The translations under genes were made by a program, and so were the position numbers. A stretch of DNA of 64,000 nt from the IMG/VR virus record IMGVR_UViG_3300049460_000312, positions 186,001-250,000 of that record, one strand, 5' to 3'. This DNA is from a virus. Below the pieces are notes generated by a model. That model made no database searches. It worked only from the letters and a program-made list of their open reading frames with translations, and was not told the DNA's origin. Position 1 is the stretch's first letter. Each line of letters opens with the position of its first letter. Positions 1 to 64,000 of the stretch are shown here, piece by piece.

Positions 1-228
1 GTCATGCATGTCTGGGCCAAAGTGGCGGCAGGCTACACCGATTTGACGCTCACCCAGCTCTCGTCAGCAGGCAATACGATCAACATGGCCGATGACTCGA
101 CAATTGTTGAGCCAGCAGGCATCGTTTACGCCACCCCGGTTGCTTACGCGACAGCCTCGCAATACAGTGCGCTGGCTCAGCGAGTCACCGACATCGAAAC
201 AGCGCTCAACAGCATCACCGTTGTGTAA
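1..228 (+). CDS. Partial CDS, C-terminal end of a probable tail/virion protein
   Basis: The frame is open from the first base and ends with TAA at 226-228, so only the last 75 or so residues are present. The tail reads through small, polar and alanine-rich sequence and finishes with a short amphipathic segment (YSALAQRVTDIETAL) that could form a trimeric coiled coil. The next gene is an S74-type tail fibre on the same strand, which makes a tail or baseplate role likely. No family was recognised. Confidence 0.6.
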   Translation, partial: VMHVWAKVAAGYTDLTLTQLSSAGNTINMADDSTIVEPAGIVYATPVAYATASQYSALAQRVTDIETALNSITVV

Positions 229-277
229 TCATTCTTGAATGCGGGGTGGGGAACCACCTCGCGTGAGGCAACTGCTT

Positions 278-1963
278 ATGTCTACTCCGAGCCCTCTCTA
301 TCGCTATCCCCTGGATGGCACCGGCACCAGTCCGGATAACCTGGTCGTCGGCGAAGAACATCAGCTGTCCAATCGTACGGTGCGCGCGATCGCTCCGACG
401 TACGGCGGCTTCTTCGCAGAGTCCTGTGTGGTCAAGGACCTGGCGACCAGTCAGCCCCTCATCAAGGGCACTGACTACTACTTCGGTGAGCTGTTCGAGT
501 TCCCCACGGGACGCTACGGTAAGGAAATCTTCGGGGTCATCCTGATCACGAAGCCGAACGTCGCAGGCGTGTCGATCAACTACCAGGCGCTGGGTGGGGA
601 TTACTCGTACTCGATGGACGCAATCATCGCCATGATCGATAGCCTGAATCTGGGCGACCGTCCGGTGGCGTGGGGCGACATCATTGGTCGTCCGACCTTG
701 TTCGATCCGGCCACGCACTGGCACGATGCCGGTGATGTGTACGGTTTCGAGTACGTGGTCTCGGCCCTGATCCAGCTGCGCAACGCCATCCTCACGGGTG
801 ACGTCGCCTCACACGACGAGATCTACCGCTACATCGATACCTGGGCGAATCAGAACCAGCAAGCGATCGATGCGGTCTCGGCGGCTCTGGCTGCGCACGT
901 CGCACGTACGGATAACCCGCACGGCACCACCAAGGCCCAAGTGGGGTTGGGCAATGTCGACAACTACCTGACGGCGACGCAGGCGCAGATGAATACCGGT
1001 ACGGCCACGAACCTGTTCGTGACCCCGGCGATTGTCGCGGCCTACGTGACCGCTCAGGCCGTGAATCCGCTGGCCGCACACGCTGCCCGCACGGATAATC
1101 CCCATGCCGTGACCAAGGCGCAAACGGGTCTCGGGAATGTGGACAACTTCTTGACTGCCACCCTAGCCCAGGCTCAGGCGGGCGTCGTCACGAATGCGTT
1201 CATGACGCCGTACCTCGTGGCGCAGGCAATCACCACGCAAGCGGGTGCCGCACTCGCCCTGCACGTTCAGGACCACAATAACCCTCACCAGGTGACGGTG
1301 GCGCAACTGAATACGTTTGACGGACCGACTATCACCGCCAAAATCAAGGTGACTGATGATAAGGTGGTGTACCATACTACCAACAACAACAACACTACCC
1401 GCAATCCACACGGCACCCAGGCAGGAGATGTAGGCGCAGTTTCCCAAGCGGACTTCAACAACTCGTACTGGCCCACGCTACAGAACCAGCTGGCCGGCAA
1501 ACAGCCAAACGGCAACTATGCCGTGATTGGTTCCAGTCCGTCCTTTAACGTGGTTTACGCCAACCAGTTCTGGTCGTACGGTGACATCGTTGCATTCAAC
1601 TCGGATCGACGTCTGAAAAAGAATGTACGTCCGATTCAGGGTGCGTTGGCGAAGTTGCGCAAGATCCGTGGGGTGTTGTATCGCTACAAGGTTTCTGCAA
1701 TCGAGATCCTTCAGCTTGAAGATCGCGAGTACATGGGTGTGATCGCACAGGAAATCCAGGCCGTGTGTCCGGAGATCGTGTGTCTCGCCCCGTTTGACCG
1801 CGACCCTGACACGGGCCTGTCCATCAGCGGCAAGAACTTCTTGACTGTGCAGTACGAGAAGCTCACCGCCTTGCTGATTGAAGCCCAGAAGGAAGCGGAT
1901 GCGATCCAGCAAGAAATCTGTCGCCGTCTTGGCTACACGGACTTGCTGCCTCTTGCTGCATAA
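278..1963 (+). CDS. Tail fibre protein with C-terminal S74 intramolecular chaperone
   Basis: Virion protein of 561 residues, probably a trimeric fibre that contacts the host surface. From about residue 206 it carries repeats of the common fibre motif (TDNPH..TKAQ.GLGNVDN, at about 206 and 267, with weaker copies at about 327 and 372). From about residue 442 there is a peptidase S74 domain: it starts SDRRLKKNV, then MGVIAQE, then a helical YEKLTALLIEAQKE end. In known S74 proteins this domain trimerises the fibre and cuts itself off after an S residue, here the S of SDRR. I chose ATG 278 because GAGG at 264-267 precedes it; the upstream ATG at 239 has no ribosome site. The next gene follows after 9 bases. 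Confidence 0.88.
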   Translation: MSTPSPLYRYPLDGTGTSPDNLVVGEEHQLSNRTVRAIAPTYGGFFAESCVVKDLATSQPLIKGTDYYFGELFEFPTGRYGKEIFGVILITKPNVAGVSINYQALGGDYSYSMDAIIAMIDSLNLGDRPVAWGDIIGRPTLFDPATHWHDAGDVYGFEYVVSALIQLRNAILTGDVASHDEIYRYIDTWANQNQQAIDAVSAALAAHVARTDNPHGTTKAQVGLGNVDNYLTATQAQMNTGTATNLFVTPAIVAAYVTAQAVNPLAAHAARTDNPHAVTKAQTGLGNVDNFLTATLAQAQAGVVTNAFMTPYLVAQAITTQAGAALALHVQDHNNPHQVTVAQLNTFDGPTITAKIKVTDDKVVYHTTNNNNTTRNPHGTQAGDVGAVSQADFNNSYWPTLQNQLAGKQPNGNYAVIGSSPSFNVVYANQFWSYGDIVAFNSDRRLKKNVRPIQGALAKLRKIRGVLYRYKVSAIEILQLEDREYMGVIAQEIQAVCPEIVCLAPFDRDPDTGLSISGKNFLTVQYEKLTALLIEAQKEADAIQQEICRRLGYTDLLPLAA

Positions 1964-1972
1964 GGAGGAAAT

Positions 1973-2530
1973 ATGACGATTCCATACGGCGGTCAGGTTA
2001 CAATGGGCCAGGCAATGGGAGAGTGTGGTCTCACCGGTGGGCAGGCGGCCAGTAATGCCGAACTATCGCGACTTGCTGGAGTAGGTTCCTTTCAACCTTA
2101 TCGTTGGAGTGATTGGTGGGGTAAGAGCTATCTGCCCCAGGTCGATGATTTTGTGGCAGCCAGCGTTTCGGCTCACGTCGACCGAATCAACGAGCTCTAC
2201 ATTAACCTGCAGACTGGAGGCACTCGTAATGGTAGTATTTTCGGTGACCACGGACCAGGGTGGAACTCGATTGCGACCCACGCGGTGCCGAAGATTGAAC
2301 AATACCGCGGCTGGCGCTTGTGGCTGGTACGGACCGGCGGGGACGCACGGATGAACGTCTGTATTATCCAGCAGCCCGGTCCGGGTAACTGGGAATGCAT
2401 GATCCGTTTTGACGACCAGGGCAGTGATAGCAACATTGCTGGTCAGCCAGGCAATATCCGAGGCAACGGGGCTAACATGAACGGGGCTACGGATACGTCT
2501 GTGGACTTGCATATCCAGCTGATCCGCTAA
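1973..2530 (+). CDS. Small tail-fibre-associated protein
   Basis: Protein of 185 residues with a strong ribosome site (AAGGAGGAAAT) right after the S74 fibre gene, so the two are likely co-transcribed and co-translated. The N-terminal 50 residues (GGQVTMGQAMGECGLTGG, then SLA-like and SDWWGKS) resemble the short attachment segment found at the start of many phage fibre and tail-tip proteins, where a WGKS or YGKS box ends the motif. The rest is rich in W, G and N, as in small beta-sandwich adhesins. Family assignment beyond 'tail protein' is inference. Confidence 0.6.
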   Translation: MTIPYGGQVTMGQAMGECGLTGGQAASNAELSRLAGVGSFQPYRWSDWWGKSYLPQVDDFVAASVSAHVDRINELYINLQTGGTRNGSIFGDHGPGWNSIATHAVPKIEQYRGWRLWLVRTGGDARMNVCIIQQPGPGNWECMIRFDDQGSDSNIAGQPGNIRGNGANMNGATDTSVDLHIQLIR

Positions 2531-2536
2531 TCCAAG

Positions 2537-2571
2537 AGCCTCTCTATCTTCGGGTGGAGAGGTTTCTTTTT
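2537..2571 (+). terminator. Intrinsic terminator after tail-fibre operon
   Basis: CCTCTC/GAGAGG stem with a UUCG-containing loop, followed by TTTCTTTTTT. It closes the plus-strand fibre genes. The following TTTTTTATGTCGG resembles the TTTATGCC flank seen at most terminators of this window. Confidence 0.8.
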
Positions 2572-2613
2572 TATGTCGGTTCAGTATGGTGTAGAACAAC
2601 TGCAGGAGTCACG

Positions 2614-2820
2614 ATGTTGCGATCCATTTTCTTCCGTCTCCGTGAGAGCCAGTTTATACGGGCTCTGTTACCCCATGATCATGACTGGGCCCGGTGCACG
2701 GACAAATTCTGGCTGGACGAGTGCAGTATCTGTACCAAAACCCGGTTGCATCAGATCGGTACACCGACTCGCGCACAGAAAGACCTCATGGAAGGCTATA
2801 GAGGCTCGTCACGGGCATAA
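2614..2820 (+). CDS. Small Cys-containing hypothetical protein
   Basis: Protein of 68 residues; ATG 2614 is preceded by AGGAG at a 5-base gap, while earlier in-frame ATGs lack a site. It contains HDHDW..C near residue 24 and a CxxC (CSIC), so a small metal-binding fold is possible. Basic overall, no signal peptide or membrane segment. It lies between two terminators and is likely its own unit. Function unknown. Confidence 0.6.
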   Translation: MLRSIFFRLRESQFIRALLPHDHDWARCTDKFWLDECSICTKTRLHQIGTPTRAQKDLMEGYRGSSRA

Positions 2821-2821
2821 G

Positions 2822-2855
2822 CGACTACGGACAGGGCTTTCCCTGTCCGTAGTCG
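2822..2855. terminator. Bidirectional terminator between convergent genes
   Basis: Perfect 15-base-pair stem (arms 2822-2836 and 2841-2855) with a CTTT loop. Flanks are GGGCATAAG on the left and TATTATGACG on the right, so on either strand the hairpin is followed by TTATG. It separates the plus-strand gene ending at 2820 from the minus-strand gene ending at 2888. Confidence 0.85.
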
Positions 2856-2887
2856 TATTATGACGTTAGCGGCCTTCTAAAGCCGTT

Positions 2888-3511
2888 TTATGCCGCCGTG
2901 AGCTTATTGGTGAAGACAGTCGAGTAGAGCTCGGCCAGTTTCGCCTTCTCTTCCGGGTTGTACAGGTCATTGCCCGCGAAGATCTCATCAGCCAACGTGA
3001 CGGGCAGCGGCGGCCACTCCGTCATCTCAGCCGGCGTCTCCAGATCGATCTTGACCCAGTCTTTCGGGTTACCCTGCGCATCGATAAAGACGTCGACTTC
3101 CCACTTCAGTTCCGTGCCTTCGATTGGGAAGGTGTAACGGATTTTGTCCATCGACTCACCGGTGATCGCCTTGAAGACTTCGTGCAGGTCTTTCGACACC
3201 GGCACCGAGACTTCATCCGCTTCACCGCGACCCGAGTAGGCTTTGGCGGTGAGCGTAAAGCGCACCTGACCCATCCCCGTGGTTTCCCGCACGCGAATGG
3301 TGCCGCCATTACCCTTAAGCGAGCTCTGCTTCTGGGTTTCCTGGCTGGCGGCTTTCTGCAATTGACTGACGTCGGTCAAACGGCCGTACCAGACGTATTC
3401 CTTCTCTTTGGCCTTCTGGCCGTTTTCCAGGTCTTCCAGACCCAGCTTGTATTTCATCATACCCGGGGCCACCAGAGTCAGGCCCTGGAAAATATCGTGC
3501 AATGCTTTCAT
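2888..3511 (-). CDS. CYTH-domain-like protein
   Basis: Protein of 207 residues. Its middle and C-terminal part reads like a CYTH (triphosphate tunnel) domain: an RVRE strand at 73-76, LTAKA at 87-91, an acidic EADEV segment about residue 98, KIRY at 123-126, WEVDVF at 137-142 and KIDLE at 154-158. These line up with the R.R, LT.K, E.E, K.RY, WE.D.F and E.E strands of CYTH enzymes, which cleave or bind triphosphates (thiamine triphosphatase, inorganic triphosphatase, class IV adenylate cyclase). The canonical N-terminal ExExK is not evident, so it may be non-catalytic or have a different substrate. Stop codon TAA forms part of a GGCATAA box. Assignment is by motif reading only. Confidence 0.5.
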   Translation of the reverse strand: MKALHDIFQGLTLVAPGMMKYKLGLEDLENGQKAKEKEYVWYGRLTDVSQLQKAASQETQKQSSLKGNGGTIRVRETTGMGQVRFTLTAKAYSGRGEADEVSVPVSKDLHEVFKAITGESMDKIRYTFPIEGTELKWEVDVFIDAQGNPKDWVKIDLETPAEMTEWPPLPVTLADEIFAGNDLYNPEEKAKLAELYSTVFTNKLTAA

Positions 3512-3560
3512 GATTATTAGGAAGAGGGATTAAGACATAAGAAAGACGATGCGGCATAAA

Positions 3561-3580
3561 GGGTCGGGTAACCCCGACCC
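3561..3580 (-). terminator. Terminator hairpin with GGCATAA flank
   Basis: GGGTCGGG/CCCGACCC stem lying after the lysis-type gene ending at 3599 when read on the minus strand; followed on that strand by CTTTATGCCGC. Confidence 0.75.
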
Positions 3581-3598
3581 CGTATGACCGTTCCAGCG

Positions 3599-3877
3599 TC
3601 AGTTCAAAGCGAACTTCACCACTTCAAACACGCCCTTCAGCACTTCACCAATGAACGTGGTATTCAAGTCTTTCTCCTGCACCACGACCATGTAAATGAG
3701 CGTGCCGACGCTCGCAAACATGATGACAATGAAACTCAAGGTAAAAACCTTGACCAACCATGTCTTCAGGACGCGCGACGCTCGGCGCTCTTCCAGTTCT
3801 TCGGTCTCAACCGCTTCATCGTGCTCACAGTGCGTCTCGGGCGCCTGCGCATCGATTTTATTTTCTTCGGCAGACAT
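3599..3877 (-). CDS. Small single-span membrane protein, possible holin
   Basis: Protein of 92 residues with an acidic N-terminal third (EEN..DEAVETEELEER), then one strong membrane segment at about residues 40-66 (VFTLSFIVIMFASVGTLIYM), and a short amphipathic C-terminus. It is the last gene of a three-gene set that includes an inner- and outer-membrane spanin pair, so a holin or antiholin role is attractive, but this rests on context. No endolysin is seen in the window. Confidence 0.5.
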   Translation of the reverse strand: MSAEENKIDAQAPETHCEHDEAVETEELEERRASRVLKTWLVKVFTLSFIVIMFASVGTLIYMVVVQEKDLNTTFIGEVLKGVFEVVKFALN

Positions 3878-3914
3878 CTTTACTACTCCTTGTTAAAACG
3901 TCCTACACAAGATG

Positions 3915-4247
3915 TCAGTTTGCCGCCGGGTTCGACTTGGGGGCGTAGATCACCGCCTGTTGTTTCGACCAGTCAGCAATCCCCATCAACCGGGCATTGG
4001 CGACCCCGAGCTCTTCTGTGCGCTTCTGGATCAGATCGACGAGCGTCTGTTCCTTGGCGTCACAGGTGAGCTTGCTGTATGCGACAGGTTCGGGTGGGGC
4101 CGACAGAGCAACCTTCTCGGTGAGCTCCACCGGCACCGGCACGAACTTGTTGACGACCTGCACTTCCGGTTCAGGGGCTTTCTGAGGACCCGTGGCACAG
4201 CCCGCCAGCCCGATAGCGAGCACCACTGCAGCAAGTAAATATTTCAT
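3915..4247 (-). CDS. Outer-membrane lipoprotein, putative o-spanin (Rz1-like)
   Basis: Protein of 110 residues with a lipoprotein signal: basic start, hydrophobic core and LAGC lipobox, so the mature protein would start at Cys17. Downstream is a proline-rich stretch (PQKAPEPEVQVVNKFVPVPVEL) then a helical C-terminus. Lipobox plus proline-rich linker is typical of o-spanins that span to an inner-membrane partner to fuse the membranes at lysis. I chose ATG 4247 for its AAGGAG site. It starts 11 bases after the i-spanin candidate, matching Rz/Rz1 order. No sequence-level family match is claimed. Confidence 0.6.
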   Translation of the reverse strand: MKYLLAAVVLAIGLAGCATGPQKAPEPEVQVVNKFVPVPVELTEKVALSAPPEPVAYSKLTCDAKEQTLVDLIQKRTEELGVANARLMGIADWSKQQAVIYAPKSNPAAN

Positions 4248-4258
4248 CAAACTGCTCC

Positions 4259-4747
4259 TTACTTGCAGGCCGCGTTGGTCGGTTCCTGCAAGCAGTAGGT
4301 GAGCCACAGTCCCTTGGCCCGCTCCAGCGAAATCTCAGTCGCCTTGCGCTGTTCGTTGGCCGCGTCCTGGGGCAGGGCGTCGTACTTCTTGTTAATCGCC
4401 GTGAGCTTCGATTCGACGTACTGGTTGGCTGCCGTCTTCGCCACCGTCGGCTTGGCTTCCGCCTGCTTGACGTCTGCCTTCACTGCTTCGGTCGCATCCG
4501 CCGAGCTGGCCGCTTTGACCGTCTCTTCGCGCACCTGCTTGATGGTGTCGTCCTTCTGCTTGATGGTGTCGTCCTTGGCCTCGATGACCTGATCCTTGGC
4601 AGTGATCGTCTGCTGCTGGATTTCGATCTTTTCGTTCTTGACCTGGAACACCTTCACCGTGGCGTACAATGCGCCCACACAGACCAGCGCGAGCGCGCCT
4701 TTAACTAACCAGCCCTTCAGGGCATCGCCAATTGCAATTCCAAACAT
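4259..4747 (-). CDS. Membrane-anchored coiled-coil protein, putative i-spanin (Rz-like)
   Basis: Protein of 162 residues with one N-terminal membrane segment (about 14-33) followed by a long periplasmic coiled coil containing heptad-like repeats (AKDQVIEAKDDTIKQKDDTIKQV, about 50-72). Two cysteines sit near the C-terminus (YCLQE, AACK). N-in anchor plus coiled coil is the layout of i-spanins. The neighbouring lipoprotein gene follows immediately, and together they form a candidate spanin complex for outer-membrane disruption. Confidence 0.62.
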   Translation of the reverse strand: MFGIAIGDALKGWLVKGALALVCVGALYATVKVFQVKNEKIEIQQQTITAKDQVIEAKDDTIKQKDDTIKQVREETVKAASSADATEAVKADVKQAEAKPTVAKTAANQYVESKLTAINKKYDALPQDAANEQRKATEISLERAKGLWLTYCLQEPTNAACK

Positions 4748-4790
4748 AGCTTTTTTCCTTCAACAAATAAAAAAGAGTAATGGAGAGAGG

Positions 4791-4808
4791 CCGGAGCCGA
4801 AGCTCCAG
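4791..4808 (-). terminator. Hairpin between resolvase and spanin genes
   Basis: CCGGAGC/GCTCCAG stem with a CGAA loop (UUCG on the minus strand) just after the RuvC-like gene. No clear U-tract, so it may be a weak terminator or an mRNA-stabilising hairpin. Confidence 0.45.
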
Positions 4809-4821
4809 CGTCTCATATTAC

Positions 4822-5424
4822 TTAGGCTTCACAACCGTCGAAGAGCTTTTTCCACCGCCAGTAAGCGATAGCGCCCCCGTCAGTCGAGTGCTCATCGAGT
4901 TCCGCAAAGCTTGCTGCAGAGTGGGCTTCGTCGAACTTGTCGTGGAGGAGGGCTTTGAGGCGTTCATGAACTTTCGTCTTACTCGACATGTCTTCTTTGC
5001 GAACGATCCCCACCGCCTTCTTGGCCGTAGGGGGATCAACCAGGTCCAGCTCCATGGTGGGATCGTATCTGCGTACCGCCAGCCGCACCCCGAACACCAC
5101 CTCAGTAAGCACCGCAAACGCCTGGGGAAAGCGACGCTTGAGAAACGGAGACTCACAGGCAATGTGATTGGGTGGGTTGGCGACGAAGACATCGTGCAAT
5201 GCATCCGACAGAGCCAAGATACGCGCATAGCGCTCGCTGTGATTCAGCGTGATCAGCTCATCCAATCGCATCTTGTCGGCATTGAAGGTGTAAGCGCACA
5301 GCCGCGTGATCTCCAGGGTGCGCACGTCGTATTCCAACATGCTGCACCCCAGTGTGGTTGATCCCGGGTCGATCCCAATAATGCGGCCAATATGCAAATC
5401 GGCTTCGCAATGATTGGTGAACAT
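4822..5424 (-). CDS. RuvC-like Holliday junction resolvase
   Basis: Protein of 200 residues of the RNase H-fold RuvC family, which cuts four-way DNA junctions; in phages this resolves branched replication and recombination intermediates before packaging. Visible catalytic signatures are IGIDPGSTTLG (Asp19), ACESPFL (Glu91) and a C-terminal HSTDGGAIAYW (Asp182), giving the acidic set in the expected order. Length is close to bacterial RuvC (about 170). It sits between lysis and structural genes, so it is probably expressed with packaging genes. Confidence 0.85.
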   Translation of the reverse strand: MFTNHCEADLHIGRIIGIDPGSTTLGCSMLEYDVRTLEITRLCAYTFNADKMRLDELITLNHSERYARILALSDALHDVFVANPPNHIACESPFLKRRFPQAFAVLTEVVFGVRLAVRRYDPTMELDLVDPPTAKKAVGIVRKEDMSSKTKVHERLKALLHDKFDEAHSAASFAELDEHSTDGGAIAYWRWKKLFDGCEA

Positions 5425-5442
5425 ACCGCTCCTGCTTTTGCG

Positions 5443-6327
5443 TTATGCGTTCACGAGGCTGTTCGTGGTGCTGCCATCAACGGCAGACAGCGCGTAAAGC
5501 GGTTCGTTCACGCCGACGTCCATGTTGATGGAAACGCCTGTGTTGGTCTGCAGCAACGGGTTGTAGGCCGCGACGTGCGCCGCGATCTGGCAACCAATGA
5601 CTTCCTGGAACTGGAACGAGCCACCGCCGAAACCCGGCGCCTGGATCATCTTGTCCACACCCGTACAGAGGCCAAGCTCCGAGACGATCGCGTAACGCTC
5701 ATCGTCCCAGATCACCTTGGCCACGTTGAGCATCTCGGCAACATCCGCATCCGTCATCGTGAGCGTCATGCGCGCACGCGCCGACACATAGTCAGCGTTG
5801 ATCAGGTTGGTCGCGGAGTTCGAGAGCTGTTGCGGCGTCGGGGTGAGGTTGGCCTGCTGCGGGACGAAGTTCGTCACCGTCTCGATACCATCTTGCACCT
5901 GGGTATAATACATCCCCACCGACATGTTGCTCTTGTCGAGGCGACGACCATAGTAGGCGTAGTAGGCGACGTTGTTGCGGCTTTCCTGACGACGCAGCAC
6001 GTACTTGGCGCGGTCGGTGGCGGTCAGATCCTGATTCACCTCACGCAGCACGAACGGCAGCTGGCCAAAGAGGCCGGCGTCAGTGGCGCGGTGTTGCACG
6101 GTTTCGTTCAACGGAATGCCATCAGCACCGACGATCATCGAGTGACCGCGGTTACCCCAGACATAGTAGCCCAGGTTCGGCTTGTCGCTAGCGGAGGGCA
6201 GCGTGTCCTTCTGGATAGCCAACAGTTCGTTGAGCGTCGAGAAGGCTGGAAATTCGAAAGGCAGACCCAACAGCAGGCTGGTCTGCACGCGTGCACCGTA
6301 GATAGTGCGGGTGACATTATTGTCCAC
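5443..6327 (-). CDS. Probable virion structural protein
   Basis: Protein of 294 residues with no signal peptide, membrane segment or catalytic motif that I recognise. Composition (N, Q, T, Y, V rich; GFGGGSFQFQ near the C-terminal third) and its place between large virion-type genes suggest a structural protein. It ends 18 bases before the resolvase gene. Role within the virion unknown. Confidence 0.5.
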   Translation of the reverse strand: MDNNVTRTIYGARVQTSLLLGLPFEFPAFSTLNELLAIQKDTLPSASDKPNLGYYVWGNRGHSMIVGADGIPLNETVQHRATDAGLFGQLPFVLREVNQDLTATDRAKYVLRRQESRNNVAYYAYYGRRLDKSNMSVGMYYTQVQDGIETVTNFVPQQANLTPTPQQLSNSATNLINADYVSARARMTLTMTDADVAEMLNVAKVIWDDERYAIVSELGLCTGVDKMIQAPGFGGGSFQFQEVIGCQIAAHVAAYNPLLQTNTGVSINMDVGVNEPLYALSAVDGSTTNSLVNA

Positions 6328-6365
6328 GTTTTTACTTCCTCAATCGGAAAGGTGAAATAGGTTGG

Positions 6366-6394
6366 AGCACCGGACTGAAATGACGTCCGGTGCT
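6366..6394 (-). terminator. Hairpin after large virion gene
   Basis: Perfect 10-base-pair stem (AGCACCGGAC/GTCCGGTGCT) between the genes starting at 6327 and ending at 6427. It lacks the GGCATAA flank and a U-tract, so it may attenuate or process transcripts rather than end them fully. Confidence 0.55.
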
Positions 6395-6426
6395 TACACA
6401 CAATAGAGAAGGCCTGTATTTACGTC

Positions 6427-8661
6427 CTACAGTGCCGGGACGCCTAAGCTGGACCAGGTATCGACGTAGCTGGCTTGCTGTTGATCGAGCGGCAGCTTGA
6501 GGAAGTTTTCCATGCCGGGAACGATCGTCAGGTCGCGCGGGTTGTCCACCCCAGTCATATCCACCAGACAGTTGTAGCGGGCGCGCACGCCCAGCAGACG
6601 CTGGATCACAAAGGACGCATCCTTCGAGTAACTGATGTCGCAGGTCTTGAAGGCTAACGGCTGCTCGAAGGTAGTGGAGCGACCCACCACGTCAATCTCC
6701 GGGAACACGTCCATATCCAGCAACAGATCCGCGGTGCCCTGCGTCTTGACATTCCACTCGTCCACCGTGGGGATCTCGATCCCGTAAGTGGTTTCAGTGT
6801 CGATGTCCAGATCATCCGTGCGCACCTGCTGGAAGCCTGCATCGATCACCGGACCGGCATTGATCGACAGACCAATCTGGATCGAGTAGCTGGAGAGATC
6901 CGTCAGAATCCCCGCCATCGCCCGCTGGATGTCCGCCATCGTAATGGTCGAGGTGAGATTCGCCCCGGTGGCTTCCTGCAGGATCACATTCGCCACTTCC
7001 AGCAACTGCTCGGGCGTCAGATCCTTAACCACGATATTGCGGTCTGCAAACCAGGTCGCGTAGTTCTGGCCGGGAGTGTCACCCAGTTGAAACTTCTCAT
7101 CACCCCACAGGCGACAGATCGCCGCTTCCTTCTGGCCGCGCGCAGTCATGTACTCTTCCGAGCACACCATGCCCCACTGTTCGTTCGCCGCATGAAACAC
7201 GTCAGTACAGTGGTTGCGGAAAGCTTCCAGCGAGATCTGTGGTTGTACCGGCGGCATCGTTGCCCGCGCGGTCATCAGCCACTGATCCGACACCCGCTTC
7301 GGATTGACTACGGCCTGCAGATCGGCGAGCGGTGCCAGTCCAATACGTTCCACCCGGTTCGCCACCACCATCGGCAGACTGTCCATCTGGAAGCCCTGCC
7401 CCACCACAAAGGCGTAGGCGTAGAAGCAGAACGCGTCCAGCGGATTGAGCGACAACCGAATGCCATTGGCTGGAATCGTGAAATTCACATAGGCCTGGTA
7501 GTAGCCCTTGTGCGCCAACCACAGCCAGTGCTGCAGCACGATGTCCGCCATGCGGAACTTCTCGCTATCGGTGTAATCGATCACCGTCGACTGCAACAAC
7601 TTGGTCGGCACGTTCGGATTCAACGTGTAGGTGGCGATGTCCTCGATATGCAGCTCTTCCTGATCCCGGTACTGATGATTGATCGGGTTGATGATGTCCT
7701 CGATGTCGAGCACCTCATTCAGGCTGAACTGGTTCTTGTTGTCGATGTTGGAGACCGTATTGAGCGGCTTCTTCTCAAACACCACGAGCGGCAGCAGCGA
7801 ATCCCCTGGCATGTTCTCGGTGGAGTGCGCCATCGAGAAGTGCGCCATCGGCAACCGGCGATCCGTGAACGTCTTTTGCAACAGCGCGTCAAAGAGCTCT
7901 TCGCGACCGTTGTTGTTCTGGATATAGGCCAGGTTGTGATAGAAGTACATCTGCTGGGCCCGCGTCATGTACGGCACGTACTTATCCAGCTTGGAGTTGC
8001 TCGCCAGATACTGCAGCACGTGGTAGCTGTGTGCCTCGTACGTCAGACAGGCCCGCAAGCGGATGTTCTCGATTGCACCCGGCAACGACCCATACAGCAC
8101 AGTCAAAAGACCGGCGAAATACAGGTTATCGGTGTTGGTGTACTGGACGTTATGCCAGCGCCGGATAAAGCCGTTGATGTGATCCTGCAGCGCCGGAATC
8201 AGTCCGGGCTCAGTGGCTTCCACCAGCGTATCCGGATAGGCCAGGATCTGACCGTCATAGGCCGCGATCGCCGTGTCGATATCACACGGGTAGAGGATAC
8301 CCCGGATCAGGGCTTCCTGGTCGGGATACTTGTCGACCAATTCTTTGTAATATGTTGTGCCAAAAGCGTAAGCTTTCTTTGTCGCGCGGTGAAACTCCAG
8401 GTTCTGCTTGGAGAAGACAATCTCCTCCAAGCTGTCCAACGAGGTGATCATCATCGGCGTATCGCTGGCGAAATACTCTCCTGACAGGTTCAGATAGTAT
8501 TTCCAGGTACGCGGGTCATTCTCGTCGTAGCTGCCGTTCGTGTAGCCCTGGACCCACTGATTCATCAGCGTGGCCGCATCACTAAACTTTAACACGATAC
8601 TGGAAGCCAGATCGAAAATGCTGTCCACGTAGATTTGGTAGTATTTGTTTTCCAATTCCAT
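6427..8661 (-). CDS. Large probable virion protein (744 residues)
   Basis: A 744-residue protein with regular globular composition, many aromatic residues and no transmembrane or enzyme motif that I could identify. It is transcribed divergently from the portal-like gene, with only 28 bases between the two starts, and lies upstream of another structural-type gene. The size and context favour an internal virion or head-tail protein. I do not recognise a named family. Confidence 0.5.
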   Translation of the reverse strand: MELENKYYQIYVDSIFDLASSIVLKFSDAATLMNQWVQGYTNGSYDENDPRTWKYYLNLSGEYFASDTPMMITSLDSLEEIVFSKQNLEFHRATKKAYAFGTTYYKELVDKYPDQEALIRGILYPCDIDTAIAAYDGQILAYPDTLVEATEPGLIPALQDHINGFIRRWHNVQYTNTDNLYFAGLLTVLYGSLPGAIENIRLRACLTYEAHSYHVLQYLASNSKLDKYVPYMTRAQQMYFYHNLAYIQNNNGREELFDALLQKTFTDRRLPMAHFSMAHSTENMPGDSLLPLVVFEKKPLNTVSNIDNKNQFSLNEVLDIEDIINPINHQYRDQEELHIEDIATYTLNPNVPTKLLQSTVIDYTDSEKFRMADIVLQHWLWLAHKGYYQAYVNFTIPANGIRLSLNPLDAFCFYAYAFVVGQGFQMDSLPMVVANRVERIGLAPLADLQAVVNPKRVSDQWLMTARATMPPVQPQISLEAFRNHCTDVFHAANEQWGMVCSEEYMTARGQKEAAICRLWGDEKFQLGDTPGQNYATWFADRNIVVKDLTPEQLLEVANVILQEATGANLTSTITMADIQRAMAGILTDLSSYSIQIGLSINAGPVIDAGFQQVRTDDLDIDTETTYGIEIPTVDEWNVKTQGTADLLLDMDVFPEIDVVGRSTTFEQPLAFKTCDISYSKDASFVIQRLLGVRARYNCLVDMTGVDNPRDLTIVPGMENFLKLPLDQQQASYVDTWSSLGVPAL

Positions 8662-8689
8662 CCACCTATTCGGTTCGCAGGATTCCTAA

Positions 8690-11572
8690 ATGGCTAAAGA
8701 GAATACGTTCGCCCAGGTCGCGAGTCTGCAAGGCTCGCGCCAGCGGGTGCCGGCATTGCAGCTGGTGCGGGATAAGCCGCTCTCTGCATTGCTCTCGAAG
8801 GCGGTCGATCCCACGATCCAGCCTACCCACACTCAAGCCGGTTCTCGTAAAGTTGAAGCGCCCAGTCTGGGCGCGTTGCACAACATTGCGGGTCGTACCG
8901 CTAACAACATCTCGCATGCCGACACCGTCATGCAGATGCTGCCCGACATGCAGTTGGGCGCCCAGATTCTGGTGAGTTCAGTCACGTCGCCGAAAGACAT
9001 GGTGACCCTGGAGCTCAATTACCAGACCACCCCCGGCATACTGCCTCCGACTGTCCTGGCCACTGTTGTCCAGGCCGTGCGTGACCATTTCGATAACGTC
9101 TACAAGATTAAGAACAAGATCCCCCGGATTTTGCACGAAGTCCTGTTCGAGAAAGGTTCGCACGTCGTCGCCATCATCCCGGAAAACTCCATCGACGAGA
9201 TGATCAACCGCAGCAATGCGGTCTCGATGGAATCGTTTCAGGAAGCGCTCGGGATTGCCCCGGGCATGCCGATGACCAAGGAACAGGCGCTCACCGCCAA
9301 CCTGGGTATCCTCGGTGCGGGTCTCGAAGGCTATGCCGGCGACAAGAAGGTTAAGGCGCGCACTGGCCTGACGGGCGGTGCGGCGTGGTCGGTGGGTACG
9401 GAGTCGCTGGAGGATGCGTTTGCGTCGTTCAAGACGGAGCAGATGCCGTTCTCGCAACAGATGCACTTTGAAGGCGGCAACAAGGGTCAGTTCGAAGCGC
9501 TGGAAGGCGTGTATATCACCGACAACCCGAATGTGCTGCGCCTGCCCAAGCTCGAAGAGAAGCTGCGCCGTGACCAGTTGAACGCGAAGATGCGTTTTAA
9601 CAACACAGCACTGGCACTGGAAGCGCTGGGCTCGTCGATGGGGGGTCAGCTCAAGCTCGATGATCGCAGCCTGAAGAACCTGATCTACAAGCCTCGCAAG
9701 CGCGGCATCCAGCCGATGCAGGCGATGAAGACCGACAGCCAGCTGACCCGTCGCTCGGTGGGCCATCCGCTCGTGATGGAGCTGCCCTCGGAAGCGGTGG
9801 TGCCGGTCTACACGCCGGGTCAGGAAGATCGTCACGTCGGTTACTTCGTGCTGCTCGACCAGACGGGTAACCCCGTCAAGGCGATGAACGAGAAGGACAG
9901 CTTCGGGGAAATGTCGTCGCGTCTGTTGAAAGCTTCCAACCAGACCACGAACATCACCAATCGCCTGAAGCAGCTCACCGATGGCCTGAACTGTAACGAG
10001 CAAGAGTACACCGAAGCCATGGTACGCGTGTATGCGGACATGGTGGAGTCCGACCTGTTGGCGCGGCTGCGCAATGGCGTCTACACCAACAGTGTGGCGC
10101 TTGCGAAGAACACCGACTACTACCGCGTAATGCTCTCGCGTGTGTTGGCTCAGCAGCATACGACGATTCTCTTCATGCCGGCGGATCTGATCACGTATTT
10201 TGCCCGTAAATACAGTCAGTACGGTATTGGTATCTCGATCCTCGACGAGATGAAGATCCTGAATAACATGCGTGCGATCGCGATGATGGGTAATACCATC
10301 CTCGGCATCAAGAACTCGATTCCGCGCACGCAGGTGAATCTGACCATCGACGAGACCGACCCCGATCCGTACAAGACGGCCGAGACGGTGCTCAACGAAA
10401 TCGCCCGGGTGAATCAGACCGCAGTGCCCTTTGGTGCCTCGGCGCCGGTGGACATTGCGGACTACTACCAGCGTGCTCAGTATCAGGTTCGGGTCACGGG
10501 TCACCCTGCGATTCCGGAAACCAATATCGAGTACTCGGAGTCGAACACCAGCTACCAGAAGGTCGACACCGATCTGGAAGAGAGCCTGCAAAAGCGTGCG
10601 CTGATGGCGATGGGCTTGAATCAGGAGCACATCAACAACGGTTTCAATACCGAAACGGCAACGTCGGTGGTGGCCAATAACCTGATGCTCTCGCGTCGGG
10701 TGATGGTGATTCAGGACCAAATCAATCCGCACATCACGGACTACCACCGCAAGGTGATCCGGGCTGATGAAACGCTGCGCGAAGAGCTGCGTGATATTCT
10801 CTTTAACGCCTACGACGAACTCGAAGTCGACGAAGAGGAAATCGCCAAGCAGATTGGTGCGGATAAGGCAGCAGTTAAGCCTCTGGTGATCGAACACATC
10901 CTCAACGACTTTGTCGAGGGTCTGGAAGTGTCGCTACCGCGTCCGAATACGGCCACGACTGAAAACCAGAAGGCTGCGCTCGAAAGCTATCGCGATCTGC
11001 TGGATGACTCGATCGAAGCGTATATCTCGGAAGACTACTTCACTGATGAAATTGGTGGGGAACTCAGCCGTGACGTGGATAGCGTCAAGAAGATGTTGCG
11101 GGCGTACTTCCTGCGTCGCTTCATGTCGGAAAACGGCATCATGTCGGAGTTGGCAGAAATCGTCACGCTCAACGAAGACGACGAAGCCGAGGTCGACCTG
11201 TGGCTGGAGCAGTCCGAGCACATCAAGAAGCTGATGAAGACGCTGTCGGGCTTCATGAAGAAGATCCACAAGACCAAGCAGGAAAGCAATGAGCTGGTGG
11301 AGCGTCTGAATGAAACCGCAGGTGGTGACCCGGACAGCGGTTATGGCGGCAGTTCGGATTCGTCGTCAGATTCCAGCAGTGATTCCAGCAGCTCGGATGA
11401 TCCGTTTGGCACGGGCGGTGGTGACGGTGGCCTGGACTTCCCGGGTATGGGTGATCTGGCCGACGCAGGTGCAGGCGGCGACGGTAACGACAATCCGGAC
11501 GACGAGAACGGGTCGGATACCAACAAGAGCAAGGACGGTGAAGACACGCCGCCTGAGGAGCCGGCGGTATGA
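8690..11572 (+). CDS. Portal-like vertex protein
   Basis: A 960-residue protein. The central part, with its mixed alpha/beta blocks and the LMAMGLNQEHINNGFNTETA region (about 635-655) followed by long helices, resembles portal proteins of jumbo phages; phiKZ portals are of similar large size. Portals form the dodecameric channel through which DNA is packaged and to which the tail binds. Residues from about 880 onward form a disordered acidic tail of Ser/Asp and Gly repeats (SSDSSSDSSSD and similar). The gene overlaps the next one by 4 bases (ATGA). I call it portal from overall pattern and context, not from a catalytic motif. Confidence 0.55.
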   Translation: MAKENTFAQVASLQGSRQRVPALQLVRDKPLSALLSKAVDPTIQPTHTQAGSRKVEAPSLGALHNIAGRTANNISHADTVMQMLPDMQLGAQILVSSVTSPKDMVTLELNYQTTPGILPPTVLATVVQAVRDHFDNVYKIKNKIPRILHEVLFEKGSHVVAIIPENSIDEMINRSNAVSMESFQEALGIAPGMPMTKEQALTANLGILGAGLEGYAGDKKVKARTGLTGGAAWSVGTESLEDAFASFKTEQMPFSQQMHFEGGNKGQFEALEGVYITDNPNVLRLPKLEEKLRRDQLNAKMRFNNTALALEALGSSMGGQLKLDDRSLKNLIYKPRKRGIQPMQAMKTDSQLTRRSVGHPLVMELPSEAVVPVYTPGQEDRHVGYFVLLDQTGNPVKAMNEKDSFGEMSSRLLKASNQTTNITNRLKQLTDGLNCNEQEYTEAMVRVYADMVESDLLARLRNGVYTNSVALAKNTDYYRVMLSRVLAQQHTTILFMPADLITYFARKYSQYGIGISILDEMKILNNMRAIAMMGNTILGIKNSIPRTQVNLTIDETDPDPYKTAETVLNEIARVNQTAVPFGASAPVDIADYYQRAQYQVRVTGHPAIPETNIEYSESNTSYQKVDTDLEESLQKRALMAMGLNQEHINNGFNTETATSVVANNLMLSRRVMVIQDQINPHITDYHRKVIRADETLREELRDILFNAYDELEVDEEEIAKQIGADKAAVKPLVIEHILNDFVEGLEVSLPRPNTATTENQKAALESYRDLLDDSIEAYISEDYFTDEIGGELSRDVDSVKKMLRAYFLRRFMSENGIMSELAEIVTLNEDDEAEVDLWLEQSEHIKKLMKTLSGFMKKIHKTKQESNELVERLNETAGGDPDSGYGGSSDSSSDSSSDSSSSDDPFGTGGGDGGLDFPGMGDLADAGAGGDGNDNPDDENGSDTNKSKDGEDTPPEEPAV

Positions 11573-11793
11573 GCATGATCGCCCTGGTGATCGGTTCCCT
11601 GTTGCTGTTTCTGGGCATCAAGCTCTCCTTGCTGGCCCAGCAGTATCACTTGCTTGGGTTCCGTGAAGAAGGGCGGCGCATGGGTGAAGTAGCTGTCACC
11701 CTGGCGATTGTCGGCTTCGTGCTCTGGACCGCCGGTACGCCCTCTCCGGAGGACGTGCTGTCCGTCGATCCGGATGTGTTCTGGCAGCAGTAG
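11569..11793 (+). CDS. Small two-span membrane protein
   Basis: Protein of 74 residues whose ATG overlaps the TGA of the portal-like gene (ATGA), so it is translationally coupled to it. Two hydrophobic stretches, about residues 3-22 and 40-56, separated by a charged FREEGRRMGE loop, predict a helical hairpin in the membrane. Function unknown; a lysis or membrane-remodelling role cannot be excluded. Confidence 0.65.
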   Translation: MSMIALVIGSLLLFLGIKLSLLAQQYHLLGFREEGRRMGEVAVTLAIVGFVLWTAGTPSPEDVLSVDPDVFWQQ

Positions 11794-11820
11794 CAACAAA
11801 AAAAAAGAAGACGACATAAG

Positions 11821-11848
11821 GCGAGAGTACCCCGAAGGGTACTCTCGC
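11821..11848. terminator. Bidirectional terminator with GGCATAA flanks
   Basis: Perfect 12-base-pair stem (GCGAGAGTACCC and complement) with CGAA loop. On the plus strand it is followed by TTTTATGCCGCC; on the minus strand by CTTATGTCG. It sits between convergent genes. Confidence 0.85.
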
Positions 11849-11957
11849 TTTTATGCCGCCTCTTAAAGGCTTTTCCGCAAAGGTGGACGTGAAGAGGACA
11901 ACGGGATGGAGAAAACGGTTCCTAGGGTTAGGGTACAGCGCAAAGCCATCCAGCAAT

Positions 11958-11992
11958 CCGAGTGAGCTCTTGACGTCCGTCATCTCACTCGG
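11958..11992 (-). terminator. Second hairpin for the convergent minus-strand gene
   Basis: CCGAGTGAG/CTCACTCGG stem with a 17-base loop just after the gene ending at 12005. No U-tract, so function is tentative. The 100 bases between this and the terminator at 11821 hold no evident gene. Confidence 0.45.
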
Positions 11993-12004
11993 GTGCTTTG
12001 TTCT

Positions 12005-14092
12005 TTACGCTGCTTTGACTTCCTTGGACAAGAGGAAGCAATCACGATTCAGCAGGCCGCGGTGCAGGCGGTAGCGAACGTTGTCCTTGGTGACGAGGAA
12101 TTGCTCCGAGAAGTGCTTGGTGTTGATAGCTTCGGTGAAAGTGCTGCGCGCGATTTCGTACAACGCGCCCAGCGAATCACCCTGAATGGTAGCCGGTCCT
12201 TTCGGCGGCATGCCGATCGCGAGTTCGTCGTCCGTGAAGTTGACCCACACCGCACACACGAAACGTTGCAGGAACAGCACGCGCGCCAGAACCGATTCCG
12301 GCAGTTCCTCGACATCTCCCGTCGCGAGGGTTGCATTGGCGTAAGCCGTCATTTCGGTCGCAGCGACCACCTTGATGTTCGACTTCAACAGCAATGTCTG
12401 ATTCGCACGCATCTTCTCGCCGACCAGGGCGCCTTGCGTACGCTCCAGCACGTCGATGATCTGCGGGCCGTCTTCAGCGAAGTCCGAGATGCGCACCCCG
12501 ACGCCGAGCTCGCACTCGGTCGCACGGTTGATGGCTTGCACCAGAACGTCATTGATGGTCTTGCGGGCCAGATCGCTTCGGATCTTGCTGATGTAGCTGG
12601 CGGCTTCTGCGAAATCCTTGCTGCCGGCAATCGCGTTGATGACGATCATGTCGTCGTTGGCGTCTTCTGCCGAACCGTACACCACCGGCGAATTGACCAC
12701 CGACATGTTGACGAACGCATCCGGCACCTTCTCGCTCATTTCGGCAGTCAGGCGCGTGGTGCGAATCGCACCCGAGACGTCTTCTTCCGTGCTGTAGTGA
12801 TCCGCGACCGTGATGTTGATCTTCACGTTCTTCGAGTCCGTGTAAAGCACTGCGGCTTCCTTACGAACCGGTTTCTGGATGGCTTCCGGATCGGGCTGGC
12901 CCTTCGTCGGATCGATGGCGTGAGCATCGTAATTCATTGCATTTTCCTTTTGTTCTTCAGTCAACGGCTGCAGCATGGCGACAATCAGACCGTCCCTCGT
13001 TTCGAAATACAGCACCTTGTGAGTGCGTGCGCACCAGGCCGGGTGGAAGCGTTGCAAACGGCTCGGTTTCCATTTCTGGACTCCGTCCTTCACTTGACGC
13101 ATCACATCCACGGCTTCATTTTCAATCTGCACCGAGAACATCGGCTTGGCCGGCTTGACTTCTGCCGGCGCGGACACCGGCTGCACCGGTGCGCTGAAGT
13201 TCGTCACGTTGGCGTCGAACTGGCGTGCAGCTTCCGCTGCGTTCTGATCCACCGGTGCTTGCGTGACCATATGCTTACGGATACGCGAGCGATAACCCGT
13301 ATCGGTCGGCGTCGGGTCCGGACGATCGAGCGAAACCTGAGCACCCGAGAGACCCGTGTCATGCAAGGCGCCCTGCAGCGAGCCTTCCAGCTTGCCCAGC
13401 AGCTTTTCTGCACGCCGACCATAGCGACCACCCGCACGCGACGCGTTGTTGTTGTACGCGGTCGTGGTGACGCCACCTTCGAACTGCTGCGGGGCTTCCA
13501 CGTAACCACCCGTGATACCGCGGGCTGCCTGCATCGCCTGCTGGGTCGTACCGCTCACGCCCGTCAGACCACCGCCCGAACCACCCATCTGGGCGAAGGG
13601 CACATACTGCGCCTGACCTTGTGCGAGCGCCAACAGGTAATTCCAGATCTCGGCGTTTTCCCGCACGTCTGCTGCATCACGCGGATTGAGCGAAGCCATG
13701 AATTCTGGATCTTCAGCCGCCATCGCCGAACCACAGCACTTCACCCCACGGGCGATACATTCCTTGGCAGCCATATCCAGGCTACGGAATTCACCACCCT
13801 GCATGCCGTAACCGACACGCGTGATGATCGTCTGCACCAGATCCTGGAACAGCGCGTTGTTGAAGGCGTTTTCCGAAACGATGTTGAACATCCCCACCCG
13901 GATCGGATGGCCTTGTGCGGCACGCGCCTGAATTTCCTGAATTGTCATCAGGCAGATCTGCGGCGTGAGCTGATCGTACGGGTTACCGAGGCCGAAGTTC
14001 CAGTTGGCGAACTGGGGTGCGAGCTGCTGCAGATCGTACATTTCGATCGCGACACCGCCTGCGGGACGGTTGAACATGTTAGTCGTATGCAT
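12005..14092 (-). CDS. Large probable virion protein with low-complexity linker
   Basis: Protein of 695 residues in two parts: an N-terminal domain (about 1-165), a flexible Gly/Ala/Asn/Pro-rich linker (about 165-310, GGSGGGLTG, TTTAYNNNASRAGG, SAPVQPVSAPAEV) and a C-terminal globular domain (about 320-690). Ribosome site AAGGAAAG precedes the ATG. Its position next to the RNA polymerase beta-like gene and capsid genes suggests a virion protein, perhaps one carried into the cell, but no family is recognised. A very long frame on the opposite strand is a codon-bias shadow. Confidence 0.5.
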   Translation of the reverse strand: MHTTNMFNRPAGGVAIEMYDLQQLAPQFANWNFGLGNPYDQLTPQICLMTIQEIQARAAQGHPIRVGMFNIVSENAFNNALFQDLVQTIITRVGYGMQGGEFRSLDMAAKECIARGVKCCGSAMAAEDPEFMASLNPRDAADVRENAEIWNYLLALAQGQAQYVPFAQMGGSGGGLTGVSGTTQQAMQAARGITGGYVEAPQQFEGGVTTTAYNNNASRAGGRYGRRAEKLLGKLEGSLQGALHDTGLSGAQVSLDRPDPTPTDTGYRSRIRKHMVTQAPVDQNAAEAARQFDANVTNFSAPVQPVSAPAEVKPAKPMFSVQIENEAVDVMRQVKDGVQKWKPSRLQRFHPAWCARTHKVLYFETRDGLIVAMLQPLTEEQKENAMNYDAHAIDPTKGQPDPEAIQKPVRKEAAVLYTDSKNVKINITVADHYSTEEDVSGAIRTTRLTAEMSEKVPDAFVNMSVVNSPVVYGSAEDANDDMIVINAIAGSKDFAEAASYISKIRSDLARKTINDVLVQAINRATECELGVGVRISDFAEDGPQIIDVLERTQGALVGEKMRANQTLLLKSNIKVVAATEMTAYANATLATGDVEELPESVLARVLFLQRFVCAVWVNFTDDELAIGMPPKGPATIQGDSLGALYEIARSTFTEAINTKHFSEQFLVTKDNVRYRLHRGLLNRDCFLLSKEVKAA

Positions 14093-14150
14093 GTTTCTTT
14101 CCTTTGCGTTTTAAGTTTATTGAGTAACTGTGGTGAAGTGGAGGCACAAA

Positions 14151-14173
14151 GCGCGGGGTTTTTCGCCCCGCGC
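14151..14173 (-). terminator. Hairpin after RNA polymerase beta-like gene
   Basis: GCGCGGGG/CCCCGCGC perfect stem with a T-rich loop, immediately after the gene ending at 14180 on the minus strand. Confidence 0.6.
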
Positions 14174-14179
14174 CTCGCT

Positions 14180-15859
14180 TCATTGCTGGGCCACTGCGCG
14201 AGTGGTGAGTTCGAACTTCGCAATCAAGTCCAGCAGGTTTTCAAACTTCGGGTTCCGCCTGATGCCAGTGCGATCATCGCTAAGCAGCATGTAGTGGTTG
14301 ATCTTGCTGCGCCCATCCGGATCGGACTTCGGCATACAGCTAATCGCCGCCACTTCTGCAATCGACGGGTGAAGTCGTCGAGCGGGATCGTTTGCGGTTC
14401 CCCGGTCACCTGCCTTCTTCACTTGCTTGGACGTGGCCGTCTGCGGCGTGAGAGTGGAGGTGGCCTTAAACGCCATGTTGTCACCGGAGTAGCTGATACT
14501 GGCCACTTCTCCGTGCGACTTGCCGAGCTGGTAACACATCCCAGGCTTCAGGTTTTCCTTCATGTGCTTTTCGATGTCGCGGTCCGTCAGCTCCTTGCGC
14601 GCATTCGCTTTGAGCGCAAAGAACAGATTGAACACCGCCTTCGTCACATCGAACAGCACGAAGTACAGCACGCTCAACTCCTTGTTGTACATGCTGTTGA
14701 CCTTGTCCTGGTTGTTGGAAACCAACACACTGAACTGATCCGTGATGATCGCGAAAAAGTCGTAGATGTCGTTGATCTGCAACCCGATGTCGGCCATGTT
14801 GTCTTTCACCATCGAGTCCGCGTAGTCGTCCAGCGACGACAAGTGCTTGCGCACAGCATCTTCGATCTTGCCCCGGTTATTATTCTCCGAGAACAACATG
14901 TAACCCATCGGTGCAATCCAGCCTTCGGGCTTGTTCGCGAGCTCGGGGGTGATCTGTCGCGGAAAGTAATCCGCCACGTAGAAGAGGGCCGCCACATACG
15001 GAATCACTTCCGATTTGAAGTCAGCCTTTCTGATCGCCACCTGGATTTCAGGCGCTCGCCAGTCGATATACTTCTTGCGGCGCGTCATGCCCTTGGGCGG
15101 AATGCCCTGCGACGAGTAGACGTCCCATTCCGTCTGATCGAGTTCCTGGTCCAGATGGTAGCCGACGATCGGGGTAATCCCGACGTATTTCTCCACTGCT
15201 CCAGCAAATCCATACTTACAGAACAGGTAATGCGGCATCGACGTGAAGGCATTGTTCGTCGCCGCTTTGTCCTTGTCCTTGCTCTTGTGATAGATCCGGC
15301 TATGCACCAGATCCGTCCGCGCTACCTGGCCATTCTTCTTGTACCAGGCACCCAGACGCGAGAAGGTCAGGCGGTCACGCAACAGCCGCACAAAGATCTG
15401 CTCCATACCAACCGAGATCACCCGGTCAGCCAACACCGGCGAGATAAACCACTTGGTCCCGCTGATATAGATCGAGCCACCCTGGCCGACGAACGGCAGG
15501 TAGATCTGGCGCTTTTCGAGCGGCTTGCCCTTGAAGCTGAACGACAGCTCCATCAGGTAAAAGTCGGTGCGCGACATGTCATACGTTTTGCTGCCGGAAT
15601 TCTTCGTGCCCGGCGGCGTTTTCACTTTGCGCTTTTTGTTGCGCGGCTTCAGAGACGCCCGGTATTCCTCCTGGTAGTCGCAAACGCGATAACCGTCATA
15701 CGTGAGGCCTTCCGGGAATCCCAAGGCGGCTGAGCGAATCACCTGATCCACGTACGTTGACGTGTGTTTCATGTGGACGCGCGCCAACCCGTTCGCCAGA
15801 TCCATGTTCAACGGCGCTGACTTGCGCTCGATGAACTTTGTTAGGTTGGGATGCGGCAT
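14180..15859 (-). CDS. Probable phage RNA polymerase beta subunit, N-terminal half
   Basis: Protein of 559 residues. Residues 121-150 (LPFVGQGGSIYISGTKWFIS then PVLADR) resemble the beta-subunit block that reads G.FIINGTERVIVSQL.RSPG in cellular enzymes. The C-terminal block at about 496-530 (LHPSIAEVAAISCMPKSDPD then GRSKIN) resembles the VHPTHYGR.CPIETPEGPNIG block. phiKZ-like phages encode beta as two split proteins of about this size, one set packaged in the virion and one made during infection. The gene ends where a split beta N-half should end. The partner halves are not in this window, so I cannot say which polymerase it belongs to. Assignment is by motif reading. Confidence 0.55.
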   Translation of the reverse strand: MPHPNLTKFIERKSAPLNMDLANGLARVHMKHTSTYVDQVIRSAALGFPEGLTYDGYRVCDYQEEYRASLKPRNKKRKVKTPPGTKNSGSKTYDMSRTDFYLMELSFSFKGKPLEKRQIYLPFVGQGGSIYISGTKWFISPVLADRVISVGMEQIFVRLLRDRLTFSRLGAWYKKNGQVARTDLVHSRIYHKSKDKDKAATNNAFTSMPHYLFCKYGFAGAVEKYVGITPIVGYHLDQELDQTEWDVYSSQGIPPKGMTRRKKYIDWRAPEIQVAIRKADFKSEVIPYVAALFYVADYFPRQITPELANKPEGWIAPMGYMLFSENNNRGKIEDAVRKHLSSLDDYADSMVKDNMADIGLQINDIYDFFAIITDQFSVLVSNNQDKVNSMYNKELSVLYFVLFDVTKAVFNLFFALKANARKELTDRDIEKHMKENLKPGMCYQLGKSHGEVASISYSGDNMAFKATSTLTPQTATSKQVKKAGDRGTANDPARRLHPSIAEVAAISCMPKSDPDGRSKINHYMLLSDDRTGIRRNPKFENLLDLIAKFELTTRAVAQQ

Positions 15860-15892
15860 GGCTATTCCTGAGAGATGGGTTAGAGTGACCTG

Positions 15893-17017
15893 TTATTTTT
15901 TCAGGGCTGCAACAGTGGCTGCAATCGCTGACAAGACCACAGGCACACACTTAATGACTTCGATGGTATTTTTGCGCCGTACACTCATGATCTCTGCAGC
16001 TTGCTTTTCCAGATACAGCTCATGCTCCTTGAGCAGCTTCTCGCGCTCACGCTGCAGTTTCTCCAGTTCCTGGCTATGACGCGAGAGCCGCAACTCGGCA
16101 TCCCGCTCCATATTGTCCCGTTCCTGCTGGACCTTGAGCAGACTGTTCTCTGCTGCCCGTGCCTTGGTTTCCAGTTCCTGGATCTGGATACTCCCGCGAT
16201 GCTGTAGCGCTTCTTGTTGACTCGCATACAACTTGTAAGGGAGTTTTTTGTCGCCGAAGGAATACCGATCGGAGAGCAGCTGCTTAGGGCCCTGGCCATT
16301 GAGCAGATTCTTGCTGTACGTGACATAAATGCCATCGGCCACGTCGGGGTCCTGACAGGCTACAATACAGAAGGGCGTATCGTCCATCAGAATCCACTTC
16401 GAGCCAAACTCGTCATTGTTATCCACAATGCGGATGTTCAGCGTGAAGTCACCTCGCTTCAGATACGGATTATCGGCGGTCACGGTCCGATACGAGGCTT
16501 GGGTATGGCCTGCCTTGGAATACGGATGATGGATGCGATTCATATCGCTTTCCGATAGTCCGTACATCACGACAACGTCGTGTTCTTCCAGATAGACCAC
16601 ACAGTCATTCTCTTGCAACTGGGCCAGACTCAGGCCACTCTTCACATCTACGGAATAGCGCGCGGTCAACGGCGGATTGCCACTCCAGTCCGTGAGCAGC
16701 GCGCGTTGCGCATATTCGCGCATGGAGTTCGGCGTGCTGCGCGCCTGGCGGATGTAATCCTGCTGGGTGTCGGGTGTGCATTCGATATGCTCGCAGATAA
16801 AAAGGTAATCCAGTTCGTACGCAGTCGATTCCTGCCTCGGTCTCACGCGAGTGAGCAAGCCCGAGCGTTCTCGAATGAATACGTCAGCCGGTAGCCGGTT
16901 GACAAAGAACTTGGTCCGGTCAGCTTCCACGCGTTTACGTTTCTCTTCACGCTGTTCATACGTGAGCGTGTCGACGTGATCGAGGTAGATTCGTTTCATA
17001 AAGGGATCGCTATTCAT
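15893..17017 (-). CDS. Coiled-coil protein with C-terminal membrane anchor
   Basis: Protein of 374 residues. The first 255 residues look globular; a long charged coiled coil follows (about 275-345, LETKARAAENSLLKVQQERD and EKLQREREKLLKEHELYLEK), and the last 20 or so residues are hydrophobic (VIKCVPVVLSAIAATVAAL), suggesting a tail anchor. Ribosome site AAGGAACC. It has an early-type promoter box about 100 bases upstream, unlike the neighbouring structural genes, so it may be an early protein placed at a membrane. Function unknown. Confidence 0.6.
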   Translation of the reverse strand: MNSDPFMKRIYLDHVDTLTYEQREEKRKRVEADRTKFFVNRLPADVFIRERSGLLTRVRPRQESTAYELDYLFICEHIECTPDTQQDYIRQARSTPNSMREYAQRALLTDWSGNPPLTARYSVDVKSGLSLAQLQENDCVVYLEEHDVVVMYGLSESDMNRIHHPYSKAGHTQASYRTVTADNPYLKRGDFTLNIRIVDNNDEFGSKWILMDDTPFCIVACQDPDVADGIYVTYSKNLLNGQGPKQLLSDRYSFGDKKLPYKLYASQQEALQHRGSIQIQELETKARAAENSLLKVQQERDNMERDAELRLSRHSQELEKLQREREKLLKEHELYLEKQAAEIMSVRRKNTIEVIKCVPVVLSAIAATVAALKK

Positions 17018-17114
17018 GGTTAGGTTCCTTGTCTGTAGTCACGTCGTCTTCAGACACGAGAGCCTAACCCTCGTTAGTCCTTGCGATATCCAGTTCCTGG
17101 TTATCTTCTCCTTG

Positions 17115-17123
17115 GTAATATGT
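17115..17123 (-). promoter_or_regulatory. Early-type promoter box (ACATATTAC)
   Basis: Minus strand reads AACATATTACCAAGG, 98 bases upstream of the start at 17017. It matches seven other boxes in the window and the published phiKZ early consensus TATATTAC used by virion RNA polymerase. Confidence 0.6.
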
Positions 17124-17172
17124 TGCCCACGAATCTTTGATTTAAACAGGAAAAACAAATAGCGGCATAAAA

Positions 17173-17200
17173 GAAGAAGGAGCCCGAAGGCCCCTTCTTC
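17173..17200 (-). terminator. Terminator after major capsid gene
   Basis: GAAGAAGGAGCC/GGCCCCTTCTTC stem (one mismatch) with CGAA loop, followed on the minus strand by TTTTATGCCGC. It ends the capsid transcript before the early box at 17115. Confidence 0.8.
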
Positions 17201-17288
17201 CTCATGCACAGCGCCCTGGTAGGCGGATCACCTTCCCGGATTAGCTGCCGTGCTCGCTGAAGCCTCCCAGGTCAGCGACCCGGAACTC

Positions 17289-19454
17289 TCAAGGAGCAGG
17301 CGTCACGTCCGTCGTGTCGAGCGCACCCGACACGAGCACCGGCACGCGCGTCTCGACCGTGGTCGGGATACCCGTGACCGTCAGCTTCATCAGAACCGGG
17401 AGGTTCGTGATGTGGCGGAATGCCGGCTGAACCGTGAGTTCCTTGCTGTTCGCACCGTTACGGTGGATCGGCAGGACGACCGTGACTTCCGGCTTCCATG
17501 CCATGTTGCCGAACTGCAGCGGATGCGGAACGCCGTCAGCTGCGCCCTTGACACCGAACGTCACGAAAATCGTGCCGTGCATTGCTTCGTTCTGCGTGTC
17601 CACGATGAGGACTTCTTCGAAGCCACCGCCGATGGTGCGCAGATCGCCTGCAACTTGCAGGTAACGAGCCGTGGTCTGGTCCGTACCGATGATGACGACC
17701 GGCTTGGCCGATTCGCCGCCAGCGAGCATGTCGGCTGCTGCCTTGTAGCCGGACATCTGGTACGCACGGAACACCATGTCGCGGATCACGTTGATCAGCG
17801 TTGCCTGGATGTTCGCAGCGAGTTCAGCGCTGTTACGCGTTTGAACCGTGCTGTCGACCTTGATTTCCTGCTCTTCGTAGTACGCCGTGATCAGGTGGCG
17901 GGCGATGCCCAGCACCATCAGGTTGTCGCCCAGCGGACGACGGCCTTCTTGCACGAGCGCCTTCAGCGTGTCGGCAGCCTTGAACAGTTCCGTCACGGCC
18001 ATGCCCGATGCCATTGCGCGCGTCAGCGTAACCAGCGAAGCCAGGTCGCTTGCGTCCGTCGTGTCGTTCAGGCCTTGCGGGCGCTTCACGGTGAACGGCG
18101 ACAGCAGCGGCACGGCGTATGCCTGCACGTCTTGACGCGTTTCGAGCATCTGACCGATCGAACGACGGTTCAGGTTGGTACGGCGTGCGTCGAGGTCGTA
18201 ACCGATGACTTGTGCGGTCGCGAACAGCGCAACGATAGCAGCCATCGAACCCGACGTCGGCAGAAGCACGTCGCCCGAAGCGTCGATGATCTTGTCCACG
18301 CGAACCGGCGATGCGTTGATTTCCGTGTCACCCTTGTCGCGAACGACCGAACCCGTCACCGTGGTCTTGATGTAGACGACCAGGTTGCCGTCGACCACCG
18401 GCTTGAGCGTGTCGAGTGCGGCGCCTGCGACGTTCAGCGTCGTCGGGTTGATCGACAGCGCGTTGGTTTCCAGACGCACGTCCATGCGTTGCTGGTCGCC
18501 CTGGATCGGGTACACGAACTGCGCGCCCGGCAGATGCGTCGTCGGGAACTTCAGCACGTCGTTGCCGACCTTCACGTACACGGCCTTCATCAGGATGTCC
18601 GTGTCGATCGAATCGGTTTCGTCCATGTGCCCTTGATCCAGCTGCAGATCGGTCTGCGACAGGTCGATCAGGTCGAACACCTTGTTCACTGCCAGCGGCG
18701 CGGTCGTGATCGACTCGCCGTTCACGTCTTGCTGCGACGTTGCGACCAGCGCCGGATCGACGAAGTTCGCCTTCGTTGCATCCGTCACGCGCGGCACGAT
18801 GTGCGTCGACGTCGAGTTGATCAGACCCGGGTTGCGGATCACGTTGACGATGTTGTGGCGGTTCCAGTTGTCCAGCTCGCCGGTGGCCTTACGGCGCACG
18901 CCGTTGATCAGGTTCACCAGGTTGATGTGGATGTGGTAACCTTGCTGGTCGGGAGCGACGACCACGGTCGGGTAGAACGCTTCGCCGAACGCGTCTTGAC
19001 GCGCGGCTTGCAGGTTGTACGCCACCGTGTACACTGCAGCTGCACGGTTTTCCTTTTCGTCGTACGATTCCATCGCCGGTCCGATACGGCCGATGCCGTT
19101 CGACGCTGCGAGGCCGCCTTGCACGTGCGACATGTCGCTGTTGCGCAGGAACGCGCCGATGTCGCCCGACACGGCGCCAGCGTAGACAGCAGCTTCGCGC
19201 TGAGCCGAGGTGAAATCACCTTCGAGGCCAGCGACAACGCTGTTCAGGCCCGACAGGGTCGAAGCCAGGTCCGATGCCGAGACGGCGTCGTCGAAACCTT
19301 CGAGGCCGAGTGCTGCGCCCGAGCCCTTGACGGTGCTCAGACCATCACGGCCCGACAGACGCATTTGGTTTTCGACTGCGTCGATAGCGGACTGCAACGG
19401 CGATTGCGTTTGATGGCCGTTGAAGCCAGCCATCAGTTTCTTCAGTTGAGACAT
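17289..19454 (-). CDS. Major capsid protein (phiKZ type)
   Basis: Protein of 721 residues, close to the phiKZ capsid precursor (about 750). Blocks that I associate with this family are AVYTVAYNLQAARQDAFGEA then FYPTVVV (about 140-166), HIHINLVNLINGV, and near the C-terminus VVLPIHRNGANSKELTVQPA then FRHITNLPVLMKLTV. The alanine/serine-rich first 120 residues would be the prohead segment removed during maturation by the phage protease. Codon use is strongly biased, consistent with high late expression. The gene is followed by a strong terminator. Confidence 0.75.
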   Translation of the reverse strand: MSQLKKLMAGFNGHQTQSPLQSAIDAVENQMRLSGRDGLSTVKGSGAALGLEGFDDAVSASDLASTLSGLNSVVAGLEGDFTSAQREAAVYAGAVSGDIGAFLRNSDMSHVQGGLAASNGIGRIGPAMESYDEKENRAAAVYTVAYNLQAARQDAFGEAFYPTVVVAPDQQGYHIHINLVNLINGVRRKATGELDNWNRHNIVNVIRNPGLINSTSTHIVPRVTDATKANFVDPALVATSQQDVNGESITTAPLAVNKVFDLIDLSQTDLQLDQGHMDETDSIDTDILMKAVYVKVGNDVLKFPTTHLPGAQFVYPIQGDQQRMDVRLETNALSINPTTLNVAGAALDTLKPVVDGNLVVYIKTTVTGSVVRDKGDTEINASPVRVDKIIDASGDVLLPTSGSMAAIVALFATAQVIGYDLDARRTNLNRRSIGQMLETRQDVQAYAVPLLSPFTVKRPQGLNDTTDASDLASLVTLTRAMASGMAVTELFKAADTLKALVQEGRRPLGDNLMVLGIARHLITAYYEEQEIKVDSTVQTRNSAELAANIQATLINVIRDMVFRAYQMSGYKAAADMLAGGESAKPVVIIGTDQTTARYLQVAGDLRTIGGGFEEVLIVDTQNEAMHGTIFVTFGVKGAADGVPHPLQFGNMAWKPEVTVVLPIHRNGANSKELTVQPAFRHITNLPVLMKLTVTGIPTTVETRVPVLVSGALDTTDVTPAP

Positions 19455-19501
19455 GATTTTGTTTTCCGGAAAAGAATGTAATTACAGGATCGATCGGATC
19501 G

Positions 19502-20071
19502 TCAATGCATTAACGACTCGACGTAGGCCTGGCCCACGGGACGAGACACCAGCGCGTGGTAATCTTCATACACATAGAGCTGTTTGACCATACATCGAAG
19601 CAAGGCAAGCTGATTCTTCGCGTGCTCAACCAAGGTAAACCCTTGTTTCAGCGTCACCGCAATAGCCACGTCACCCGCCAAAGACACCGTGAAGGTCTCT
19701 TTAAAGCCAGTGTCGGCATACGGTGAAGGAACAACGTCGGACGGCTCGATGACCAGCCGGCGCAATGTCTCATCTTGCACCTTCTTGTCACTCGCGAGTG
19801 CAGCAATGTCCTCAATAACGCTTTTAGCCCTAGCATCGTCGGACTTGAGGCTGTCCAACCAACGGTAGTGCCAGGTGACCGTATCGGCCCCTACGCCATT
19901 GCCGGCAAAAAAGTGAGCCACATGGCCCAGTGCTGCGAGGCTCGTGAGGTCCTCAGTGGAAAAGAACGGACGAATCTTCTCATACGTGAGCAAATCCTCC
20001 GTCTTGAGGTTGTTACGCACCAAGACGGGAGTGATCCACCACGGAATGAAAGCGAACTGTTTCTCTTGCAT
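19502..20071 (-). CDS. Hypothetical protein upstream of capsid gene
   Basis: Protein of 189 residues, mixed alpha/beta composition, no signal peptide or membrane segment. It precedes the capsid gene by 47 bases on the same strand and may be co-transcribed with it. No motif recognised. Confidence 0.6.
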   Translation of the reverse strand: MQEKQFAFIPWWITPVLVRNNLKTEDLLTYEKIRPFFSTEDLTSLAALGHVAHFFAGNGVGADTVTWHYRWLDSLKSDDARAKSVIEDIAALASDKKVQDETLRRLVIEPSDVVPSPYADTGFKETFTVSLAGDVAIAVTLKQGFTLVEHAKNQLALLRCMVKQLYVYEDYHALVSRPVGQAYVESLMH

Positions 20072-20311
20072 ATAAATGGTGATGTTTTTACTGGAATAAT
20101 TCCCAGTGCGAAATAAGGGAAGTCGTCACAGTCGTACGCACCGTGACGACTGACGGTGGTGTGATTGGCTGCTCAAATAATTGGTACACATGTAGCGCTA
20201 TGGGGCGGCGGTGAGAAAAAACTAAAGGTGCCTTTTAGTATGCAGAGTCGGGAGACCATCGCCCGACCAACCCTATACTAACCATCCAGAAGAACAGCCC
20301 TCCCGTTCACC
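20072..20311. other. Divergent intergenic region before helicase gene
   Basis: A 240-base gap between the minus-strand gene starting at 20071 and the plus-strand helicase. On the plus strand CTATACTAACC at about 20273-20283 partly resembles the early box plus its downstream part (ATATTACTAACG elsewhere) and lies about 30 bases before ATG 20312. No other structure is convincing. Confidence 0.35.
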
Positions 20312-21847
20312 ATGAAAGATATTCTGCTCCTTATTCGTGCTATCACATTGCTCTTCCGTGAAAGCCAGTTGGACGTTGGCGCGACTAGTTCGCCCGAGAT
20401 TGTGAAAGAAGTAGCAGAGACTGTGAAGCCGCCCGAAATGGCTGTCGGCTCCAGTGACAATGACCGGGACATGGTCATGGGTCTGCGCGGTATGGTGATG
20501 TGGATGGCCTCTAATATGGAAGGCACCAAATACGTCGCCGATGACCTGCTGCAGAAGGTGCGCATGCTCACCCGTCACGACGAATCGCTCTACGATGCGC
20601 TGAAGGAAGGCATCAACGGTCCGATGAGCGAAGAAGAGCTTCGGATCGTCACGGGCAACATCCGTCAGGAACTGAACTCCTACCTGCGGGAAGTGCAGGC
20701 GCTCAACATCATCAAGGAGCATTCCCGCAAGGCGTCGTTCAACCGGGAAGACATTGCCAACCTGCCGGAGTTCATCGCCCAGTTCCGTTCGCAACTGGAA
20801 CAGTATGAAACCAATGTCAAGGAGCGTGACCCAGCGATCGTCGGTGAAGTGAAGCTCAGCGAGACGGATCATGTCGAATCGGTATTCAGGCAGGCCAAGG
20901 AGCTGAATAACGAAAACGGCATTATGAAGACCGGCTGGCAGGCATTGAACCGCATGCTGCAGGGTGGCTTCCGGCGGGGCGAAGAAGTGGTGATTGGCGC
21001 GCTCCAGCACAACTTCAAGACCGGCTTCTCGCTCTCGCTCTTTAAGCAGATCGCGCTTTACAATAAGCCGTACATGATCGACGAGAAAAAGAAACCGCTG
21101 CTGTTGCGGATTTCCTTCGAAGATCCGTTGTCGCTCAACTTCCCGTTCCTCTACAGAAACATCAAGGAGAACGAGACGCTGGAGCATGCCGACGTGACCA
21201 ACACGTCGGAAGCGGAGATGTCGGCGTACATCCACGAGAAACTGACGGTCAACGGTTACGAGATCATGCTCGTGCACGTCAACCCGTCGTTGTGGGGCTA
21301 TCGTGACGTGCAGAACTATGTCTTGAGTCTGGAAGCCCAGGGCTACGAGATTCACATGCTGATGCTCGATTACCTGAACATGCTCGATAAGCGTGGTCTG
21401 GATAATAACGGGCCGATGGGTTCGAACATTCGTGACCTGTTCCGTCGCATGCGTAACTTCTGCTCGCCGCGCAAGATCACGCTGATCACGCCGCACCAGT
21501 TGTCCACCGAAGCTAAGATGTTGATTCGTCAGGGCAACGAGGAAAGCTTTGTGCGCGATATTGCGAATAAAGGCTATTACGACTCGTGCAAGACGATTGA
21601 CCAGGAAGTCGATCTGGAGCTGTATATCCACATCGTTAAGGCGGACAACAAGTCGTGGCTCACCATTCAGCGTGGTAAGCACCGGCTGATCTCACAGACC
21701 AAGGAAGAGTACAAGTACACTGTGATGCCGTTTGAAGACATTGGTGACATTCGTGATGACATCAATGGCGGGGATACGTCACGCAAGAAGCCAGCAGGAC
21801 CGCAAGAGGGACAACCTGCAGCTTTTTGGGACTTTGATCTCGTCTGA
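20312..21847 (+). CDS. DnaB-like replicative helicase
   Basis: Protein of 511 residues with a RecA-type motor domain in its C-terminal 60 percent. The P-loop region is ALQHNFKTGFS (about 230-240), lacking the canonical GxxxxGK[ST] form but keeping Lys-Thr; phiKZ-family DnaB-like proteins show similar variants as far as I recall. Walker B is HMLMLDYLNML (Asp353), and TPHQLS resembles the helicase QTR/H3 segment of DnaB. The N-terminal 200 residues are helical and would bind primase or loader. It would unwind phage DNA at the fork. Single plus-strand gene with its own terminator in a minus-strand neighbourhood. Confidence 0.72.
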   Translation: MKDILLLIRAITLLFRESQLDVGATSSPEIVKEVAETVKPPEMAVGSSDNDRDMVMGLRGMVMWMASNMEGTKYVADDLLQKVRMLTRHDESLYDALKEGINGPMSEEELRIVTGNIRQELNSYLREVQALNIIKEHSRKASFNREDIANLPEFIAQFRSQLEQYETNVKERDPAIVGEVKLSETDHVESVFRQAKELNNENGIMKTGWQALNRMLQGGFRRGEEVVIGALQHNFKTGFSLSLFKQIALYNKPYMIDEKKKPLLLRISFEDPLSLNFPFLYRNIKENETLEHADVTNTSEAEMSAYIHEKLTVNGYEIMLVHVNPSLWGYRDVQNYVLSLEAQGYEIHMLMLDYLNMLDKRGLDNNGPMGSNIRDLFRRMRNFCSPRKITLITPHQLSTEAKMLIRQGNEESFVRDIANKGYYDSCKTIDQEVDLELYIHIVKADNKSWLTIQRGKHRLISQTKEEYKYTVMPFEDIGDIRDDINGGDTSRKKPAGPQEGQPAAFWDFDLV

Positions 21848-21874
21848 AGCAAAAAAAAAAGATAGCGGGCATAA

Positions 21875-21902
21875 GCGAGAGAGACCCGAAGGTCTCTCTC
21901 GC
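21875..21902. terminator. Bidirectional terminator with GGCATAA flanks
   Basis: Perfect 12-base-pair stem with CGAA loop; followed by TTTTATGCCGC on the plus strand and TTATGCCCGC on the minus strand. Serves the helicase and the convergent gene ending at 21905. Confidence 0.85.
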
Positions 21903-21904
21903 TT

Positions 21905-22249
21905 TTATGCCGCATGAAGCGAGCCGGAGGTAATGAATGCGAGCCGATTCCTGGCCAGATCGTAGGTCACCCCGCAGTACACCAATTCCTGAACGATCTC
22001 GTGTGTGGCGACCAGCTTGAAGACTTCGATCGGAAGACGGAAGTAGATCGTCGAATTGAAGACGGCGTCCACCATCGGCAGCGAGTCGGTCATCGTGACA
22101 AAAGCCAGCTTGTCCAGTACCAGCAGCGCGTGAACGTCGGGTCGACGGGCGCGCTTGTTCTTGACGTGGTCATACAGGCAGTAGCCTGACAGCGAACTGA
22201 ACAAATCGTACAGTTCCTGATTTGTCATGTGTTTGATTTCTTTGTTCAC
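21905..22249 (-). CDS. Hypothetical protein, GTG start
   Basis: Protein of 114 residues. I prefer the GTG at 22249 because AGGGAG lies 6 bases before it; the in-frame ATG at 22228 has no site. Hydrophobic-rich beta/alpha composition without membrane segments. Function unknown; accessory early region. Confidence 0.55.
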   Translation of the reverse strand: MNKEIKHMTNQELYDLFSSLSGYCLYDHVKNKRARRPDVHALLVLDKLAFVTMTDSLPMVDAVFNSTIYFRLPIEVFKLVATHEIVQELVYCGVTYDLARNRLAFITSGSLHAA

Positions 22250-22315
22250 GTTTCACTCCCTATTGGAGGCGTAAGTCAGGCACGCCGTACTTCGACCTCA
22301 CGGTCGCTCTCGCTC

Positions 22316-22630
22316 TTATGCCGGTTTTTGCACTGTCTTCATAAAAGCAAGTGCATCGTCAAGTGCCGTGCCCACATCATCTCGCGGGTACGAACAGAAC
22401 ATCTGAGTCTGAACCGTGCCGAAGATCAATCCTTCCGGTTGGTTGACGCTCACAAACCAGATGTAATCCAGATTACCCGTCTCTTTCCAGAGACGGTATT
22501 CCAGATTGCATTCCCAGGTGATCTTTTCCAACTCGTTCAATTTCTCTACGTGACAGGCCCAATTCACCGCAGGAGGGCGCTCGAACTTCGCATTCGGATC
22601 ATACACGGGGCGCTTGGATCGTCTGGTCAT
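22316..22630 (-). CDS. Hypothetical protein
   Basis: Protein of 104 residues with a strong ribosome site (TAGGAGGTAAT). Basic first 15 residues, several Trp and Tyr. The stop codon TAA lies inside a GGCATAAG box, followed by a short GACC/GGTC hairpin (about 22285-22298). No family recognised. Confidence 0.6.
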   Translation of the reverse strand: MTRRSKRPVYDPNAKFERPPAVNWACHVEKLNELEKITWECNLEYRLWKETGNLDYIWFVSVNQPEGLIFGTVQTQMFCSYPRDDVGTALDDALAFMKTVQKPA

Positions 22631-22638
22631 ATTACCTC

Positions 22639-23007
22639 CTAGTTAAGACGCATGTCGGGGACACCATAACGCTTGGTAGCGTAGTAGGTGTAGTCCTTGA
22701 ACCGCTGGATATGGCTCAACAGACACTGGTTCACCGGATAACCCAGCTCCCCTTTCGGGCAGTCATGATTGGCCGACGAAGCGATGGCTTGGCGTTTGGC
22801 TTCTACCTGGGACTTCACCACCATCGGCACCTGGCGTGAGTTGTACACGGCCTGCGCGTACTCGTCAGCCTGATCGTATTCGCTGACGATGACATTCGAC
22901 CAGCAATTGTCCTTCTGCTGCTTAGTCGGCAGCGTATCACACGTGGAAACGGCAAACGCCTGAGAGGCCCACAGAGCGATTACGAGAGCCAGGATATAGT
23001 TACGCAT
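22639..23007 (-). CDS. Secreted Cys-rich protein (signal peptide)
   Basis: Protein of 122 residues with a signal peptide (MRNYILALVIALWASQAFA, cleavage after AFA). The mature part has four cysteines (STCDTL, DNCWS, HDCPK, NQCLL), likely two disulphides in the periplasm. The C..(K/E)Q..xxC...YDQAD pattern loosely resembles LprI/DUF1311 proteins, some of which inhibit lysozyme; this is tentative. I start at ATG 23007, 7 bases from AGGAGG; an ATG 6 bases upstream is too close to the site. Confidence 0.62.
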   Translation of the reverse strand: MRNYILALVIALWASQAFAVSTCDTLPTKQQKDNCWSNVIVSEYDQADEYAQAVYNSRQVPMVVKSQVEAKRQAIASSANHDCPKGELGYPVNQCLLSHIQRFKDYTYYATKRYGVPDMRLN

Positions 23008-23030
23008 AGCCATCCCTCCTTAACGGCATA

Positions 23031-23052
23031 GAGAGCGGATTAGACCGCTCCC
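23031..23052 (-). terminator. Terminator after sspB-like gene
   Basis: GAGAGCGG/CCGCTCCC hairpin followed on the minus strand by TATGCCGTTAAGG, the last bases overlapping the ribosome site of the next gene. Confidence 0.65.
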
Positions 23053-23075
23053 TGTGCATGTTTAACTGCGTCTTG

Positions 23076-23477
23076 TTACCTGACCACTGACAGGAAGCTC
23101 TTTTTCGGTGCCGTTTCCTCAACTGCTTTCGCTGGAGCGGGTTCAACGGGACTTTCCGGCTTCGGCTCGAACTGGAATGCCATGCCTTCCTGGGTTTCTC
23201 GCGCAAAGAGCGCCACCACGTTATCGACCGGCACTTCAATCTGGAAGAGCTTGCCGGAGAAGCGCGCATTGAACTCGATCAGTTCATTGCCCATCCGCAA
23301 CTGGGTGGTCGCCTGTACGCTAATGTCTAGCGTGATCGAGTCGTCCTTCACATGCTGCATCGGCACGCGGGTGCGGCTATCGACCTGCACCGTGAGATAC
23401 GGCGTGTAGTTGTTGTCGGTGCACCACTCATAGAGGGCGCGCAGGAAGTACGGCTTCTGGGAAGTAGATTGACTCAT
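23076..23477 (-). CDS. sspB: SspB-like ClpXP adaptor
   Basis: Protein of 133 residues. Residues about 8-105 follow the SspB fold closely: KPYFLRALYEWCTDNNYTPY, VPMQHVKDDSITLDISVQAT, EFNARFSGK and VPVDNVVALFARE match the bacterial blocks RPYLLRA(L/Y)YEW, VP...V.DG.I.LNI...A, F.ARFGG and VP..AV.AIYARE. Bacterial SspB tethers ssrA-tagged and other substrates to the ClpXP protease. After a Pro/Glu linker the protein ends KKSFLSVVR, matching the SspB C-terminal ClpX-docking peptide (LRVVK). Both substrate-binding and ClpX-binding parts are therefore kept, so it could redirect host proteolysis. It is shorter than E. coli SspB (165) mainly in the linker. Confidence 0.85.
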   Translation of the reverse strand: MSQSTSQKPYFLRALYEWCTDNNYTPYLTVQVDSRTRVPMQHVKDDSITLDISVQATTQLRMGNELIEFNARFSGKLFQIEVPVDNVVALFARETQEGMAFQFEPKPESPVEPAPAKAVEETAPKKSFLSVVR

Positions 23478-23515
23478 TATCGGTTCTTCTTCAACTGAGC
23501 ATTAAGTTCATCTCC

Positions 23516-23548
23516 GACACGCTGGACTTTCTGTTCGTCCAGCGTGTC
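23516..23548 (-). terminator. Hairpin between nucleotidyltransferase and sspB-like genes
   Basis: Perfect 12-base-pair stem GACACGCTGGAC/GTCCAGCGTGTC. It lies in a 160-base gap (23478-23638) that also has a small CCCCG/CGGGG hairpin near 23586. No U-tract, so terminator or processing site. Confidence 0.55.
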
Positions 23549-23638
23549 GCAGCCTTGCAGGGAGCGTAGGGCCGCGCCGAGGACTACCCCCGTTGCCGGG
23601 GTAGAGCTCGACCTTCGTCGGCAGGTTTGGCTTGCTCG

Positions 23639-24070
23639 TTACGCACTCTTACGCAGGAGGTTTTCGAGCTCGACGATGTCGTCCATGTCTTGCGCGCGCT
23701 TGTCCTGCGTGCGCTCCGGATTGTTCGCAAGCGCCACCTTCTGCTTGAGGAGTTCTTCCGGGCAGTAGCAGCACACGCCACCGACGACGTGCCACTTGAT
23801 GTCGGTGCGCAGGCCGCGGTGCGCCGCGACTTCACCCAGCAGGTCAGGCAGCACGAGGTGCTCGCCGCGCGAGGTGGTGACCACTTTCGCGCCCTTGCGC
23901 TTCAGGCGATCGTAGAGTTCTGCCGGGATATCGAGATCCAGGTCTTCGGTTTCCTTGCGCAGCCCCAGCATCAGCAGGGCACCACCGGCCGAGAGGACGG
24001 CTTCCTTGATCGTCAGACGATGCTGTTTGCGGAAACGGTCATACGTCGCGATGATAGCAGATTTGTTCAT
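23639..24070 (-). CDS. AbiEii-like nucleotidyltransferase
   Basis: Protein of 143 residues of the minimal nucleotidyltransferase superfamily. Signature SAGGALLMLGLR (GG at 29-30) is followed by TEDLDLDI (Asp43, Asp45, Asp47), giving the G[G/S]...DxD metal-binding set. The C-terminal helix LLKQKVALANNPERTQDKRA then QDMDDI resembles the end of AbiEii/DUF6036-type proteins, where K and D..D also help catalysis. Relatives act as toxins or modify tRNA or proteins; here the target is unknown. I start at ATG 24070, about 48 bases after an early-type promoter box. Confidence 0.65.
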   Translation of the reverse strand: MNKSAIIATYDRFRKQHRLTIKEAVLSAGGALLMLGLRKETEDLDLDIPAELYDRLKRKGAKVVTTSRGEHLVLPDLLGEVAAHRGLRTDIKWHVVGGVCCYCPEELLKQKVALANNPERTQDKRAQDMDDIVELENLLRKSA

Positions 24071-24117
24071 GTTCGAGTAAGTTCTCTCTGAATGAGTAAA
24101 GGGATTACTGCAGGATG

Positions 24118-24126
24118 GTGATATGT
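24118..24126 (-). promoter_or_regulatory. Early-type promoter box (ACATATCAC)
   Basis: Minus strand reads CCACATATCACCATCCTGC, about 48 bases before the nucleotidyltransferase start at 24070. Confidence 0.6.
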
Positions 24127-24151
24127 GGTTAAAAAAGCGACGACATAGAGA

Positions 24152-24168
24152 GGAGGGTGTTTCCCTCC
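24152..24168 (-). terminator. Terminator hairpin
   Basis: GGAGGG/CCCTCC stem after the gene ending at 24184, followed on the minus strand by CTCTATGTCG, a variant of the usual TTTATGCCG flank. Confidence 0.65.
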
Positions 24169-24183
24169 CTCGTTTATACCGTT

Positions 24184-25053
24184 TTACGGCCAGCTGATGC
24201 TCAGATCGCCATTGCACAGCGCATTCATCAGTTCCATCTGCGGTGGCATGATCAGCAGATGCTTGCCCTGGTGCTCCGGCTCGCGCGAAATACCGATCGA
24301 AAACATCGTCGTCAGTTCAGACAATACCGGATGCAGGCCAATGCCCGGACGGAGTCGATAGAGACGATGGACGTATTCCGCCACCGAAATCTCATTTTCA
24401 ACCACCACGGTATCGGGCTCCACCACCCCCCAGTACGACAACGGCGTCGTCTGGAAGAACGGATCGGTATGTTCATCACGGGAGGCCATGCTGGCACCCA
24501 GCATGGCCGACATGGCTTCGCGCAGGGCTGTGACGATATGGACTGCCTGTTCCAGCGCCAGCTGACTAGCTTCTGTCAGTTCTGTACCACCCTCGCCGCA
24601 CTCCGAGATGAAGTTCAGCTTGAGCAGGTAGTTCGAGAAGAAATACTCGAATCCAACGCGAGCCTTCGTCAAAGCACGCTGGTTGCGATCCGATAACAAC
24701 GGACTATAGCCTCGTCCAGCCATGGCTTCCTGAGAGTCACGACTTACCGGCGCGTATAACTTCCCGCTGACCAGGATTGCGCCCGTGGGTGCAAATGTCG
24801 GTCCCGCCGGGTCCGCAGCACCCTTACCAAAAAGGGGAGTGCTGGGTGTGGTCAGACGTCGCGTGGCGAAAGCACGCGTGCTAGTCGGTTCCGCCGCGGT
24901 ATGCATCGAGCCGTGATTACCCGGATCACTCTCCGAGGGTCGGGCGTCATGTGTTTCCTGATGCGCATCCAGTGCGATGGCAGGCGGTAGTTCACCCGAG
25001 GGGGCGAAGCCGTTATCAACTGCAACCGGGACGTCGTTATCGGTGATGGCCAT
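24184..25053 (-). CDS. Hypothetical protein with disordered N-terminus
   Basis: Protein of 289 residues. The first 80 or so residues are polar and low in aromatic content (predicted disordered), the remainder is helical (ASQLALEQAVHIVTALREAM) and globular. No signal peptide or membrane segment, no recognised motif. It follows a small gene group starting at 25637. Confidence 0.6.
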   Translation of the reverse strand: MAITDNDVPVAVDNGFAPSGELPPAIALDAHQETHDARPSESDPGNHGSMHTAAEPTSTRAFATRRLTTPSTPLFGKGAADPAGPTFAPTGAILVSGKLYAPVSRDSQEAMAGRGYSPLLSDRNQRALTKARVGFEYFFSNYLLKLNFISECGEGGTELTEASQLALEQAVHIVTALREAMSAMLGASMASRDEHTDPFFQTTPLSYWGVVEPDTVVVENEISVAEYVHRLYRLRPGIGLHPVLSELTTMFSIGISREPEHQGKHLLIMPPQMELMNALCNGDLSISWP

Positions 25054-25128
25054 GCTTATTTCCTTTACAAAGTTCAGTGGTGGTGTTTCAACGTTCCATG
25101 CCGAGTTGCATTCGGCGGATCTTTTCGG

Positions 25129-25200
25129 TTACGCAACCGGAGCCGCAGCACCAGTCGCATCGAGAGGGGGAATAGCAGCCATCTCACGTAACAAGAGCAT
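25129..25200 (-). CDS. Possible micro-ORF (23 residues)
   Basis: ATG 25200 is preceded by a very strong GGGAGG site at a 4-base gap and directly follows the stop of the 141-residue gene. It would encode a 23-residue hydrophobic peptide (MLLLREMAAIPPL...). It fills part of a 158-base gap. Expression is not proven; it may instead be leader sequence. Confidence 0.3.
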   Translation of the reverse strand: MLLLREMAAIPPLDATGAAAPVA

Positions 25201-25211
25201 CTGCCCTCCCG

Positions 25212-25637
25212 TTAGTTCGGCAGCTTACCTTCGACGAGGTAGGTCAGGATATCGCTGTCGATGTCCTTGATATTACGGCACCCGAGATTGCTCACCAGGT
25301 GTTCCTTGGACATCATCGTGGTGGCGTCCTGGTAGTTCAGCGTGCGGCGTGACTGATCGTTTTGCAGATCACCGAACACAACGACGGTGGTCTTGCCACC
25401 GTCGTAGGGAATATTGCTGATATGCACCAGCGCGATGTCCTTGGGGACTTCCTGCTGTTGCAGGTGCAAGGTGGTGCGAAAGAGGTTGTCCGCCGCGCCG
25501 ACGGGCTTGGCGTAGTCCGGGCGAACTACCACCAGCGCGTCTTCCTTATCCTTGAGGGCGCCTTGCAGGGCGATGATGATGTTCTCGACAAACGTCGGTT
25601 GCTGATACAGCTTCTTTGCGACTTGGGCCTGTGCCAT
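25212..25637 (-). CDS. Hypothetical protein
   Basis: Protein of 141 residues, globular alpha/beta composition (DALVVVRPDYAKP, TTVVVFGDLQND). It is preceded by AGAGGAAAGTAAC. No signal peptide or membrane segment; no family recognised. Likely an early accessory gene by context. Confidence 0.6.
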   Translation of the reverse strand: MAQAQVAKKLYQQPTFVENIIIALQGALKDKEDALVVVRPDYAKPVGAADNLFRTTLHLQQQEVPKDIALVHISNIPYDGGKTTVVVFGDLQNDQSRRTLNYQDATTMMSKEHLVSNLGCRNIKDIDSDILTYLVEGKLPN

Positions 25638-25683
25638 TTTGTTACTTTCCTCTAGTGGTGGTGTGGGTACGGAATAAAAAAGT

Positions 25684-25710
25684 GCCGAGCCGCTCGCTAA
25701 CGGACTCGGC
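25684..25710 (-). terminator. Intrinsic terminator after HD-like gene
   Basis: GCCGAG..CCG / CGG..CTCGGC stem followed on the minus strand by ACTTTTTTATTCCG. It closes the unit of the RelA/SpoT-type HD gene. Confidence 0.75.
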
Positions 25711-25737
25711 CAAAGGAGTAATGATTACCTCAGTACC

Positions 25738-26742
25738 TCAGGAATGCCGACGCTCCAGCTCCTCAATGGCAAACTTCTCATTGAGTAGCACGGGCAGCGA
25801 GACATGGGCTAGCGTCTGCTGTTTGCGCTTAAGAGCCATATTCGGCGAAGCGTTCAACCGGTTCTTGACTTCTTCAATGTACTCGTACACGCGTTGCACA
25901 CACGGAAATTCGCGCGTAGTCTTGCGGTGCTTGTACAGGCACTGTTCGTTGTACGACTTGTTATTGCAGAACGTCGTGACGTGCATGGTGACGGTAGTAT
26001 CTGGGTGGATATGAGCCACGTAGCGCATGATGATGCGGCGCTCCGGACAGCACTCATAGCCAAAGTACAGATTAAGCTCAATCAGCTCCTTGTCATCCCG
26101 CGCATACTCGTCTGTCCAACTCATCTTCTCCAGGCTCGCCAGATCAATGATGTCCTGGAGAAACTCGAAGCGTAAATTCTTCTGGTAATTAGCGTGCGTC
26201 TTGAACTTCAACGCCTCCCCCAGGTACTGACTGCATGCGTCCAGATCCTGCATGCTCGGATTGTCAAACCGGGCGATATTGGAGTTGTCGATCGCGGTCT
26301 CGATCGCCACCTTAATCGCGGCGTAGTCTTGCACTACGCGGTCGGTGTAGGCATCGTACGCTTCACCATCACGACGTACCAAGGCCTCAGCCGTACTCAT
26401 GAGCGATACGGGGATCATGTAATCCTCGATCAAGGTCCGCGGTGTCAGACCTAACTCACGACCATTCTGTAACACTTTGCCGAGCAGGGTTGCACAGACG
26501 CCATGGACCGTACTGGCCCGTTCAGCGACGCGCAACACATGCTGGATATAGGGCCGACCGGTCAGGTCTTTGTGCCCCATGTGGACGGTGTACGCCAGTT
26601 CCAGACACGTATTGCGAAGATCCAGCAGGAAACGTTGCGTATCGCGGGCAGCCTGGTGATTTTGCAGGACTTTAGTTTTCAGCAGCTGTAGCGCGTTATG
26701 CTGTTTCTCTAGCGGTGTCTTCTTTACATCCGTGAGCATCAT
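25738..26742 (-). CDS. RelA/SpoT-type HD domain protein with degenerate active site
   Basis: Protein of 334 residues. Residues about 45-160 follow the layout of the RelA/SpoT/MESH1 (p)ppGpp hydrolase domain: LAYTVHMGHKDLTGRPYIQH then VLRVAE matches A..AH.GQ.R..G.PYI.HPL.VA, and KVAIETAIDNSNIARF occupies the place of K.AD...N. However the key HDxxED box is replaced by LGKVLQNG (about 87-94), so hydrolysis as in SpoT is unlikely. It may bind alarmone or act as a decoy. The C-terminal half is unrecognised, with a Cys pair (ECCPERR). Start ATG 26742 chosen for its AAAGGAG site. Confidence 0.5.
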   Translation of the reverse strand: MMLTDVKKTPLEKQHNALQLLKTKVLQNHQAARDTQRFLLDLRNTCLELAYTVHMGHKDLTGRPYIQHVLRVAERASTVHGVCATLLGKVLQNGRELGLTPRTLIEDYMIPVSLMSTAEALVRRDGEAYDAYTDRVVQDYAAIKVAIETAIDNSNIARFDNPSMQDLDACSQYLGEALKFKTHANYQKNLRFEFLQDIIDLASLEKMSWTDEYARDDKELIELNLYFGYECCPERRIIMRYVAHIHPDTTVTMHVTTFCNNKSYNEQCLYKHRKTTREFPCVQRVYEYIEEVKNRLNASPNMALKRKQQTLAHVSLPVLLNEKFAIEELERRHS

Positions 26743-26882
26743 CCGTCTTCTCCTTTCGCAGTTCATTAAGTTTAACTACTGCTGGTCGTCTCGCCGCTGT
26801 AAATTACGGAGTTTTAGGTGTCTTGTCCCTGCGGCATTGCATATGCGTTAGAGTACAAAATCACTTCTCCTCACAGCTGCTA

Positions 26883-26892
26883 GGATATGTGT
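26883..26892 (-). promoter_or_regulatory. Early-type promoter box (ACACATATCC)
   Basis: Minus strand reads ATACACATATCCTAGCAGC, about 140 bases before the start at 26742. It differs from the consensus at the last AC. Confidence 0.5.
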
Positions 26893-26918
26893 ATTCCCTA
26901 CGATCACAACGGCATAAG

Positions 26919-26938
26919 AGCCCGGGTCACCCCGGGCC
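26919..26938 (-). terminator. Terminator with GGCATAA flank
   Basis: CCCGGG/CCCGGG stem with GTGA loop after the gene ending at 26956; followed on the minus strand by TCTTATGCCG. Confidence 0.8.
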
Positions 26939-26955
26939 TTATGTCTTTTATGCCG

Positions 26956-27873
26956 TCACTCTTGCGGGAAGGTCGTTTTGTTAAACGCCAGGTACGTGTT
27001 CAGATGCACCCGCGCCACTTCCACCGCACCCGACCAGATAAGCTGGTAGGCTCGGTCCATGTGTTCCCACGCCTTGAGCGCCCGCACGCGTTCCTGATCG
27101 CGCAGATCCCAGTGGCGGTTGAGCAACACCTGCACTGACGACTTGTAGATGCCGTAGACCGTATCCGCCAGGGCATCCGGCTTATGGATCAGGTGATGCA
27201 CGATCACCGTCGCCGGATCGAGTTCAGGCAGCGGGCCGAACACTTCGCCGTGCTTGTCAAAATCATGCAGGAAGCGGGTCACCGCCGCGCGCGTGTGCTC
27301 ACCCTGGATAAGCGTGATCAGACGCGAGACTTCGCTGACGATCGACGGAATGCGCAGCTGGATGAAAGCGTCCTCGCCATCGACCCACAAGGCAAAGCGA
27401 ATCACCACGTCCCAGTTCAGTTCCGTGTTCAGGCGCTTCATCGTGATCGAGCTTTCCACCCGCACCTGCGCTTTGGAATCAGCCCGGCGCTGGCGCAGGT
27501 ACTCGTCGATGGTGATCAGCCAGTTGTCGAGCAACTGCGGATCAGCGATCAGCCGGTCCGTCAACTGCAGGCCCGCCGGCAAGAGCTTCTTCTGCACGTA
27601 GTTCTCGACCCGGTGCAGGGTGTGCAGGAAGTTATCCCGCTCGTAGAACGCGTTATACAGCACGGTGCCGGGTTCTTCGGCCAAGTGCATACCAATCCAG
27701 CGGTCTTGGTTAAAACCGCTGTCCAGGGCTGCTGTACGCAGTCCCTTGGCGGCACTGTAATGCCGGGGCGCGCGCTGGTTGCTGAACAACGAATGCACTT
27801 CGACCGAAGGGCCAAAGCACAAAGTTTTTTCCAGGAAATCCTGGAGGGAGAGGGTAGTGGCGACGGCTTCCAT
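26956..27873 (-). CDS. Hypothetical protein
   Basis: Protein of 305 residues, mostly helical, charged, with several His-rich turns (HHLIHKPDAL). No membrane segment or known motif. It begins 12 bases after the end of the secreted-protein gene and shares its transcript. Confidence 0.6.
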   Translation of the reverse strand: MEAVATTLSLQDFLEKTLCFGPSVEVHSLFSNQRAPRHYSAAKGLRTAALDSGFNQDRWIGMHLAEEPGTVLYNAFYERDNFLHTLHRVENYVQKKLLPAGLQLTDRLIADPQLLDNWLITIDEYLRQRRADSKAQVRVESSITMKRLNTELNWDVVIRFALWVDGEDAFIQLRIPSIVSEVSRLITLIQGEHTRAAVTRFLHDFDKHGEVFGPLPELDPATVIVHHLIHKPDALADTVYGIYKSSVQVLLNRHWDLRDQERVRALKAWEHMDRAYQLIWSGAVEVARVHLNTYLAFNKTTFPQE

Positions 27874-27885
27874 GATGTCCTTGAA

Positions 27886-28194
27886 TCAATGCTTTCTGAG
27901 ATAGACGAGATTCCTTTTGCAACTGAGCATGGCCGCGGCACCGGCTTCTTTCGGTGTAAGCGAGGGGCTCTCGTAGATCGAGTCTGCGATGCCTTTAATC
28001 TCAATCGCGGAGGTGGGTCGATCGGCATAGACTTGATCGACCCCTGCGTAAATGTTACCCAACGGTACGCTGCGGTCACGACCTTCAGCGATATGCACGG
28101 CGAGGTCATGCAGGGCAGCACACACTTCACTTTGAGCGAAGGCCTGTGTACTGAGCACCAAACCGAGCGCCAGCGCTGCGAGCAGCTTTTTCAT
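27886..28194 (-). CDS. Secreted small protein (signal peptide)
   Basis: Protein of 102 residues with a clear signal peptide (MKKLLAALALGLVLSTQAFA, cleavage before QSEVC). The mature part has two cysteines (EVCAAL, LSCKRN) that probably form a disulphide in the periplasm. ATG 28194 is preceded by AAGGGAA. First coding gene downstream of a long non-coding stretch. Confidence 0.65.
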   Translation of the reverse strand: MKKLLAALALGLVLSTQAFAQSEVCAALHDLAVHIAEGRDRSVPLGNIYAGVDQVYADRPTSAIEIKGIADSIYESPSLTPKEAGAAAMLSCKRNLVYLRKH

Positions 28195-28230
28195 TGTTGT
28201 TTCCCTTAGCGTAAGATAGTGACAGGCGTA

Positions 28231-28276
28231 TTTATTTTTCTTTTTGTTCTTGAGTAAAAACGAAAAGAAAAATAAA
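28231..28276. repeat. AT-rich perfect inverted repeat
   Basis: 14-base arms TTTATTTTTCTTTT and AAAAGAAAAATAAA around an 18-base spacer. It lies between the long non-coding region and the secreted-protein gene, and could end or process the non-coding transcript, since its left arm gives a U-rich stretch in the minus-strand RNA. Confidence 0.6.
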
Positions 28277-28287
28277 AGAGGCATTTT

Positions 28288-28925
28288 GCCCACCCTCTAA
28301 CCACTCGGTCTTACTCTAGCTGCTCCGCGGAGTGGCTAGTGTCAAGTGAGTGCGTTGGGGTGGGCGTATGCGCTTTTTGAGTGACGCGGATCTCTCAGCA
28401 AATCTCCTAGCGGCATCTCCATCGGTTCCAGCTTGATGGCGCGGACTAGGTCTCAGTGCGTATTAAGTCTCTGTCAAAGACACCACACAGGCGTCTATAT
28501 CTCGATTCTGGAAGCGTGTACTTACCAGGCGGAGGGCTCGTCAGTTCCCTCGGTATGACGTCAGGCGGCCGACGTACGCAAGTATGTCTGCAATCGGGAG
28601 CCTGGCGTGAGCGACGCATGTAAGAACCAGGTAAGTATAGGTCAGCTAATGCTCACTATGCCTGTCAGCCCTTTCTCTGGCGCATCGCTGCGTTTCAGAG
28701 ACCATCGGTCGCAGGTGCTCACGCTGCGAGGCACGATGGTGGTGGTGATGAGCGACAGACCACGCATCGTACCGTAGCACGATGCGGGTGAACAGAAGTG
28801 ACCTACAGAAATCCCAGCTCAGATGCCAGTACCGCAAAAGGCTAGCGTATCCGTAGATTGTTATTCTCCTTGTTCTTGCTTGTTGTTGGCGATTGGATTC
28901 GCTTGGTTCATAAAAGATAAGGGGC
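28288..28925 (-). ncRNA. Candidate large structured non-coding RNA 1 (about 640 nt)
   Basis: No plausible gene on either strand. Dense complementary segments: perfect 8-bp stem 28763-28770/28779-28786; 8-bp TACTTACC/GGTAAGTA stem (28519-28526/28630-28637) with the inner pair CCAGGC/GCCTGG (28525-28530/28600-28605); hairpin with a four-base loop at about 28570-28588; CTAGC..GCTAG near 28310-28340. Strand is inferred from the GTAGGATAGCTGTAA box and a CTTTTATG at the right end. Size and phage setting recall ROOL or GOLLD RNAs, but no homology is shown. Exact ends unknown. Confidence 0.5.
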
Positions 28926-28927
28926 CG

Positions 28928-28949
28928 TAATTTCTTACAGCTATCCTAC
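28928..28949 (-). promoter_or_regulatory. Repeated box GTAGGATAGCTGTAA (copy 1)
   Basis: Minus strand reads GTAGGATAGCTGTAAGAAAT. Near-identical copies occur at 36659-36681 and 44404-44425. This one overlaps the stop of the gene ending at 28946 and points into the non-coding region at 28288-28925. Confidence 0.5.
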
Positions 28950-29110
28950 TTGATGCCGAAGAAGCGCTTGGCGAATTCGCTCGGCTCGTCAGAGTCGGGG
29001 ATATCAAACGACGCAACAGGCGGTTGAGCACGAAGGCTATCGAAGAGTTCTTCGAACTCCGCCTTCGCTTCTGGATTGATGCCAGACGGAGGGGCCTCAG
29101 GCTTAACCAT
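28946..29110 (-). CDS. Small acidic hypothetical protein
   Basis: Protein of 54 residues (MVKPEAPPSGINPEAKAEFE...), acidic and Pro-rich, ending SEFAKRFFGIK. The ribosome site AAGGAAG lies within the end of the upstream gene, with which it overlaps by 8 bases. Probably translationally coupled. Function unknown. Confidence 0.55.
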   Translation of the reverse strand: MVKPEAPPSGINPEAKAEFEELFDSLRAQPPVASFDIPDSDEPSEFAKRFFGIK

Positions 29111-29357
29111 TATTTTCTTCCTTCGCTTGACTGAGAAAGACATCGCGCGCCCGTTCAACACGCTCGACACGCCACTGGTTCAGTAGCAGGTCGACATTCA
29201 AGGTGCTTGGCACCGGTGTGAGTGCCCTCGGGACTTCTTCAATCACTTCACACTTTGCCGGTTGCGGCTTGTTGCGCAACACATCCAAGAAGCGATGTGC
29301 CTGGAGTGCATCAGAGGTCGCTGAAATAGAAGACACTGGCAAGAGGCGAATGGTCAT
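29103..29357 (-). CDS. Hypothetical protein
   Basis: Protein of 84 residues, mixed, with a helical C-terminus (NQWRVERVERARDVFLSQAK). GGAG precedes the ATG. It overlaps the upstream gene by 47 bases and the downstream gene by 8, a compact operon layout. Confidence 0.55.
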   Translation of the reverse strand: MTIRLLPVSSISATSDALQAHRFLDVLRNKPQPAKCEVIEEVPRALTPVPSTLNVDLLLNQWRVERVERARDVFLSQAKEENNG

Positions 29358-29688
29358 GATTGGAAATCTCCAGGGTGTACTTCATGCGCGAATCGCTCTT
29401 CGAGCGAATCAGCTTAGCTGTCGGGTGCGTAGCCACGGTGGACTTGAACGCGTCCTTGAACGTTTGCACCGCTTCGATGAAGTGCACGAGCTTGGCTTCG
29501 TCGAGCATCGACATGTCGCTGTAGCGCAGCGCGCGTTGCAGGCGGCGCAGTTCGATTTCCACTGCTTCACGGTGTTCCGACGGGTTGGTGAAATGGTCTT
29601 CACCTTGCACTTCAAACGTTTCCACCGCAGCAGCAGCCACAACCGGAGCAACGTCATCACCAAACAGCGCGCGAGCGAATGCAAACAT
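29311..29688 (-). CDS. Hypothetical protein
   Basis: Protein of 125 residues with strong TAAGGAG site. Hydrophobic Ala/Val start (FAFARALFGDDVAPVVAAAA) then helices rich in charged residues (EIELRRLQRALRYSDMSM). Similar short hydrophobic starts occur in neighbours at 30580 and 30880, hinting at a small-gene family, though I cannot align them. Function unknown. Confidence 0.6.
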   Translation of the reverse strand: MFAFARALFGDDVAPVVAAAAVETFEVQGEDHFTNPSEHREAVEIELRRLQRALRYSDMSMLDEAKLVHFIEAVQTFKDAFKSTVATHPTAKLIRSKSDSRMKYTLEISNHDHSPLASVFYFSDL

Positions 29689-29706
29689 GGTAATTCTCCT
29701 TAATGA

Positions 29707-29726
29707 GTTAGTGTACTGACACTAAC
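29707..29726 (-). terminator. Hairpin after secreted-type gene
   Basis: GTTAGTG/CACTAAC stem with a six-base loop just after the gene ending at 29779, with a second GACACTAACCC..GGGTCAGTG pairing overlapping it. Could be a terminator or attenuator. Confidence 0.4.
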
Positions 29727-29778
29727 CCATCAAGGGTCAGTGCCAGCGTTTATTCTTTCAGCGGCTCGTGATGAGCCA

Positions 29779-30207
29779 TTATTTAATCCAGGTTGCTGAG
29801 CGGGTCGTGCCGTCGCTGAGGACGTACACCACCTTGACGCACTCACGGGTCTGGCCTGGGAAACACATCATGCCCGTGCAGATCGAGACGGCTGCCCAAG
29901 TATCGCGGCGCGCATTGTCTTCGATGTCATGCAGGAGTTGCTTGAGCACCTTCAGATGCATGTCTTCGTTGTACGGCAAAGCACGCTCAATCGGGGTGAT
30001 CAGCTCACGCACCTTGCCACTCATCGAGAAGTCGCCGATCTTGTTAAGGAGATCGGAGCGGCTGTACTCGACGAAGCCGAGCGGTGTATTGCCAGCCAAA
30101 GCGACAGGCTCAGGTTGCATACGTGTCGGGGCACAGTCGCTGAATGCATCCGCCAGGATATTGAGAGCAACAACGGTAGCGAGCTTCGAAGTACGGTTCA
30201 TCAACAT
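29779..30207 (-). CDS. Probable secreted protein
   Basis: Protein of 142 residues with an N-terminal hydrophobic stretch (SKLATVVALNILADAFSDC) that may be a signal peptide or anchor. Three cysteines in the rest. ATG 30207 is preceded by CAGGAATC. No family match. Confidence 0.5.
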   Translation of the reverse strand: MLMNRTSKLATVVALNILADAFSDCAPTRMQPEPVALAGNTPLGFVEYSRSDLLNKIGDFSMSGKVRELITPIERALPYNEDMHLKVLKQLLHDIEDNARRDTWAAVSICTGMMCFPGQTRECVKVVYVLSDGTTRSATWIK

Positions 30208-30259
30208 GGGGATTCCTGTCAGAAGTTTATTAAAAGAGGTAAGGGGAGTCAGGCCTGGC

Positions 30260-30580
30260 TCAGATGCCAAAGCCTTCGAAATGGAGCGCTTCGAGCTCGA
30301 TGAGACGCATCCGTGCCTCACTGCGTGCCTCAGCAGCAGCGCCAGCATCATACTGGATCTGTACCAGCCGCAGGTCGAGGGAGAATGCCGGCCGTTCGTG
30401 CGCAAGCCAGTAGGTGTGACCGCGCTCGGCGATGCGTACCACTTTCTGCCGGCGTTTTTCCCAGATCGACGCCATCTGCGCTTCGCGCCAGCGGCCGAAC
30501 CTGAAGAAACTGTGCTGGCTGATCAGCTTAACTGTACCGGTTACTGCTGCGGCAAGTGCACCACCAAAAGAGCGTGCCAT
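30260..30580 (-). CDS. Hypothetical protein with hydrophobic start
   Basis: Protein of 106 residues. First 25 residues are small and hydrophobic (GGALAAAVTGTVKLISQHSF), then a basic, charged region (WREAQMASIWEKRRQKVVRI) and helices. Might associate with membrane peripherally. Ribosome site ACAGGACT. Function unknown. Confidence 0.55.
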   Translation of the reverse strand: MARSFGGALAAAVTGTVKLISQHSFFRFGRWREAQMASIWEKRRQKVVRIAERGHTYWLAHERPAFSLDLRLVQIQYDAGAAAEARSEARMRLIELEALHFEGFGI

Positions 30581-30601
30581 GGGAGAGTCCTGTAGAGGGG
30601 A

Positions 30602-30880
30602 TTAGAGAAGCATCATACCGGTGACTGCAAAGTTGGCGATGTACTTTTCCATCATCGCCATGCCGTCATGGCTCTTTGCTTTCACAAACTTGTCGACTTC
30701 CATCGCGAGGTGGCTGCCGAGGATCTGTTTGGTGTAACGACCTACGTTGGCGTGGGGCTTTTCCACTGCATCCTGAATGGCGGCGAGGGCCAGACGACGA
30801 CGATTTTCCCAATCCGTGGCCGGTGCTTTTTCCATGATCGACGGGAACAGGCCAGCAAACATTTGCGTAAAGATGGACAT
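30602..30880 (-). CDS. Hypothetical protein
   Basis: Protein of 92 residues, helical, starting MSIFTQMFAGLF. No clear ribosome site upstream, so start is uncertain. Sits in a run of small same-strand genes. No family recognised. Confidence 0.5.
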   Translation of the reverse strand: MSIFTQMFAGLFPSIMEKAPATDWENRRRLALAAIQDAVEKPHANVGRYTKQILGSHLAMEVDKFVKAKSHDGMAMMEKYIANFAVTGMMLL

Positions 30881-30946
30881 GATTTTGACAAGATAAAGTA
30901 CAGGCGCATTGGAGAGAGCGTGTGCTCTCCCCGATGAGTCCGCTGA

Positions 30947-31180
30947 TTAAAGGCCTGTTTCCATAAACAGGTCAACTTCGTGCTCGGCCACTGACAACAG
31001 GCTCAAGCTTTCCAGCGCTTTGGCACTAGCGATCAGGCGCTGCAATTCATCAGCGCGGATGTTCTTGCGAAACACCGGAACGAACTCCGAGTGATCGAGC
31101 TTTTGTGCGGTAGCCAGTTTGCTCTGAGCGCGCTTGTAGACACGGTCAAACGTCGGCACAGCACCTTTCATGTTCAGCAT
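30947..31180 (-). CDS. Hypothetical helical protein
   Basis: Protein of 77 residues, helical throughout (ADELQRLIASAKALESLSLL). Ribosome site GAAAGGACG; its leader contains CTAAATCAG shared with genes starting at 31765, 31966 and 32835. Function unknown. Confidence 0.6.
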   Translation of the reverse strand: MLNMKGAVPTFDRVYKRAQSKLATAQKLDHSEFVPVFRKNIRADELQRLIASAKALESLSLLSVAEHEVDLFMETGL

Positions 31181-31232
31181 GATACTTACGTCCTTTCTCT
31201 GATTTAGATGTATGAGTTTACAGCGGCATAAA

Positions 31233-31252
31233 GGCCGGGCGAATGCCCGGCC
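31233..31252 (-). terminator. Terminator with GGCATAA flank
   Basis: Perfect GGCCGGGC/GCCCGGCC stem after the gene ending at 31259, then TTTATGCCGC on the minus strand. Confidence 0.85.
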
Positions 31253-31258
31253 TCCGTC

Positions 31259-31765
31259 CTACGCCAGCGCAGCCTGAATGTCCAGGTACTGCACGTGCAG
31301 CGCTTTCACCCGATCCAGGTTAGGCGTTGCATAGGTCGTATCGATCGCCTTCTGGAGGAAGGTGCCGATATCGTCCCACGGACCATGGCCCCGATCGGTG
31401 ACATCGGCACCGAAGATGAAGTCCACGTCCGAACCCGTCAACGTCTTACCGAAGCCATCGGTATCAAGCGCACGGGTAATGTACGACGAACAGCATACGC
31501 CGACGGCCACCGGGGCATCACCCGTCTTCACGTCGCGTTGAAACACCACCACGTTACCGAACGGTGTGCCAACGATAATCAGCTTACGGCCGTCCGGGGT
31601 TACCGAACCCACCATATTGCCGACCGACAGTTGCGGGCACGTTGCTGCATTCACCGCACCGAAGAAGTCACCGTCAATCACCCACTTCGGATCAAATCCG
31701 AGGGTGGTGACGAGCGCGTTGAACTTCGCATCAAACTTCTTCGAAGCATCCAGTTTCTTGAACAT
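31259..31765 (-). CDS. Hypothetical protein
   Basis: Protein of 168 residues, globular alpha/beta (KLIIVGTPFGNVVVFQRDV, VGVCCSSYITRAL). CAGGAG site in a leader with AACTCTAAATCAGGA. Acidic GSDVDFIFGADVTDRG segment near the C-terminal third could bind metal, but no family was recognised. Confidence 0.6.
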   Translation of the reverse strand: MFKKLDASKKFDAKFNALVTTLGFDPKWVIDGDFFGAVNAATCPQLSVGNMVGSVTPDGRKLIIVGTPFGNVVVFQRDVKTGDAPVAVGVCCSSYITRALDTDGFGKTLTGSDVDFIFGADVTDRGHGPWDDIGTFLQKAIDTTYATPNLDRVKALHVQYLDIQAALA

Positions 31766-31825
31766 TTAAGTTCTCCTGATTTAGAGTTATTAGAACTACG
31801 GGTTGGACGGCAGGACTTCAGCTAC

Positions 31826-31966
31826 TTACTTGACGTTGTTCTTGTTGAGCTTTTCAAGCGTGGCACGCAACTGCGCTTGAACCTTGGCGAGGTTGTTAGT
31901 GCGCAGGTTGTTTGCACGACGGGCGTTGCTCATTTGGGCAAACAGATCGACCATAGTTGCGGACAT
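31826..31966 (-). CDS. Small basic helical protein (46 residues)
   Basis: Short gene fitting the gap between 31765 and 32060: ATG 31966, TAA at 31826-31828, preceded by TTAGGAAACTATC. The product is basic and helical (MSNARRANNLRTNNLAKVQA then QLRATLEKLNK), a possible nucleic-acid-binding or coiled-coil peptide. Its leader shares ACTTTAAATTAGGA with neighbours. Confidence 0.6.
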   Translation of the reverse strand: MSATMVDLFAQMSNARRANNLRTNNLAKVQAQLRATLEKLNKNNVK

Positions 31967-32019
31967 GATAGTTTCCTAATTTAAAGTTTGAGAGATTGTT
32001 CGTTGGACTGCATTGCGAA

Positions 32020-32041
32020 AGGCTATCCCGGAGAATAGCCT
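32020..32041 (-). terminator. Terminator hairpin
   Basis: AGGCTAT/ATAGCCT stem after the gene ending at 32060, followed on the minus strand by TTCGC; no GGCATAA flank. Confidence 0.55.
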
Positions 32042-32059
32042 TTGACACTGCGGCCTAAT

Positions 32060-32455
32060 TTACCACCAGCGCGCCATCACGAAAGCCGCGAAGCATTCGA
32101 GCGTGTCGAACAGTTCCGGCTCGGCTTCGCGAGTGTCGTTGTAGAACAGCTCGCCCCAGATAGGGAAGCTGTGCAACGTACACGGCGACAACTCGACCAC
32201 GATCGTGCAGCCATAGAGCTGCGCCATAATCGTTTTCTCAGTGCGATACTCCCACTTGAGCGTCTTCATGAGTTGCGAGAGCGCCGTGCCTTCCGGACCG
32301 TTTTCCGGGCGGCGATCCAGATAGATCAATGCCAGGTTGTGATCTCGGCAGAAGTCATCGGCGGTCTTGCCCTTGAGCTTCTCGCTACGCTCCGCATAGA
32401 GGCGAGCAACTTCAGCGTCGATTTCCGGCGAGGTCTTGAAGGTGGTTTTGTTCAT
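32060..32455 (-). CDS. Hypothetical protein
   Basis: Protein of 131 residues with a charged N-terminal helical part and an aromatic C-terminus (LECFAAFVMARWW). Its ATG overlaps the TGA of the upstream gene (ATGA), so the two are translationally coupled. Function unknown. Confidence 0.6.
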   Translation of the reverse strand: MNKTTFKTSPEIDAEVARLYAERSEKLKGKTADDFCRDHNLALIYLDRRPENGPEGTALSQLMKTLKWEYRTEKTIMAQLYGCTIVVELSPCTLHSFPIWGELFYNDTREAEPELFDTLECFAAFVMARWW

Positions 32456-32835
32456 GCCTTGGGTCCTTGCTTGAGGCCTGTGAAGCGGAAGTGGTACTGT
32501 CGCTGACCACCAATCTCGCTGAAGTACAGCACGTAGATATTCGACTCAGTGATGCTGTCGCAGTAGTACACCGTGACTTCCCAGTTCTTCAGGAAGGTGG
32601 CGAAATCGCTGTAGGCCAGCTCGATCACGTCGCCCACGGCTTCGCGCATCAGCATGCCTTCCTGGTCGACTGCCACGGTGCCGGTATAGTCGATCCGATC
32701 CTGCAGTTGTTGCAGGACTTCATTCAGTACCGTGATACCGAAGTGGCCGTTGATGATGGCCTTCTTGTTGGTCAGGTACTTGCGCTTTTGTTGTTCGACG
32801 AGCTGAGCGGCGGCGGAGATGACTTTGGCAACCAT
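32452..32835 (-). CDS. Hypothetical protein
   Basis: Protein of 127 residues, helical N-terminal half and beta-rich C-terminal half (EVTVYYCDSITESNIYVLYF). Preceded by AATCAGGAATC, part of the shared leader. Coupled to the next gene by a 4-base overlap. No family recognised. Confidence 0.6.
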   Translation of the reverse strand: MVAKVISAAAQLVEQQKRKYLTNKKAIINGHFGITVLNEVLQQLQDRIDYTGTVAVDQEGMLMREAVGDVIELAYSDFATFLKNWEVTVYYCDSITESNIYVLYFSEIGGQRQYHFRFTGLKQGPKA

Positions 32836-32886
32836 GATGATTCCTGATTTAGAGTTTGTAATGGTGTTTCGACGACGGCTGTCTTG

Positions 32887-33138
32887 CTAACCAGCGATGT
32901 TGTTTTCTTTCTCGATCACGAGGAAGTTTTCGTAATTGATGCGATCTTCGGGATCGTCGGAGTAGCTGCGGGTGCGCAGGCTCGCGGCGCAGATGCTGAT
33001 ATTTTCCAGCACCAGGTCCTCCCCCCATTTTTCATTGCAGCGATTGAGGATCTCAGCGAGCGTAAAGTATTCGCCGGTTGAGAGAAGATGCAGCTTGGTA
33101 TCGGTATCGACCGGCGTTTCTACGGTAAAATCAGCCAT
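32887..33138 (-). CDS. Small acidic hypothetical protein
   Basis: Protein of 83 residues; ATG 33138 with AAGGAAAT. Acidic, with two cysteines (NRCNEKW, SICAAS). No membrane segment or family match. Confidence 0.58.
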   Translation of the reverse strand: MADFTVETPVDTDTKLHLLSTGEYFTLAEILNRCNEKWGEDLVLENISICAASLRTRSYSDDPEDRINYENFLVIEKENNIAG

Positions 33139-33154
33139 GATTATTTCCTTGATG

Positions 33155-33589
33155 TTAGCGATCTGCACGAATCACGAACGAAGCCTTGCCAAGCTTGGTG
33201 CCGCGATCACAGAACTGCAATTCGAAGAAGTCGGTATCTTTCACATCCCCATCGAAGAAGAGCCAGGCATCGGGCTCCTCTTTATCGTTGGCTACATCGA
33301 TGGCGCCGCTGAGCGTGGTGAGAAACCGCGCATCCGCTTTACTGATCTTGGCGACCGCTTCGGGTGAAGCGCCCGTCATTTGTAATTTGTTGGTACGGAT
33401 ACTACACCAGAAGGAAATCATCTGGACCACACTTTTGTGCTCAGTGGTAAGCTTCACGCACTGCAGGTCTCGTGTCTTCGCCGGTTCCAGGCGAACACTG
33501 TGACCACTGGCGCTGATAAAGCTCACCAAAGCGTGGCCTGCCAAGAACTTGGCGGTGTCACTTGAAAACAGGTTGGACAAGAAACCCAT
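33155..33589 (-). CDS. Hypothetical protein
   Basis: Protein of 144 residues from ATG 33589 (GGAG site), starting MGFLSNLFSSDTAKFLAG, the rest beta-rich with WLFFDGDVKDTDFFELQF near the end. It lies downstream of an early-type promoter box and a strong leader hairpin. Function unknown. Confidence 0.6.
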   Translation of the reverse strand: MGFLSNLFSSDTAKFLAGHALVSFISASGHSVRLEPAKTRDLQCVKLTTEHKSVVQMISFWCSIRTNKLQMTGASPEAVAKISKADARFLTTLSGAIDVANDKEEPDAWLFFDGDVKDTDFFELQFCDRGTKLGKASFVIRADR

Positions 33590-33622
33590 GGTTGACTCCA
33601 AAAAGAAAAACCGGTGAAAAGA

Positions 33623-33650
33623 ACGGGGAAGAGCTTGCGCCCTTCCCCGT
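33623..33650 (-). promoter_or_regulatory. Leader hairpin between promoter box and gene
   Basis: ACGGGGAAGNGC / GCNCTTCCCCGT stem with TTGC loop, between the early box at 33728 and the start at 33589. In this position it would be in the 5' leader, where it could stabilise the mRNA or attenuate it. Confidence 0.5.
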
Positions 33651-33727
33651 ATAAAGGCGTAACCCAGAAGGGAAACGCAATCGAGAAAGAACCAGAAGCA
33701 GCCACATGGATGCTTATGTTCAGGTTT

Positions 33728-33736
33728 GTTATATGT
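33728..33736 (-). promoter_or_regulatory. Early-type promoter box (ACATATAAC)
   Basis: Minus strand reads CCACATATAACAAACCTG, about 140 bases before the start at 33589. Confidence 0.58.
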
Positions 33737-33775
33737 GGTTGAAAATTATTAGACTTTAATCCAGCGGCATAACAG

Positions 33776-33801
33776 CCAGAGCAGGCGTATGCCCGCTCTG
33801 G
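33776..33801 (-). terminator. Terminator with GGCATAA-type flank
   Basis: CCAGAGCAGGC/GCCCGCTCTGG stem (one mismatch) with GTAT loop after the gene ending at 33811; then CTGTTATGCCGC on the minus strand. Confidence 0.8.
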
Positions 33802-33810
33802 CGAAAGCCT

Positions 33811-34593
33811 TTACTGAACGTGCGCCTGGGCGACCTGCCGGGCGAAATAGACCGTGTGGGTCGACTCCGTCGGATTGCGATCCTTGATACTCGCGATCAC
33901 GCGTACCAGAACCTGTGGTGCTACCGCCATATTCTTGCCTGCGTCCGGAGTGGCATCCATCACAAACGACAGCGACACGCGAATCGACCCGCTGGTCTGG
34001 TTCTGCGCGCAATGCTCGGTGATATACTTCTCATTGTTTTTCAGGCAATGGTAGAGGTAGACACCCAGTTGCTCGACGCTATCGTTCATGCACATCCAGC
34101 CGTCCTGCGCCATGGCCGCAACCATCTCTTCTGTCAACACGGTCATAACAGAATAGTCCATCTCCAGTTGCTTAAGCTCATGCCAGCGGTTCTTCTCGTA
34201 GCCCGCCACATTGCTGTAGTTGGTCACGCGCTGTTCACCCTCCGCTGTGTAATGGGTGGTGGTCACCAGGTTCAGGCGCACCGGCCCCTTGCGGACGCCG
34301 GAGAGTTTGCGGATATGGCTCAGAATCGAAATGCAGGCACTACGCGGATCTTGCGGTTCGCTGATCGCCTGGACATACGAGGACAGATCGATGAAGGGAA
34401 TCGCTCGTGCGCTCGTCTGCTGCATCTCCTCAAGACTGTCAACCACTGATTCCTTGCGATCTTCCGGTACGGTTTCCTTCTTAGTGGCAGGCACTTCACG
34501 AGCACGATCGGGCAAGACATAGCCCGCGATAAACAGCAGCAGGTAGCCGAAGAACAGCCGGATACCGCGCACACACCTGGCGATGGTTTTCAT
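33811..34593 (-). CDS. Membrane-anchored hypothetical protein
   Basis: Protein of 260 residues with an N-terminal membrane segment (about 12-27, LFFGYLLLFIAGYVLP), then a charged linker and a globular domain. Its ATG overlaps the stop of the RlaP-like nucleotidyltransferase gene by 4 bases, so the products may work together, perhaps at the membrane. No catalytic motif recognised. Confidence 0.6.
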   Translation of the reverse strand: MKTIARCVRGIRLFFGYLLLFIAGYVLPDRAREVPATKKETVPEDRKESVVDSLEEMQQTSARAIPFIDLSSYVQAISEPQDPRSACISILSHIRKLSGVRKGPVRLNLVTTTHYTAEGEQRVTNYSNVAGYEKNRWHELKQLEMDYSVMTVLTEEMVAAMAQDGWMCMNDSVEQLGVYLYHCLKNNEKYITEHCAQNQTSGSIRVSLSFVMDATPDAGKNMAVAPQVLVRVIASIKDRNPTESTHTVYFARQVAQAHVQ

Positions 34594-35537
34594 TTGCCTC
34601 CTTCGAGCAACATTTCAGCAAAGCGAGTGTTCAGCCTGTTGATCTGCTTGAGATAGTTTTCCATACTCCGGTCCGCCAGATGCGGCGGGACGATGATCAC
34701 CGGACGGCTCAGGACCAACGGGTGCAGCTTATCGATCACCCGAATACAGGTCGGGTGCCAATAGCTGTGACCGTTCTTGAACAAGCCATCGCGCAGATGC
34801 GGCAACATATTGCGTTGCAGGAACGAGACGTTGACATCCTGACCCACGTCCTGCAGATAGCCGTCGATGAGTTCGGCTAGGGTGAGGGTTTTGTTCAGCA
34901 CCAGCTCGCTCACAAAGCGCTGGCTCGTCACTGCCCAGCCAAGGAACAACCGGTAGATCGCATCCGAGATTTCCGAATGCTTGATCTCACCGCCTGACTT
35001 CATCAAGCCCCGGGCTTTGCTGGCGCGCCCGGCACAGGAATGCCGATAGCGCTCTGCGTCGAACGTAGAGGCTGCGAACGTATCGATCTGCTTGGTAAGG
35101 ACGTCATTGCCCATGAAGTCGATCACGAGGTTGTCGTGCCCGATGCGGAAGTCCAGATTACCCTTGCCGATTTCCCGCACAAAGAAGTCCAGGCTGACGA
35201 AGTTCAACTGCACCTCTTTTTCATCCACGGTGAAGTCTGCGTGCGTGCGTTGAAGCACTGACAGCGTGACTTGGGGCGGCACCGATTCTTCTTCAGCTAC
35301 CTGACGCGTATCGGCGGGGATCATCCGGGCATACTGGGAGATACCGCCCAGATACACCACGTACAGATCGATGTCCGATTCCGGACCCGCATAGCCTTTG
35401 GCCTGTGAGCCGAAAACTCCGGCATAAACCGGACGGATGTGAAAACGATCGCACTGCGCCTGGATCTCACGCATCAACATCCCGTAAAACGCTTCGCCGA
35501 ACTGACGTTCGAACGTCTTGTTATCGAAAAGCCCCAT
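34590..35537 (-). CDS. RlaP-like nucleotidyltransferase A
   Basis: Protein of 315 residues. The metal-binding signature is VFGSQAKGYAGPESDIDLYV (GS at 43-44, Asp55 and Asp57), followed by VVYLGG; further on, LNFVSLDFFVREIGKGN matches the helix-plus-GN block of the RlaP/YcgL family (Pfam nucleotidyltransferase seen beside RNA ligases). Such enzymes are thought to add nucleotides during RNA repair, but the substrate is unproven. ATG 35537 has GAGGGTGG upstream. It forms a pair with the related gene at 35591 and is coupled to a membrane protein gene downstream. Confidence 0.7.
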   Translation of the reverse strand: MGLFDNKTFERQFGEAFYGMLMREIQAQCDRFHIRPVYAGVFGSQAKGYAGPESDIDLYVVYLGGISQYARMIPADTRQVAEEESVPPQVTLSVLQRTHADFTVDEKEVQLNFVSLDFFVREIGKGNLDFRIGHDNLVIDFMGNDVLTKQIDTFAASTFDAERYRHSCAGRASKARGLMKSGGEIKHSEISDAIYRLFLGWAVTSQRFVSELVLNKTLTLAELIDGYLQDVGQDVNVSFLQRNMLPHLRDGLFKNGHSYWHPTCIRVIDKLHPLVLSRPVIIVPPHLADRSMENYLKQINRLNTRFAEMLLEGGK

Positions 35538-35566
35538 ACCACCCTCAATGTGTTCAGATGTTAAAC

Positions 35567-35585
35567 GGGCCGCGCGAGGCGGCCC
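35567..35585 (-). terminator. Hairpin between tandem nucleotidyltransferase genes
   Basis: GGGCCGC/GCGGCCC stem between the two genes. No U-tract; likely a partial terminator or processing site that sets their ratio. Confidence 0.5.
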
Positions 35586-35590
35586 GGGTC

Positions 35591-36529
35591 TCATGCAGCC
35601 AACAACTCCGTCGGCGGCGTTTCGGCTTTGCTCTTGCCGTTACGCTCGTCTTCGTGATCGAGCAACTCCTGGTAGAGGTCGATCATTTCGCGAGTTTCTT
35701 CGGGCAGGTTCGGATACTGCTTCGGATGCTCGCGCAGGTAGTCCGTCGCCAGACGCAGTACGCGGCCGGTGAACTGCCTGAGCAGGCTGACGGCGTTCTC
35801 GTTGATGCCCTGCGGCATGTCGAACGGGCTACGTTCGGTACGCGCACGAATCACGCCCGTGACTTCCCGAAGAAAGCCTTCGGACATCGAGGTGGCCCAA
35901 TTGGCACGATTCATTTCGATCAGTTCCTGAATCGTACGGCAATGCTGCTTGTCGCCATCCAGGTAGGCGAGCATGCGGTGCGCCGACCAGAGCGTACCGA
36001 GGTAAGTGCGTTCCTGCTTGTACTCACGGCCATGATCGTCAATGGCTTGTAGCGTGCGCATACCGTTGGTGATATGTTCACCGCAGCGATGCACCAGGTT
36101 CGGCAACAGGAAATAATCCTGCGCGATGTCCTCGAACAGGAACCGTACCTGAGCGTTGTCCGCGGCGAAGCGTTCGTACGCCATCAGCGAGAAGGTGCTC
36201 GCATTCATGATGCCGCGCAAGAGACTACGCATATCCAGCAGCGATACCATGATCTGCCAGCCGAGCTCCCGCGACATCTGCGTGGAGAGCTTGGCGAGCT
36301 TGTCGCGCCGGTCATCCAGCGTGCCTTCGAAAATCGGCGCGTTGGACATGTTCAGGTAGTCCGAGACGGGTCGGTTCAGCAGGAAGCAGATGTCCGTGTC
36401 GGAGTTCGGGTCATTGAAGCCGCGCAGGATCGATCCGTGGATCGTCGCTGCCGTTACTTCCAGTCCCAGGTGACGAGAGACTAGGGCGGTGGCTTCAGCA
36501 AGTCGTTGCTTTTTGAGTTGTTCGTTCAT
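35591..36529 (-). CDS. RlaP-like nucleotidyltransferase B
   Basis: Protein of 312 residues. The signature TIHGSILRGFNDPNSDTDIC (GS at 32-33, Asp44, Asp46) and the following FLLNRPVSDYL match the same superfamily as the next gene; MVSLLDMRSLLRGIMNASTF fits the helix-and-N block. Overall length and layout match gene A, so the two are probably diverged paralogues. An early-type promoter box lies about 55 bases upstream. Substrate unknown; tRNA or other RNA 3' ends are one possibility. Confidence 0.65.
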   Translation of the reverse strand: MNEQLKKQRLAEATALVSRHLGLEVTAATIHGSILRGFNDPNSDTDICFLLNRPVSDYLNMSNAPIFEGTLDDRRDKLAKLSTQMSRELGWQIMVSLLDMRSLLRGIMNASTFSLMAYERFAADNAQVRFLFEDIAQDYFLLPNLVHRCGEHITNGMRTLQAIDDHGREYKQERTYLGTLWSAHRMLAYLDGDKQHCRTIQELIEMNRANWATSMSEGFLREVTGVIRARTERSPFDMPQGINENAVSLLRQFTGRVLRLATDYLREHPKQYPNLPEETREMIDLYQELLDHEDERNGKSKAETPPTELLAA

Positions 36530-36582
36530 TTTGGTATCCTCGATGTGGTTTTTGGCAATAGACCTAGATCCATTCTACGTTT

Positions 36583-36591
36583 GTGATATGT
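36583..36591 (-). promoter_or_regulatory. Early-type promoter box (ACATATCAC)
   Basis: Minus strand reads GACACATATCACAAACGTAG, upstream of the nucleotidyltransferase start at 36529. The downstream AACGTAGA also appears after the box at 48986. Confidence 0.62.
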
Positions 36592-36658
36592 GTCTGAAAC
36601 TAAGTCCAGATCACCATCCAAGCCAGTTGCTCACAACAAGGACACCGTGCTGTATTTT

Positions 36659-36681
36659 CTAATTACTTACAACTATCCTAC
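36659..36681 (-). promoter_or_regulatory. Repeated box GTAGGATAGTTGTAA (copy 2)
   Basis: Minus strand reads GTAGGATAGTTGTAAGTAAT, directly after the stop of the gene ending at 36682 and about 70 bases before the early box at 36583. The 36541-36660 gap holds no gene. Confidence 0.5.
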
Positions 36682-37089
36682 TCAGAAATATATCTGGATA
36701 GAATGACCGTCTGCTTCCCGGTGCAGTGTATCGGTATTATGCAACCGCATCGAGACCACGCCGTGACAGCCCTTGGCATTGTCCTTCGCCCATTGGCTTG
36801 TGACCTTCTCAAAGCCCGCGTACGTGCAGAACCACAGGCGTTCGTCACTGTTGTTGACGGTCTTGATCACGCCCTTCTCGTAAAAGGCTTCAGAAGTCAC
36901 GACGTCGAAGATATCGCTGACTTCCGGACTCATCTCGGGATCGGTATCACCCCAGTAAGCGAGTAGGATAGCGATGATCAAGCGAAAGTTATCGCGTAGC
37001 TCAGCCTGCGAGCGAGCGCGACCGACGCCGTAGAGCAAAGCCCGTGTGTAGATCTTGTTGTTCGGTGTGATAAGGTGAAGGAAAGCCAT
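36682..37089 (-). CDS. Hypothetical protein
   Basis: Protein of 135 residues from ATG 37089; no good ribosome site, and an in-frame TTG nine bases upstream is an alternative. Mixed helical composition. Starts 16 bases after the HTH protein gene ends, so probably same transcript. No family recognised. Confidence 0.5.
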   Translation of the reverse strand: MAFLHLITPNNKIYTRALLYGVGRARSQAELRDNFRLIIAILLAYWGDTDPEMSPEVSDIFDVVTSEAFYEKGVIKTVNNSDERLWFCTYAGFEKVTSQWAKDNAKGCHGVVSMRLHNTDTLHREADGHSIQIYF

Positions 37090-37105
37090 AGTAAGCAATA
37101 AAAGG

Positions 37106-37513
37106 TTAAGTTTCCCAGGGACGAGGGCACGCTACCCCAAGCGCGCGTTTTCTTTGCAGTTCGTCCCGCCGTTTTGTTTCTTTGATACAAATCTGTCGCA
37201 CCCGCTGATATGAGATATCCAACGCCTGCGCAATCCTGCGATACGTGTAGCCCCGGATGTTGTGCTGAATGACGATGTGACCAAATAACTGCGCCACGCA
37301 ATACACGCTGGTCTGTAAGCCGGTTTCCTTTCTCGCCACAAGCATGTTCTCCCGCGTACGGACTACCCACTCTTTCTGAGCGGACGTCAGTAATGGGGAA
37401 AGCTCTTGCTCCAGCTTATTCAGCTTGACCAGAATCTCGTCAAAACGCTGCAGATGAAAAGACTTACGCTCGTTGAGCTGCTCCATGGTTAGGGAATGGG
37501 GCTTAGCGATCAT
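37106..37513 (-). CDS. HTH protein, sigma region 4-like
   Basis: Protein of 135 residues. The C-terminal half has GYTYRRIAQALDISYQRVRQ then ICIKETKRRDEL (about 86-120), which reads like the helix-turn-helix of sigma factor region 4 or related regulators (G.TY.EIA..L.IS..RVRQI). The N-terminal half is helical (FDEILVKLNKLEQELSPL) and may dimerise. GAGGAAG precedes the ATG. It could regulate phage or host promoters; the target is unknown. Confidence 0.6.
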   Translation of the reverse strand: MIAKPHSLTMEQLNERKSFHLQRFDEILVKLNKLEQELSPLLTSAQKEWVVRTRENMLVARKETGLQTSVYCVAQLFGHIVIQHNIRGYTYRRIAQALDISYQRVRQICIKETKRRDELQRKRALGVACPRPWET

Positions 37514-37686
37514 CGTTCTTCCTCATGTGGGTGCATGCGATAAAATAACCCTCCGAGTAAGAATTAGCAGCGCGCCCGCATTCTGTAGCCGCCACAACCC
37601 AATCCCGGTGGCTAGTTACATTCCATTTAACCTGGGTCGCTGTTCAGCTCGTTGGTTGAGGAAGTGCCGGTAACGCCCGCAGTACC

Positions 37687-37756
37687 TGCTCTGGTAGTAG
37701 ATTGGAATAACGCCGGTTACGACCCGGAAAAGTGGGTTCGATTCCCATCCAGGCAG
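37687..37756 (+). tRNA. tRNA-like element, possibly tRNA-Arg(ACG), degenerate
   Basis: Plus-strand stretch with a good T-arm (GTGGG-TTCGATT-CCCAT), then CCAGGCA which can pair with TGC(T)CTGG at the left end with one bulge. It keeps TA at positions 8-9, GG in the D-loop and a 4-bp anticodon stem (CCGG/CCGG) with loop TTACGAC. D-stem pairing is poor, so it may be a decayed tRNA or mimic. Opposite strand to neighbours; no encoded CCA. The rest of the 37514-37770 gap holds no gene. Confidence 0.35.
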
Positions 37757-37782
37757 TGTCACAGCAAAAAAAAAAATAAAGC

Positions 37783-37802
37783 AGGGAGGCCGAAGCCTCC
37801 CT
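37783..37802 (-). terminator. Intrinsic terminator with U-tract
   Basis: AGGGAGGC/GCCTCCCT stem with CGAA loop after the gene ending at 37815; preceded by GGCATAA and followed by GCTTTATTTTTTTTTTT on the minus strand. Confidence 0.85.
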
Positions 37803-37814
37803 TTATGCCGCTGA

Positions 37815-38165
37815 TTACCAGTAACGGGCATCCCCGGGCTTCTCGTACACCTGCACCTCGTGGTCTGCGTTACGCGTGTAGCGATGCAGTTCTTTCGAGA
37901 CCTGTTGACGATAAGTCCGTTCTGCCGTATTGCGATAGCTCCAGGGCACACTCGCGTGAAGGTATTCCTTGGTCAGGCAATCGCCGCGCTTCTTGCGAAG
38001 TTTGGCGTACTCGACTTTGGACAGCATTTCCTGCGCCGCCTTCCATCCGCCCGATGCGACTGGAATCCAGTGCAGATCCCACAGATAACCGCCGTCCACC
38101 GGACGGGAGTTATCGATGCAGTATTCGAGTGTACGGCTGGCGTTGCTGCGATAGGTGCGAGACAT
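37815..38165 (-). CDS. Hypothetical basic protein
   Basis: Protein of 116 residues from ATG 38165 (CGGAG site). Rich in Arg, Tyr and Trp; basic segments (KLRKKRGDC, KELHRYTRNADHE). Might bind nucleic acid, but no motif was recognised. Confidence 0.58.
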   Translation of the reverse strand: MSRTYRSNASRTLEYCIDNSRPVDGGYLWDLHWIPVASGGWKAAQEMLSKVEYAKLRKKRGDCLTKEYLHASVPWSYRNTAERTYRQQVSKELHRYTRNADHEVQVYEKPGDARYW

Positions 38166-38256
38166 GGTTTTCTCCGAATGAAGGGCACATTCGGGTACTG
38201 GCATGCCAGCGTGTGGCGACGTGATACATGAGAGACTCCAAAGTTGGACTACAGTA

Positions 38257-38928
38257 TTACAGGTCGTGAAGCATCGCGATCAGTTCCTGATACTGGGCAC
38301 GCGTCCAGCTCGCCAGCATCTGGTGCTGGGTGTTGTCTGCCTGCAGCTCTTCACGGAATTCGATCGTGCTGGCGTCACCATTCAATAACTTGGCGACACC
38401 ATTCGAAAACGGTGTGGTGGTGCAGCCGAGCCATTGGCTGAAGTGGAAGAGCCAGTAGCATTCGCCAATCGTCAGCGGCAGCGGTTCCTTGCTGTTAAAG
38501 CGCTGATGAAACAGCGCGGTGTGACGTGTGGTCGGCGCTGTCTGGTAGTTGGTGAACACGTTCTTGCGAGCGTACTCGGCGAGCAGGAAGCGATCGAAGT
38601 CCGGATCGTTCGAAGCGATCAAACGCATGACTTCGTTGCTGCCCATATACAGATCGCGCGCCAGGTGACTCGGCACACAGACGAGGTAACGAGCGACTTT
38701 CACGTTGGCAGCGAGGGTATCGAACATCTCGTAGATACCGAGCTGCAGCGTGTGACGGGTCATCTCGACGTGTTCGAGATCGCGCTGTTCTTCAAGCGAC
38801 AGGGTGTTCCAGTTCGCAGGACGCGGGCGCGTGACCAGCGCGCCACGACTGGCCGCGCTGCGCTGAATCGCTTGTTCGAACTTTTCAGCCAGCGCCTTGG
38901 TCTTTTCTTGGGTGGTGATGATGCTCAT
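38257..38928 (-). CDS. Hypothetical protein
   Basis: Protein of 223 residues from ATG 38928 with a strong AAGGAG site. Helical and globular, no membrane segment, contains ARYLVCVPSHLARDLYMGSN. Unrecognised. It is followed by a 90-base gap before the next gene at 38165. Confidence 0.6.
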   Translation of the reverse strand: MSIITTQEKTKALAEKFEQAIQRSAASRGALVTRPRPANWNTLSLEEQRDLEHVEMTRHTLQLGIYEMFDTLAANVKVARYLVCVPSHLARDLYMGSNEVMRLIASNDPDFDRFLLAEYARKNVFTNYQTAPTTRHTALFHQRFNSKEPLPLTIGECYWLFHFSQWLGCTTTPFSNGVAKLLNGDASTIEFREELQADNTQHQMLASWTRAQYQELIAMLHDL

Positions 38929-38977
38929 GGTAAAACTCCTTTGTGGTGAGAGAACAGAGGGATTGAACGGCATAAAG

Positions 38978-38999
38978 GCCCAGAGCCAAAGCCCTGGGC
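38978..38999 (-). terminator. Terminator with GGCATAA flank
   Basis: GCCCAG/CTGGGC stem extended by GC pairs, after the gene ending at 39008; then CTTTATGCCG on the minus strand. Confidence 0.75.
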
Positions 39000-39007
39000 A
39001 GACAGCA

Positions 39008-39361
39008 TTACAGGAACACCAGTAGCACGTGTGCCGTGGCCGGATTCTCCAGCACCGTGATGACGAGCTCATACCCCGCTTCAGGATGCTGCGCCAGCGC
39101 CCACTTGCTGCTGGTGGCGCGCAAGCCCGTGCGACCGAAGGTGAGCGGCTTGAGGAGGTCGAACGGCAGCACGACGTTACCCTGCTTCTCGGCCGCCTGC
39201 AGGTACGCCAGCGTATCGGTCACCAGCTCCTGGATGTTCAACGACGTGCCACGAAAATCGATGGTGGCGACGTCCAGCTGCAGCGCGTCGTGCTGATGGA
39301 CCAGCTGGACGTCATGAGGGTCGGGGATGATCTGATGCAGATCGATAACAGCAATACTCAC
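39008..39361 (-). CDS. Hypothetical protein, GTG start
   Basis: Protein of 117 residues. Start is GTG 39361 with CAGGAG ten bases upstream. Globular, hydrophobic C-terminus (ELVITVLENPATAHVLLVFL). A run of ten G residues (39378-39387) separates it from the next gene, a site prone to length variation. Function unknown. Confidence 0.55.
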   Translation of the reverse strand: MSIAVIDLHQIIPDPHDVQLVHQHDALQLDVATIDFRGTSLNIQELVTDTLAYLQAAEKQGNVVLPFDLLKPLTFGRTGLRATSSKWALAQHPEAGYELVITVLENPATAHVLLVFL

Positions 39362-39387
39362 GGGGAAGACTCCTGGAGGGGGGGGGG

Positions 39388-39717
39388 TTAGAGCAGACAG
39401 CGTTTGAGCGTGGGATTGGAAATCAGACGACCCTTCACCTTGCCTTGTTGTGCCAGTTCAGCCGCTGCCGTGTGTTCACCTAACAGCACGACGAACTTGC
39501 CTTCAAATTTGGCGAACACAGGTTCCCGATAGAAGAGCTTGGCGCGCACCCGGTCAGTCAGCTTGTCCCGAGGTTCCACATTGGCTTGGTGCGACAACGC
39601 AGCCTGCGGGACTTCCACCGCCGGTGCCATGGCCAGATGAGCCAGCACTGCCTCAGCATTGTACTGGTGACCCTTGAACGCGATAAATGGCTTGGCCTTC
39701 AGAGTGAGGGTAGTCAT
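39388..39717 (-). CDS. Hypothetical protein
   Basis: Protein of 109 residues. The C-terminal part EPVFAKFEGKFVVLLGEHTA then AAELAQQGKVKGRLISNPTLK looks like a small alpha/beta fold. Ribosome site AAAGGAAAT. The stop directly abuts the G10 tract. No family recognised. Confidence 0.58.
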   Translation of the reverse strand: MTTLTLKAKPFIAFKGHQYNAEAVLAHLAMAPAVEVPQAALSHQANVEPRDKLTDRVRAKLFYREPVFAKFEGKFVVLLGEHTAAAELAQQGKVKGRLISNPTLKRCLL

Positions 39718-39746
39718 GATTTCCTTTGGAAGTTAAGGCGAATTAC

Positions 39747-41093
39747 TCAGACACTGAGCGTGTCTGCTTTGCTACGAAACACTTCGTCAGCAGCAGGCGT
39801 CGATGACGTGACAGCCTGCACAAAACCTTCTGGGTCGTCCTCGTGCTCACTGAAGAAGGCGCTGATGTCGCAGGCCCGCAGCGAGCGCTCAATGGGCGTA
39901 TACGCCGGCCAGGAGCGTCCGTAGGACTTCTCGTAATACTCCATGATCGAGCGGGGTTCCATCCGACCCACTTCAATCAGACACGTCACGCGACCCGGGC
40001 GATACAGAGCAGGATCAATCTGCTCCAGATGGTTGGTGGTGAAAATCACCACGCAATCCGTGACCTCTGTGGGTGACTGCAGACTCGCCAGCATGCGACC
40101 CAAAACCGGATCATCGTCCATGATGAATTCACCAGGCTTTGGTTCAGTTTTCTGACGCTTACGCAGCCCCTGCATATAGGTGTCGAAATCATCCATCAAA
40201 AGGACAGGCACTTCCCCTTCAGTGATGTTCTCGCGCGCGGCGTAGACCATCTCGGAGAGCAGTACCGGATTGTGTCCGGAGCTGCTGATGGCGTTGACCA
40301 CAAAAAGCGAAGTCCGTAAACGCCAGGCGATATACTCCGCCAGTGCGGACTTACCGGTGCCGGGCTCACCATACAGCATGATCACGAGCTTGTGCGGGAA
40401 GTCCATCCTATTCTTCTTCTCGCGATGCCGAAGAAAAGTATCGATAGCTTCATCGATCTGCTGCTTGACCTTGTGGTCCAGTGCTAGAATGGGTAGCCCG
40501 GTAAAATTACGCTGACGCATGGCTTTAGGCTCAGCGCTCGACCACGGCGGCGTGATCAACTGATAGATACCAGGCACGGTATATTCACGCGCACTTTCAC
40601 CCAGCACCTCCAGAATCCGCTTGCGATGCATGCGCAGCGAGGTCAATGACAGGGTGATGATGCGGCGTTGCTTCTCGCCCTTTTGCTGCTGTTCCTGCCG
40701 CCGCGACACCCAGATCCAGGCGCCAGCATAATAGAAGAAGAAACCGCCATCGGCCAGCGTCTCAGCGAGCCGTTTCTTACGGGTGGTGAGGCGCGCGGTC
40801 GAACGTTGTCCGGAGATCCGTTTCTGGAGCGCATGCTCAAACTTCTCTGCCACCATCTGGATCATGGTGCGACCATCATCGTAGTCGTACTCGATGTAAT
40901 ACGTGAAGACCACGAAGCGACGGGCAGCGAACCAGAACTTCTTGGGTAAGCCCCGCGCGAAATACGCAATCGATGCAAAGATGGACGCTGTCGCTGCCCC
41001 GGCGATAAGCGGATTACCATTCAGCGCACTGGAGACCCAGCCCGTGAACATACCTACTAACTGCTGGACCTGCATAAGGGAGCTTGAAATCAT
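39747..41093 (-). CDS. Membrane-anchored BCS1-like AAA ATPase
   Basis: Protein of 448 residues. One membrane segment lies at about 29-47, followed by a domain of about 150 residues and then the AAA module: Walker A GEPGTGKS (242-249), Walker B VPVLLMDDFD (Asp301/302), sensor FTTNHLEQIDPALYRPGRV (Asn354; Arg365 and Arg368 as finger candidates). TM plus AAA in this order is the BCS1 layout; mitochondrial BCS1 translocates a folded protein, and bacterial relatives occur in defence loci. Here it may remodel or extract membrane or protein complexes. All catalytic residues look intact. Confidence 0.8.
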   Translation of the reverse strand: MISSSLMQVQQLVGMFTGWVSSALNGNPLIAGAATASIFASIAYFARGLPKKFWFAARRFVVFTYYIEYDYDDGRTMIQMVAEKFEHALQKRISGQRSTARLTTRKKRLAETLADGGFFFYYAGAWIWVSRRQEQQQKGEKQRRIITLSLTSLRMHRKRILEVLGESAREYTVPGIYQLITPPWSSAEPKAMRQRNFTGLPILALDHKVKQQIDEAIDTFLRHREKKNRMDFPHKLVIMLYGEPGTGKSALAEYIAWRLRTSLFVVNAISSSGHNPVLLSEMVYAARENITEGEVPVLLMDDFDTYMQGLRKRQKTEPKPGEFIMDDDPVLGRMLASLQSPTEVTDCVVIFTTNHLEQIDPALYRPGRVTCLIEVGRMEPRSIMEYYEKSYGRSWPAYTPIERSLRACDISAFFSEHEDDPEGFVQAVTSSTPAADEVFRSKADTLSV

Positions 41094-41163
41094 GTTGTTC
41101 TCACAGGGGATATTAGGATTGGTCTACTAACAAATCCCCTTGGTCGGTAAAAAGACGGCATAA

Positions 41164-41185
41164 GAGGCGGGTTACCCCGCCCCTC
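41164..41185 (-). terminator. Terminator with GGCATAA flank
   Basis: GAGGCGGG/CCCGCCCCTC stem after the gene ending at 41190; then TCTTATGCCG on the minus strand. Confidence 0.75.
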
Positions 41186-41189
41186 ATGT

Positions 41190-41789
41190 TTAAGCCGCCA
41201 TGGCTTCGTAGCTGTAGTCCAACGTGAGACTGAGTACCGATTTGCCAGCCACCATAAAGGCGACGTGCATGCCGGTCTGTGTGGGCGTGAAGCGCACGTG
41301 ATGCGGCGTGGTCGCGTCTTTCGGCTTGACTGACGTTCGCAGGGCTTTAAAACCTTCCACAGCGTAATGGGAAAAGCGCGGATTGGCCATCAGCACTTCA
41401 TGCGCCTTAGCCCACTCCACACTCTTACCGAGCAGTGACAAGTCATGCTTGCGTGGCACCACAGGCTCACGTACCACGTCGGTATAGACCGCCAGACTCT
41501 CACCACGTTCAGCCACCAGCACATTCACCACCTGAGAGACCGTCTCGTTTGAGCACAACGCAATGCGCAGTACTGGCACGCTCGTATGTTCGCGACTCTC
41601 CCAGGTCTGGATATGGAAGCCGCGTGTCTTGGCCTGTTTCCACAAACGATCCAGCGCATCCCACAGCGCACGCATGACCAGACCGTTATCGAACTCGTGA
41701 TCGAATCCCGCATCCCGGAATGTGTACATCAATTCCATTACATCCTTGAACTGCTTGCCGTTAAAGGCTTTGAGCTTACTCGTGGTCAT
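41190..41789 (-). CDS. Hypothetical protein
   Basis: Protein of 199 residues, globular, with two halves of mixed helices and strands. No membrane segment or catalytic signature found. It lies 30 bases after the end of a paralogue-family gene and likely shares its transcript. Confidence 0.58.
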   Translation of the reverse strand: MTTSKLKAFNGKQFKDVMELMYTFRDAGFDHEFDNGLVMRALWDALDRLWKQAKTRGFHIQTWESREHTSVPVLRIALCSNETVSQVVNVLVAERGESLAVYTDVVREPVVPRKHDLSLLGKSVEWAKAHEVLMANPRFSHYAVEGFKALRTSVKPKDATTPHHVRFTPTQTGMHVAFMVAGKSVLSLTLDYSYEAMAA

Positions 41790-41819
41790 GGCGGTCTAGT
41801 CCTCAAAGACTACATCCAG

Positions 41820-42473
41820 TTATCCCCATGGATGCCAGTTGGCGTCCCGGTCCTTTTTCTCTGCAGCCACCAGCGCTTCGACCTCGGGCAAAGTCCACGG
41901 CGGTTCGAAGTCTGGGTCTTGCTGATAGCACTGAAACGGGGTGAGCTCACCCGTCGCAAGCTTTTCTTTCTGCTCGCGCGAATATTCGTGGTGTTTCGGA
42001 TGCCGGCTGTCACTGACGAAACCGTGATCCCCATCGTAGCGCATGCCTTGGCGCTCCACAAACTGCTTGCCGTCATAAACGAGCACGCTTTCCCACCAGG
42101 AGTCTTCCCCGGCTTCGCGCATCAGGATGTCGCCTTCAGTGAGCACCAGGTACTGTTCGATGCCGAACATCAGGGAGGCGAAGAGTTGCATGTTCGGGTG
42201 CTTGGTGGCGGCCCGGCTTTGATACAGCCAGTAGTCACCGCAGTCTTCCTTCACGCGCCACTTATACGTCTTGAAGATCACATCCTCGATACAGCTCGTG
42301 AGGCGCTGTAGGAGCGGGATAGCGTCCTGCACGAACGCGCTCTGTGCATCGGTCATCGGATAGACCGATTCACCTTCCTCCAGCTCGAACACGCGGTCCA
42401 GAAATTGATACACCTCTTTAGGTGCAAACTTCCGGACCTTGATACGCGTTGCGATGGCAGTGTAGTAACCCAT
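41820..42473 (-). CDS. Paralogue family protein A
   Basis: Protein of 217 residues that shares clear blocks with the gene at 42905-43516: start Y..(I/V)ATR.K.RK.AP, YKWRVKEDCGDYWLYQSRAA versus WGWRVKENKGNHWVYESRAA, VLTEGDIL versus IVKDGDIL, and a RHP.H..Y...Q block near the C-terminus. Function unknown; conserved Trp, Arg and His suggest a binding site. No signal peptide. Confidence 0.62.
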   Translation of the reverse strand: MGYYTAIATRIKVRKFAPKEVYQFLDRVFELEEGESVYPMTDAQSAFVQDAIPLLQRLTSCIEDVIFKTYKWRVKEDCGDYWLYQSRAATKHPNMQLFASLMFGIEQYLVLTEGDILMREAGEDSWWESVLVYDGKQFVERQGMRYDGDHGFVSDSRHPKHHEYSREQKEKLATGELTPFQCYQQDPDFEPPWTLPEVEALVAAEKKDRDANWHPWG

Positions 42474-42480
42474 ATTAGCC

Positions 42481-42891
42481 TCAGATAAGTGAAAGGAGGG
42501 TGTAGTCGTTTGGTGAGAGCCTGTAATGGTCAGGGTCTAATCCCTGCTCATCAAAGCTTCCGTACGGCTTACCCTGATCCAGCGTTTCGAGCGCCATGGT
42601 CTTAATCTTGAAACCACCAAAGCGCAACCGATCAATGCCTCGGGAATGACCGATCCACAGCACAGCTTTCTTGTTCGGCACGGTGTGAGGTGCGCCTTCG
42701 TCGAACTCCACCTCAAAGCCGCGCTTTTCCAGGATAACCCGGATCTCGTTATAGAACGCGTCAGCCAACGGCTGGATCTTGGGATCGTCCAGATATTTCG
42801 GATTACCCTTGATTACCACCGCCAGAGGTTTCTTCTCGACCAGTCCTTCCAGACCGGCGACACTCAGCACTGCTTTCAGAAAGCTTTTCAT
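42481..42891 (-). CDS. Hypothetical alpha/beta protein between the paralogues
   Basis: Protein of 136 residues beginning with a hydrophobic stretch (FLKAVLSVAGLEGLV) then strands typical of a Rossmann-like fold: LAVVIKGNP, KRGFEVEFDEG, KAVLWIGHSRGIDRL. The IGHSRG loop could bind a nucleotide or phosphate, but no family was recognised. Sits between the two paralogue genes in one operon. Confidence 0.55.
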   Translation of the reverse strand: MKSFLKAVLSVAGLEGLVEKKPLAVVIKGNPKYLDDPKIQPLADAFYNEIRVILEKRGFEVEFDEGAPHTVPNKKAVLWIGHSRGIDRLRFGGFKIKTMALETLDQGKPYGSFDEQGLDPDHYRLSPNDYTLLSLI

Positions 42892-42904
42892 TCCTTGTTT
42901 TCCT

Positions 42905-43516
42905 TTAAGCCGCCTTTTCTACCGCGTCCAGTAGACGGGTATTCCAGGGCGGCACAAAACCTTCACAGGCCGCCTTACGGGAGGTACGGCTAATGGCCCC
43001 ACAGAGGATCTGGGTGCGCTGGTCCTGCGGGTATTTGAAGTGGGTCGGATGGCGTTCGTCATCCAGCGTCTCCGAGAAACCCCGGAAGCTGGCGTTGTAT
43101 TCGAAACCAATCGACTCGATGAACTTCATGCTCCAGTGACAGAGGACGATTTCCCGCACACTTGTAGTGTAGAGTTTACGGGCGAGGATGTCTCCGTCTT
43201 TCACAATCAGCCACGGCTGAATCGAGCGCAGCAACATCGCGAAGAGGTCGAGACTGCCAAAGTGGCAGGCTGCCCGACTTTCATAGACCCAGTGATTGCC
43301 CTTGTTCTCTTTCACCCGCCAGCCCCAGGTCTCGAACGACTCAGCGCCCGAGGTCAGCATCGTGCGCAGTGTCGAGCTGTTGTGCAGACCCAGTAACGAG
43401 TCTTTGAACTCCGGCGGATTCGTGATGCCATACAACTGATCCAGCATGGCGATGGTCCGCGCCGGAGCTGACTTGCGGATTTTCAAGCGGGTAGCGACAC
43501 CTTCATAAGCACTCAT
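42905..43516 (-). CDS. Paralogue family protein B
   Basis: Protein of 203 residues, paralogue of 41820-42473 (see shared WRVKE..G.HW.Y.SRAA and DGDIL blocks). It is the first gene after an early-type promoter box 31 bases upstream, so the operon 43516 to 41190 or beyond is probably early. Function unknown. Confidence 0.62.
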   Translation of the reverse strand: MSAYEGVATRLKIRKSAPARTIAMLDQLYGITNPPEFKDSLLGLHNSSTLRTMLTSGAESFETWGWRVKENKGNHWVYESRAACHFGSLDLFAMLLRSIQPWLIVKDGDILARKLYTTSVREIVLCHWSMKFIESIGFEYNASFRGFSETLDDERHPTHFKYPQDQRTQILCGAISRTSRKAACEGFVPPWNTRLLDAVEKAA

Positions 43517-43546
43517 TGGTAAGACCTTTCAGATATATTCCACGTA

Positions 43547-43555
43547 GTAATATAC
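43547..43555 (-). promoter_or_regulatory. Early-type promoter box (GTATATTAC)
   Basis: Minus strand reads GGCGTATATTACTACGTGGA, the closest match in the window to phiKZ TATATTAC; 31 bases before ATG 43516. Confidence 0.68.
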
Positions 43556-43628
43556 GCCCAACGGAAAGTTAGAATCAATTCCACACTATAAATTGGACAA
43601 TGCCTATAAAATTTGACGGCATAAAAAA

Positions 43629-43652
43629 GGGAGAGGGCCAATGCCCTCTCCC
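43629..43652 (-). terminator. Terminator ending the non-coding RNA 2 unit
   Basis: Perfect 10-base-pair GGGAGAGGGC/GCCCTCTCCC stem, then CCTTTTTTATGCCG on the minus strand. No gene lies between it and 44471, so the transcript it ends is non-coding. Confidence 0.85.
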
Positions 43653-44400
43653 GGAGTGCATTGCCTCGCGGGAACGTTCCACCAAACGTCCCGAGATTCA
43701 ACCCGCAAACAAACCACAGCTGAACGACGCCACCAGTCTTAGTGAGCGCGGGGAGGGGATACGGGCCCATCTACCTATCTTACCCCTCCCCACCGCCTCG
43801 TCCCAGGTCACCATCAAACCTGAGCGGAGTGTGGCTAAGCCCACTCACTACCCTCATTGTTCTCCGCACCCGTAAGTGCATTGGGTCAGCTCCCAACTCA
43901 ATGAAGGAACTACGCTCGTTCTAACGTAGCTTTGCTTTTTACCGCATACCAAGATAGCGGTGTTGACCTCTCCTCGTTTGCTTGGGTCTTCGAGGTTTCG
44001 CAATACCCATATCCTTCTCAGATAGGCTGGTGCTGCTGAGGTAGAGACATGCTGACGCCACTGGCGGACCTGCACTTTTCCCTACGCTGCTGCTACCCAG
44101 GCTAGCCTTCTAAACTGATCCATGACCTTTGCATGGCTGCGTCGGCTCGTCTGCATTTGACTTTAATTGTCGATCCCAACCGCTACACTACCTTAGTTCG
44201 TTCGAGGTGTTGTCGGTCTTACTTATCCTACTACTGGTCCGATGACTCGGGTGGAGGAACCAGTGGCAGGCTGCCGCTGTAGGAGGAGCTGGTGATCGCC
44301 TGTCACTCACGCCAGACGAAAAATGTTACCGTTCAGAAAGATAGTCCACGAGCTGCCGAACATAAAAGTTCCATGCTGGCTTAGGGGGACATAATAATTA
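43653..44400 (-). ncRNA. Candidate large structured non-coding RNA 2 (about 750 nt)
   Basis: No credible gene on either strand. The unit starts near the repeated box at 44404-44425 and ends at the terminator at 43629. Internal complementarity is dense: AAAAGTTCC/GGAACTTTT (44364-44372/44402-44410), GCCACTGG/CCAGTGGC (44057-44064/44260-44267), ACTGGT/ACCAGT (44233-44238/44259-44264), CTACG/CGTAG (43910-43914/43925-43929). Minus strand is inferred from promoter-like box and terminator. A TTTTATGTTC at about 44361 could mark the 5' end. Size fits GOLLD-class RNAs, but homology is untested. Confidence 0.55.
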
Positions 44401-44403
44401 GGG

Positions 44404-44425
44404 AACTTTTTTACAGTTATCATAC
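44404..44425 (-). promoter_or_regulatory. Repeated box GTATGATAACTGTAA (copy 3)
   Basis: Minus strand reads GTATGATAACTGTAAAAAAG, at the upstream edge of non-coding RNA 2 and downstream of the terminator at 44450. Related copies are at 28928 and 36659. Confidence 0.5.
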
Positions 44426-44449
44426 ATAACAGCAAAAAAAAAGAACTCA

Positions 44450-44465
44450 GGTGGCCGAAGCCACC
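44450..44465 (-). terminator. Intrinsic terminator with U-tract
   Basis: GGTGGC/GCCACC stem with CGAA loop after the micro-gene operon ending at 44471; followed by GAGTTCTTTTTTTTT on the minus strand. Confidence 0.85.
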
Positions 44466-44470
44466 CAAGC

Positions 44471-44599
44471 TTACTTGAGCCAGTGCACCAAGAGAGCAAT
44501 CGCACCCAGAGCTACAACCAGCTTCAGCTTGTTCTTCTGCACTTGCACGTAGAACTCGGGTTCTTCTACGAGGCGAACGAAGACGGTACGCTTTTTCAT
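44471..44599 (-). CDS. Micro membrane protein (42 residues)
   Basis: ATG 44599 overlaps the TGA of the upstream gene. Product starts MKKRTVFVRLVEEPEF and ends with a hydrophobic helix (KLVVALGAIALLVHWLK), so a single-span membrane peptide. Last gene of a four-gene micro-operon. Function unknown. Confidence 0.6.
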   Translation of the reverse strand: MKKRTVFVRLVEEPEFYVQVQKNKLKLVVALGAIALLVHWLK

Positions 44600-44763
44600 G
44601 TCAGGGCTTGCACTGCGGCGTGCAGTTCTTTGTTTTCCTTGAGCACGGCGTCCAGGCGAGAACCTGCGTCACGACACTCGGTACAGTTGCTGTGGATCAG
44701 ATGCTCGACAAGTTGTTCATCGGTGAACTCTTCGTCCAGGTCCTTCTGGTGACAAATCGTCAT
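44596..44763 (-). CDS. Small Cys/His protein (55 residues)
   Basis: ATG 44763 is preceded by GGGAGATAAGCC. Sequence has MTICHQKD and, in the middle, SNCTECRDAG, giving C..H and CxxC groups that could bind one zinc, followed by a helix (SRLDAVLKENKELHAAVQAL). Stop overlaps the next start by 4 bases. Function unknown. Confidence 0.62.
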   Translation of the reverse strand: MTICHQKDLDEEFTDEQLVEHLIHSNCTECRDAGSRLDAVLKENKELHAAVQALT

Positions 44764-44766
44764 GGC

Positions 44767-44880
44767 TTATCTCCCGTAAAGCGCGATCGCGCCGACCACT
44801 AGAAGAATAAGTGACGCGGTTGAAAGTAGCCGAGGCCAGAAGAACTCGGCCAGACTGACTTCGTGTTCTCCGACCCGCAT
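44767..44880 (-). CDS. Micro membrane protein (37 residues)
   Basis: ATG 44880 overlaps the TAA of the upstream gene (TAATG) and has a GGAGGGG site. After MRVGEHEVSLAEFFWPRL comes a membrane helix (STASLILLVVGAIALYG). Function unknown. Confidence 0.6.
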   Translation of the reverse strand: MRVGEHEVSLAEFFWPRLLSTASLILLVVGAIALYGR

Positions 44881-45107
44881 TACTGCCCCTCCGGCCACAT
44901 CAATGCATCAGCCTTGCCGGTGAACACCCGCCAGGCGGCCCGAAAGCGCGATACGATGCCAATGGCACATTGCGGTCGCATCGGCACCCACTTGCCATTG
45001 ATTTCGGTGGAGACTTCACGGGTACACTTGACCAGGCCTGCCAGGGTCCAGATCGTGGGTTCTTGTTTGAATTCCGGCCATAGTTTCAGTTTGCGCAACA
45101 ACTTCAT
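44880..45107 (-). CDS. Small basic protein, first of micro-operon
   Basis: Protein of 75 residues from ATG 45107 (AAAGGAAAG). Basic N-terminus (MKLLRKLKLWPEFKQE), several Trp, two Cys (KCTRE, QCAIG). It leads the four-gene set 45107 to 44471. Function unknown. Confidence 0.6.
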   Translation of the reverse strand: MKLLRKLKLWPEFKQEPTIWTLAGLVKCTREVSTEINGKWVPMRPQCAIGIVSRFRAAWRVFTGKADALMWPEGQ

Positions 45108-45144
45108 TTTTCTTTCCTTTGGTGTTGGTGACAAAAAATAACAG

Positions 45145-45410
45145 CATAAAGGAGCGCAGGGGGCGGCGATGACCCGAGGCTAACCCGTCCCCGTCCACCG
45201 CCGCCCTTCTCCTACACCGCCCTCCCCGGATTTGCCGGACGGAGGACTATTTTCGATCGCATGCACGAAAGGTCGCACTTCCGGATACTCCCGCGTAGGA
45301 AGCAATCCGACATGGCGTACCGCACGCGACCGACGTCGCGGGAACTCCCGCGAGGGTCAGCGCCGTCGGGTCTCTCTTCCCGGGGGCGCCAGACTCTTTA
45401 CTACAACAAT
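45145..45410 (-). other. GC-rich structured stretch downstream of tRNA genes
   Basis: No gene or tRNA recognised. Contains GGCGGCG/CGCCGCC pairing (about 45160-45208) followed on the minus strand by CCTTTATGCTG, which probably ends the tRNA transcript, a nested CCTCC(CCGG..CCGG)GGAGG hairpin near 45215-45245, and a CGCGGGA/TCCCGCG hairpin near 45338-45356. Probably part of the same RNA unit as the tRNAs and the region at 45600-45985. Confidence 0.5.
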
Positions 45411-45413
45411 ACT

Positions 45414-45489
45414 TGGCTCCCCGGGTTGGACTTGAACCAACGACCAACGGATTAACAGTCCGCTACTCTACCGACTGAGCTACCAGGGA
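45414..45489 (-). tRNA. tRNA-Asn (anticodon GTT)
   Basis: Full cloverleaf on the minus strand: acceptor TCCCTGG/CCGGGGA with one G-T pair, D-arm GCTC..GAGT, anticodon stem GCGGA/TCCGT with loop CTGTTAA, T-arm GTTGG-TTCAAGT-CCAAC, discriminator G and encoded CCA. Co-transcribed with tRNA-Asp; may top up a codon used heavily by the phage. Confidence 0.93.
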
Positions 45490-45505
45490 TCTACTACAGA
45501 AACAA

Positions 45506-45582
45506 TGGCGCGGCGTAGGGGACTTGAACCCCTGACCCCTGGCGTGACAGGCCAGTACTCTAACCAACTGAGCTAACACCGC
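45506..45582 (-). tRNA. tRNA-Asp (anticodon GTC)
   Basis: Full cloverleaf on the minus strand: acceptor GCGGTGT/ACGCCGC, D-arm GCTC..GAGT, anticodon stem CTGGC/GCCAG with loop CTGTCAC, T-arm AGGGG-TTCAAGT-CCCCT, discriminator G, encoded CCA. Lies 16 bases upstream of tRNA-Asn. Confidence 0.93.
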
Positions 45583-45599
45583 AAACTACAAAACAAGAG

Positions 45600-45985
45600 G
45601 CTATACTCCCAGGGGCGACAGTTCGTTCTCTCAACCGCCGCTAACGCCGCAGTCAACTCTCGATCCTGCCCTAGGGGCTATAGTCTCGCTGCTAACGAGT
45701 TAATAACTTGAAGTTCCGATTGATGGTCTTCCCTTCCTACACTTTGACGCAAGGGTATCAGCCTTCGTCTCATTGAGTCCCCGATGGGCGCGCCTCCTTT
45801 CGGTTAGCGCGCATGAGGCGATCGCGGCCTTTCGCCGCGCTCTACGTAGTTTCCGGCACCGTCCCCTTCGGGCGGCCGTGTCTTTGCCAGAACGCCAAAG
45901 TAGCTGCTTCAGGATTCTGGTAGAGCCGGATGCGAATGCTAGTGTGAGTCTTCGCATGTAATTGACCGAACGTGTATTTTTTCAC
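45600..45985 (-). ncRNA. Candidate structured non-coding RNA 3 next to tRNAs (about 385 nt)
   Basis: No gene on either strand. On the minus strand a row of stable stems: ATGCGAA/TTCGCAT (45930-45957), CCAGAA/TTCTGG (45888-45920), CGGC..GCCG with a short loop (about 45852-45876), CGCGGC-GAAA-GGCCGCG, GCGCGC..CC-GAAA-GG..GCGCGC (45788-45812), CTCG/CGAG. Two GAAA tetraloops suggest tertiary docking. It runs straight into tRNA-Asp. Not tmRNA or RNase P by the landmarks I know. Confidence 0.5.
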
Positions 45986-45994
45986 TCAATCAGG

Positions 45995-46111
45995 TTAGGA
46001 GAAAGCCTTGAGTAAACCCACGATAATCACCTCGACAATGATGCAGGCTAACAGCAAGTCATCGAGGTCACACGAGGGTTCGTTCCAGGGTTCGTTCGGA
46101 TCTTCGACCAT
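45995..46111 (-). CDS. Small membrane protein (38 residues)
   Basis: ATG 46111 lies 4 bases after the stop of the upstream gene. The product has an acidic start (MVEDPNEPWNEPSCDLDD) and a membrane helix (LLLACIIVEVIIVGLLKAF). Ribosome site weak, so translation is probably coupled. Function unknown. Confidence 0.5.
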   Translation of the reverse strand: MVEDPNEPWNEPSCDLDDLLLACIIVEVIIVGLLKAFS

Positions 46112-46115
46112 CGGG

Positions 46116-46823
46116 CTAGTGAACCACTCGGCCAGGCACGTCACCGTACTGCTCGTACGGCGCTTCGTCGAAGTCCTGCTGCTCGATTTCCTGTTCCGAC
46201 TTCCACTGGTATTGCGAATGGAAGCCAATCAGAATTTCCAGCCACCAGACACGGGCAAAGGGCGACGGCGAGATGGCGATCTTGTGCTCAACGCCTGCGT
46301 CGTCGGTCACGAGCAGCACGGGCATCGCCAGCCACTTGTACTTCTCCTTGATCGTGCCCGACTTGTAATCCATCGCGATGCGCAGCTTGTGCTTCTTGAG
46401 GAAGGTGTCCTCGAACTGCTTGTTCAGCTTGAGCGACGAGAAGACGGCTTCCCAGTCTTCCTTTTCCAGCGCGGCCTTGTTCTTCACGCAGGTGATGCCG
46501 AGATTGGCCACCGCGTCACAGAAAGTGAACCAGCGATTGAAACGATCAGCCCACTCCTTGTGGGTGAGCTTGTCCTTGCGCAGCGCCGACTGTTGGTCGC
46601 TGATAATAAACGGCAGAGCTGCTTCGAATTCCGCGCGGTCGAAAATGTAGCCATCAGCTTTCGAACGCTCTTCCTCGATCTGCTTTTGCACCTCTTCGAG
46701 CGTCTGCACGATGCTGTTGTAATGCGGGTCGACTGCGTCCACCGATTCCATTTCTTGTTGCACAGCAGAGATGCCGGCTTCGATGTCAGCCTGGACGTCG
46801 TCGGGAATCTTTGAATCAGACAT
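46116..46823 (-). CDS. Hypothetical protein with helical N-terminus
   Basis: Protein of 235 residues. The acidic N-terminal 55 residues are helical (DVQADIEAGISAVQQEMESV, SIVQTLEEVQKQIEEERSKA), followed by a globular domain with several Trp. A weak early-type box lies at 46860. No family recognised. Confidence 0.6.
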   Translation of the reverse strand: MSDSKIPDDVQADIEAGISAVQQEMESVDAVDPHYNSIVQTLEEVQKQIEEERSKADGYIFDRAEFEAALPFIISDQQSALRKDKLTHKEWADRFNRWFTFCDAVANLGITCVKNKAALEKEDWEAVFSSLKLNKQFEDTFLKKHKLRIAMDYKSGTIKEKYKWLAMPVLLVTDDAGVEHKIAISPSPFARVWWLEILIGFHSQYQWKSEQEIEQQDFDEAPYEQYGDVPGRVVH

Positions 46824-46859
46824 GGTGTACTCGGATTAGTTTGAGAGAGATGTTACGAA

Positions 46860-46868
46860 GGATATAGC
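46860..46868 (-). promoter_or_regulatory. Weak early-type promoter box (GCTATATCC)
   Basis: Minus strand reads GAGCTATATCCTTCGTAAC, 37 bases before the start at 46823. It deviates from the consensus at two positions. Confidence 0.35.
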
Positions 46869-46887
46869 TCGGGGTAAAAAGCGGCAT

Positions 46888-46915
46888 AAAGAGGGAATCC
46901 AGCGACTCCCTCTTT
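46888..46915 (-). terminator. Terminator with GGCATAA flank
   Basis: AAAGAGGGA/TCCCTCTTT perfect stem after the gene ending at 46949; then ATGCCGC on the minus strand, the stem itself supplying the T-run. Confidence 0.8.
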
Positions 46916-46948
46916 GAATGTTTTGGTCTTTCCCGTAAAAGTGCGTTG

Positions 46949-47299
46949 TTATTGCTGATCCGTCATTTCCACGACGATATCAAACCCCGGGGCACGAACC
47001 AACGCGCAAGCTCGAATGTGCGGCGTGCTGTGATGCGTGACCAGCTCTAGACCAGTTTCGTGGCAGAAGGTCAGCAGCGCTGACAGTCTGACCGCTTTAG
47101 TTTGCGGCTCGATGAAGGTATTCTTCATCGCTTCCAACAACTGGCCTTTTTTCTGATTGAAGGCGACGGTCTGCCCGGCCTTGTTGCGATTACGCGACAG
47201 GACGAGTCTATTACCATCTTGAGAGACAACCGTCGACTGGGAGACGAACATATCAAATTCGTCGATCAGTCGCGCACACTGTCGATATGCTGCGTCCAT
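46949..47299 (-). CDS. Hypothetical protein
   Basis: Protein of 116 residues, globular; helical centre (KKGQLLEAMKNTFIEPQTKA) and hydrophobic C-terminal strands. AGGAGTTAATAAAAA precedes the ATG. No family recognised. Confidence 0.58.
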   Translation of the reverse strand: MDAAYRQCARLIDEFDMFVSQSTVVSQDGNRLVLSRNRNKAGQTVAFNQKKGQLLEAMKNTFIEPQTKAVRLSALLTFCHETGLELVTHHSTPHIRACALVRAPGFDIVVEMTDQQ

Positions 47300-47350
47300 T
47301 TTTTATTAACTCCTACGCAGTTGGTCTTAACTGCATAAGATGGACAGCAT

Positions 47351-47376
47351 AAAGCGCAGGCCGAAACCCGCGCTTT
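47351..47376 (-). terminator. Terminator with GCATAA flank
   Basis: AAAGCGCAGG/CCCGCGCTTT stem with a CGAA-type loop after the gene ending at 47398; followed by ATGCTG on the minus strand. Confidence 0.8.
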
Positions 47377-47397
47377 ATTGACAGGCGAGCGACTCGC

Positions 47398-47772
47398 TTA
47401 GAACGTTCCCCAGAAGGCTTTCTCGGGGAGATGCTTTGCCCATTTGCTATCAAACAGACAGTTGGGCGGCGCATCAGCAAACAACGGTGCGATCTGCACA
47501 TCGCGGAAACCCGCGTAACCACAGCCGATCCGAGTGACGTGGAAAATCCTCAGGGGATGCTGGCGAGCGTAATCCAGAAACTTTCTCACGTTCCAGCTCA
47601 CTTCCTGCAAAGACAGACTCTTGCTCCAGTCGTAGTCCTTGGTGGGAATCGCGTAACTGTTGCCTTGCGGGCCCGCGCCATTGCCTTGGAATGCACCGTA
47701 GTGTTCGACCGCAGCAAGCGCCGCGCCCGCGCCGTGGTGGCCGCTCATGTTGGAACCGAAGACGAAGATCAT
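47398..47772 (-). CDS. Macrodomain-like phage protein (A1S_2505-like)
   Basis: Protein of 124 residues. It begins MIFVFGSNMSGHHGAGAALA and continues YGA..GNGAGPQGNSYAIPTKD and VTRIGCGYAGFRD.QIAPLF. This glycine-rich order (FGSN..G.HGAGAA, G.SYAIPTK, IG.G.AG) is the pattern of a widespread phage/prophage family related to ADP-ribose-binding macrodomains. It may bind or hydrolyse an ADP-ribose derivative and so counter host defences or reshape NAD metabolism; that is inference. It lies 12 bases after the dCTP deaminase gene. Confidence 0.65.
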   Translation of the reverse strand: MIFVFGSNMSGHHGAGAALAAVEHYGAFQGNGAGPQGNSYAIPTKDYDWSKSLSLQEVSWNVRKFLDYARQHPLRIFHVTRIGCGYAGFRDVQIAPLFADAPPNCLFDSKWAKHLPEKAFWGTF

Positions 47773-47784
47773 GAGTGATTCTCC

Positions 47785-48387
47785 TTAAACCATCGGGTTC
47801 TGGGTGCCGACTTGCTTGTCGTACTTGCCACCCCGGTCCTTGTAGCTGACCGTGCATTGTGCATCCGTCTTGTTAAAGAGCAGCTGCGCGATCCCCTGAT
47901 CGACGTAGATCTTGGAGTGGGTATTCGTCGAGTTGACGATCTCCACCACCAGGTTGCCTTCCCAGGTCGGCTCCAGCGGCGTCACCAGCGGGAACACGCC
48001 AATGCGAGCATACGTGCTCTTACCCAGACACGTCACCAGGATGTCACGCGGGATCTTGAAATACTCACGTGTGTGACCGAGCATCATGCTGTTCGGGGGC
48101 AGCACCACGTATTCCAGCCCGTCGTCGTCGACACACAGCTTCGGCTCCGTGTAGACATCCACGTTCAGCTTGCGCGCGTCCGAGAGCACACCGTTCAGGT
48201 TCGTGAACAGCTTCAGGTCGTGCGGGGAAAGGACGATATCGTAACCATACGACGACACGCCGTAGGACAGGATCTTCTGGACGCCCTTGGGGGTTTCTTT
48301 GGTTTTGACCGATTCCCGTTCAAACGGGTAGATCATGTTTTCTTCTTCGCAGCGTTTGATAATCTGCCAGTCAGCGAGCATGGACAT
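47785..48387 (-). CDS. dcd: dCTP deaminase
   Basis: Protein of 200 residues. Motifs in order: ILSYGVSSYGYDIVL (about 39-53), LPPNSMMLGHTREYFKIPRD, GKSTYARIG (122-130), TPLEPTWEGNLVVEI (catalytic Glu149), GIAQLLF and SYKDRGGKYDKQ. These match bacterial dCTP deaminases that convert dCTP to dUTP in the cytoplasm, the first step to dTTP. All substrate- and catalysis-linked residues that I know appear kept. Phage use would be to raise the thymidylate supply or lower dCTP. Same strand and close spacing with the macrodomain-like gene. Confidence 0.9.
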   Translation of the reverse strand: MSMLADWQIIKRCEEENMIYPFERESVKTKETPKGVQKILSYGVSSYGYDIVLSPHDLKLFTNLNGVLSDARKLNVDVYTEPKLCVDDDGLEYVVLPPNSMMLGHTREYFKIPRDILVTCLGKSTYARIGVFPLVTPLEPTWEGNLVVEIVNSTNTHSKIYVDQGIAQLLFNKTDAQCTVSYKDRGGKYDKQVGTQNPMV

Positions 48388-48412
48388 ACGTGGCTTCTTT
48401 CAGGAGAGAGGG

Positions 48413-48931
48413 TTAGCGGTTAAGTCGGGCGAGTACAGCTTTCGCCAGATCGGTGAAGGCCTTGCAGTCTTCTTCGGTAAGGAAACGGCTGAACGAGCAG
48501 GTGACGTCTTCCAGCTCATGGCGGTAATACACCTTGGCGGTGAGCAGGTTCACGTGATCAAACTCGACAAGCGAGTCAAACTGCGGGCGCAGATGGATGC
48601 CCTTGGTCTGTTCGATGAACCAGCAGTTGTTCAGCTCGACCCGGCGACGCCCTTCACAGGTGTCGTTAAAGTGCTTGACGAGCATCCCTGCGGTTTCCGG
48701 AATGATCAGCGTCGAGGTCTTGCTTTCGTACGGTGTGCCCTTCAGGGCGAAGTCACGGTGGATCTGTCGCACCGCTTCCTCGTATTCGAGCTTGTTGAAG
48801 TAGGCGAGCGCAATCGCCTGCGTGTGCAGGGCAGTGGCGAGGTGGCCACGGGCGAAGAAATTGTCTTCGTTGCTGGGCGTGTGGTTAAGCTTTTCCTGCA
48901 GGGAATGAATCAGCAATGCATTGGAAGTCAT
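48413..48931 (-). CDS. Hypothetical protein
   Basis: Protein of 172 residues, mainly helical N-terminal half and mixed C-terminal half. It is the first gene after an early-type box 55 bases upstream and precedes dcd by 25 bases, so it probably leads the dcd operon. No family recognised. Confidence 0.6.
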   Translation of the reverse strand: MTSNALLIHSLQEKLNHTPSNEDNFFARGHLATALHTQAIALAYFNKLEYEEAVRQIHRDFALKGTPYESKTSTLIIPETAGMLVKHFNDTCEGRRRVELNNCWFIEQTKGIHLRPQFDSLVEFDHVNLLTAKVYYRHELEDVTCSFSRFLTEEDCKAFTDLAKAVLARLNR

Positions 48932-48985
48932 GAGAGCCTCACTAAGTGGGGGAAAGGGGTTTGTGACAAAGCCCTGTCTACGTTA

Positions 48986-48994
48986 GTAATATGT
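48986..48994 (-). promoter_or_regulatory. Early-type promoter box (ACATATTAC)
   Basis: Minus strand reads GCGACATATTACTAACGTAG, 55 bases before ATG 48931; shares the downstream AACGTAGA with the box at 36583. Confidence 0.65.
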
Positions 48995-49064
48995 CGCCAA
49001 AGAATTCTAGACTTCACTTGTACATGCCATGGTTCTAGCAGGTAAAAAGTTTATAGCAGCATAG

Positions 49065-49085
49065 AGCGGGGCTTTTGGCCCCGCT
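49065..49085 (-). terminator. Terminator with GCATA flank
   Basis: AGCGGGGC/GCCCCGCT stem with TTTT loop after the large adhesion gene ending at 49096; then CTATGCTGC on the minus strand. Confidence 0.8.
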
Positions 49086-49095
49086 CCTTATGCCG

Positions 49096-50901
49096 TTACA
49101 GCGCCGTAATCGTGCCGTCTGTGTTCAGCTGGTAATACGCACTATCCACTGTGCTCTGAACCTTTCGAGGCGATCCGTAAAAGTCATGGGGCTTCAATCC
49201 CACGATTTCCTGGATCGTGCCACTCTTGTACGCATACACCTTGCTGGTCTGCGCGTCAATGATGACGGTGCCCGGATTCGCTGGCGCGGCTGCTACCGCC
49301 GTCGCCGTCAAGGCCGACGTCTTGTAGAGCTTCCCAGTGAGACCTTCCACGGTTTGCAGCTTGCCATCACGCAGAGACTGCAGGAATGCCACGTTCATAG
49401 CGAGCGAGAGCTTCTGCGGCATCAACCCAGGCGGTAAGGTAGCGCTGAGGCTATTGAAGATCTGCACTGCCACATTCCCGCCAGGTGACAAACCAAACAG
49501 GGTACGGGCTTCTGCCATCAGCTGGGCCAAGGACACCTTGCCTGCTCGGAAGGTCAATTCCGGTCGTACCACCGTACTGGCCTTGTTATACGAGAAGGGC
49601 ACCCCAATGGCCTGAGTAATCACATCCCCATTCTTCATGGGCGTATTGCCCGCTGCGCCCGCATACCAGTAGGTGTAGGCCACACCACCTGAGTAATACT
49701 GCTCGCCGATGCGCTTGCCATTGAGCAGAATCTCGCCCCACACCGTACCCAGCGTGGAACCATCCAGATTCATCGACATATTGGCCTTCCCCAGGAAAGA
49801 CGCATACGCCTTGCCGCTATTCTGTTCATCCTGGTTTGTCGTCGGATTGCGCGAAGTCGAGAAGACGAATTCCGCGCCCTGGATGTTGTACACATAGCGG
49901 CCGGTGATCACGGACCCATCCGAAAGCGTCGCCAGCACGTTCAGGGTATTCAGACCAGCCGTTGAGACGCTCTGAGAGGGCACGGAGGCGGGCGCATACA
50001 AAGTCGTAGGGGTAACGACGACGATCGACTCCGAGCCGCCTGCAGCGATGTTATCGCTGTCTGCCATGCCTGCATACAGCGGGTGGTCGCCGTAGTGGCT
50101 GCGGATGAAGCCTACGTTCACTGGCACCCGGTCCACGTTCCCCGTCAGATAGGCACCAAACTTCGAGGCGATTGCATTGGCGGTCTTGAAGAACGCCGGG
50201 TCGGTGGTCGCGACATCGGCAATCGACGTCAGGTTGTAGCCGTGGTCAGTGATGATAATAATGCCGTTCCCGTTTTCCCGGTAGGTCACGATATCGTTCA
50301 CTGCTTGCGCTGTAATCCCGGGTGTAGGCTGCCAGTTGGAGCTGAGCATCAGCACACAGGCAAACTGCTCGTAATACGCCAGATTCGGATTGAGCAGGCC
50401 ACCACCATAGTCGTCCGGCGCGAGGAACGTCGGGGTGAAGCCCGCCAGCGCACAGACATTGGTCATGGTGTCGTAAAAGCCGCTACTCGATGCAGCATTA
50501 TTGGCTTTCACCGCATAGTTCGCCGGTGAGATCACATCGCCCATGATCAGGACTTTCTTGTTCCCCGCTGCTACCTTGGAGGGATTGGCCACCCAGTTCA
50601 ACGCGTTATACAGATACTTACAGGCCGGGGTCAACCCCGCAAAGCTCGCCTGGGCCGGGTTCGCTCCATTGTAGAACTTGGGGAAGCCGCCGTCGTACAC
50701 CACCCGCCCGCGCCCGTCTTCCGTGACTGCAATAAACGGATTGGCAGGCGTGAGGGTGTCGTAAGCGATGTACTTGGAAATGGATGGCGCCGCCGCATTC
50801 TTCGTGACTGCGACCTGGGTGATGTCACCACTGAAGGTGAAGGAGATCGTTTGGGGATCGAAGTACGACCCCGGAGCGACGCTAGGCGTAATGGTCCCCA
50901 T
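49096..50901 (-). CDS. Large probable virion/adhesion protein
   Basis: Protein of 601 residues. The first 35 residues (TPSVAPGSYFDPQTISFTFS) resemble the small beta domain found at the end of chitobiases and in phage tail proteins. A middle region (about 120-230: KKVLIMGDVISP, ..ACVLMLSSNWQPTP, ..GIIIITDHGYN) looks like a glutamine-amidotransferase-type Rossmann fold (ThuA-like), tentative. The C-terminus (about 480-601) is fibre-like. It leads an adhesion gene cluster. No signal peptide. Function inferred from composition and context only. Confidence 0.5.
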   Translation of the reverse strand: MGTITPSVAPGSYFDPQTISFTFSGDITQVAVTKNAAAPSISKYIAYDTLTPANPFIAVTEDGRGRVVYDGGFPKFYNGANPAQASFAGLTPACKYLYNALNWVANPSKVAAGNKKVLIMGDVISPANYAVKANNAASSSGFYDTMTNVCALAGFTPTFLAPDDYGGGLLNPNLAYYEQFACVLMLSSNWQPTPGITAQAVNDIVTYRENGNGIIIITDHGYNLTSIADVATTDPAFFKTANAIASKFGAYLTGNVDRVPVNVGFIRSHYGDHPLYAGMADSDNIAAGGSESIVVVTPTTLYAPASVPSQSVSTAGLNTLNVLATLSDGSVITGRYVYNIQGAEFVFSTSRNPTTNQDEQNSGKAYASFLGKANMSMNLDGSTLGTVWGEILLNGKRIGEQYYSGGVAYTYWYAGAAGNTPMKNGDVITQAIGVPFSYNKASTVVRPELTFRAGKVSLAQLMAEARTLFGLSPGGNVAVQIFNSLSATLPPGLMPQKLSLAMNVAFLQSLRDGKLQTVEGLTGKLYKTSALTATAVAAAPANPGTVIIDAQTSKVYAYKSGTIQEIVGLKPHDFYGSPRKVQSTVDSAYYQLNTDGTITAL

Positions 50902-50909
50902 GTTTCACC

Positions 50910-51269
50910 TCAGACTTCATTCAGGACAACAAATACCCGGATGATAAACGACAGCGTCGCCGTGTGCTGGTTTACCACCCGTACCTGGCCGGTTTCCTTG
51001 AAGCCGATGCCGGCCACCGCACCCGCCGGCACGTAAAAACCGTTAGTGGGGGAACCTACGTCCGTATCGAGCACATACACTTCAATTTCGGTCTTGGTCA
51101 GGTTGTACTTGGCTGCGTCGGCGCCTAGCGCAGCGGCACAGTCAAAGTCCCACACCTGAGCTGCAGTGAGGTCAGTCTTGGCCACATTGAGATAAGAGCG
51201 CCGCCCATACAGCGCCGCCTTGGACACGAGAATCGCGTCCTTCAGATTAGGGTAAGGTCCGGTAGCCAT
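50910..51269 (-). CDS. Small probable virion protein
   Basis: Protein of 119 residues (MATGPYPNLKDAILVSKAAL...), beta-rich C-terminal half (FYVPAGAVAGIGFKETGQVR). It precedes the large adhesion gene by 8 bases. Likely a tail component by context. No family match. Confidence 0.5.
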   Translation of the reverse strand: MATGPYPNLKDAILVSKAALYGRRSYLNVAKTDLTAAQVWDFDCAAALGADAAKYNLTKTEIEVYVLDTDVGSPTNGFYVPAGAVAGIGFKETGQVRVVNQHTATLSFIIRVFVVLNEV

Positions 51270-51346
51270 AACTCGCTTGTCGAAAACAAAAAAAAAATAA
51301 AGACTCACGGGTTGTGAGCCAAACTCATAGTAATCGACGGCATAAA

Positions 51347-51370
51347 GGGGAGAGGTGTGACCCTCTCCCC
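51347..51370 (-). terminator. Terminator with GGCATAA flank
   Basis: GGGGAGAGG/CCTCTCCCC stem after the gene ending at 51416; then TTTATGCCG on the minus strand. Confidence 0.8.
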
Positions 51371-51415
51371 CGAGCTTCAAGAACCTACGAGAAAAGCTTA
51401 CACCGATCTACTACG

Positions 51416-51934
51416 TTAAGACAAACGTAAGGTATGCGTGTCCAAAACGTTTTTGACGTGCAAGATGCCACCCAGCGGAACGTGTTGATTGTCCAGACCA
51501 GGGAGTACATTGCCGCTATCCCGGACCACGGGTTCGATATGAGTTTGCCAGAACTCCACCGGACACCCCGCGTACGGCTGAAACTGGTCGCCTTCCAGAA
51601 CTGAGAGGAAAGGCAACTGTCGATCGACGGCTTCGTGAGGGTCACGCAATGCCACCACGTGACGACCCCCACCTACTACCAAATAGTTACTTTCACACAG
51701 CAGTTCGCCACCGATGTAGCCCACCGTCGTACGACAGATGTAATGCATGGGTTGCGTCTTGTACTGGTGAATGAAGTGCGCCCCGCTCTCGTGAAGACTC
51801 TGTAAGAAGTCAAACGCGAGCACTTCTACAAACTTGCACAAACGATTGCGCACGTTGCGATAAAGCATTTCATACTGCTGGAAACGCATCCGGTCCTGCA
51901 TCGTAACGTGACCACAAACTTCGTTGTTGAACAT
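51416..51934 (-). CDS. Hypothetical protein
   Basis: Protein of 172 residues with several Cys and His (NEVCGHVTM, YICRTTVGY, ELLCESNYL, HVVALRDPHEAVD). Starts after a 268-base gap. No known family; metal binding possible. Confidence 0.55.
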   Translation of the reverse strand: MFNNEVCGHVTMQDRMRFQQYEMLYRNVRNRLCKFVEVLAFDFLQSLHESGAHFIHQYKTQPMHYICRTTVGYIGGELLCESNYLVVGGGRHVVALRDPHEAVDRQLPFLSVLEGDQFQPYAGCPVEFWQTHIEPVVRDSGNVLPGLDNQHVPLGGILHVKNVLDTHTLRLS

Positions 51935-52202
51935 CTCTAGCTACACCTTTCTCTGAGGTTATCGAATAGAAGAGATTTTCAGGCTGGCTTCTTTCCCTGT
52001 CACTATTAGTATCATTTTTATCGTGCTACATTGGCCGTTACTGAATTCTTACGGAAAAACCCTTCCACCAAGATTACTGCTTCCTAGTAAAAAATATATT
52101 TTCCTCATCTTCTTACTTTTGGTTGATCTCCAGCAACGAGGGATGGATTTCGCCTGCCTCCCCAGGACAGGTGTCTATCTTTTTTCCTCGCGCCACCCCC
52201 GA
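51935..52202. other. Non-coding gap
   Basis: AT-richer stretch of 268 bases. On the minus strand ATGATACTAATAG (about 51999-52012) loosely resembles a promoter box before the gene starting at 51934. I see no convincing gene or strong hairpin. Confidence 0.3.
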
Positions 52203-52514
52203 TTACCGTGCTATCGTAATGCCCTTCACACGGGTCTTTCTCAACTGCGGTGCTGCCTGGCGTCGAGATGCCAAGCGACGCACTTGATGCGCTTTACGGC
52301 TTTGCTGCGTGCGCACTTCCTTGTTGATGGCATTCACCCACCCCATCTGGGCATGCATCGTGGTGTTTTCGTAACGCGTGTGGCCAGTGGCCCACCAGCT
52401 ACGCCATGACCAATCCTGATCGGCAGCACTGGCTGCTGAAACCAGTGCCCCGAGCTTCTGTCTAAGCATGGTCCGTACGGTGGCTGAGCCACCGATCACG
52501 AGTACGTTACTCAT
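52203..52514 (-). CDS. Small basic protein
   Basis: Protein of 103 residues from ATG 52514 (AGGAAGAAC). Starts MSNVLVIGGSATVRTMLRQK, then Trp-rich and strongly Arg-rich C-terminus (VRRLASRRQAAPQLRKTRVK), suggesting nucleic-acid binding. Function unknown. Confidence 0.55.
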   Translation of the reverse strand: MSNVLVIGGSATVRTMLRQKLGALVSAASAADQDWSWRSWWATGHTRYENTTMHAQMGWVNAINKEVRTQQSRKAHQVRRLASRRQAAPQLRKTRVKGITIAR

Positions 52515-52596
52515 TTCTTGTTCTTCCTGTTTTGCGAACTGACTTCGGTCCGTACTATGTTCCTCGCGGTATATTCGTGCATATGCACACGGCATA

Positions 52597-52893
52597 CTAG
52601 AGATTGCCAAATGTACCAGCAGGCATCCGCGCTTCAGCTTCGGTCACTGCGCGAGCCAATAGGACCTGCCGGGTAGCACCGGGGGTGGTCAGATAGACGT
52701 GCAGCATCGCCAGTAATTCATCCGGTGTGTACTCGCCTTCGAGCAGGATCACCGGTGTGCTGTCTTGCGTACTGCGCTGATGCCAGAGCGTGTCCGGCGT
52801 CTGGTCATTCCAGTCCGGTAGCGGGTCTTTCGTCGCATTCAGAATCACCCGTGCTTCGTCATCCGTCATCTGCGTGAAATTCATCACGGTCAT
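52597..52893 (-). CDS. Hypothetical acidic protein
   Basis: Protein of 98 residues; ATG 52893 chosen because AGGAG lies 6 bases before it. Globular, acidic. No family recognised. Confidence 0.58.
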   Translation of the reverse strand: MTVMNFTQMTDDEARVILNATKDPLPDWNDQTPDTLWHQRSTQDSTPVILLEGEYTPDELLAMLHVYLTTPGATRQVLLARAVTEAEARMPAGTFGNL

Positions 52894-52991
52894 GATCATC
52901 TCCTAAGTGAGGTACGAATAAGGCAACAGAGCTGTGTCGTAGGCACAGCTAAAAATGGAAAAGCAAAACCCCCCGTCAGGCTGGACTGGCT

Positions 52992-53019
52992 GTCTCTACA
53001 ACCGCAAGGTCGTAGAGAC
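52992..53019 (-). terminator. Hairpin after the gene ending at 53075
   Basis: GTCTCTAC/GTAGAGAC perfect stem, 56 bases after the stop. No GGCATAA flank; tentative terminator. Confidence 0.5.
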
Positions 53020-53074
53020 GCGTCTCAGAGCAGCAGCAAGCTGCTCCATCGAATAGAGTCGGGAGGTAAAAAAT

Positions 53075-53608
53075 TCAGATCCAGCAGTTCAACTCATCGT
53101 CCCAGAACTTGGTCGCGCGGTACGCGCGTTCGAAGTCATAGCCGTCCCACTCGTGGAACTCCATCATGTCGTGGACTTTGATTCGGTCGTTGTTCAGATA
53201 CACGGCGCGGATCTTGTTGTAACAGCGCACGATGATTTCCGTATCAGGAATCAGCTGACTCAGGGCCAGGGCATCTTGATTGACAGAGAGTGCCGATGCC
53301 CACAGCACGAGCGGTCGTTGATGATGACCTTTGATCGCATTCGTGAGCACGATGAGTTCAAACATCGCCTGATCACCACCGGCCTGACGGGTGAGTACGA
53401 GCTCGTGGCGCTGCTCACGAACCTGACCGCGACTGAGCAGCAAGCGACAGCTCGACGATTGATTGCGCTCGCGTTGCTCAGCGAACTGCTGGCGGGACTG
53501 GGCAATCTGCTCAATGGTGATTTCCAGATCCTTGGCCTTGAGCGTGCTCTCGGGCGTGGTGTCGTGTTCGTACAACTCCGTGGTGCCGGGAAACTTCTTT
53601 CCAAACAT
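53075..53608 (-). CDS. Hypothetical protein
   Basis: Protein of 177 residues. N-terminal helical part rich in Gln/Arg (IEQIAQSRQQFAEQRERNQ), then hydrophobic strands and an aromatic C-terminus. Early-type box 29 bases upstream. No family recognised. Confidence 0.6.
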   Translation of the reverse strand: MFGKKFPGTTELYEHDTTPESTLKAKDLEITIEQIAQSRQQFAEQRERNQSSSCRLLLSRGQVREQRHELVLTRQAGGDQAMFELIVLTNAIKGHHQRPLVLWASALSVNQDALALSQLIPDTEIIVRCYNKIRAVYLNNDRIKVHDMMEFHEWDGYDFERAYRATKFWDDELNCWI

Positions 53609-53636
53609 TGTGTTTCTCCTAGGGGTTTACATGTAG

Positions 53637-53645
53637 GTGATATAT
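53637..53645 (-). promoter_or_regulatory. Early-type promoter box (ATATATCAC)
   Basis: Minus strand reads ACCATATATCACCTACATG, 29 bases before ATG 53608. Confidence 0.62.
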
Positions 53646-53680
53646 GGTCAGAAGAAGTTAGAAATGGCTCGACGGCATAA

Positions 53681-53702
53681 AAGCCAGCCCGTAGGCCGGC
53701 TT
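53681..53702 (-). terminator. Terminator with GGCATAA flank
   Basis: AAGCCAGCC/GGCCGGCTT stem after the gene ending at 53706; then TTATGCCG on the minus strand. Confidence 0.8.
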
Positions 53703-53705
53703 TTA

Positions 53706-53930
53706 TTAGTAGTAGACTCGCTCGGCCCACCAGCCCATGTTGTCGATACCGCCGCCAGACGGATTCAGACGAATCTGGATACGGATGTCTTTCGACAGTT
53801 CCTTCAGGTCATCCGTGATACCACTGGCAATCAACAACACGCGGTAACCACGGAACAGCAAGCGCTTGGCGTAAGCGCTGACCTCGGGGGCTTGTGCTTC
53901 AAAGAGTACGACTTTAGGGAGGGGTCGCAT
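53706..53930 (-). CDS. Small hypothetical protein
   Basis: Protein of 74 residues with alternating hydrophobic strands (KVVLFEAQAPEV, YRVLLIASGITDDL), reminiscent of a small Rossmann-like fold. Weak ribosome site. Function unknown. Confidence 0.5.
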   Translation of the reverse strand: MRPLPKVVLFEAQAPEVSAYAKRLLFRGYRVLLIASGITDDLKELSKDIRIQIRLNPSGGGIDNMGWWAERVYY

Positions 53931-53960
53931 GATGGTAGATAAAGGTGATGGAACACACCA

Positions 53961-54395
53961 TTAAGTCATCGCCACGCCATTGAGCAGATAGATCTCCCAC
54001 TCGGATTCGACGTAGAAGACCTTACCTGTCGCGAGTGTGATGAACATCCGGCCCGAGCCCTTGTCTTTAACGGGAGCGTGTGCGGCATCCGCCACCCAGG
54101 CGCTGCCGTTGTACGAGTACGCCACCTGGTTAGGTACATCGTAAATGATATCCGTTGGCGTCGCGGCTGCCTGGGCGTTCGTCAGTTCCGTCGACGAGGT
54201 AATGAAAAACGCCGGTTGCAGAGCGAAGTCGAACTTCAGCTGGTTGGTGCCATCCACTGCGATAAAACCAATCTTGCCGGCAGCCCCTGACTGAATCGTC
54301 TTGTCACGAGCCGTATTGAAAGCGGTTTCAGCAGCGAGCGCGTTAGCCCCATCGGCCAATTGCTTGCCGTTGATATTGGGATACGGAACAGCCAT
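53961..54395 (-). CDS. Small tail/adhesion-type protein
   Basis: Protein of 144 residues beginning MAVPYPNINGKQLADGANAL, with strand-rich YSYNGSAWVADAAHAPVKDK. The YNGSAW motif is typical of phage tail fibre and collar-adjacent proteins. It lies in a tight three-gene set (55909 to 53961). Confidence 0.55.
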   Translation of the reverse strand: MAVPYPNINGKQLADGANALAAETAFNTARDKTIQSGAAGKIGFIAVDGTNQLKFDFALQPAFFITSSTELTNAQAAATPTDIIYDVPNQVAYSYNGSAWVADAAHAPVKDKGSGRMFITLATGKVFYVESEWEIYLLNGVAMT

Positions 54396-54398
54396 CTC

Positions 54399-54809
54399 TT
54401 AACTCCCTGCGTGAATGACGATGGTGTTGCCAGTCTGGGTATAGCCCAGCACACCGTTGCTGCAGTAGACAAAGCGACCCGGTCCTACGTCGGCGAGTAG
54501 CCGGTTGCCAGTCACCTTGACCCAGGAACCACCACTCCAATCCCAGCGACTGCCGTCACGCAGATCGTAGATAGACCCGCCTGGGCCCGCCTGCTCGCGT
54601 GCTTTCGCATCGGCGAGCTGGGTATCGGTGAGGATAAATTCCCCCAGCGCTACCAGCCCGCCTGCTACCAGGGTCTTGCTCGCATCGCCTTTGGTAAAAT
54701 ACGTGGCGCTCACACCCAGGGCCGGCACATTAGCTGCGTGATACGTCGCTGCTCGTGACTGAATAGCCGTGGCTGTGGTGCTTGAGAGTACTGTTTTATT
54801 GGAAAGCAT
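54399..54809 (-). CDS. Small tail/adhesion-type protein
   Basis: Protein of 136 residues; contains WSGGSWVKVTGNRLL, similar in style to YNGSAW motifs of tail proteins. It overlaps the upstream gene by one base (stop/start) and precedes the next by 3 bases. Probable virion component. Confidence 0.55.
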   Translation of the reverse strand: MLSNKTVLSSTTATAIQSRAATYHAANVPALGVSATYFTKGDASKTLVAGGLVALGEFILTDTQLADAKAREQAGPGGSIYDLRDGSRWDWSGGSWVKVTGNRLLADVGPGRFVYCSNGVLGYTQTGNTIVIHAGS

Positions 54810-55909
54810 TACATGAACCTCCGCACCGTATCGGGTCCGGCGTGAAATGTTTTACCCGTAATCGGGTTATGGAAGATCCGCCATACGCTCAGGGCTTGCA
54901 CCATCTGCAGATCGGTCATCACCGCACTGCCGCTCCAGGAGTTGTCCGCGTTCTGGGTCCAGATTTGCTTGTTAAACAAATCGAAGATATAACGCTGGTC
55001 GCCCGTGAACTTGAGCGTTTTGAACAAGGCATTCTGTTGCGATTCGGCGGTGTAACCGTACGCACACGGACCGCGGAAGATCGCCAGCGACGGATCAGCA
55101 CTCAGATCCACCGTGAAGTCAGCGCTCGGCTTATACGTCTGGTAACTGGCGCCAAACTCCGTGGTCGAGAAGGTGATGATGTCACCATTACGGACGATCT
55201 TGATACGCGTCGGTCCCAGACTACCCCAGCCCTGACCGGCCGTATTAGCCACATAGCCTGCGGCGGTGGCTGATGCGCCATAGCCACCGTTACCGTAGGC
55301 AATCTGGTCGCTGGAGAAAAGATTCTTGGCGCCCGTCTTTTGCTGGTAGTTCTTGCCCACGAACCAGGACTTGCTGTTGCCACCCGGACTACGGATTGCC
55401 GTGAGCTTGTTCTCGTAGCCCGTAACCGGATCACGGGCAAAGGCGGCGACCAGACCTACATCGTCATCATCCGTATTGTCCGATGAGATCTCAACTTCGA
55501 GCGTGTACTGGTCGTACTTCTTTTTGCTCACAAAGCCCAGAATCGAGGCTGAGTTAAGCGTACTCATGATCGTGTCGGTGCCGCTGTCATACGACCAGCT
55601 GGAGAGCTCGCTCGGCAGGGCTGGTTGTGCATCCGTGCCAGTCTGGTGCGAAAAGCGATACCAGTTATTGAACACGTCCGCCATCGAGACGGTGCGAGCT
55701 TTTTCGTTGGCCAGCTCAGTGGCGTTTTCAGTGATCGAGGCCAGCGTCACGAGCCGGAAAGGTTTGGGTATGCCGTTGTTATCAGCCTGGATATACGAGC
55801 CTTCCTGACTGATCGGGAAAGCAGCTTCCATGCGGGCTTTGGCCTCTGCCTGCACTGCAGCGATCGTGGTCGGGCTGGCAAGCTGGCCTTGGAGCGGAAA
55901 TGTGGACAT
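54809..55909 (-). CDS. Probable tail/adhesion protein
   Basis: Protein of 366 residues. The region about 110-280 (DQYTLEVEISSDNTDDDDVG then LVAAFARD, GGNSKSWFVGK, TRIKIVRNGDIITFSTTEFG) has the strand order of a concanavalin/laminin-type lectin sandwich, as in glycan-binding tail proteins. The C-terminus has WTQNADNSWSGSA. First gene of a three-gene set on this strand; upstream TTTTATGTTC resembles the putative 5' ends of the non-coding RNAs. Confidence 0.55.
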   Translation of the reverse strand: MSTFPLQGQLASPTTIAAVQAEAKARMEAAFPISQEGSYIQADNNGIPKPFRLVTLASITENATELANEKARTVSMADVFNNWYRFSHQTGTDAQPALPSELSSWSYDSGTDTIMSTLNSASILGFVSKKKYDQYTLEVEISSDNTDDDDVGLVAAFARDPVTGYENKLTAIRSPGGNSKSWFVGKNYQQKTGAKNLFSSDQIAYGNGGYGASATAAGYVANTAGQGWGSLGPTRIKIVRNGDIITFSTTEFGASYQTYKPSADFTVDLSADPSLAIFRGPCAYGYTAESQQNALFKTLKFTGDQRYIFDLFNKQIWTQNADNSWSGSAVMTDLQMVQALSVWRIFHNPITGKTFHAGPDTVRRFM

Positions 55910-55999
55910 GGCTTTATAAGAAGGGATTGAACATAAAATTACAGGACTAAATACACTTTATGAGCCGTCTCACCTTTCTTCCTTTCCCCGGGGTCTACC

Positions 56000-56590
56000 A
56001 TGTTGTCCAAGCTGTCTCTCCTTGCACGGTTAGCCGTGATTGCTGTCGCCATCTATCTGTTTCTTGCTGAGACCACCGGACCCGTGATGGTCTACTGGGC
56101 TGTTGGCGCGGGGATCTGTTTTGCCACACTGTTCAAGCTCAAACGCAAGACCCCGAAGGGCGAGGAAGTGACGATGCCCAAGCAGATTCCGACCACCGAT
56201 GGCCGTGTCGCTTATGCTGGTAAGGCAAAAGCGTTCACCACGTACTTCGGCGGCCGGGACATCGATCCCGAATCGATCAGTATGGCAGCGATGCGCCGGG
56301 AAGACGGTTATATCGTGGCATTGGATAAGCAGGGTGGCTACGACGAGCTCGTCTTCGTGCTGTTTAACATGAAGCTGATTCGTGAGCCTGGCAGGCACAC
56401 CACCATGAATTGGGAGAAGGGTTACCTGACATCGGAAGGCCGATTTGTCTCAGGCAAGAAGGTAATCAAAATCGCCCAACTCGCCGGCCAGTTGCCAAAC
56501 GACACGCCGATGGAGCGTCTGTTCTCCATCAGGGATTTGTACCCGGACGAGCCGACTCTGGCCCGGCAGGCAATGGCTGTAGTGGGTTAA
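56000..56590 (+). CDS. Membrane protein, plus-strand singleton
   Basis: Protein of 196 residues with two membrane helices near the start (about 8-23 and 28-45) and a cytoplasmic domain of about 140 residues. It is the only plus-strand gene in 22-64 kb and is flanked by its own hairpin terminator, suggesting independent control or recent acquisition. No family recognised. Confidence 0.62.
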   Translation: MLSKLSLLARLAVIAVAIYLFLAETTGPVMVYWAVGAGICFATLFKLKRKTPKGEEVTMPKQIPTTDGRVAYAGKAKAFTTYFGGRDIDPESISMAAMRREDGYIVALDKQGGYDELVFVLFNMKLIREPGRHTTMNWEKGYLTSEGRFVSGKKVIKIAQLAGQLPNDTPMERLFSIRDLYPDEPTLARQAMAVVG

Positions 56591-56601
56591 TCGGAATAAA
56601 A

Positions 56602-56625
56602 AGCAGAGAGCGACCGCTCTCTGCT
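56602..56625. terminator. Bidirectional terminator between convergent genes
   Basis: Perfect AGCAGAGAGC/GCTCTCTGCT stem; followed by TTTATGTCG on the plus strand and TTTTTATTCCG on the minus strand. Confidence 0.85.
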
Positions 56626-56634
56626 TTTATGTCG

Positions 56635-57312
56635 TTAAGATGTAAAGGGCGTAGCCTGAGGAGTAAAGGCGCTGGTGTAAAGAGCCTTCCCTTTTGAAAG
56701 ACGAACCTCGTCCATATAACCTGGAAAGGTGCCGTTACCATTCTGTACGTTACCAATGATGAGTGGGCCCGTATTTACCCCAAACGTTTGTGAGCTCACA
56801 AACGAACCCACTAACGCCCCGTTATACCATGCAGACCACGTGTTACCCGATCGCGTAACAGCAAAGTGAAACCACTGCCCGGTGACGAGAATGTCATTTA
56901 CCAACAACTGGGCCTGTCCGGCATTGCCTGCGAGCTTCAGATAAATTTTACGCTGATAGAATTCAATCCAGCATCGATTAACCTGATTCATGTCGGGCGA
57001 TTTTTCTATAAAAACGGTGTCGTTCGCCACCGTCGTCAGATAACACCAGGCCTCCATGGTACAGTCTGCATTGAACTGCAGGTCAGCTGCATTGGGAGTG
57101 GTGACCATCGCGTTCGCGCCAGTCGGCAATAGCGAGGAACCCCCGAACCTGGCCTGAACGGTGCTGAGCGCCGCACCATTCGAAGCCGTCATCGGGTGAC
57201 CGTACACGTCAACGATATTGGTTGAGCCGTTTGCCCCGTCGGCATGCAGGAGAAGGGAGGTAAAATTAGCCGCGACTACCTGACTGCGAGTCGCTAGAAG
57301 GGATTCAAACAT
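56635..57312 (-). CDS. LamG-like lectin-domain protein (copy 1)
   Basis: Protein of 225 residues, one concanavalin/LamG sandwich: LLLHADGANGSTNIVDVYGH (start), ADLQFNADCTMEAWCYLTTV, WFHFAVTRSGNTWSAWYNGA then GTFPGYMDEVRLSKGKALYT and APF ending. These blocks recur in the genes at 57332, 58040 and 59577. It begins MFESLL like its paralogues (ML/FE.LL). Such domains bind glycans; a receptor-binding virion protein is likely. AAGGAAAAAGG site. Confidence 0.75.
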   Translation of the reverse strand: MFESLLATRSQVVAANFTSLLLHADGANGSTNIVDVYGHPMTASNGAALSTVQARFGGSSLLPTGANAMVTTPNAADLQFNADCTMEAWCYLTTVANDTVFIEKSPDMNQVNRCWIEFYQRKIYLKLAGNAGQAQLLVNDILVTGQWFHFAVTRSGNTWSAWYNGALVGSFVSSQTFGVNTGPLIIGNVQNGNGTFPGYMDEVRLSKGKALYTSAFTPQATPFTS

Positions 57313-57331
57313 ATCGCTTTTCCCTTTTTCC

Positions 57332-58030
57332 TTAGGAGGTAAATGGTGCGCTCGGCGGCGTGAACGCTGTGGTGTAAAGCGCTATGCCCTTCACCGTACG
57401 AAACTCGTCGATATAGCCGTTATAGTTGAAGGGCTTGGAACTGGTCGTTAATCCCCAGTTACCAATCATCAGAGGTCCGGCATAATTACCGAAAGTTGCC
57501 GAGCTGGTCCGAGTTCCCGCAGCTACTCCATCTATCCACAGCGTATAAAGATTTCCCAGCCGGGTCAACGCGATGTGTTGCCATTGACCTGCTTTAAGTG
57601 CACCGGCATTCACGATCTTGGTGGCGGGCTGCGGCTCTCCATCCAGTTTCAGATAGGCCGTGCCTTGATAGAATTCAATATACGACGACTGTGCAGCACT
57701 TGACCAGTTCGACAGATACTTGCAAACCGGCATCGAATCGTAGTTACTGAAATCAATGAGATACGACCAGAATTCCAGCGTGAAGTCGGCGTCAAACCGT
57801 AACGTAGCATCATCGGTCACGACGATACTCGATGCCCAGTTAGGAAAGGAGGCCGACGCTCCCCCAAATTTAGAAAACGCGGTAGTGAGGGAGCCTGAGT
57901 TCGATGCTGTACACGTCCGACCATGGACGTCGACAATATTGGTCGAACCATTCGTCCCATCAAAATGTAGCAGCAACCGATTTGGATCAAGCGCCTGTGG
58001 TTTTCTGATAGCTAACAAAGCTTCTAACAT
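57332..58030 (-). CDS. LamG-like lectin-domain protein (copy 2)
   Basis: Protein of 232 residues, close paralogue of copy 1: LLLHFDGTNGSTNIVDVHGR, LRFDADFTLEFWSYL, WQHIALTRLGNLYTLWIDGV, NYNGYIDEFRTVKGIALYTT then FTPPSAPFTS. Start MLEALL with AAGGATAAATT. Spaced 19 bases from copy 1. Probable glycan-binding tail protein. Confidence 0.75.
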   Translation of the reverse strand: MLEALLAIRKPQALDPNRLLLHFDGTNGSTNIVDVHGRTCTASNSGSLTTAFSKFGGASASFPNWASSIVVTDDATLRFDADFTLEFWSYLIDFSNYDSMPVCKYLSNWSSAAQSSYIEFYQGTAYLKLDGEPQPATKIVNAGALKAGQWQHIALTRLGNLYTLWIDGVAAGTRTSSATFGNYAGPLMIGNWGLTTSSKPFNYNGYIDEFRTVKGIALYTTAFTPPSAPFTS

Positions 58031-58039
58031 AATTTATCC

Positions 58040-59338
58040 TTAGCTCGGCGACAAGAACTGCGACGGGTCGAGCGCAGTCCCTTTAATCAGCCGCACTTTA
58101 CGGATATAGCCATTGAAATAGCTAGAGGAAATCGCGTCACCGCTATCACCGAGCCAGATAGCGTTCGCAGTCCCTACCACCTTCACGGTCGTCGCATACG
58201 TGGCTTCTTTCACCCCGTTCACATACAGACTCAACGAACCGGCTTTACGCACCAGCGCGAGGCGTGTAGGTGTACCGTAGGCAATGCTCGACTGACTCTG
58301 CATTACCGGGAACGTACCATTGAAGCCCACGCCGTATTTCGTGGTATCACCAGCACTGTGACCCGCAAAGATCGACATTGAACCGTTAGCGCCCCAGGTA
58401 CTGTAGTTACTGAACAGCGCCGGATACTGCACCGACCGCGCTGTTGGGTTGACCACCATTTCAAGCGTGAAGTCACCCGGCAAAATGAAATCAGGCTGAG
58501 TAGCCGTCAGCGTCAGATACTTGGAAGAACCATTCAGCGCAATACCACTTCCCGCTACTGATGCCGCGCCACCAATGCTGGAGATACTGCGTGTGTAGTG
58601 ACTGGCGTCCGCGAGCGTGCCGTCCATGGCATTGATATCGAGCAGCGTGTCATAGTGATCGAATGGTGCGGTAGGTGGAGTGAAATCTCCGTCGTACAGT
58701 ACTTGCTCCACCATGCGCATTTCATCCAAAAAGCCTGGGAACTGGGAGGCACCGTTGTACTGGTTACCGCCAATGGTCCAGGTGCCGGTGGCCAGACCAA
58801 AGCCCAGTGCCGAAGCCAGTGTCTGCTGGCCAACTCCGTTGATATAGCCTTTGTAGACCCCTGCTTTCTTGACCACCGCCCAGTGATTCCACTGGTTCAG
58901 CGGAAAAGCTGAAGTCGGTGCCAACGACTTCCAGCCGGCGCCATCAGTCAGGAAAATGCCCAGGCCCTTGTCAGACTGCTGGCCAATCGAGGTCTGACCG
59001 GTGCTGGTGTTCGCGGTCTTGCAGCTGAACATCGTGGTGTCACCAAACGCGCCATTACGGAACGCCCAGCCTTCGATCGTAAAGTTATCCGTGAGGACGA
59101 GACGGGATGAGCCCGGGAAAGAAAGGTTGCCTGTGCCAGGATTAAGCGCGGCGCCGCCAAACTTGGACTGGGAGGTACTCAGGGAGCAGCTGTTGGCCGT
59201 GGTGACGATGCCGTTCTCTTCCGGCATACTCGTTGAGCCATTGGTTCCGTCAAAGTGGATCAGCATCAACGTTTTGAGATCGACCGGTAGCACCCCGGTC
59301 GCCGGCTTTTTATACGCGGTAAGAAGTGCTTCTAACAT
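58040..59338 (-). CDS. Double LamG-like lectin-domain protein (copy 3)
   Basis: Protein of 432 residues with two tandem lectin sandwiches: first about 20-225 (IHFDGTNGSTSMPEENG...LTDNFTIEGWAFRNGAFGD...FPGFLDEMRMVEQVLYDGDF then TPPTAPF), second about 232-430 (INAMDGTLADASHYTRS...DFTLEMVVNP...YFNGYIRKVRLIKGTALD). The double form suggests domain duplication or fusion of two genes. Start MLEALL as in other copies. Probable receptor-binding protein; gene spacing to copy 2 is 9 bases. Confidence 0.75.
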   Translation of the reverse strand: MLEALLTAYKKPATGVLPVDLKTLMLIHFDGTNGSTSMPEENGIVTTANSCSLSTSQSKFGGAALNPGTGNLSFPGSSRLVLTDNFTIEGWAFRNGAFGDTTMFSCKTANTSTGQTSIGQQSDKGLGIFLTDGAGWKSLAPTSAFPLNQWNHWAVVKKAGVYKGYINGVGQQTLASALGFGLATGTWTIGGNQYNGASQFPGFLDEMRMVEQVLYDGDFTPPTAPFDHYDTLLDINAMDGTLADASHYTRSISSIGGAASVAGSGIALNGSSKYLTLTATQPDFILPGDFTLEMVVNPTARSVQYPALFSNYSTWGANGSMSIFAGHSAGDTTKYGVGFNGTFPVMQSQSSIAYGTPTRLALVRKAGSLSLYVNGVKEATYATTVKVVGTANAIWLGDSGDAISSSYFNGYIRKVRLIKGTALDPSQFLSPS

Positions 59339-59367
59339 ACGGAGAGGCCCAGGAGAATTTAGTTATA

Positions 59368-59379
59368 CACATACGATTT
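59368..59379 (-). promoter_or_regulatory. TATG-containing box AAATCGTATG (copy 1)
   Basis: Minus strand reads CCGTAAATCGTATGTGTATA, about 30 bases before ATG 59338, just after the terminator at 59391. Contains the TATG core of phiKZ late promoters. Confidence 0.5.
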
Positions 59380-59390
59380 ACGGCATAAAG

Positions 59391-59410
59391 ACCCGGCTTT
59401 GTGCCGGGCT
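59391..59410 (-). terminator. Terminator downstream of LamG remnant
   Basis: CCCGGC/GCCGGG stem, then CTTTATGCCG on the minus strand. It closes the remnant at 59423-59530. Confidence 0.75.
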
Positions 59411-59422
59411 TTTATGGGTAGC

Positions 59423-59530
59423 TTAAAGAGTGAACGGTGCGGTGGGTGGGGGGAAATGGCAGCCGTATAGACAGCCACGTCTTTCATGATCTGCACTTCA
59501 TCGATGTAACCCGGAGAAACTCGTTGATAG
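59423..59530 (-). pseudogene. Frameshifted C-terminal remnant of a LamG-like gene
   Basis: Minus strand encodes PGYIDEVQIMKDVAVYTAA, the same end block as the intact LamG-like genes (GYMDEVRLSKGKALYTSAF). The frame then breaks near a six-C run (59448-59453 on the plus strand as G6); the shifted frame continues FPPPTAPFTL then stop TAA, matching the TPPTAPF ending. No upstream lectin part remains. It is therefore a decayed copy, evidence of gene loss by recombination in the array. Confidence 0.75.
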
Positions 59531-59543
59531 AAATTACGGCACA

Positions 59544-59565
59544 AGGGTCGGGAGAACCCGACCCT
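59544..59565 (-). terminator. Terminator after discoidin-like gene
   Basis: AGGGTCGGG/CCCGACCCT perfect stem after the gene ending at 59577; followed by TGTGCCGTAATTTC on the minus strand. Confidence 0.75.
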
Positions 59566-59576
59566 ATACCTGAGCT

Positions 59577-60737
59577 TTACTGCAAAACTTCTTTCAATAC
59601 ATTTTCAGTCAGTGACAAACCAGTCACAGTTTTAAGCGTATCGAAGTTGGTTCCGTCATTGCTCCCCTGAATCACAAAGTTGGTGGGTTGTTGATTAGCC
59701 CCCGTGAGCGCGGCAATCTTGATAGAGTCAAACGAACGCGCCTGCCCCAGATCTATCATCCACCAGTGCGGTGGTGTCTGGCTTCCAGATGACCAGCGAT
59801 GCTCCGGAAGCTGATCGATATAACCATCAATTGCATTGCCCGGCGCCTGAGGAAGACCCGTCAGCGCATAGTAGGTGCTAGCCGTCGCGACAACGCCGCT
59901 CTGACGACACCAGTTCGTAGCACTGGCGGTATCGAGAACCTGTACTTCACTCAGTGTAGCGTACCCATTACCCACTGGAACAATGCTGTTCAAACGCACA
60001 TAGCGATACGAGCCGGAGTTCGAGAACGAGGTCGGTGGGGTGAACGAGGCGGCGGTGTAGCGTGCGACACCGTTAGTAAACCGGAAGGCATCCATCAAGC
60101 CCGGGAAAGAAACACCCGTCGGGCCACCCGCCGTGCGGGCACCCACCGTTGGCTTATAAGCGCTGTACCATGGAATCGCCACAGCACCGATACTGCCCTG
60201 AGCAATACGACTGCCGTCCAGGTACAGAGAGATCGTAGTACCCTGCCTTACCGCTGCAATGTGTGACCAGACATTCTGCGTCATAGGTACGGATGTAGAG
60301 ACCAGATCCAGCAACGTGCCTGAATCACCCCGGATTAGTATTCGCGGTTTCGCGCCTGTAGACGTGTTACCTACCAGCTCAAACGAAAATATCTGCTGAT
60401 TGCCGGCAGTCTCGCCCTGGTAGTAAATACCACAGTCGTTGTTCGTCGGAATGTCGCTGATCCGATTGAGGATCGCTTCGATCGTCCAGTCGTTGGTGCC
60501 GAGGTTAAACTCGCTGGCGTTGGGCGTGGTGTAACACGACAGCGCGCTGCGCAAATCCACAGCGGTGCCATGGGTATCTGTTGTAAAAGAAGGCGCCCCC
60601 GAGGCAGTCATCGGGTGGCCTTTCACATCAGTTCCGTTGCCATTAAACTGCATCAACAGTTTGACATAGGAGAAGTAAGGATCAGCTGGCGCAACCGGTA
60701 TGCCCGGCGGCTTTCCAGTCAACAAAAATTCCAACAT
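59577..60737 (-). CDS. LamG plus discoidin-like (F5/8 type C) adhesion protein
   Basis: Protein of 386 residues. Residues about 20-240 form a lectin sandwich (LLMQFNGNGTDVKGHPMTAS, NDWTIEAILNRISD, VWSHIAAVRQGTTISLYLDG, FPGLMDAFRFTNGVARYTAA). Residues about 245-386 resemble a discoidin domain: YRYVRLN, YATLSEVQVLD, PGNAIDGYIDQLPEHRWSSG, PPHWWMIDLGQARSFDSIKI, FVIQGSNDGTNFDTLKTV. Both domain types bind sugars or cell surfaces. Start ATG 60737 fits the shared MLE.LL beginning. Probable receptor-binding virion protein. Confidence 0.75.
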   Translation of the reverse strand: MLEFLLTGKPPGIPVAPADPYFSYVKLLMQFNGNGTDVKGHPMTASGAPSFTTDTHGTAVDLRSALSCYTTPNASEFNLGTNDWTIEAILNRISDIPTNNDCGIYYQGETAGNQQIFSFELVGNTSTGAKPRILIRGDSGTLLDLVSTSVPMTQNVWSHIAAVRQGTTISLYLDGSRIAQGSIGAVAIPWYSAYKPTVGARTAGGPTGVSFPGLMDAFRFTNGVARYTAASFTPPTSFSNSGSYRYVRLNSIVPVGNGYATLSEVQVLDTASATNWCRQSGVVATASTYYALTGLPQAPGNAIDGYIDQLPEHRWSSGSQTPPHWWMIDLGQARSFDSIKIAALTGANQQPTNFVIQGSNDGTNFDTLKTVTGLSLTENVLKEVLQ

Positions 60738-60759
60738 AATGCGCACCGGCTAGAATAGA

Positions 60760-60771
60760 GGACATACGATT
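60760..60771 (-). promoter_or_regulatory. TATG-containing box AAATCGTATG (copy 2)
   Basis: Minus strand reads GCCGCAAATCGTATGTCCTC, 25 bases before ATG 60737 and just after the terminator at 60784. Confidence 0.5.
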
Positions 60772-60783
60772 TGCGGCATAAAA

Positions 60784-60802
60784 GCCCGGGTTGCCCCCGG
60801 GC
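60784..60802 (-). terminator. Terminator with GGCATAA flank
   Basis: GCCCGGG/CCCGGGC perfect stem after the gene ending at 60822; followed by TTTTATGCCGC on the minus strand. Confidence 0.82.
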
Positions 60803-60821
60803 CCTTATGTCCACTAACTGA

Positions 60822-61820
60822 TCAAATCAGCTCCAGCACTGGCCGCCAGTACAGATTCGCGTTATACGCCGCCGTATTGGTTTTACCCGGATGATAGCTG
60901 ATGGAGGACGCCGGCAAATAACCGCGCGTGATCGTCTTCAGCCCAGGGATCATCTCCTGATGAATGTTGTTTTCAGTCATGCCGATGTAGGGCGAACCGT
61001 TGTAGGCCATCTGGGCATCGTAAGCCGCCCAGTTCTCACCGCGCTGGGATGCCGAGGTCCAGGACAGCAGCTTCATGATCAGGTCGTTCCATTCCGAACC
61101 CACCAGATTCAGCGTAGTGTCGTAGGAGTCGGCCGTGTACCAGTTGGTGTTGAGCGGTGAGTTAGTTGCGCCCGTATTGCTATTGACAAAATCCGAAGTC
61201 AGGTCAAATCCTGGCGGCACGGCCGTCGGCAGGCGAACCTTGAACTGCGAGTTCTGGACGGTGATAATCCGCAGCTGGTTGGTCGCGGCCATCGTATTAT
61301 AGGTACGCGGCCCCACGTCGTCGATACCGTACACCAGACCTCCCGCATACAGCGTAGACCAGGCACAGGTGCCCACCGGTTGGTACGGCATGAACAACGT
61401 TTTGCCCTTATAGGCAAACTTGAGCCACATCTGGTTGGCGTAGGGATTCTTCGCCGGTACGCTGACGTTAGCCCAGGCGATAAACGTCGTCCAGTCGATA
61501 AAGTCACTTGCATTCACGGTGCCGTAAAAGCCCATATCCAGATCGCCGGCGATCAGTGCCTGCGGTCCCGGTCCACTATAAGCCGCCGCCGTCGCCACAA
61601 CGTTGGGGCTGAATACCCGGTCCGCGCCTTTATAGACTTCAAACATGTAGTAGTACGTCACTCCGATCAATACGCTTGTATCGATGTAGGTGGCCGCATT
61701 ACCGGCCAGGGTGGCGTAAACTGCCGGCAGATTTGCCGGATCAATAGCAGAAGCTGATCGATAGACACGTACACCGTCTGCTGTCGTATTCAGGTTCTGC
61801 CAACCAATTTTAATTTGCAT
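60822..61820 (-). CDS. Adhesion protein with GPGPQ module (copy 1)
   Basis: Protein of 332 residues. The first 75 residues look like a fibronectin III-type domain (W.N.....DGVRVYRS, TYIDTSVLIGVTYYYMFEVY). Then comes a module shared with the next two genes: GPGPQALIAGDLDMGFYGTV, MWLKFAYKGKTLFMPYQPVG, W..LYAGGLVYGIDD and an ending WRPVLELI. The shared module is probably a fibre or receptor-binding domain. No catalytic motif seen. Confidence 0.65.
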   Translation of the reverse strand: MQIKIGWQNLNTTADGVRVYRSASAIDPANLPAVYATLAGNAATYIDTSVLIGVTYYYMFEVYKGADRVFSPNVVATAAAYSGPGPQALIAGDLDMGFYGTVNASDFIDWTTFIAWANVSVPAKNPYANQMWLKFAYKGKTLFMPYQPVGTCAWSTLYAGGLVYGIDDVGPRTYNTMAATNQLRIITVQNSQFKVRLPTAVPPGFDLTSDFVNSNTGATNSPLNTNWYTADSYDTTLNLVGSEWNDLIMKLLSWTSASQRGENWAAYDAQMAYNGSPYIGMTENNIHQEMIPGLKTITRGYLPASSISYHPGKTNTAAYNANLYWRPVLELI

Positions 61821-61846
61821 GATAAAACTACCTTAAGAGTCAGCGA

Positions 61847-62872
61847 TTACAGAACCAGTTCCAGCACCGCGCGCCATGCCGGATTGACGGTGACCCCTGC
61901 GGCGTTGTTCACCGCGACTGTCGAAGTGGTGTTGCTCGTGACGATTGATCCTGCGCAGCCCGGATTCCAGCCAGAGCCGGCGCTGTTGAGTCGCCCACCG
62001 CGCCACGGGGCGCTGGTATTGGCCAGACCAGCCCATTGCTGGCAAAGATCGCTGATGACAAGGTTCGACACGTAGGCACCAAACTCGTCCCGCAGATTGG
62101 TGAGGCTACCGTAGAGTTTGTCCCCTACGTAACGCGGAGAGTAAGCACCGGTGGTGCCGACAATTGCTCCCATGATGTCGTCCCATTCGTTGCTCGCCAG
62201 GGCGGCGGTCAGCAAAGAGTTGTTGGTCGACGTCGCGGGAATACCGCTCTGACTGGCAGGCATGCCCTGTAGAATCCGGGGCAGTACCGTGAAGCCACCA
62301 ATGACGAGCGGCTTGTACTGGTTAGTGGCAGTGACACCGCTCGGTGTGACTAATCCGTTATCATTGGTGCCGTAAATCAGACCCAGCTGATAAAGCGCAT
62401 TGTAGGTGACGCCATATCGCAGGATGCCACGGGCGATAAAGAGCACCTTACCCTTATACGCCATCTTGACCCAGTCCTTGTCAGCCGGTCCAACCGTACC
62501 CGTTGTTACCCCTACCGCGGCTGTCAGGCTGGCATAGGTAATCAGATCAGAGGATTTCGCGATACCGAAATAGCCCAGGTCCCAGTCACCCGCCTGCAGT
62601 ACCTGCGGGCCCGGGCCGGTATCGGTCGGCGCTACCGCTTTGACCACAATGTTTTTGGTCAGCAGGACGTCACTACCCTTGACACTGCCCATGCGATAGT
62701 AGTATTTCGTGCCGCGTACAGCGGTCGTATCCACGTAGGTGTTGCTTCCTGCAGCGAGACTTGCCAGCGGCGCCGGCAAGGGTGTATCGGGGATCGGGTT
62801 GGTATCGCGGTACACATTGACGCCATCTTCCAGCGCGCCGTTATAATTGTTCCAATTAATGGTGAGGTTCAT
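61847..62872 (-). CDS. Adhesion protein with GPGPQ module (copy 2)
   Basis: Protein of 341 residues with the same layout as the previous gene: an FN3-like start (DGVNVYRDTNPIPDTPLPAP, TYVDTTAVRGTKYYYRMGSV), GPGPQVLQAGDWDLGYFGIA, DWVKMAYKGKVLFIARGILR, LYQLGLIYGTND and an end AWRAVLELVL. Diverged strongly in the variable middle, as expected for host-range proteins. Probably a paralogue created by duplication. Confidence 0.65.
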   Translation of the reverse strand: MNLTINWNNYNGALEDGVNVYRDTNPIPDTPLPAPLASLAAGSNTYVDTTAVRGTKYYYRMGSVKGSDVLLTKNIVVKAVAPTDTGPGPQVLQAGDWDLGYFGIAKSSDLITYASLTAAVGVTTGTVGPADKDWVKMAYKGKVLFIARGILRYGVTYNALYQLGLIYGTNDNGLVTPSGVTATNQYKPLVIGGFTVLPRILQGMPASQSGIPATSTNNSLLTAALASNEWDDIMGAIVGTTGAYSPRYVGDKLYGSLTNLRDEFGAYVSNLVISDLCQQWAGLANTSAPWRGGRLNSAGSGWNPGCAGSIVTSNTTSTVAVNNAAGVTVNPAWRAVLELVL

Positions 62873-62885
62873 ATCCTACCTGTGC

Positions 62886-63881
62886 TTAGGCATTAAAAGT
62901 AATGGTGGGGCTACTCGGCGCCTGAGGATTACCTGCGCTCTGAGGAACAATTACCGTGAGGCGGGTGAGATCGACCACCGGGACAATAGCCGCACTACCC
63001 ACGCTGCTCGCCGCCGTGGTTTGCGGAACAAACGCAGTCAGACGCTGCACGCTACTGGCGTCGACCGGATTAACCGAAGCGCTGGCGAAAGCCTTATTGA
63101 TATCCCCCACCTCCAGATCATTGATCTGGGGCTTGAACAGCTCACTGGCACCCACGAGCTCCAGCACCGGTCGCCAACTAGCCGAAGACACCTTGGTGTT
63201 CATGGTGTAAGTGCGAATATCTCCGCCCAAGCCTGGCCGAATCACGTACTTGGTGGTGTCTGAGCTGACACTTTCGCGCAGGACTTCACTCCCGGACGTA
63301 ATCTGGCTATCGGTGTAGGCGGCCCACTTGTCACTGGGGTAAGCCGATCCCATGCCACGCGAGCAGACTCGATACAGCAGATCCGTCCACATTGATGCAC
63401 GATAAGGCGAGATATCGGTACTGTAGCTACCGGCCGCGATATAAGCCAGCGTAGTAGGGTCCGACGCATCGCTGGTGAGGGTACGGATCTTGAAGCGATA
63501 TGGACCTGTACTTGCCAACCGGATCTGGTTAGTGGGTGCGCCGTTATTGAACGTGCCAGCGTCGTCCGTACCATAGACCAGGCCTGCCGCATACAGTTTG
63601 TTCCACGTCAGTGTATTAAAGAGCGGTCGCTTGGCGATAAAGAGATACTTGCCGTTATAGACAAACTTCAACCAGGGGTCACCTGCATTGATTTGGCTGT
63701 AGGCGGCGAGATCAGAAATCTGCGTAGCCAGGGCGGTCGATGTCAATACATCACTGGCTGCTACTTCACCAAAGAAACCGAGATTCTGATCACCGAAAAG
63801 CAACTGCTGAGGCCCAGGACCGGAGTCCAGTAAGATGGGACGATTCCCACCGCCTCCTGTCATCAAAAGAAGTTCGAACAT
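62886..63881 (-). CDS. Adhesion protein with GPGPQ module (copy 3)
   Basis: Protein of 331 residues from ATG 63881 (CGGGAATGCACC). It lacks the FN3-like start and begins MFELLLMTGGGGN, like the lectin genes, then SGPGPQQLLFGDQNLGFFGE, PWLKFVYNGKYLFIAKRPLF, LYAAGLVYGTDDAG, WRPVLELVG. After that it has an extra C-terminal tail of about 80 residues (SVQRLTAFVPQTTAASS, RLTVIVPQSAGNPQAPSS). So it combines parts of both adhesion gene types. Confidence 0.65.
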   Translation of the reverse strand: MFELLLMTGGGGNRPILLDSGPGPQQLLFGDQNLGFFGEVAASDVLTSTALATQISDLAAYSQINAGDPWLKFVYNGKYLFIAKRPLFNTLTWNKLYAAGLVYGTDDAGTFNNGAPTNQIRLASTGPYRFKIRTLTSDASDPTTLAYIAAGSYSTDISPYRASMWTDLLYRVCSRGMGSAYPSDKWAAYTDSQITSGSEVLRESVSSDTTKYVIRPGLGGDIRTYTMNTKVSSASWRPVLELVGASELFKPQINDLEVGDINKAFASASVNPVDASSVQRLTAFVPQTTAASSVGSAAIVPVVDLTRLTVIVPQSAGNPQAPSSPTITFNA

Positions 63882-63902
63882 GGTGCATTCCCGAGAAAGC
63901 TT

Positions 63903-63916
63903 ACATACGATTTGCG
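63903..63916 (-). promoter_or_regulatory. TATG-containing box AAATCGTATG (copy 3)
   Basis: Minus strand reads GCCGCAAATCGTATGTAAGC, 22 bases before ATG 63881, just after the terminator at 63928. Confidence 0.5.
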
Positions 63917-63927
63917 GCAGCATAAAA

Positions 63928-63947
63928 GGCCGGGGGTAACCCCGGCC
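63928..63947 (-). terminator. Terminator with GCATAA flank
   Basis: GGCCGGGG/CCCCGGCC perfect stem with GTAA loop after the gene ending at 63965; followed by TTTTATGCTGCCGC on the minus strand. Confidence 0.82.
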
Positions 63948-63964
63948 CTTATGACTTTTAACGC

Positions 63965-64000
63965 TTAGACGTCCAGCGTCGCCGGGATCACCGGCAGGTC
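63965..64000 (-). CDS. Partial CDS, C-terminal end
   Basis: Minus-strand frame open to the window edge and ending TAA at 63965-63967; only the last 11 residues (DLPVIPATLDV) are present. Followed by a strong terminator. Context suggests another tail or adhesion gene. Confidence 0.5.
   Translation of the reverse strand, partial: DLPVIPATLDV

Follow-up and report, generated by a model that had tools for sequence, protein, structure and literature searches.

An SspB family gene with a ClpX-docking-type tail in a phiKZ-type jumbo phage

The sspB gene and its genomic setting

The window analysed here, a stretch of 64,000 nucleotides (positions 186,001 to 250,000 of the IMG/VR virus record IMGVR_UViG_3300049460_000312), carries an sspB-like gene on the minus strand at 23076..23477. 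It encodes a 133 amino acid protein, with an ATG start and its stop codon at 23076-23078, and the G+C content of its three codon positions (0.57/0.39/0.73) resembles that of the neighbouring genes. A sequence-only reading had placed a phage SspB here, and the ORF is found exactly at this position. The protein belongs firmly to the SspB family, being matched by Pfam PF04386 (SspB; 102.9 bits against a cut-off of 27 bits, E 2.2e-29, residues 7-120) and by NCBIfam NF008769 ("ClpXP protease specificity-enhancing factor"; 149.5 bits against a cut-off of 135). The SspB models of NCBIfam matching the protein number nine, eight of them below their own cut-offs, and PHROG 8945, annotated as stringent starvation protein Sspb-like, matches as well. 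SspBs of solved structure match residues 4-105 at E about 4e-24, which agrees with the domain match over about 100 residues described before. A search of viral contigs with the protein returned no close relative of the gene.

The neighbourhood defines the type of phage. At lower window coordinates than sspB are the genes for a phiKZ-type major capsid protein (17289..19454, minus strand; PF25620, 660 bits) and, on the plus strand, for a divergent DnaB-like helicase (20312..21847; PF20307, 468 bits; phrog_3213), and these two genes mark the phage as a jumbo phage of phiKZ type. The sspB gene is part of a minus-strand block of ten small, mostly unknown genes (21905..28197). In Burkholderia phage FLC9, the nearest named phage, the order capsid-gp93-DnaB is the same as in the window phage; directly after DnaB FLC9 has a large plus-strand gene, a relative of which is found elsewhere in the window phage, and the ten-gene block is absent at the corresponding place. 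The block looks accessory, since in FLC9 the DnaB gene runs straight into the large plus-strand gene. The early-gene setting proposed for sspB is not supported, as the neighbours are the major capsid, DnaB and genes of no known function, and the octamer TATATTAC, a phiKZ-type early promoter, has a single match across the window, at chance level and 20 kb from sspB. Models of defence systems, compared to the region, gave nothing beyond a weak and partial AbiEii match of one neighbour.

Some other members of the block deserve mention. The gene at 25738-26766 (minus strand) encodes a 342 amino acid relative of alarmone hydrolases (7smg, a (p)ppApp hydrolase, E 2.5e-6), which also matches phage proteins annotated as metal-dependent phosphohydrolases. 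Where LLHDTIED is aligned this protein reads LLGKVLQN, so that the His-Asp pair is replaced by GK, and by its sequence it may be a dead hydrolase which retains alarmone binding. The genes at 22639-23013 and 27886-28197, both on the minus strand, encode small proteins with signal-peptide-like N-terminal stretches, which may be exported.

Substrate-binding domain, linker and C-terminal tail

The SspB substrate-binding domain spans residues 8-103 (23169..23456, minus strand). As the sequence-only reading had anticipated, structure prediction returned the SspB fold: in the AlphaFold2 model, built with 43 relatives, pLDDT is near 97 over residues 11-100 and low beyond, a helix is found at residues 8-21, and the core superimposes in Foldseek on 1ou8 with an rmsd of 0.9 and a TM score, normalised by target length, of 0.93. 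SspB structures fill the first 13 places among the PDB matches; 1ou8 and 1ox9, both in complex with ssrA, and 8et3, a delivery complex with ClpXP, are among them. In 112 sampled host sequences 34 columns of the domain are conserved at 85% or more, and the window protein agrees with the host consensus at 27 of these, among them R72, F73, G75, E94, G98 and F101. Its R93 and E94 align with R91 and E92 of the Pseudomonas protein, so that both residues, modelled as client-contacting in P. aeruginosa SspB in a 2026 study (PMC13251409), are kept. Two substitutions are absent from all 112 host sequences: N51D, at a position which is Asn in 96% of the hosts, and G96Q, at a position which is Gly in 98%. 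Residue 96 adjoins the modelled client surface R93/E94 in sequence, which leaves room for an altered choice of clients.

The domain is followed by a linker rich in Pro, Glu and Ala (residues 104-124, EPKPESPVEPAPAKAVEETAP; 23106..23168, minus strand), which has no predicted secondary structure and a pLDDT of 53-62. The Pro/Glu linker described in the earlier reading is thus confirmed, with six Pro and five Glu in 21 residues. The last nine residues, KKSFLSVVR (residues 125-133; 23079..23105, minus strand), form a ClpX-docking-type tail, and by its sequence the protein therefore carries the flexible linker and C-terminal docking motif of an SspB. In P. aeruginosa the SspB domain contacts the client and replacement of the last eight residues makes ClpX binding about sevenfold weaker (PMC13251409), and in E. 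coli GFP fused to an SspB tail peptide recruits ClpXP (PMC12373786).

The tail was scored over its last eight residues with a position profile built from the C-termini of bacterial SspBs (79 distinct ones), the consensus of which is [RK]-P-x-L-[RKT]-[VI]-[VI]-K. With a score of 5.0 it ranks first among 330 greedy ORFs of the phage, the runner-up having 0.7, and 325 in 1,000,000 random 8-mers of phage composition score as high or higher. All 79 bacterial tails score above it (lowest 12.1, median 22.1). The window tail keeps L at -5 and VV at -3/-2; Pro at -7 and the usual R/K/T at -4 are both changed to Ser, and the last Lys to Arg, and these three changes explain why it falls below the host tails. 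The resemblance to LRVVK noted from the sequence was well seen, while the tail can be called intact for its hydrophobic core only. What remains of that reading as a whole, its early-gene setting apart, is a phage SspB with the expected fold, followed by a linker predicted to be disordered and by a tail of ClpX-docking type. Ser or Thr at -4 was considered as a phage signature and rejected, since Thr also stands there in hosts, namely in 15 of the 30 proteins from the related order.

Compared to the SspBs of beta- and gamma-proteobacteria, such as E. coli, H. influenzae and P. aeruginosa, the window protein shares the Pfam family, the fold and the arrangement of linker and C-terminal docking tail. 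It differs in being phage-borne, in its short linker (about 21 residues), in a tail reading S-F-L-S-V-V-R instead of P-x-L-[RKT]-[VI]-V-K, and in D51 and Q96.

Phage SspBs and the origin of the window gene

SspBs of phages are already known. Pseudomonas phage pf16 gp18 was reported in 2017 (PMC5587285), gp039 of Erwinia phage RAY was named an SspB-like ClpXP adaptor in 2023 and its GFP fusion is cytoplasmic (PMC10299810), PHROG 8945 is such a family, and several phiKZ relatives carry an SspB annotation; the window copy is a further example. PHIKZ232 was one of six overexpressed candidates and was diffuse outside the phage shell, like all but two of the others (PMC10449902).

The C-termini of sixteen phage SspBs, the window protein included, were read from the genes and compared. 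Thirteen have a docking tail of the form L-x-[VLI]-[VI] at the C-terminus, shifted inwards by four residues in the phiKZ type. NCTB ends in KKPTLSVVK, pf16 in KKPTLRVVK and RAY in KKPTLTVVK; SH-Ab 15599 and nACB2 share SKLRIVE, and two IMG/VR contigs have RPGLRLVK and KPKLRVVK. The phiKZ-type tails are PKLTVIKGGKK (phiKZ), KPKLTVIKGGKK (PS119XW), PNLTLIQGGKK (Psa21), PHLRVIQGGKA (D6) and PHLTVIQGGKA (RVTF4). Outside the thirteen, a Vibrio phage SspB ends in SIVK, and the ends of Noxifer (VVSLFPKH) and LucasX (SMADFRARRK) do not match this form; the latter two give the impression of resembling VVSLDAFRKK, the end of another SspB subgroup. When 692 ORFs of the window and the phage neighbourhoods were pooled and scored, all but one of the seven best tails came from phage SspBs. 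As the tail is kept in thirteen of sixteen proteins despite their deep divergence, its retention favours real docking on ClpX; delivery of clients and outcompeting of the host adaptor would look alike in sequence. Most phage SspBs thus have the docking tail in common as well as the domain, so that deletion of the tail would be a simple and informative test in different phages alike.

Among these proteins pf16 gp18 is like the window protein a phage-encoded SspB with a docking tail, and differs in coming from a T4-like phage and in grouping elsewhere in the tree. The passages of the pf16 report cited here emphasise that an acidic region is lost and are silent on the tail (PMC5587285); the retention of the docking tail in pf16 SspB bears on that report. 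RAY gp039 shares with the window protein the description as SspB-like ClpXP adaptor and the origin from a nucleus-forming jumbo phage, while its domain is much more diverged and its place in the tree is another. In PHIKZ232 and its relatives the N-terminal domain is SspB-like and the tail motif is L-T-V-I; PHIKZ232 differs by its length of 302 amino acids, a long insert, a match under the Pfam cut-off and KGGKK after the tail motif.

A few observations concern the genes themselves. The annotated start of NCTB BN7874_154 (L003:3998-4408) at 4061 looks too far downstream, since the open frame reaches back as far as 3998, where there is an ATG, and the extra residues complete the SspB domain. In four diverged jumbo phages, phiKZ, NCTB, PS119XW and Noxifer, thymidylate synthase is encoded no more than a few genes downstream of SspB. 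All three of the Pseudomonas phages D6, Psa21 and RVTF4 have a long SspB-domain gene and, second after it, a gene for an AAA ATPase (BCS1-like in D6), with one gene of unknown function in between.

In the tree of core domains, built on few columns, with long phage branches and with hosts of the order concerned picked by similarity to the window protein, the latter lies inside the SspB clade of one host order (node support 100/97). The closest host protein has 61% identity over 105 residues (residues 3-107 of the window protein), and over the core domain the nearest host SspBs share 50-61% identity with it. pf16 pairs with one IMG/VR contig, the second IMG/VR contig groups with a protein from gamma-proteobacteria, and the RAY and phiKZ SspBs are found elsewhere on very long branches. 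The phage label changes about six times on the tree, at least four of these by well-supported branches. The nesting of the window protein within a host order, apart from the pf16, RAY and phiKZ SspBs, points to a separate acquisition, by which the window copy adds to the known phage SspBs. One genome of the host order of this clade has the tmRNA tag ANDETYALAA, a form known from beta-proteobacteria, and the named phage closest to the window phage by capsid has Burkholderia glumae as its host; the host of the window phage is therefore likely to be of Burkholderiales type.

Proposed role in infection

The partner protease is to be looked for in the host. Neither phage ClpP nor AAA_2 (ClpX-type unfoldase) families were found in the phage, so any partner protease would be that of the host, and host ClpXP appears as the only evident partner for the window SspB. 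ARAGORN found no tmRNA across the stretches covering the phage record, where one 12-bit sub-threshold match was the only other trace. The phage proteome gave no convincing ssrA-like SspB tags in a search based on greedy mechanical gene calls, which a short gene could escape.

The reading which we consider probable is also the simplest, namely that a phiKZ-type jumbo phage captured a bacterial sspB of beta-proteobacterial type and has retained it as a functional adaptor with two ends. The SspB groove of the folded domain would bind client peptides, the Pro/Glu linker would supply reach, and the L-S-V-V-R tail would dock onto host ClpX at its zinc-binding domain, and in this way clients would be passed to host ClpXP while infection proceeds. 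The likeliest clients would be those of the host SspB, that is ssrA-tagged products of stalled ribosomes and regulators of the RseA/MucA type. The additional adaptor would speed their clearance, from which the phage would presumably benefit. If the protein works, phages own a handle on a main quality-control protease of their host.

Sparing of tagged proteins is the opposite outcome. The phage SspB would then fill docking sites on ClpX, ssrA tags or both and deliver inefficiently. A host SspB for it to meet is to be expected, an SspB match being present in 237 of 249 sampled Pseudomonadota genomes, and both the low profile score of the tail compared to host tails and N51D and G96Q at otherwise conserved residues are consistent with poor delivery. 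We nevertheless regard this as quite unlikely, because the window protein has domain, linker and tail all present and a recognisable docking tail, needless for shielding tags, is kept by most phage SspBs of several lineages. The same two substitutions at near-invariant host columns, G96Q being next to the modelled contacts R93/E94, would also fit another use, in which a shifted specificity would direct particular host proteins (e.g. defence or regulatory ones) or phage proteins to ClpXP instead of ssrA-tagged ones. The lack of ssrA-like tags found in the phage proteome and the position of sspB among unknown genes are in line with such retargeting, which is still an unlikely explanation given that the core domain is nested among host SspBs at the identities above.

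A recent capture, of little or no use during infection, would account for the separate origin in the tree, for the lack of a close phage relative and for the absence of the gene at the corresponding place in FLC9. The open frame with coding-type composition, the presence of all three functional regions and the fact that unrelated phages have repeatedly acquired sspB and kept it make this very improbable. A broader and likewise unlikely form of the retargeting is that jumbo phages repeatedly capture the ClpXP adaptor of the host, keep its docking tail and alter the client groove, by which host ClpXP would be turned against chosen host proteins; D51 and Q96 would be part of this alteration.

In LucasX a second protein, LUCX_191 (L005:1037-1744, 235 amino acids), encoded five genes upstream of the SspB, was considered as a hidden SspB, which was not supported. 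Its C-terminus, RPRPQLSIVR, is an SspB-like ClpX-docking tail, by which it is possibly a second ClpX-tethered protein.

Follow-up and report, generated by a model that had tools for sequence, protein, structure and literature searches.

A jumbo-phage protein with a RelA/SpoT-type HD domain and a ruined metal site: a candidate pseudoenzyme

Phage alarmone hydrolases are usually taken as enzymes that erase stress or defence signals of the host, and the accessible text of PMC7824862 names a jumbo-phage HD-alarmone phosphodiesterase that is taken there as an enzyme. What use would a phage have, then, for a protein with this fold whose active site is gone? The question is raised by a 334-aa protein encoded in the 64 kb of DNA analysed here (the window), part of a 283,373-base virus record. 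We describe the evidence that its N-terminal half is an HD domain of the RelA/SpoT type, that the metal site of this domain is lost, and that the protein may nevertheless be kept by selection.

The features of the locus are collected in Table 1. The open-frame list also contains an in-frame start upstream, at 26766, that would give a longer ORF; the ATG at 26742 is favoured because of the ribosome-binding site placed in front of it. A virion protein encoded in the window (49096-50901) has relatives in Noxifer, Psa21, Phabio, PhiPA3 and other large Pseudomonas phages, and there are PHROG family matches for the major head gene and the DnaB-like helicase gene; therefore, the window phage is a phiKZ-related jumbo phage. 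By the same virion protein, the closest virus record is that of Ralstonia phage RP12 (63% identity). The pseudo-hydrolase gene is surrounded by small genes without assigned function. One of its neighbours, encoding 141 aa (25212-25637), separates it from the next conserved gene and is absent from that place in RP12. Elsewhere in the window, positions 34590-35594 encode a protein with a weak nucleotidyltransferase match, and a tRNA-Arg (acg) gene is found on the plus strand (37686-37757) among minus-strand genes. Additionally, about 2.6 kb that are gene-free in simple gene prediction (43517-46115) contain tRNA-Asn and tRNA-Asp genes, which explain the 92% match of this region to Burkholderia phage FLC9.

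The original prediction described the protein as a RelA/SpoT-type HD protein with a dead site, and this reading is well borne out. The N-terminal half matches the PHROG family phrog_990, "metal-dependent phosphohydrolase" (E 2.5e-9), the best PDB sequence match is 7smg, a "(p)ppApp hydrolase" (E 2.4e-6, residues 44-184), and a two-sequence profile compared with profiles of three phage HD proteins reached 96.5% probability (E 9.8e-10). HD_4 was the sole Pfam match and stayed under its own cut-off (13.5 vs 27.2 bits), while an NCBIfam scan of the 334-aa protein gave no match, which may be the reason why the RP12 copy is listed as uncharacterised. We rejected membership in the long RSH (RelA/SpoT) proteins, as Pfam shows only the sub-threshold HD_4 and the PF04607 synthetase domain was found neither in the window phage record nor in RP12; for this latter reason, a pairing of the protein as antidote to a phage-borne PF04607 synthetase was also ruled out. 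The AlphaFold2 model had just two sequences as input and its overall confidence is low (pLDDT 45); it is better at residues 9-123 except 73-78, and of low confidence at residues 133-185, so that structural support for the HD fold comes from a predicted model and chiefly concerns residues 33-132. When this model was searched against the PDB, in line with the comparison to MESH1 and SpoT that had been proposed, ranks 1-23 were all HD-domain proteins, mostly Rel, SpoT, RelA, SAH and MESH1, with Z values from 11.3 for the best to 6.3 for the lowest of them, and 4.2 for the next row. Judged from the sequence profiles and the predicted fold, the HD homology of the N-terminal domain is beyond chance.

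We also found the HDxxED motif destroyed, as had been proposed, with residues 88-93 reading GKVLQN. The "H..G..R..G.PYI.H" layout that had been described as kept is mostly present, except for the Arg position, which is occupied by Asp59; since an Asp at this place is usual in the subfamily, it does not by itself point to decay. From the four metal ligands (H, H, D, D), the window protein keeps His68 and has lost the others (H to G88, D to K89, D to T149), and the RP12 ortholog keeps none of the four. The catalytic Glu-Asp of HDxxED is Gln92-Asn93 here and Glu-His in RP12, a Lys and an Arg kept by nearly all relatives are also gone from the window protein, which has Ala146 at the place of the family's invariant Lys. 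Because both orthologs carry the changes H to G88, D to T149 and K to A146, the loss of the site is probably older than their split.

This state was compared with that of 240 relative loci, the best 80 each of 343, 470 and 221 confirmed loci from three scans, some contigs being present in two of them. All four metal ligands are present in 237 of the 240; the exceptions are L201, which is gapped at two late sites and whose match stops where the stored stretch ends, and L074 and L306, in which Gly replaces one Asp. HDxxED is part of one of the two patterns used in the 470-locus scan, and of none in the other two scans; in the sets from these HDxxED-free patterns (best 80 of 343 and best 80 of 221) the four ligands are found in 158 of 160 relatives. 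The viral contig L306 (142-621) encodes a related HD protein that is partly decayed (HG for HD, EH for ED, N to A) and that, by its sequence, adds an independent viral example of a degenerate SAH. For the window protein, we infer that alarmone hydrolysis is excluded by the known enzymology of the family, barring a rebuilt site. A site rebuilt for another, metal-free reaction might make use of the new polar residues Lys89, Gln92 and Asn93, but RP12 has Glu, Glu and His there and the two proteins have no new catalytic set in common, which leaves a changed enzyme highly improbable.

As to the subgroup from which the domain would derive, SpoT has an Arg at the Asp59 position, as do the intact HD proteins present in 6 of the 48 related virus records, while Asp is found in 7smg and in the bacterial relatives (100% in the relatives, a figure partly forced by the search patterns, since those of the 343- and 221-locus scans include the Asp59 stretch). 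The GQxDKxG motif, whose Asp we take to set the specificity of the (p)ppApp-hydrolase-like group, reads GHKDLTG in the window protein and GKTDRAD in RP12, with the Asp kept and the Lys lost. We built a maximum-likelihood tree of 78 rows with every second genome locus, every second of 49 distinct viral loci and 13 others, the genome and viral loci being drawn from the best 80 of 343 and the best 80 of 470. The two orthologs pair at 100/100 and lie on the same side as 7smg of a 99/99 branch, away from SpoT; their stem is of 5.4 changes per column and the inner supports are weak, so their exact place is unsure. In this sense, the likelier place of the HD domain is among the (p)ppApp-hydrolase-like small alarmone hydrolases, a placement weakened by the long branch. 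The intact phiKZ-like HD proteins form a clade separate from the two orthologs, and descent from such a gene is less likely by the tree and by the Arg/Asp difference, with the same caveat of the long branch. Those intact proteins with the SpoT-like Arg, encoded in six phiKZ-like records among the 48 (L051-L056), may from their sequences be real phage alarmone hydrolases.

A domain that no longer cuts could still bind. The protein might act as a nucleotide sponge or sensor, its dead HD domain holding (p)ppApp, (p)ppGpp or another adenine nucleotide uncut and either lowering the free signal or switching the C-terminal domain. The pocket residues retained in the window copy are His54, Asp59, Tyr65, His68, Asn153, Arg158 and Tyr173, and RP12 shares Asp59 and Tyr65 with it. 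However, RP12 has Arg, Ala, Glu and Gln at positions 68, 153, 158 and 173 (numbered as in the window protein), the ancestral pocket changes no more slowly than the rest, and both proteins have lost the invariant Lys and most of the metal site. Of the 21 columns with at least 95% invariance in 160 relatives (best 80 of 343 and best 80 of 470), the window protein keeps 12, RP12 6 and both together 5; the 160 relatives keep 16 to 21, with a median of 21. The two orthologs are identical at 8 of the 21 family-invariant columns vs 61 of the 121 other columns, a small contrast that comes from one ortholog pair, and because of it we favour a protein-binding scaffold over sequestration. The conserved function would thereby not use the old nucleotide pocket. 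The sequestration of (p)ppGpp suggested in the original prediction is thus not favoured, given the (p)ppApp-hydrolase-like grouping and a pocket that is not conserved between the orthologs, and we regard the sponge or sensor in general as possible, at a rather low probability.

The ortholog in RP12 (332 aa, A0A1L7N0T0) is identical at 157 of 324 positions without gaps (48% identity), and phrog_36069, the family of the RP12 protein, gives a full-length profile match (E 1e-102, residues 11-334). Identity is spread over the HD part (74/153) and the C-terminal part (76/149). At 47-48% identity, the pseudo-hydrolase is conserved better than both flanking genes (36% and 31%), which indicates that the gene is not decaying. 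The differences at codon positions 1, 2 and 3 are 0.37, 0.29 and 0.64, and LWL85 gives dN 0.41 and dS 2.18, the dS being near saturation and NG86 saturated. As far as one pair can show, purifying selection would keep the whole protein, the statistics of selection and of the pocket being both those of a single ortholog pair. A decaying gene or a chance resemblance would fit the long stem branch, but the frame is intact in two phages at 48% identity, dN is lower than dS and the fold match is far above background; we consider this explanation scarcely credible and, on these three grounds, already refuted.

The family has a narrow distribution. Besides the window phage, phrog_36069 was found in 1 of the 48 related virus records, that of RP12, some of the records being fragments. 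The protein, used as a single query against viral_contigs and genome_contigs, gave no close relative, the two-sequence profile search gave none beyond RP12, and in tblastn against phages, from which near records may have been excluded, no place exceeded 45% query coverage among the best 40 of 97 records and none at all exceeded 80%. This distribution bears on the possibility that the fold has become a structural component packaged in the virus particle, as a virion or assembly protein. The DnaB-like helicase and major head genes are about 4 and 6 kb away and, to our knowledge, many phiKZ-like virion proteins are without known relatives; on the other side, the gene stands in small-gene surroundings and its family is missing from 47 of the 48 records, unlike a core virion part, and this role seems unlikely to us. 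In the phage RP31, 32 virion proteins by mass spectrometry are given in the accessible text of PMC5468394.

The C-terminal domain, about 149 aa and nearly half of the protein, was absent from the original prediction. Its profile found only RP12 in viral_contigs, and neither Pfam nor PHROG gave a recognised relative beyond that phage. The other predicted window genes included no paralog of the domain (best 3.6% probability), and a copy of a neighbour was rejected, as the profiles of the two conserved flanking proteins matched it at probabilities of 0.2% and 0.4%. An open frame of more than 90 residues past the HD match is present in 3 of the 240 relatives (best 80 of 343, 470 and 221), none of them in one set of 80 and three (L121, L115 and L147) in the other 160, and by eye their tails have no resemblance to this domain. 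Modelled alone, the domain reached pLDDT 43, and ranks 1-13 of the structural search (VIA listing) were RWD or kinetochore proteins; the best Z for RWD was 7.4, and a Z below 8 may be chance with a model of this pLDDT. An RWD fold, which is protein-binding, is on this predicted model a lead only.

Regarding expression, the gene has its own terminator, as had been proposed. RP12 carries a hairpin at the same place as that of the window, between the ortholog and the preceding gene, and with a terminator downstream and a hairpin before it in both phages, the pseudo-hydrolase gene probably stands alone. The early-type promoter box of the original prediction fared less well: a partial box, ACATATCCT, is present, but it is imperfect with respect to ACATATNAC and no promoter box was found upstream of the RP12 ortholog, so "early" expression is not established. 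The full motif ACATATNAC occurs 7 times in the window vs 0.88 expected, always on the minus strand, one copy lying within a stretch conserved in RP12 (L002 at 11887), and it is probably a phage promoter by these sequence counts. No sigma-70 promoters were found in 23000-29000. Another motif, TTATGCCG, occurs 22 times in the window on both strands and often frames intergenic terminator-like hairpins (e.g. 26910-26960); it is present in 11 of 35 upstream gaps, and a similar frame is found at the same place in RP12.

Table 1. Positions, in window coordinates, of the pseudo-hydrolase gene, its domains and site residues, and nearby signals
Feature	Position	Strand	Basis or remark
334-aa pseudo-hydrolase gene	25738..26742 (stop codon included)	minus	open frame, RP12 ortholog, phrog_36069 match
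Ribosome-binding site AGGAG for ATG 26742	26750..26754	minus	sequence; RP12 ortholog with AGGAG similarly placed
RelA/SpoT-type HD domain, residues about 33-185	26188..26646	minus	sequence profiles and predicted structure; residues 133-185 by sequence alignment
Asp59 where SpoT has Arg; retained in RP12 and the (p)ppApp-hydrolase-like group	26566..26568	minus	alignment
His68 of PYIxH, sole metal ligand retained; Arg in RP12	26539..26541	minus	alignment
Ruined HDxxED, residues 88-93, GKVLQN (RP12: GEVFEH)	26464..26481	minus	alignment
Thr149 replacing the late metal-binding Asp; Thr in RP12 also	26296..26298	minus	alignment
C-terminal domain, residues 186-334, about 149 aa	25741..26187	minus	76/149 identical to RP12
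Intrinsic terminator, hairpin then six T	25676..25710	minus	25665-25730 fold -21.3 kcal/mol, z -3.05
Terminator-like hairpin after the preceding gene	26920..26937	minus	scored on the plus strand; palindrome between two minus-strand genes
Candidate promoter-like box ACATATCCT, imperfect	26882..26890	minus	full motif ACATATNAC unmatched here
ACATATNAC copies	8347-8355, 17115-17123, 24118-24126, 33728-33736, 36069-36077, 36583-36591, 48986-48994	minus	

With moderate confidence, we propose that the protein is a pseudoenzyme, in which the dead HD fold and the C-terminal domain are kept by selection as a scaffold that binds another protein. The ancestor of the N-terminal domain would be a (p)ppApp-hydrolase-like small alarmone hydrolase, which would have lost its metal site (three of four ligands here, four of four in RP12) and its catalytic Glu-Asp pair and gained a C-terminal domain of about 149 residues. 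The HD fold would now serve as a scaffold and, with the C-terminal domain, bind another protein during infection. The most specific candidate partner, by analogy only, would be a RelA/SpoT-family or toxic alarmone synthetase of the host, named because some relatives of the fold are immunity proteins: in the accessible text of PMC12226406, Aph1, a relative of this fold, is an immunity protein against such enzymes. In this sense, the interference with host RelA/SpoT or toxic synthetases raised in the original prediction is possible. The specific form of a decoy, where the dead (p)ppApp-hydrolase fold mimics the antidote and with the C-terminal domain blocks a host alarmone synthetase without catalysis, is in our opinion quite unlikely; if true, it would constitute a counter-defence mechanism new for this fold. 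Titles and abstract openings in the literature gave no description of a dead phage SAH. A fold kept while the lineage diverged to 48% identity, with the active site and much of the pocket discarded, suggests a usefulness to the phage without hydrolysis and, if the partner is a host alarmone synthetase, this may be a catalysis-free block of stringent-response or toxin-antitoxin immunity. Furthermore, the case is a warning for annotation: when a phage protein gives an HD match, its metal site should be inspected.

Among the closest known systems is the RP12 ortholog itself (phrog_36069), with the same dead site and orthologous flanking genes, which differs from the window protein in further pocket losses. 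The (p)ppApp hydrolase 7smg of Bacteroides caccae, of the Aph1 type, superposes over 93 residues at 2.1 A (Z 10.8) and has Asp59 and much of the later helix pattern in common with the window protein; unlike it, 7smg keeps HDxxED and all four ligands intact, whereas the window protein has one ligand (RP12 none) and the extra 149-aa C-terminal domain. The intact phiKZ-like HD proteins (phrog_990; e.g. L051, from a 316,674-base record) are of the same broad HD superfamily and the same phage group but keep HDxxED and have the SpoT-like Arg; in the window phage and RP12, phrog_990 had no match besides the pseudo-hydrolase gene itself. Finally, the pseudo-hydrolase domain of E. coli RelA offers a cellular likeness, with the same fold and the hydrolase residues replaced (5iqr RelA, Z 9.0), and RelA is described in the accessible text of PMC12226406 as being without hydrolase activity owing to substitutions. 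RelA, however, is a long ribosome-bound synthetase, while no PF04607 domain was found in the window phage or RP12.
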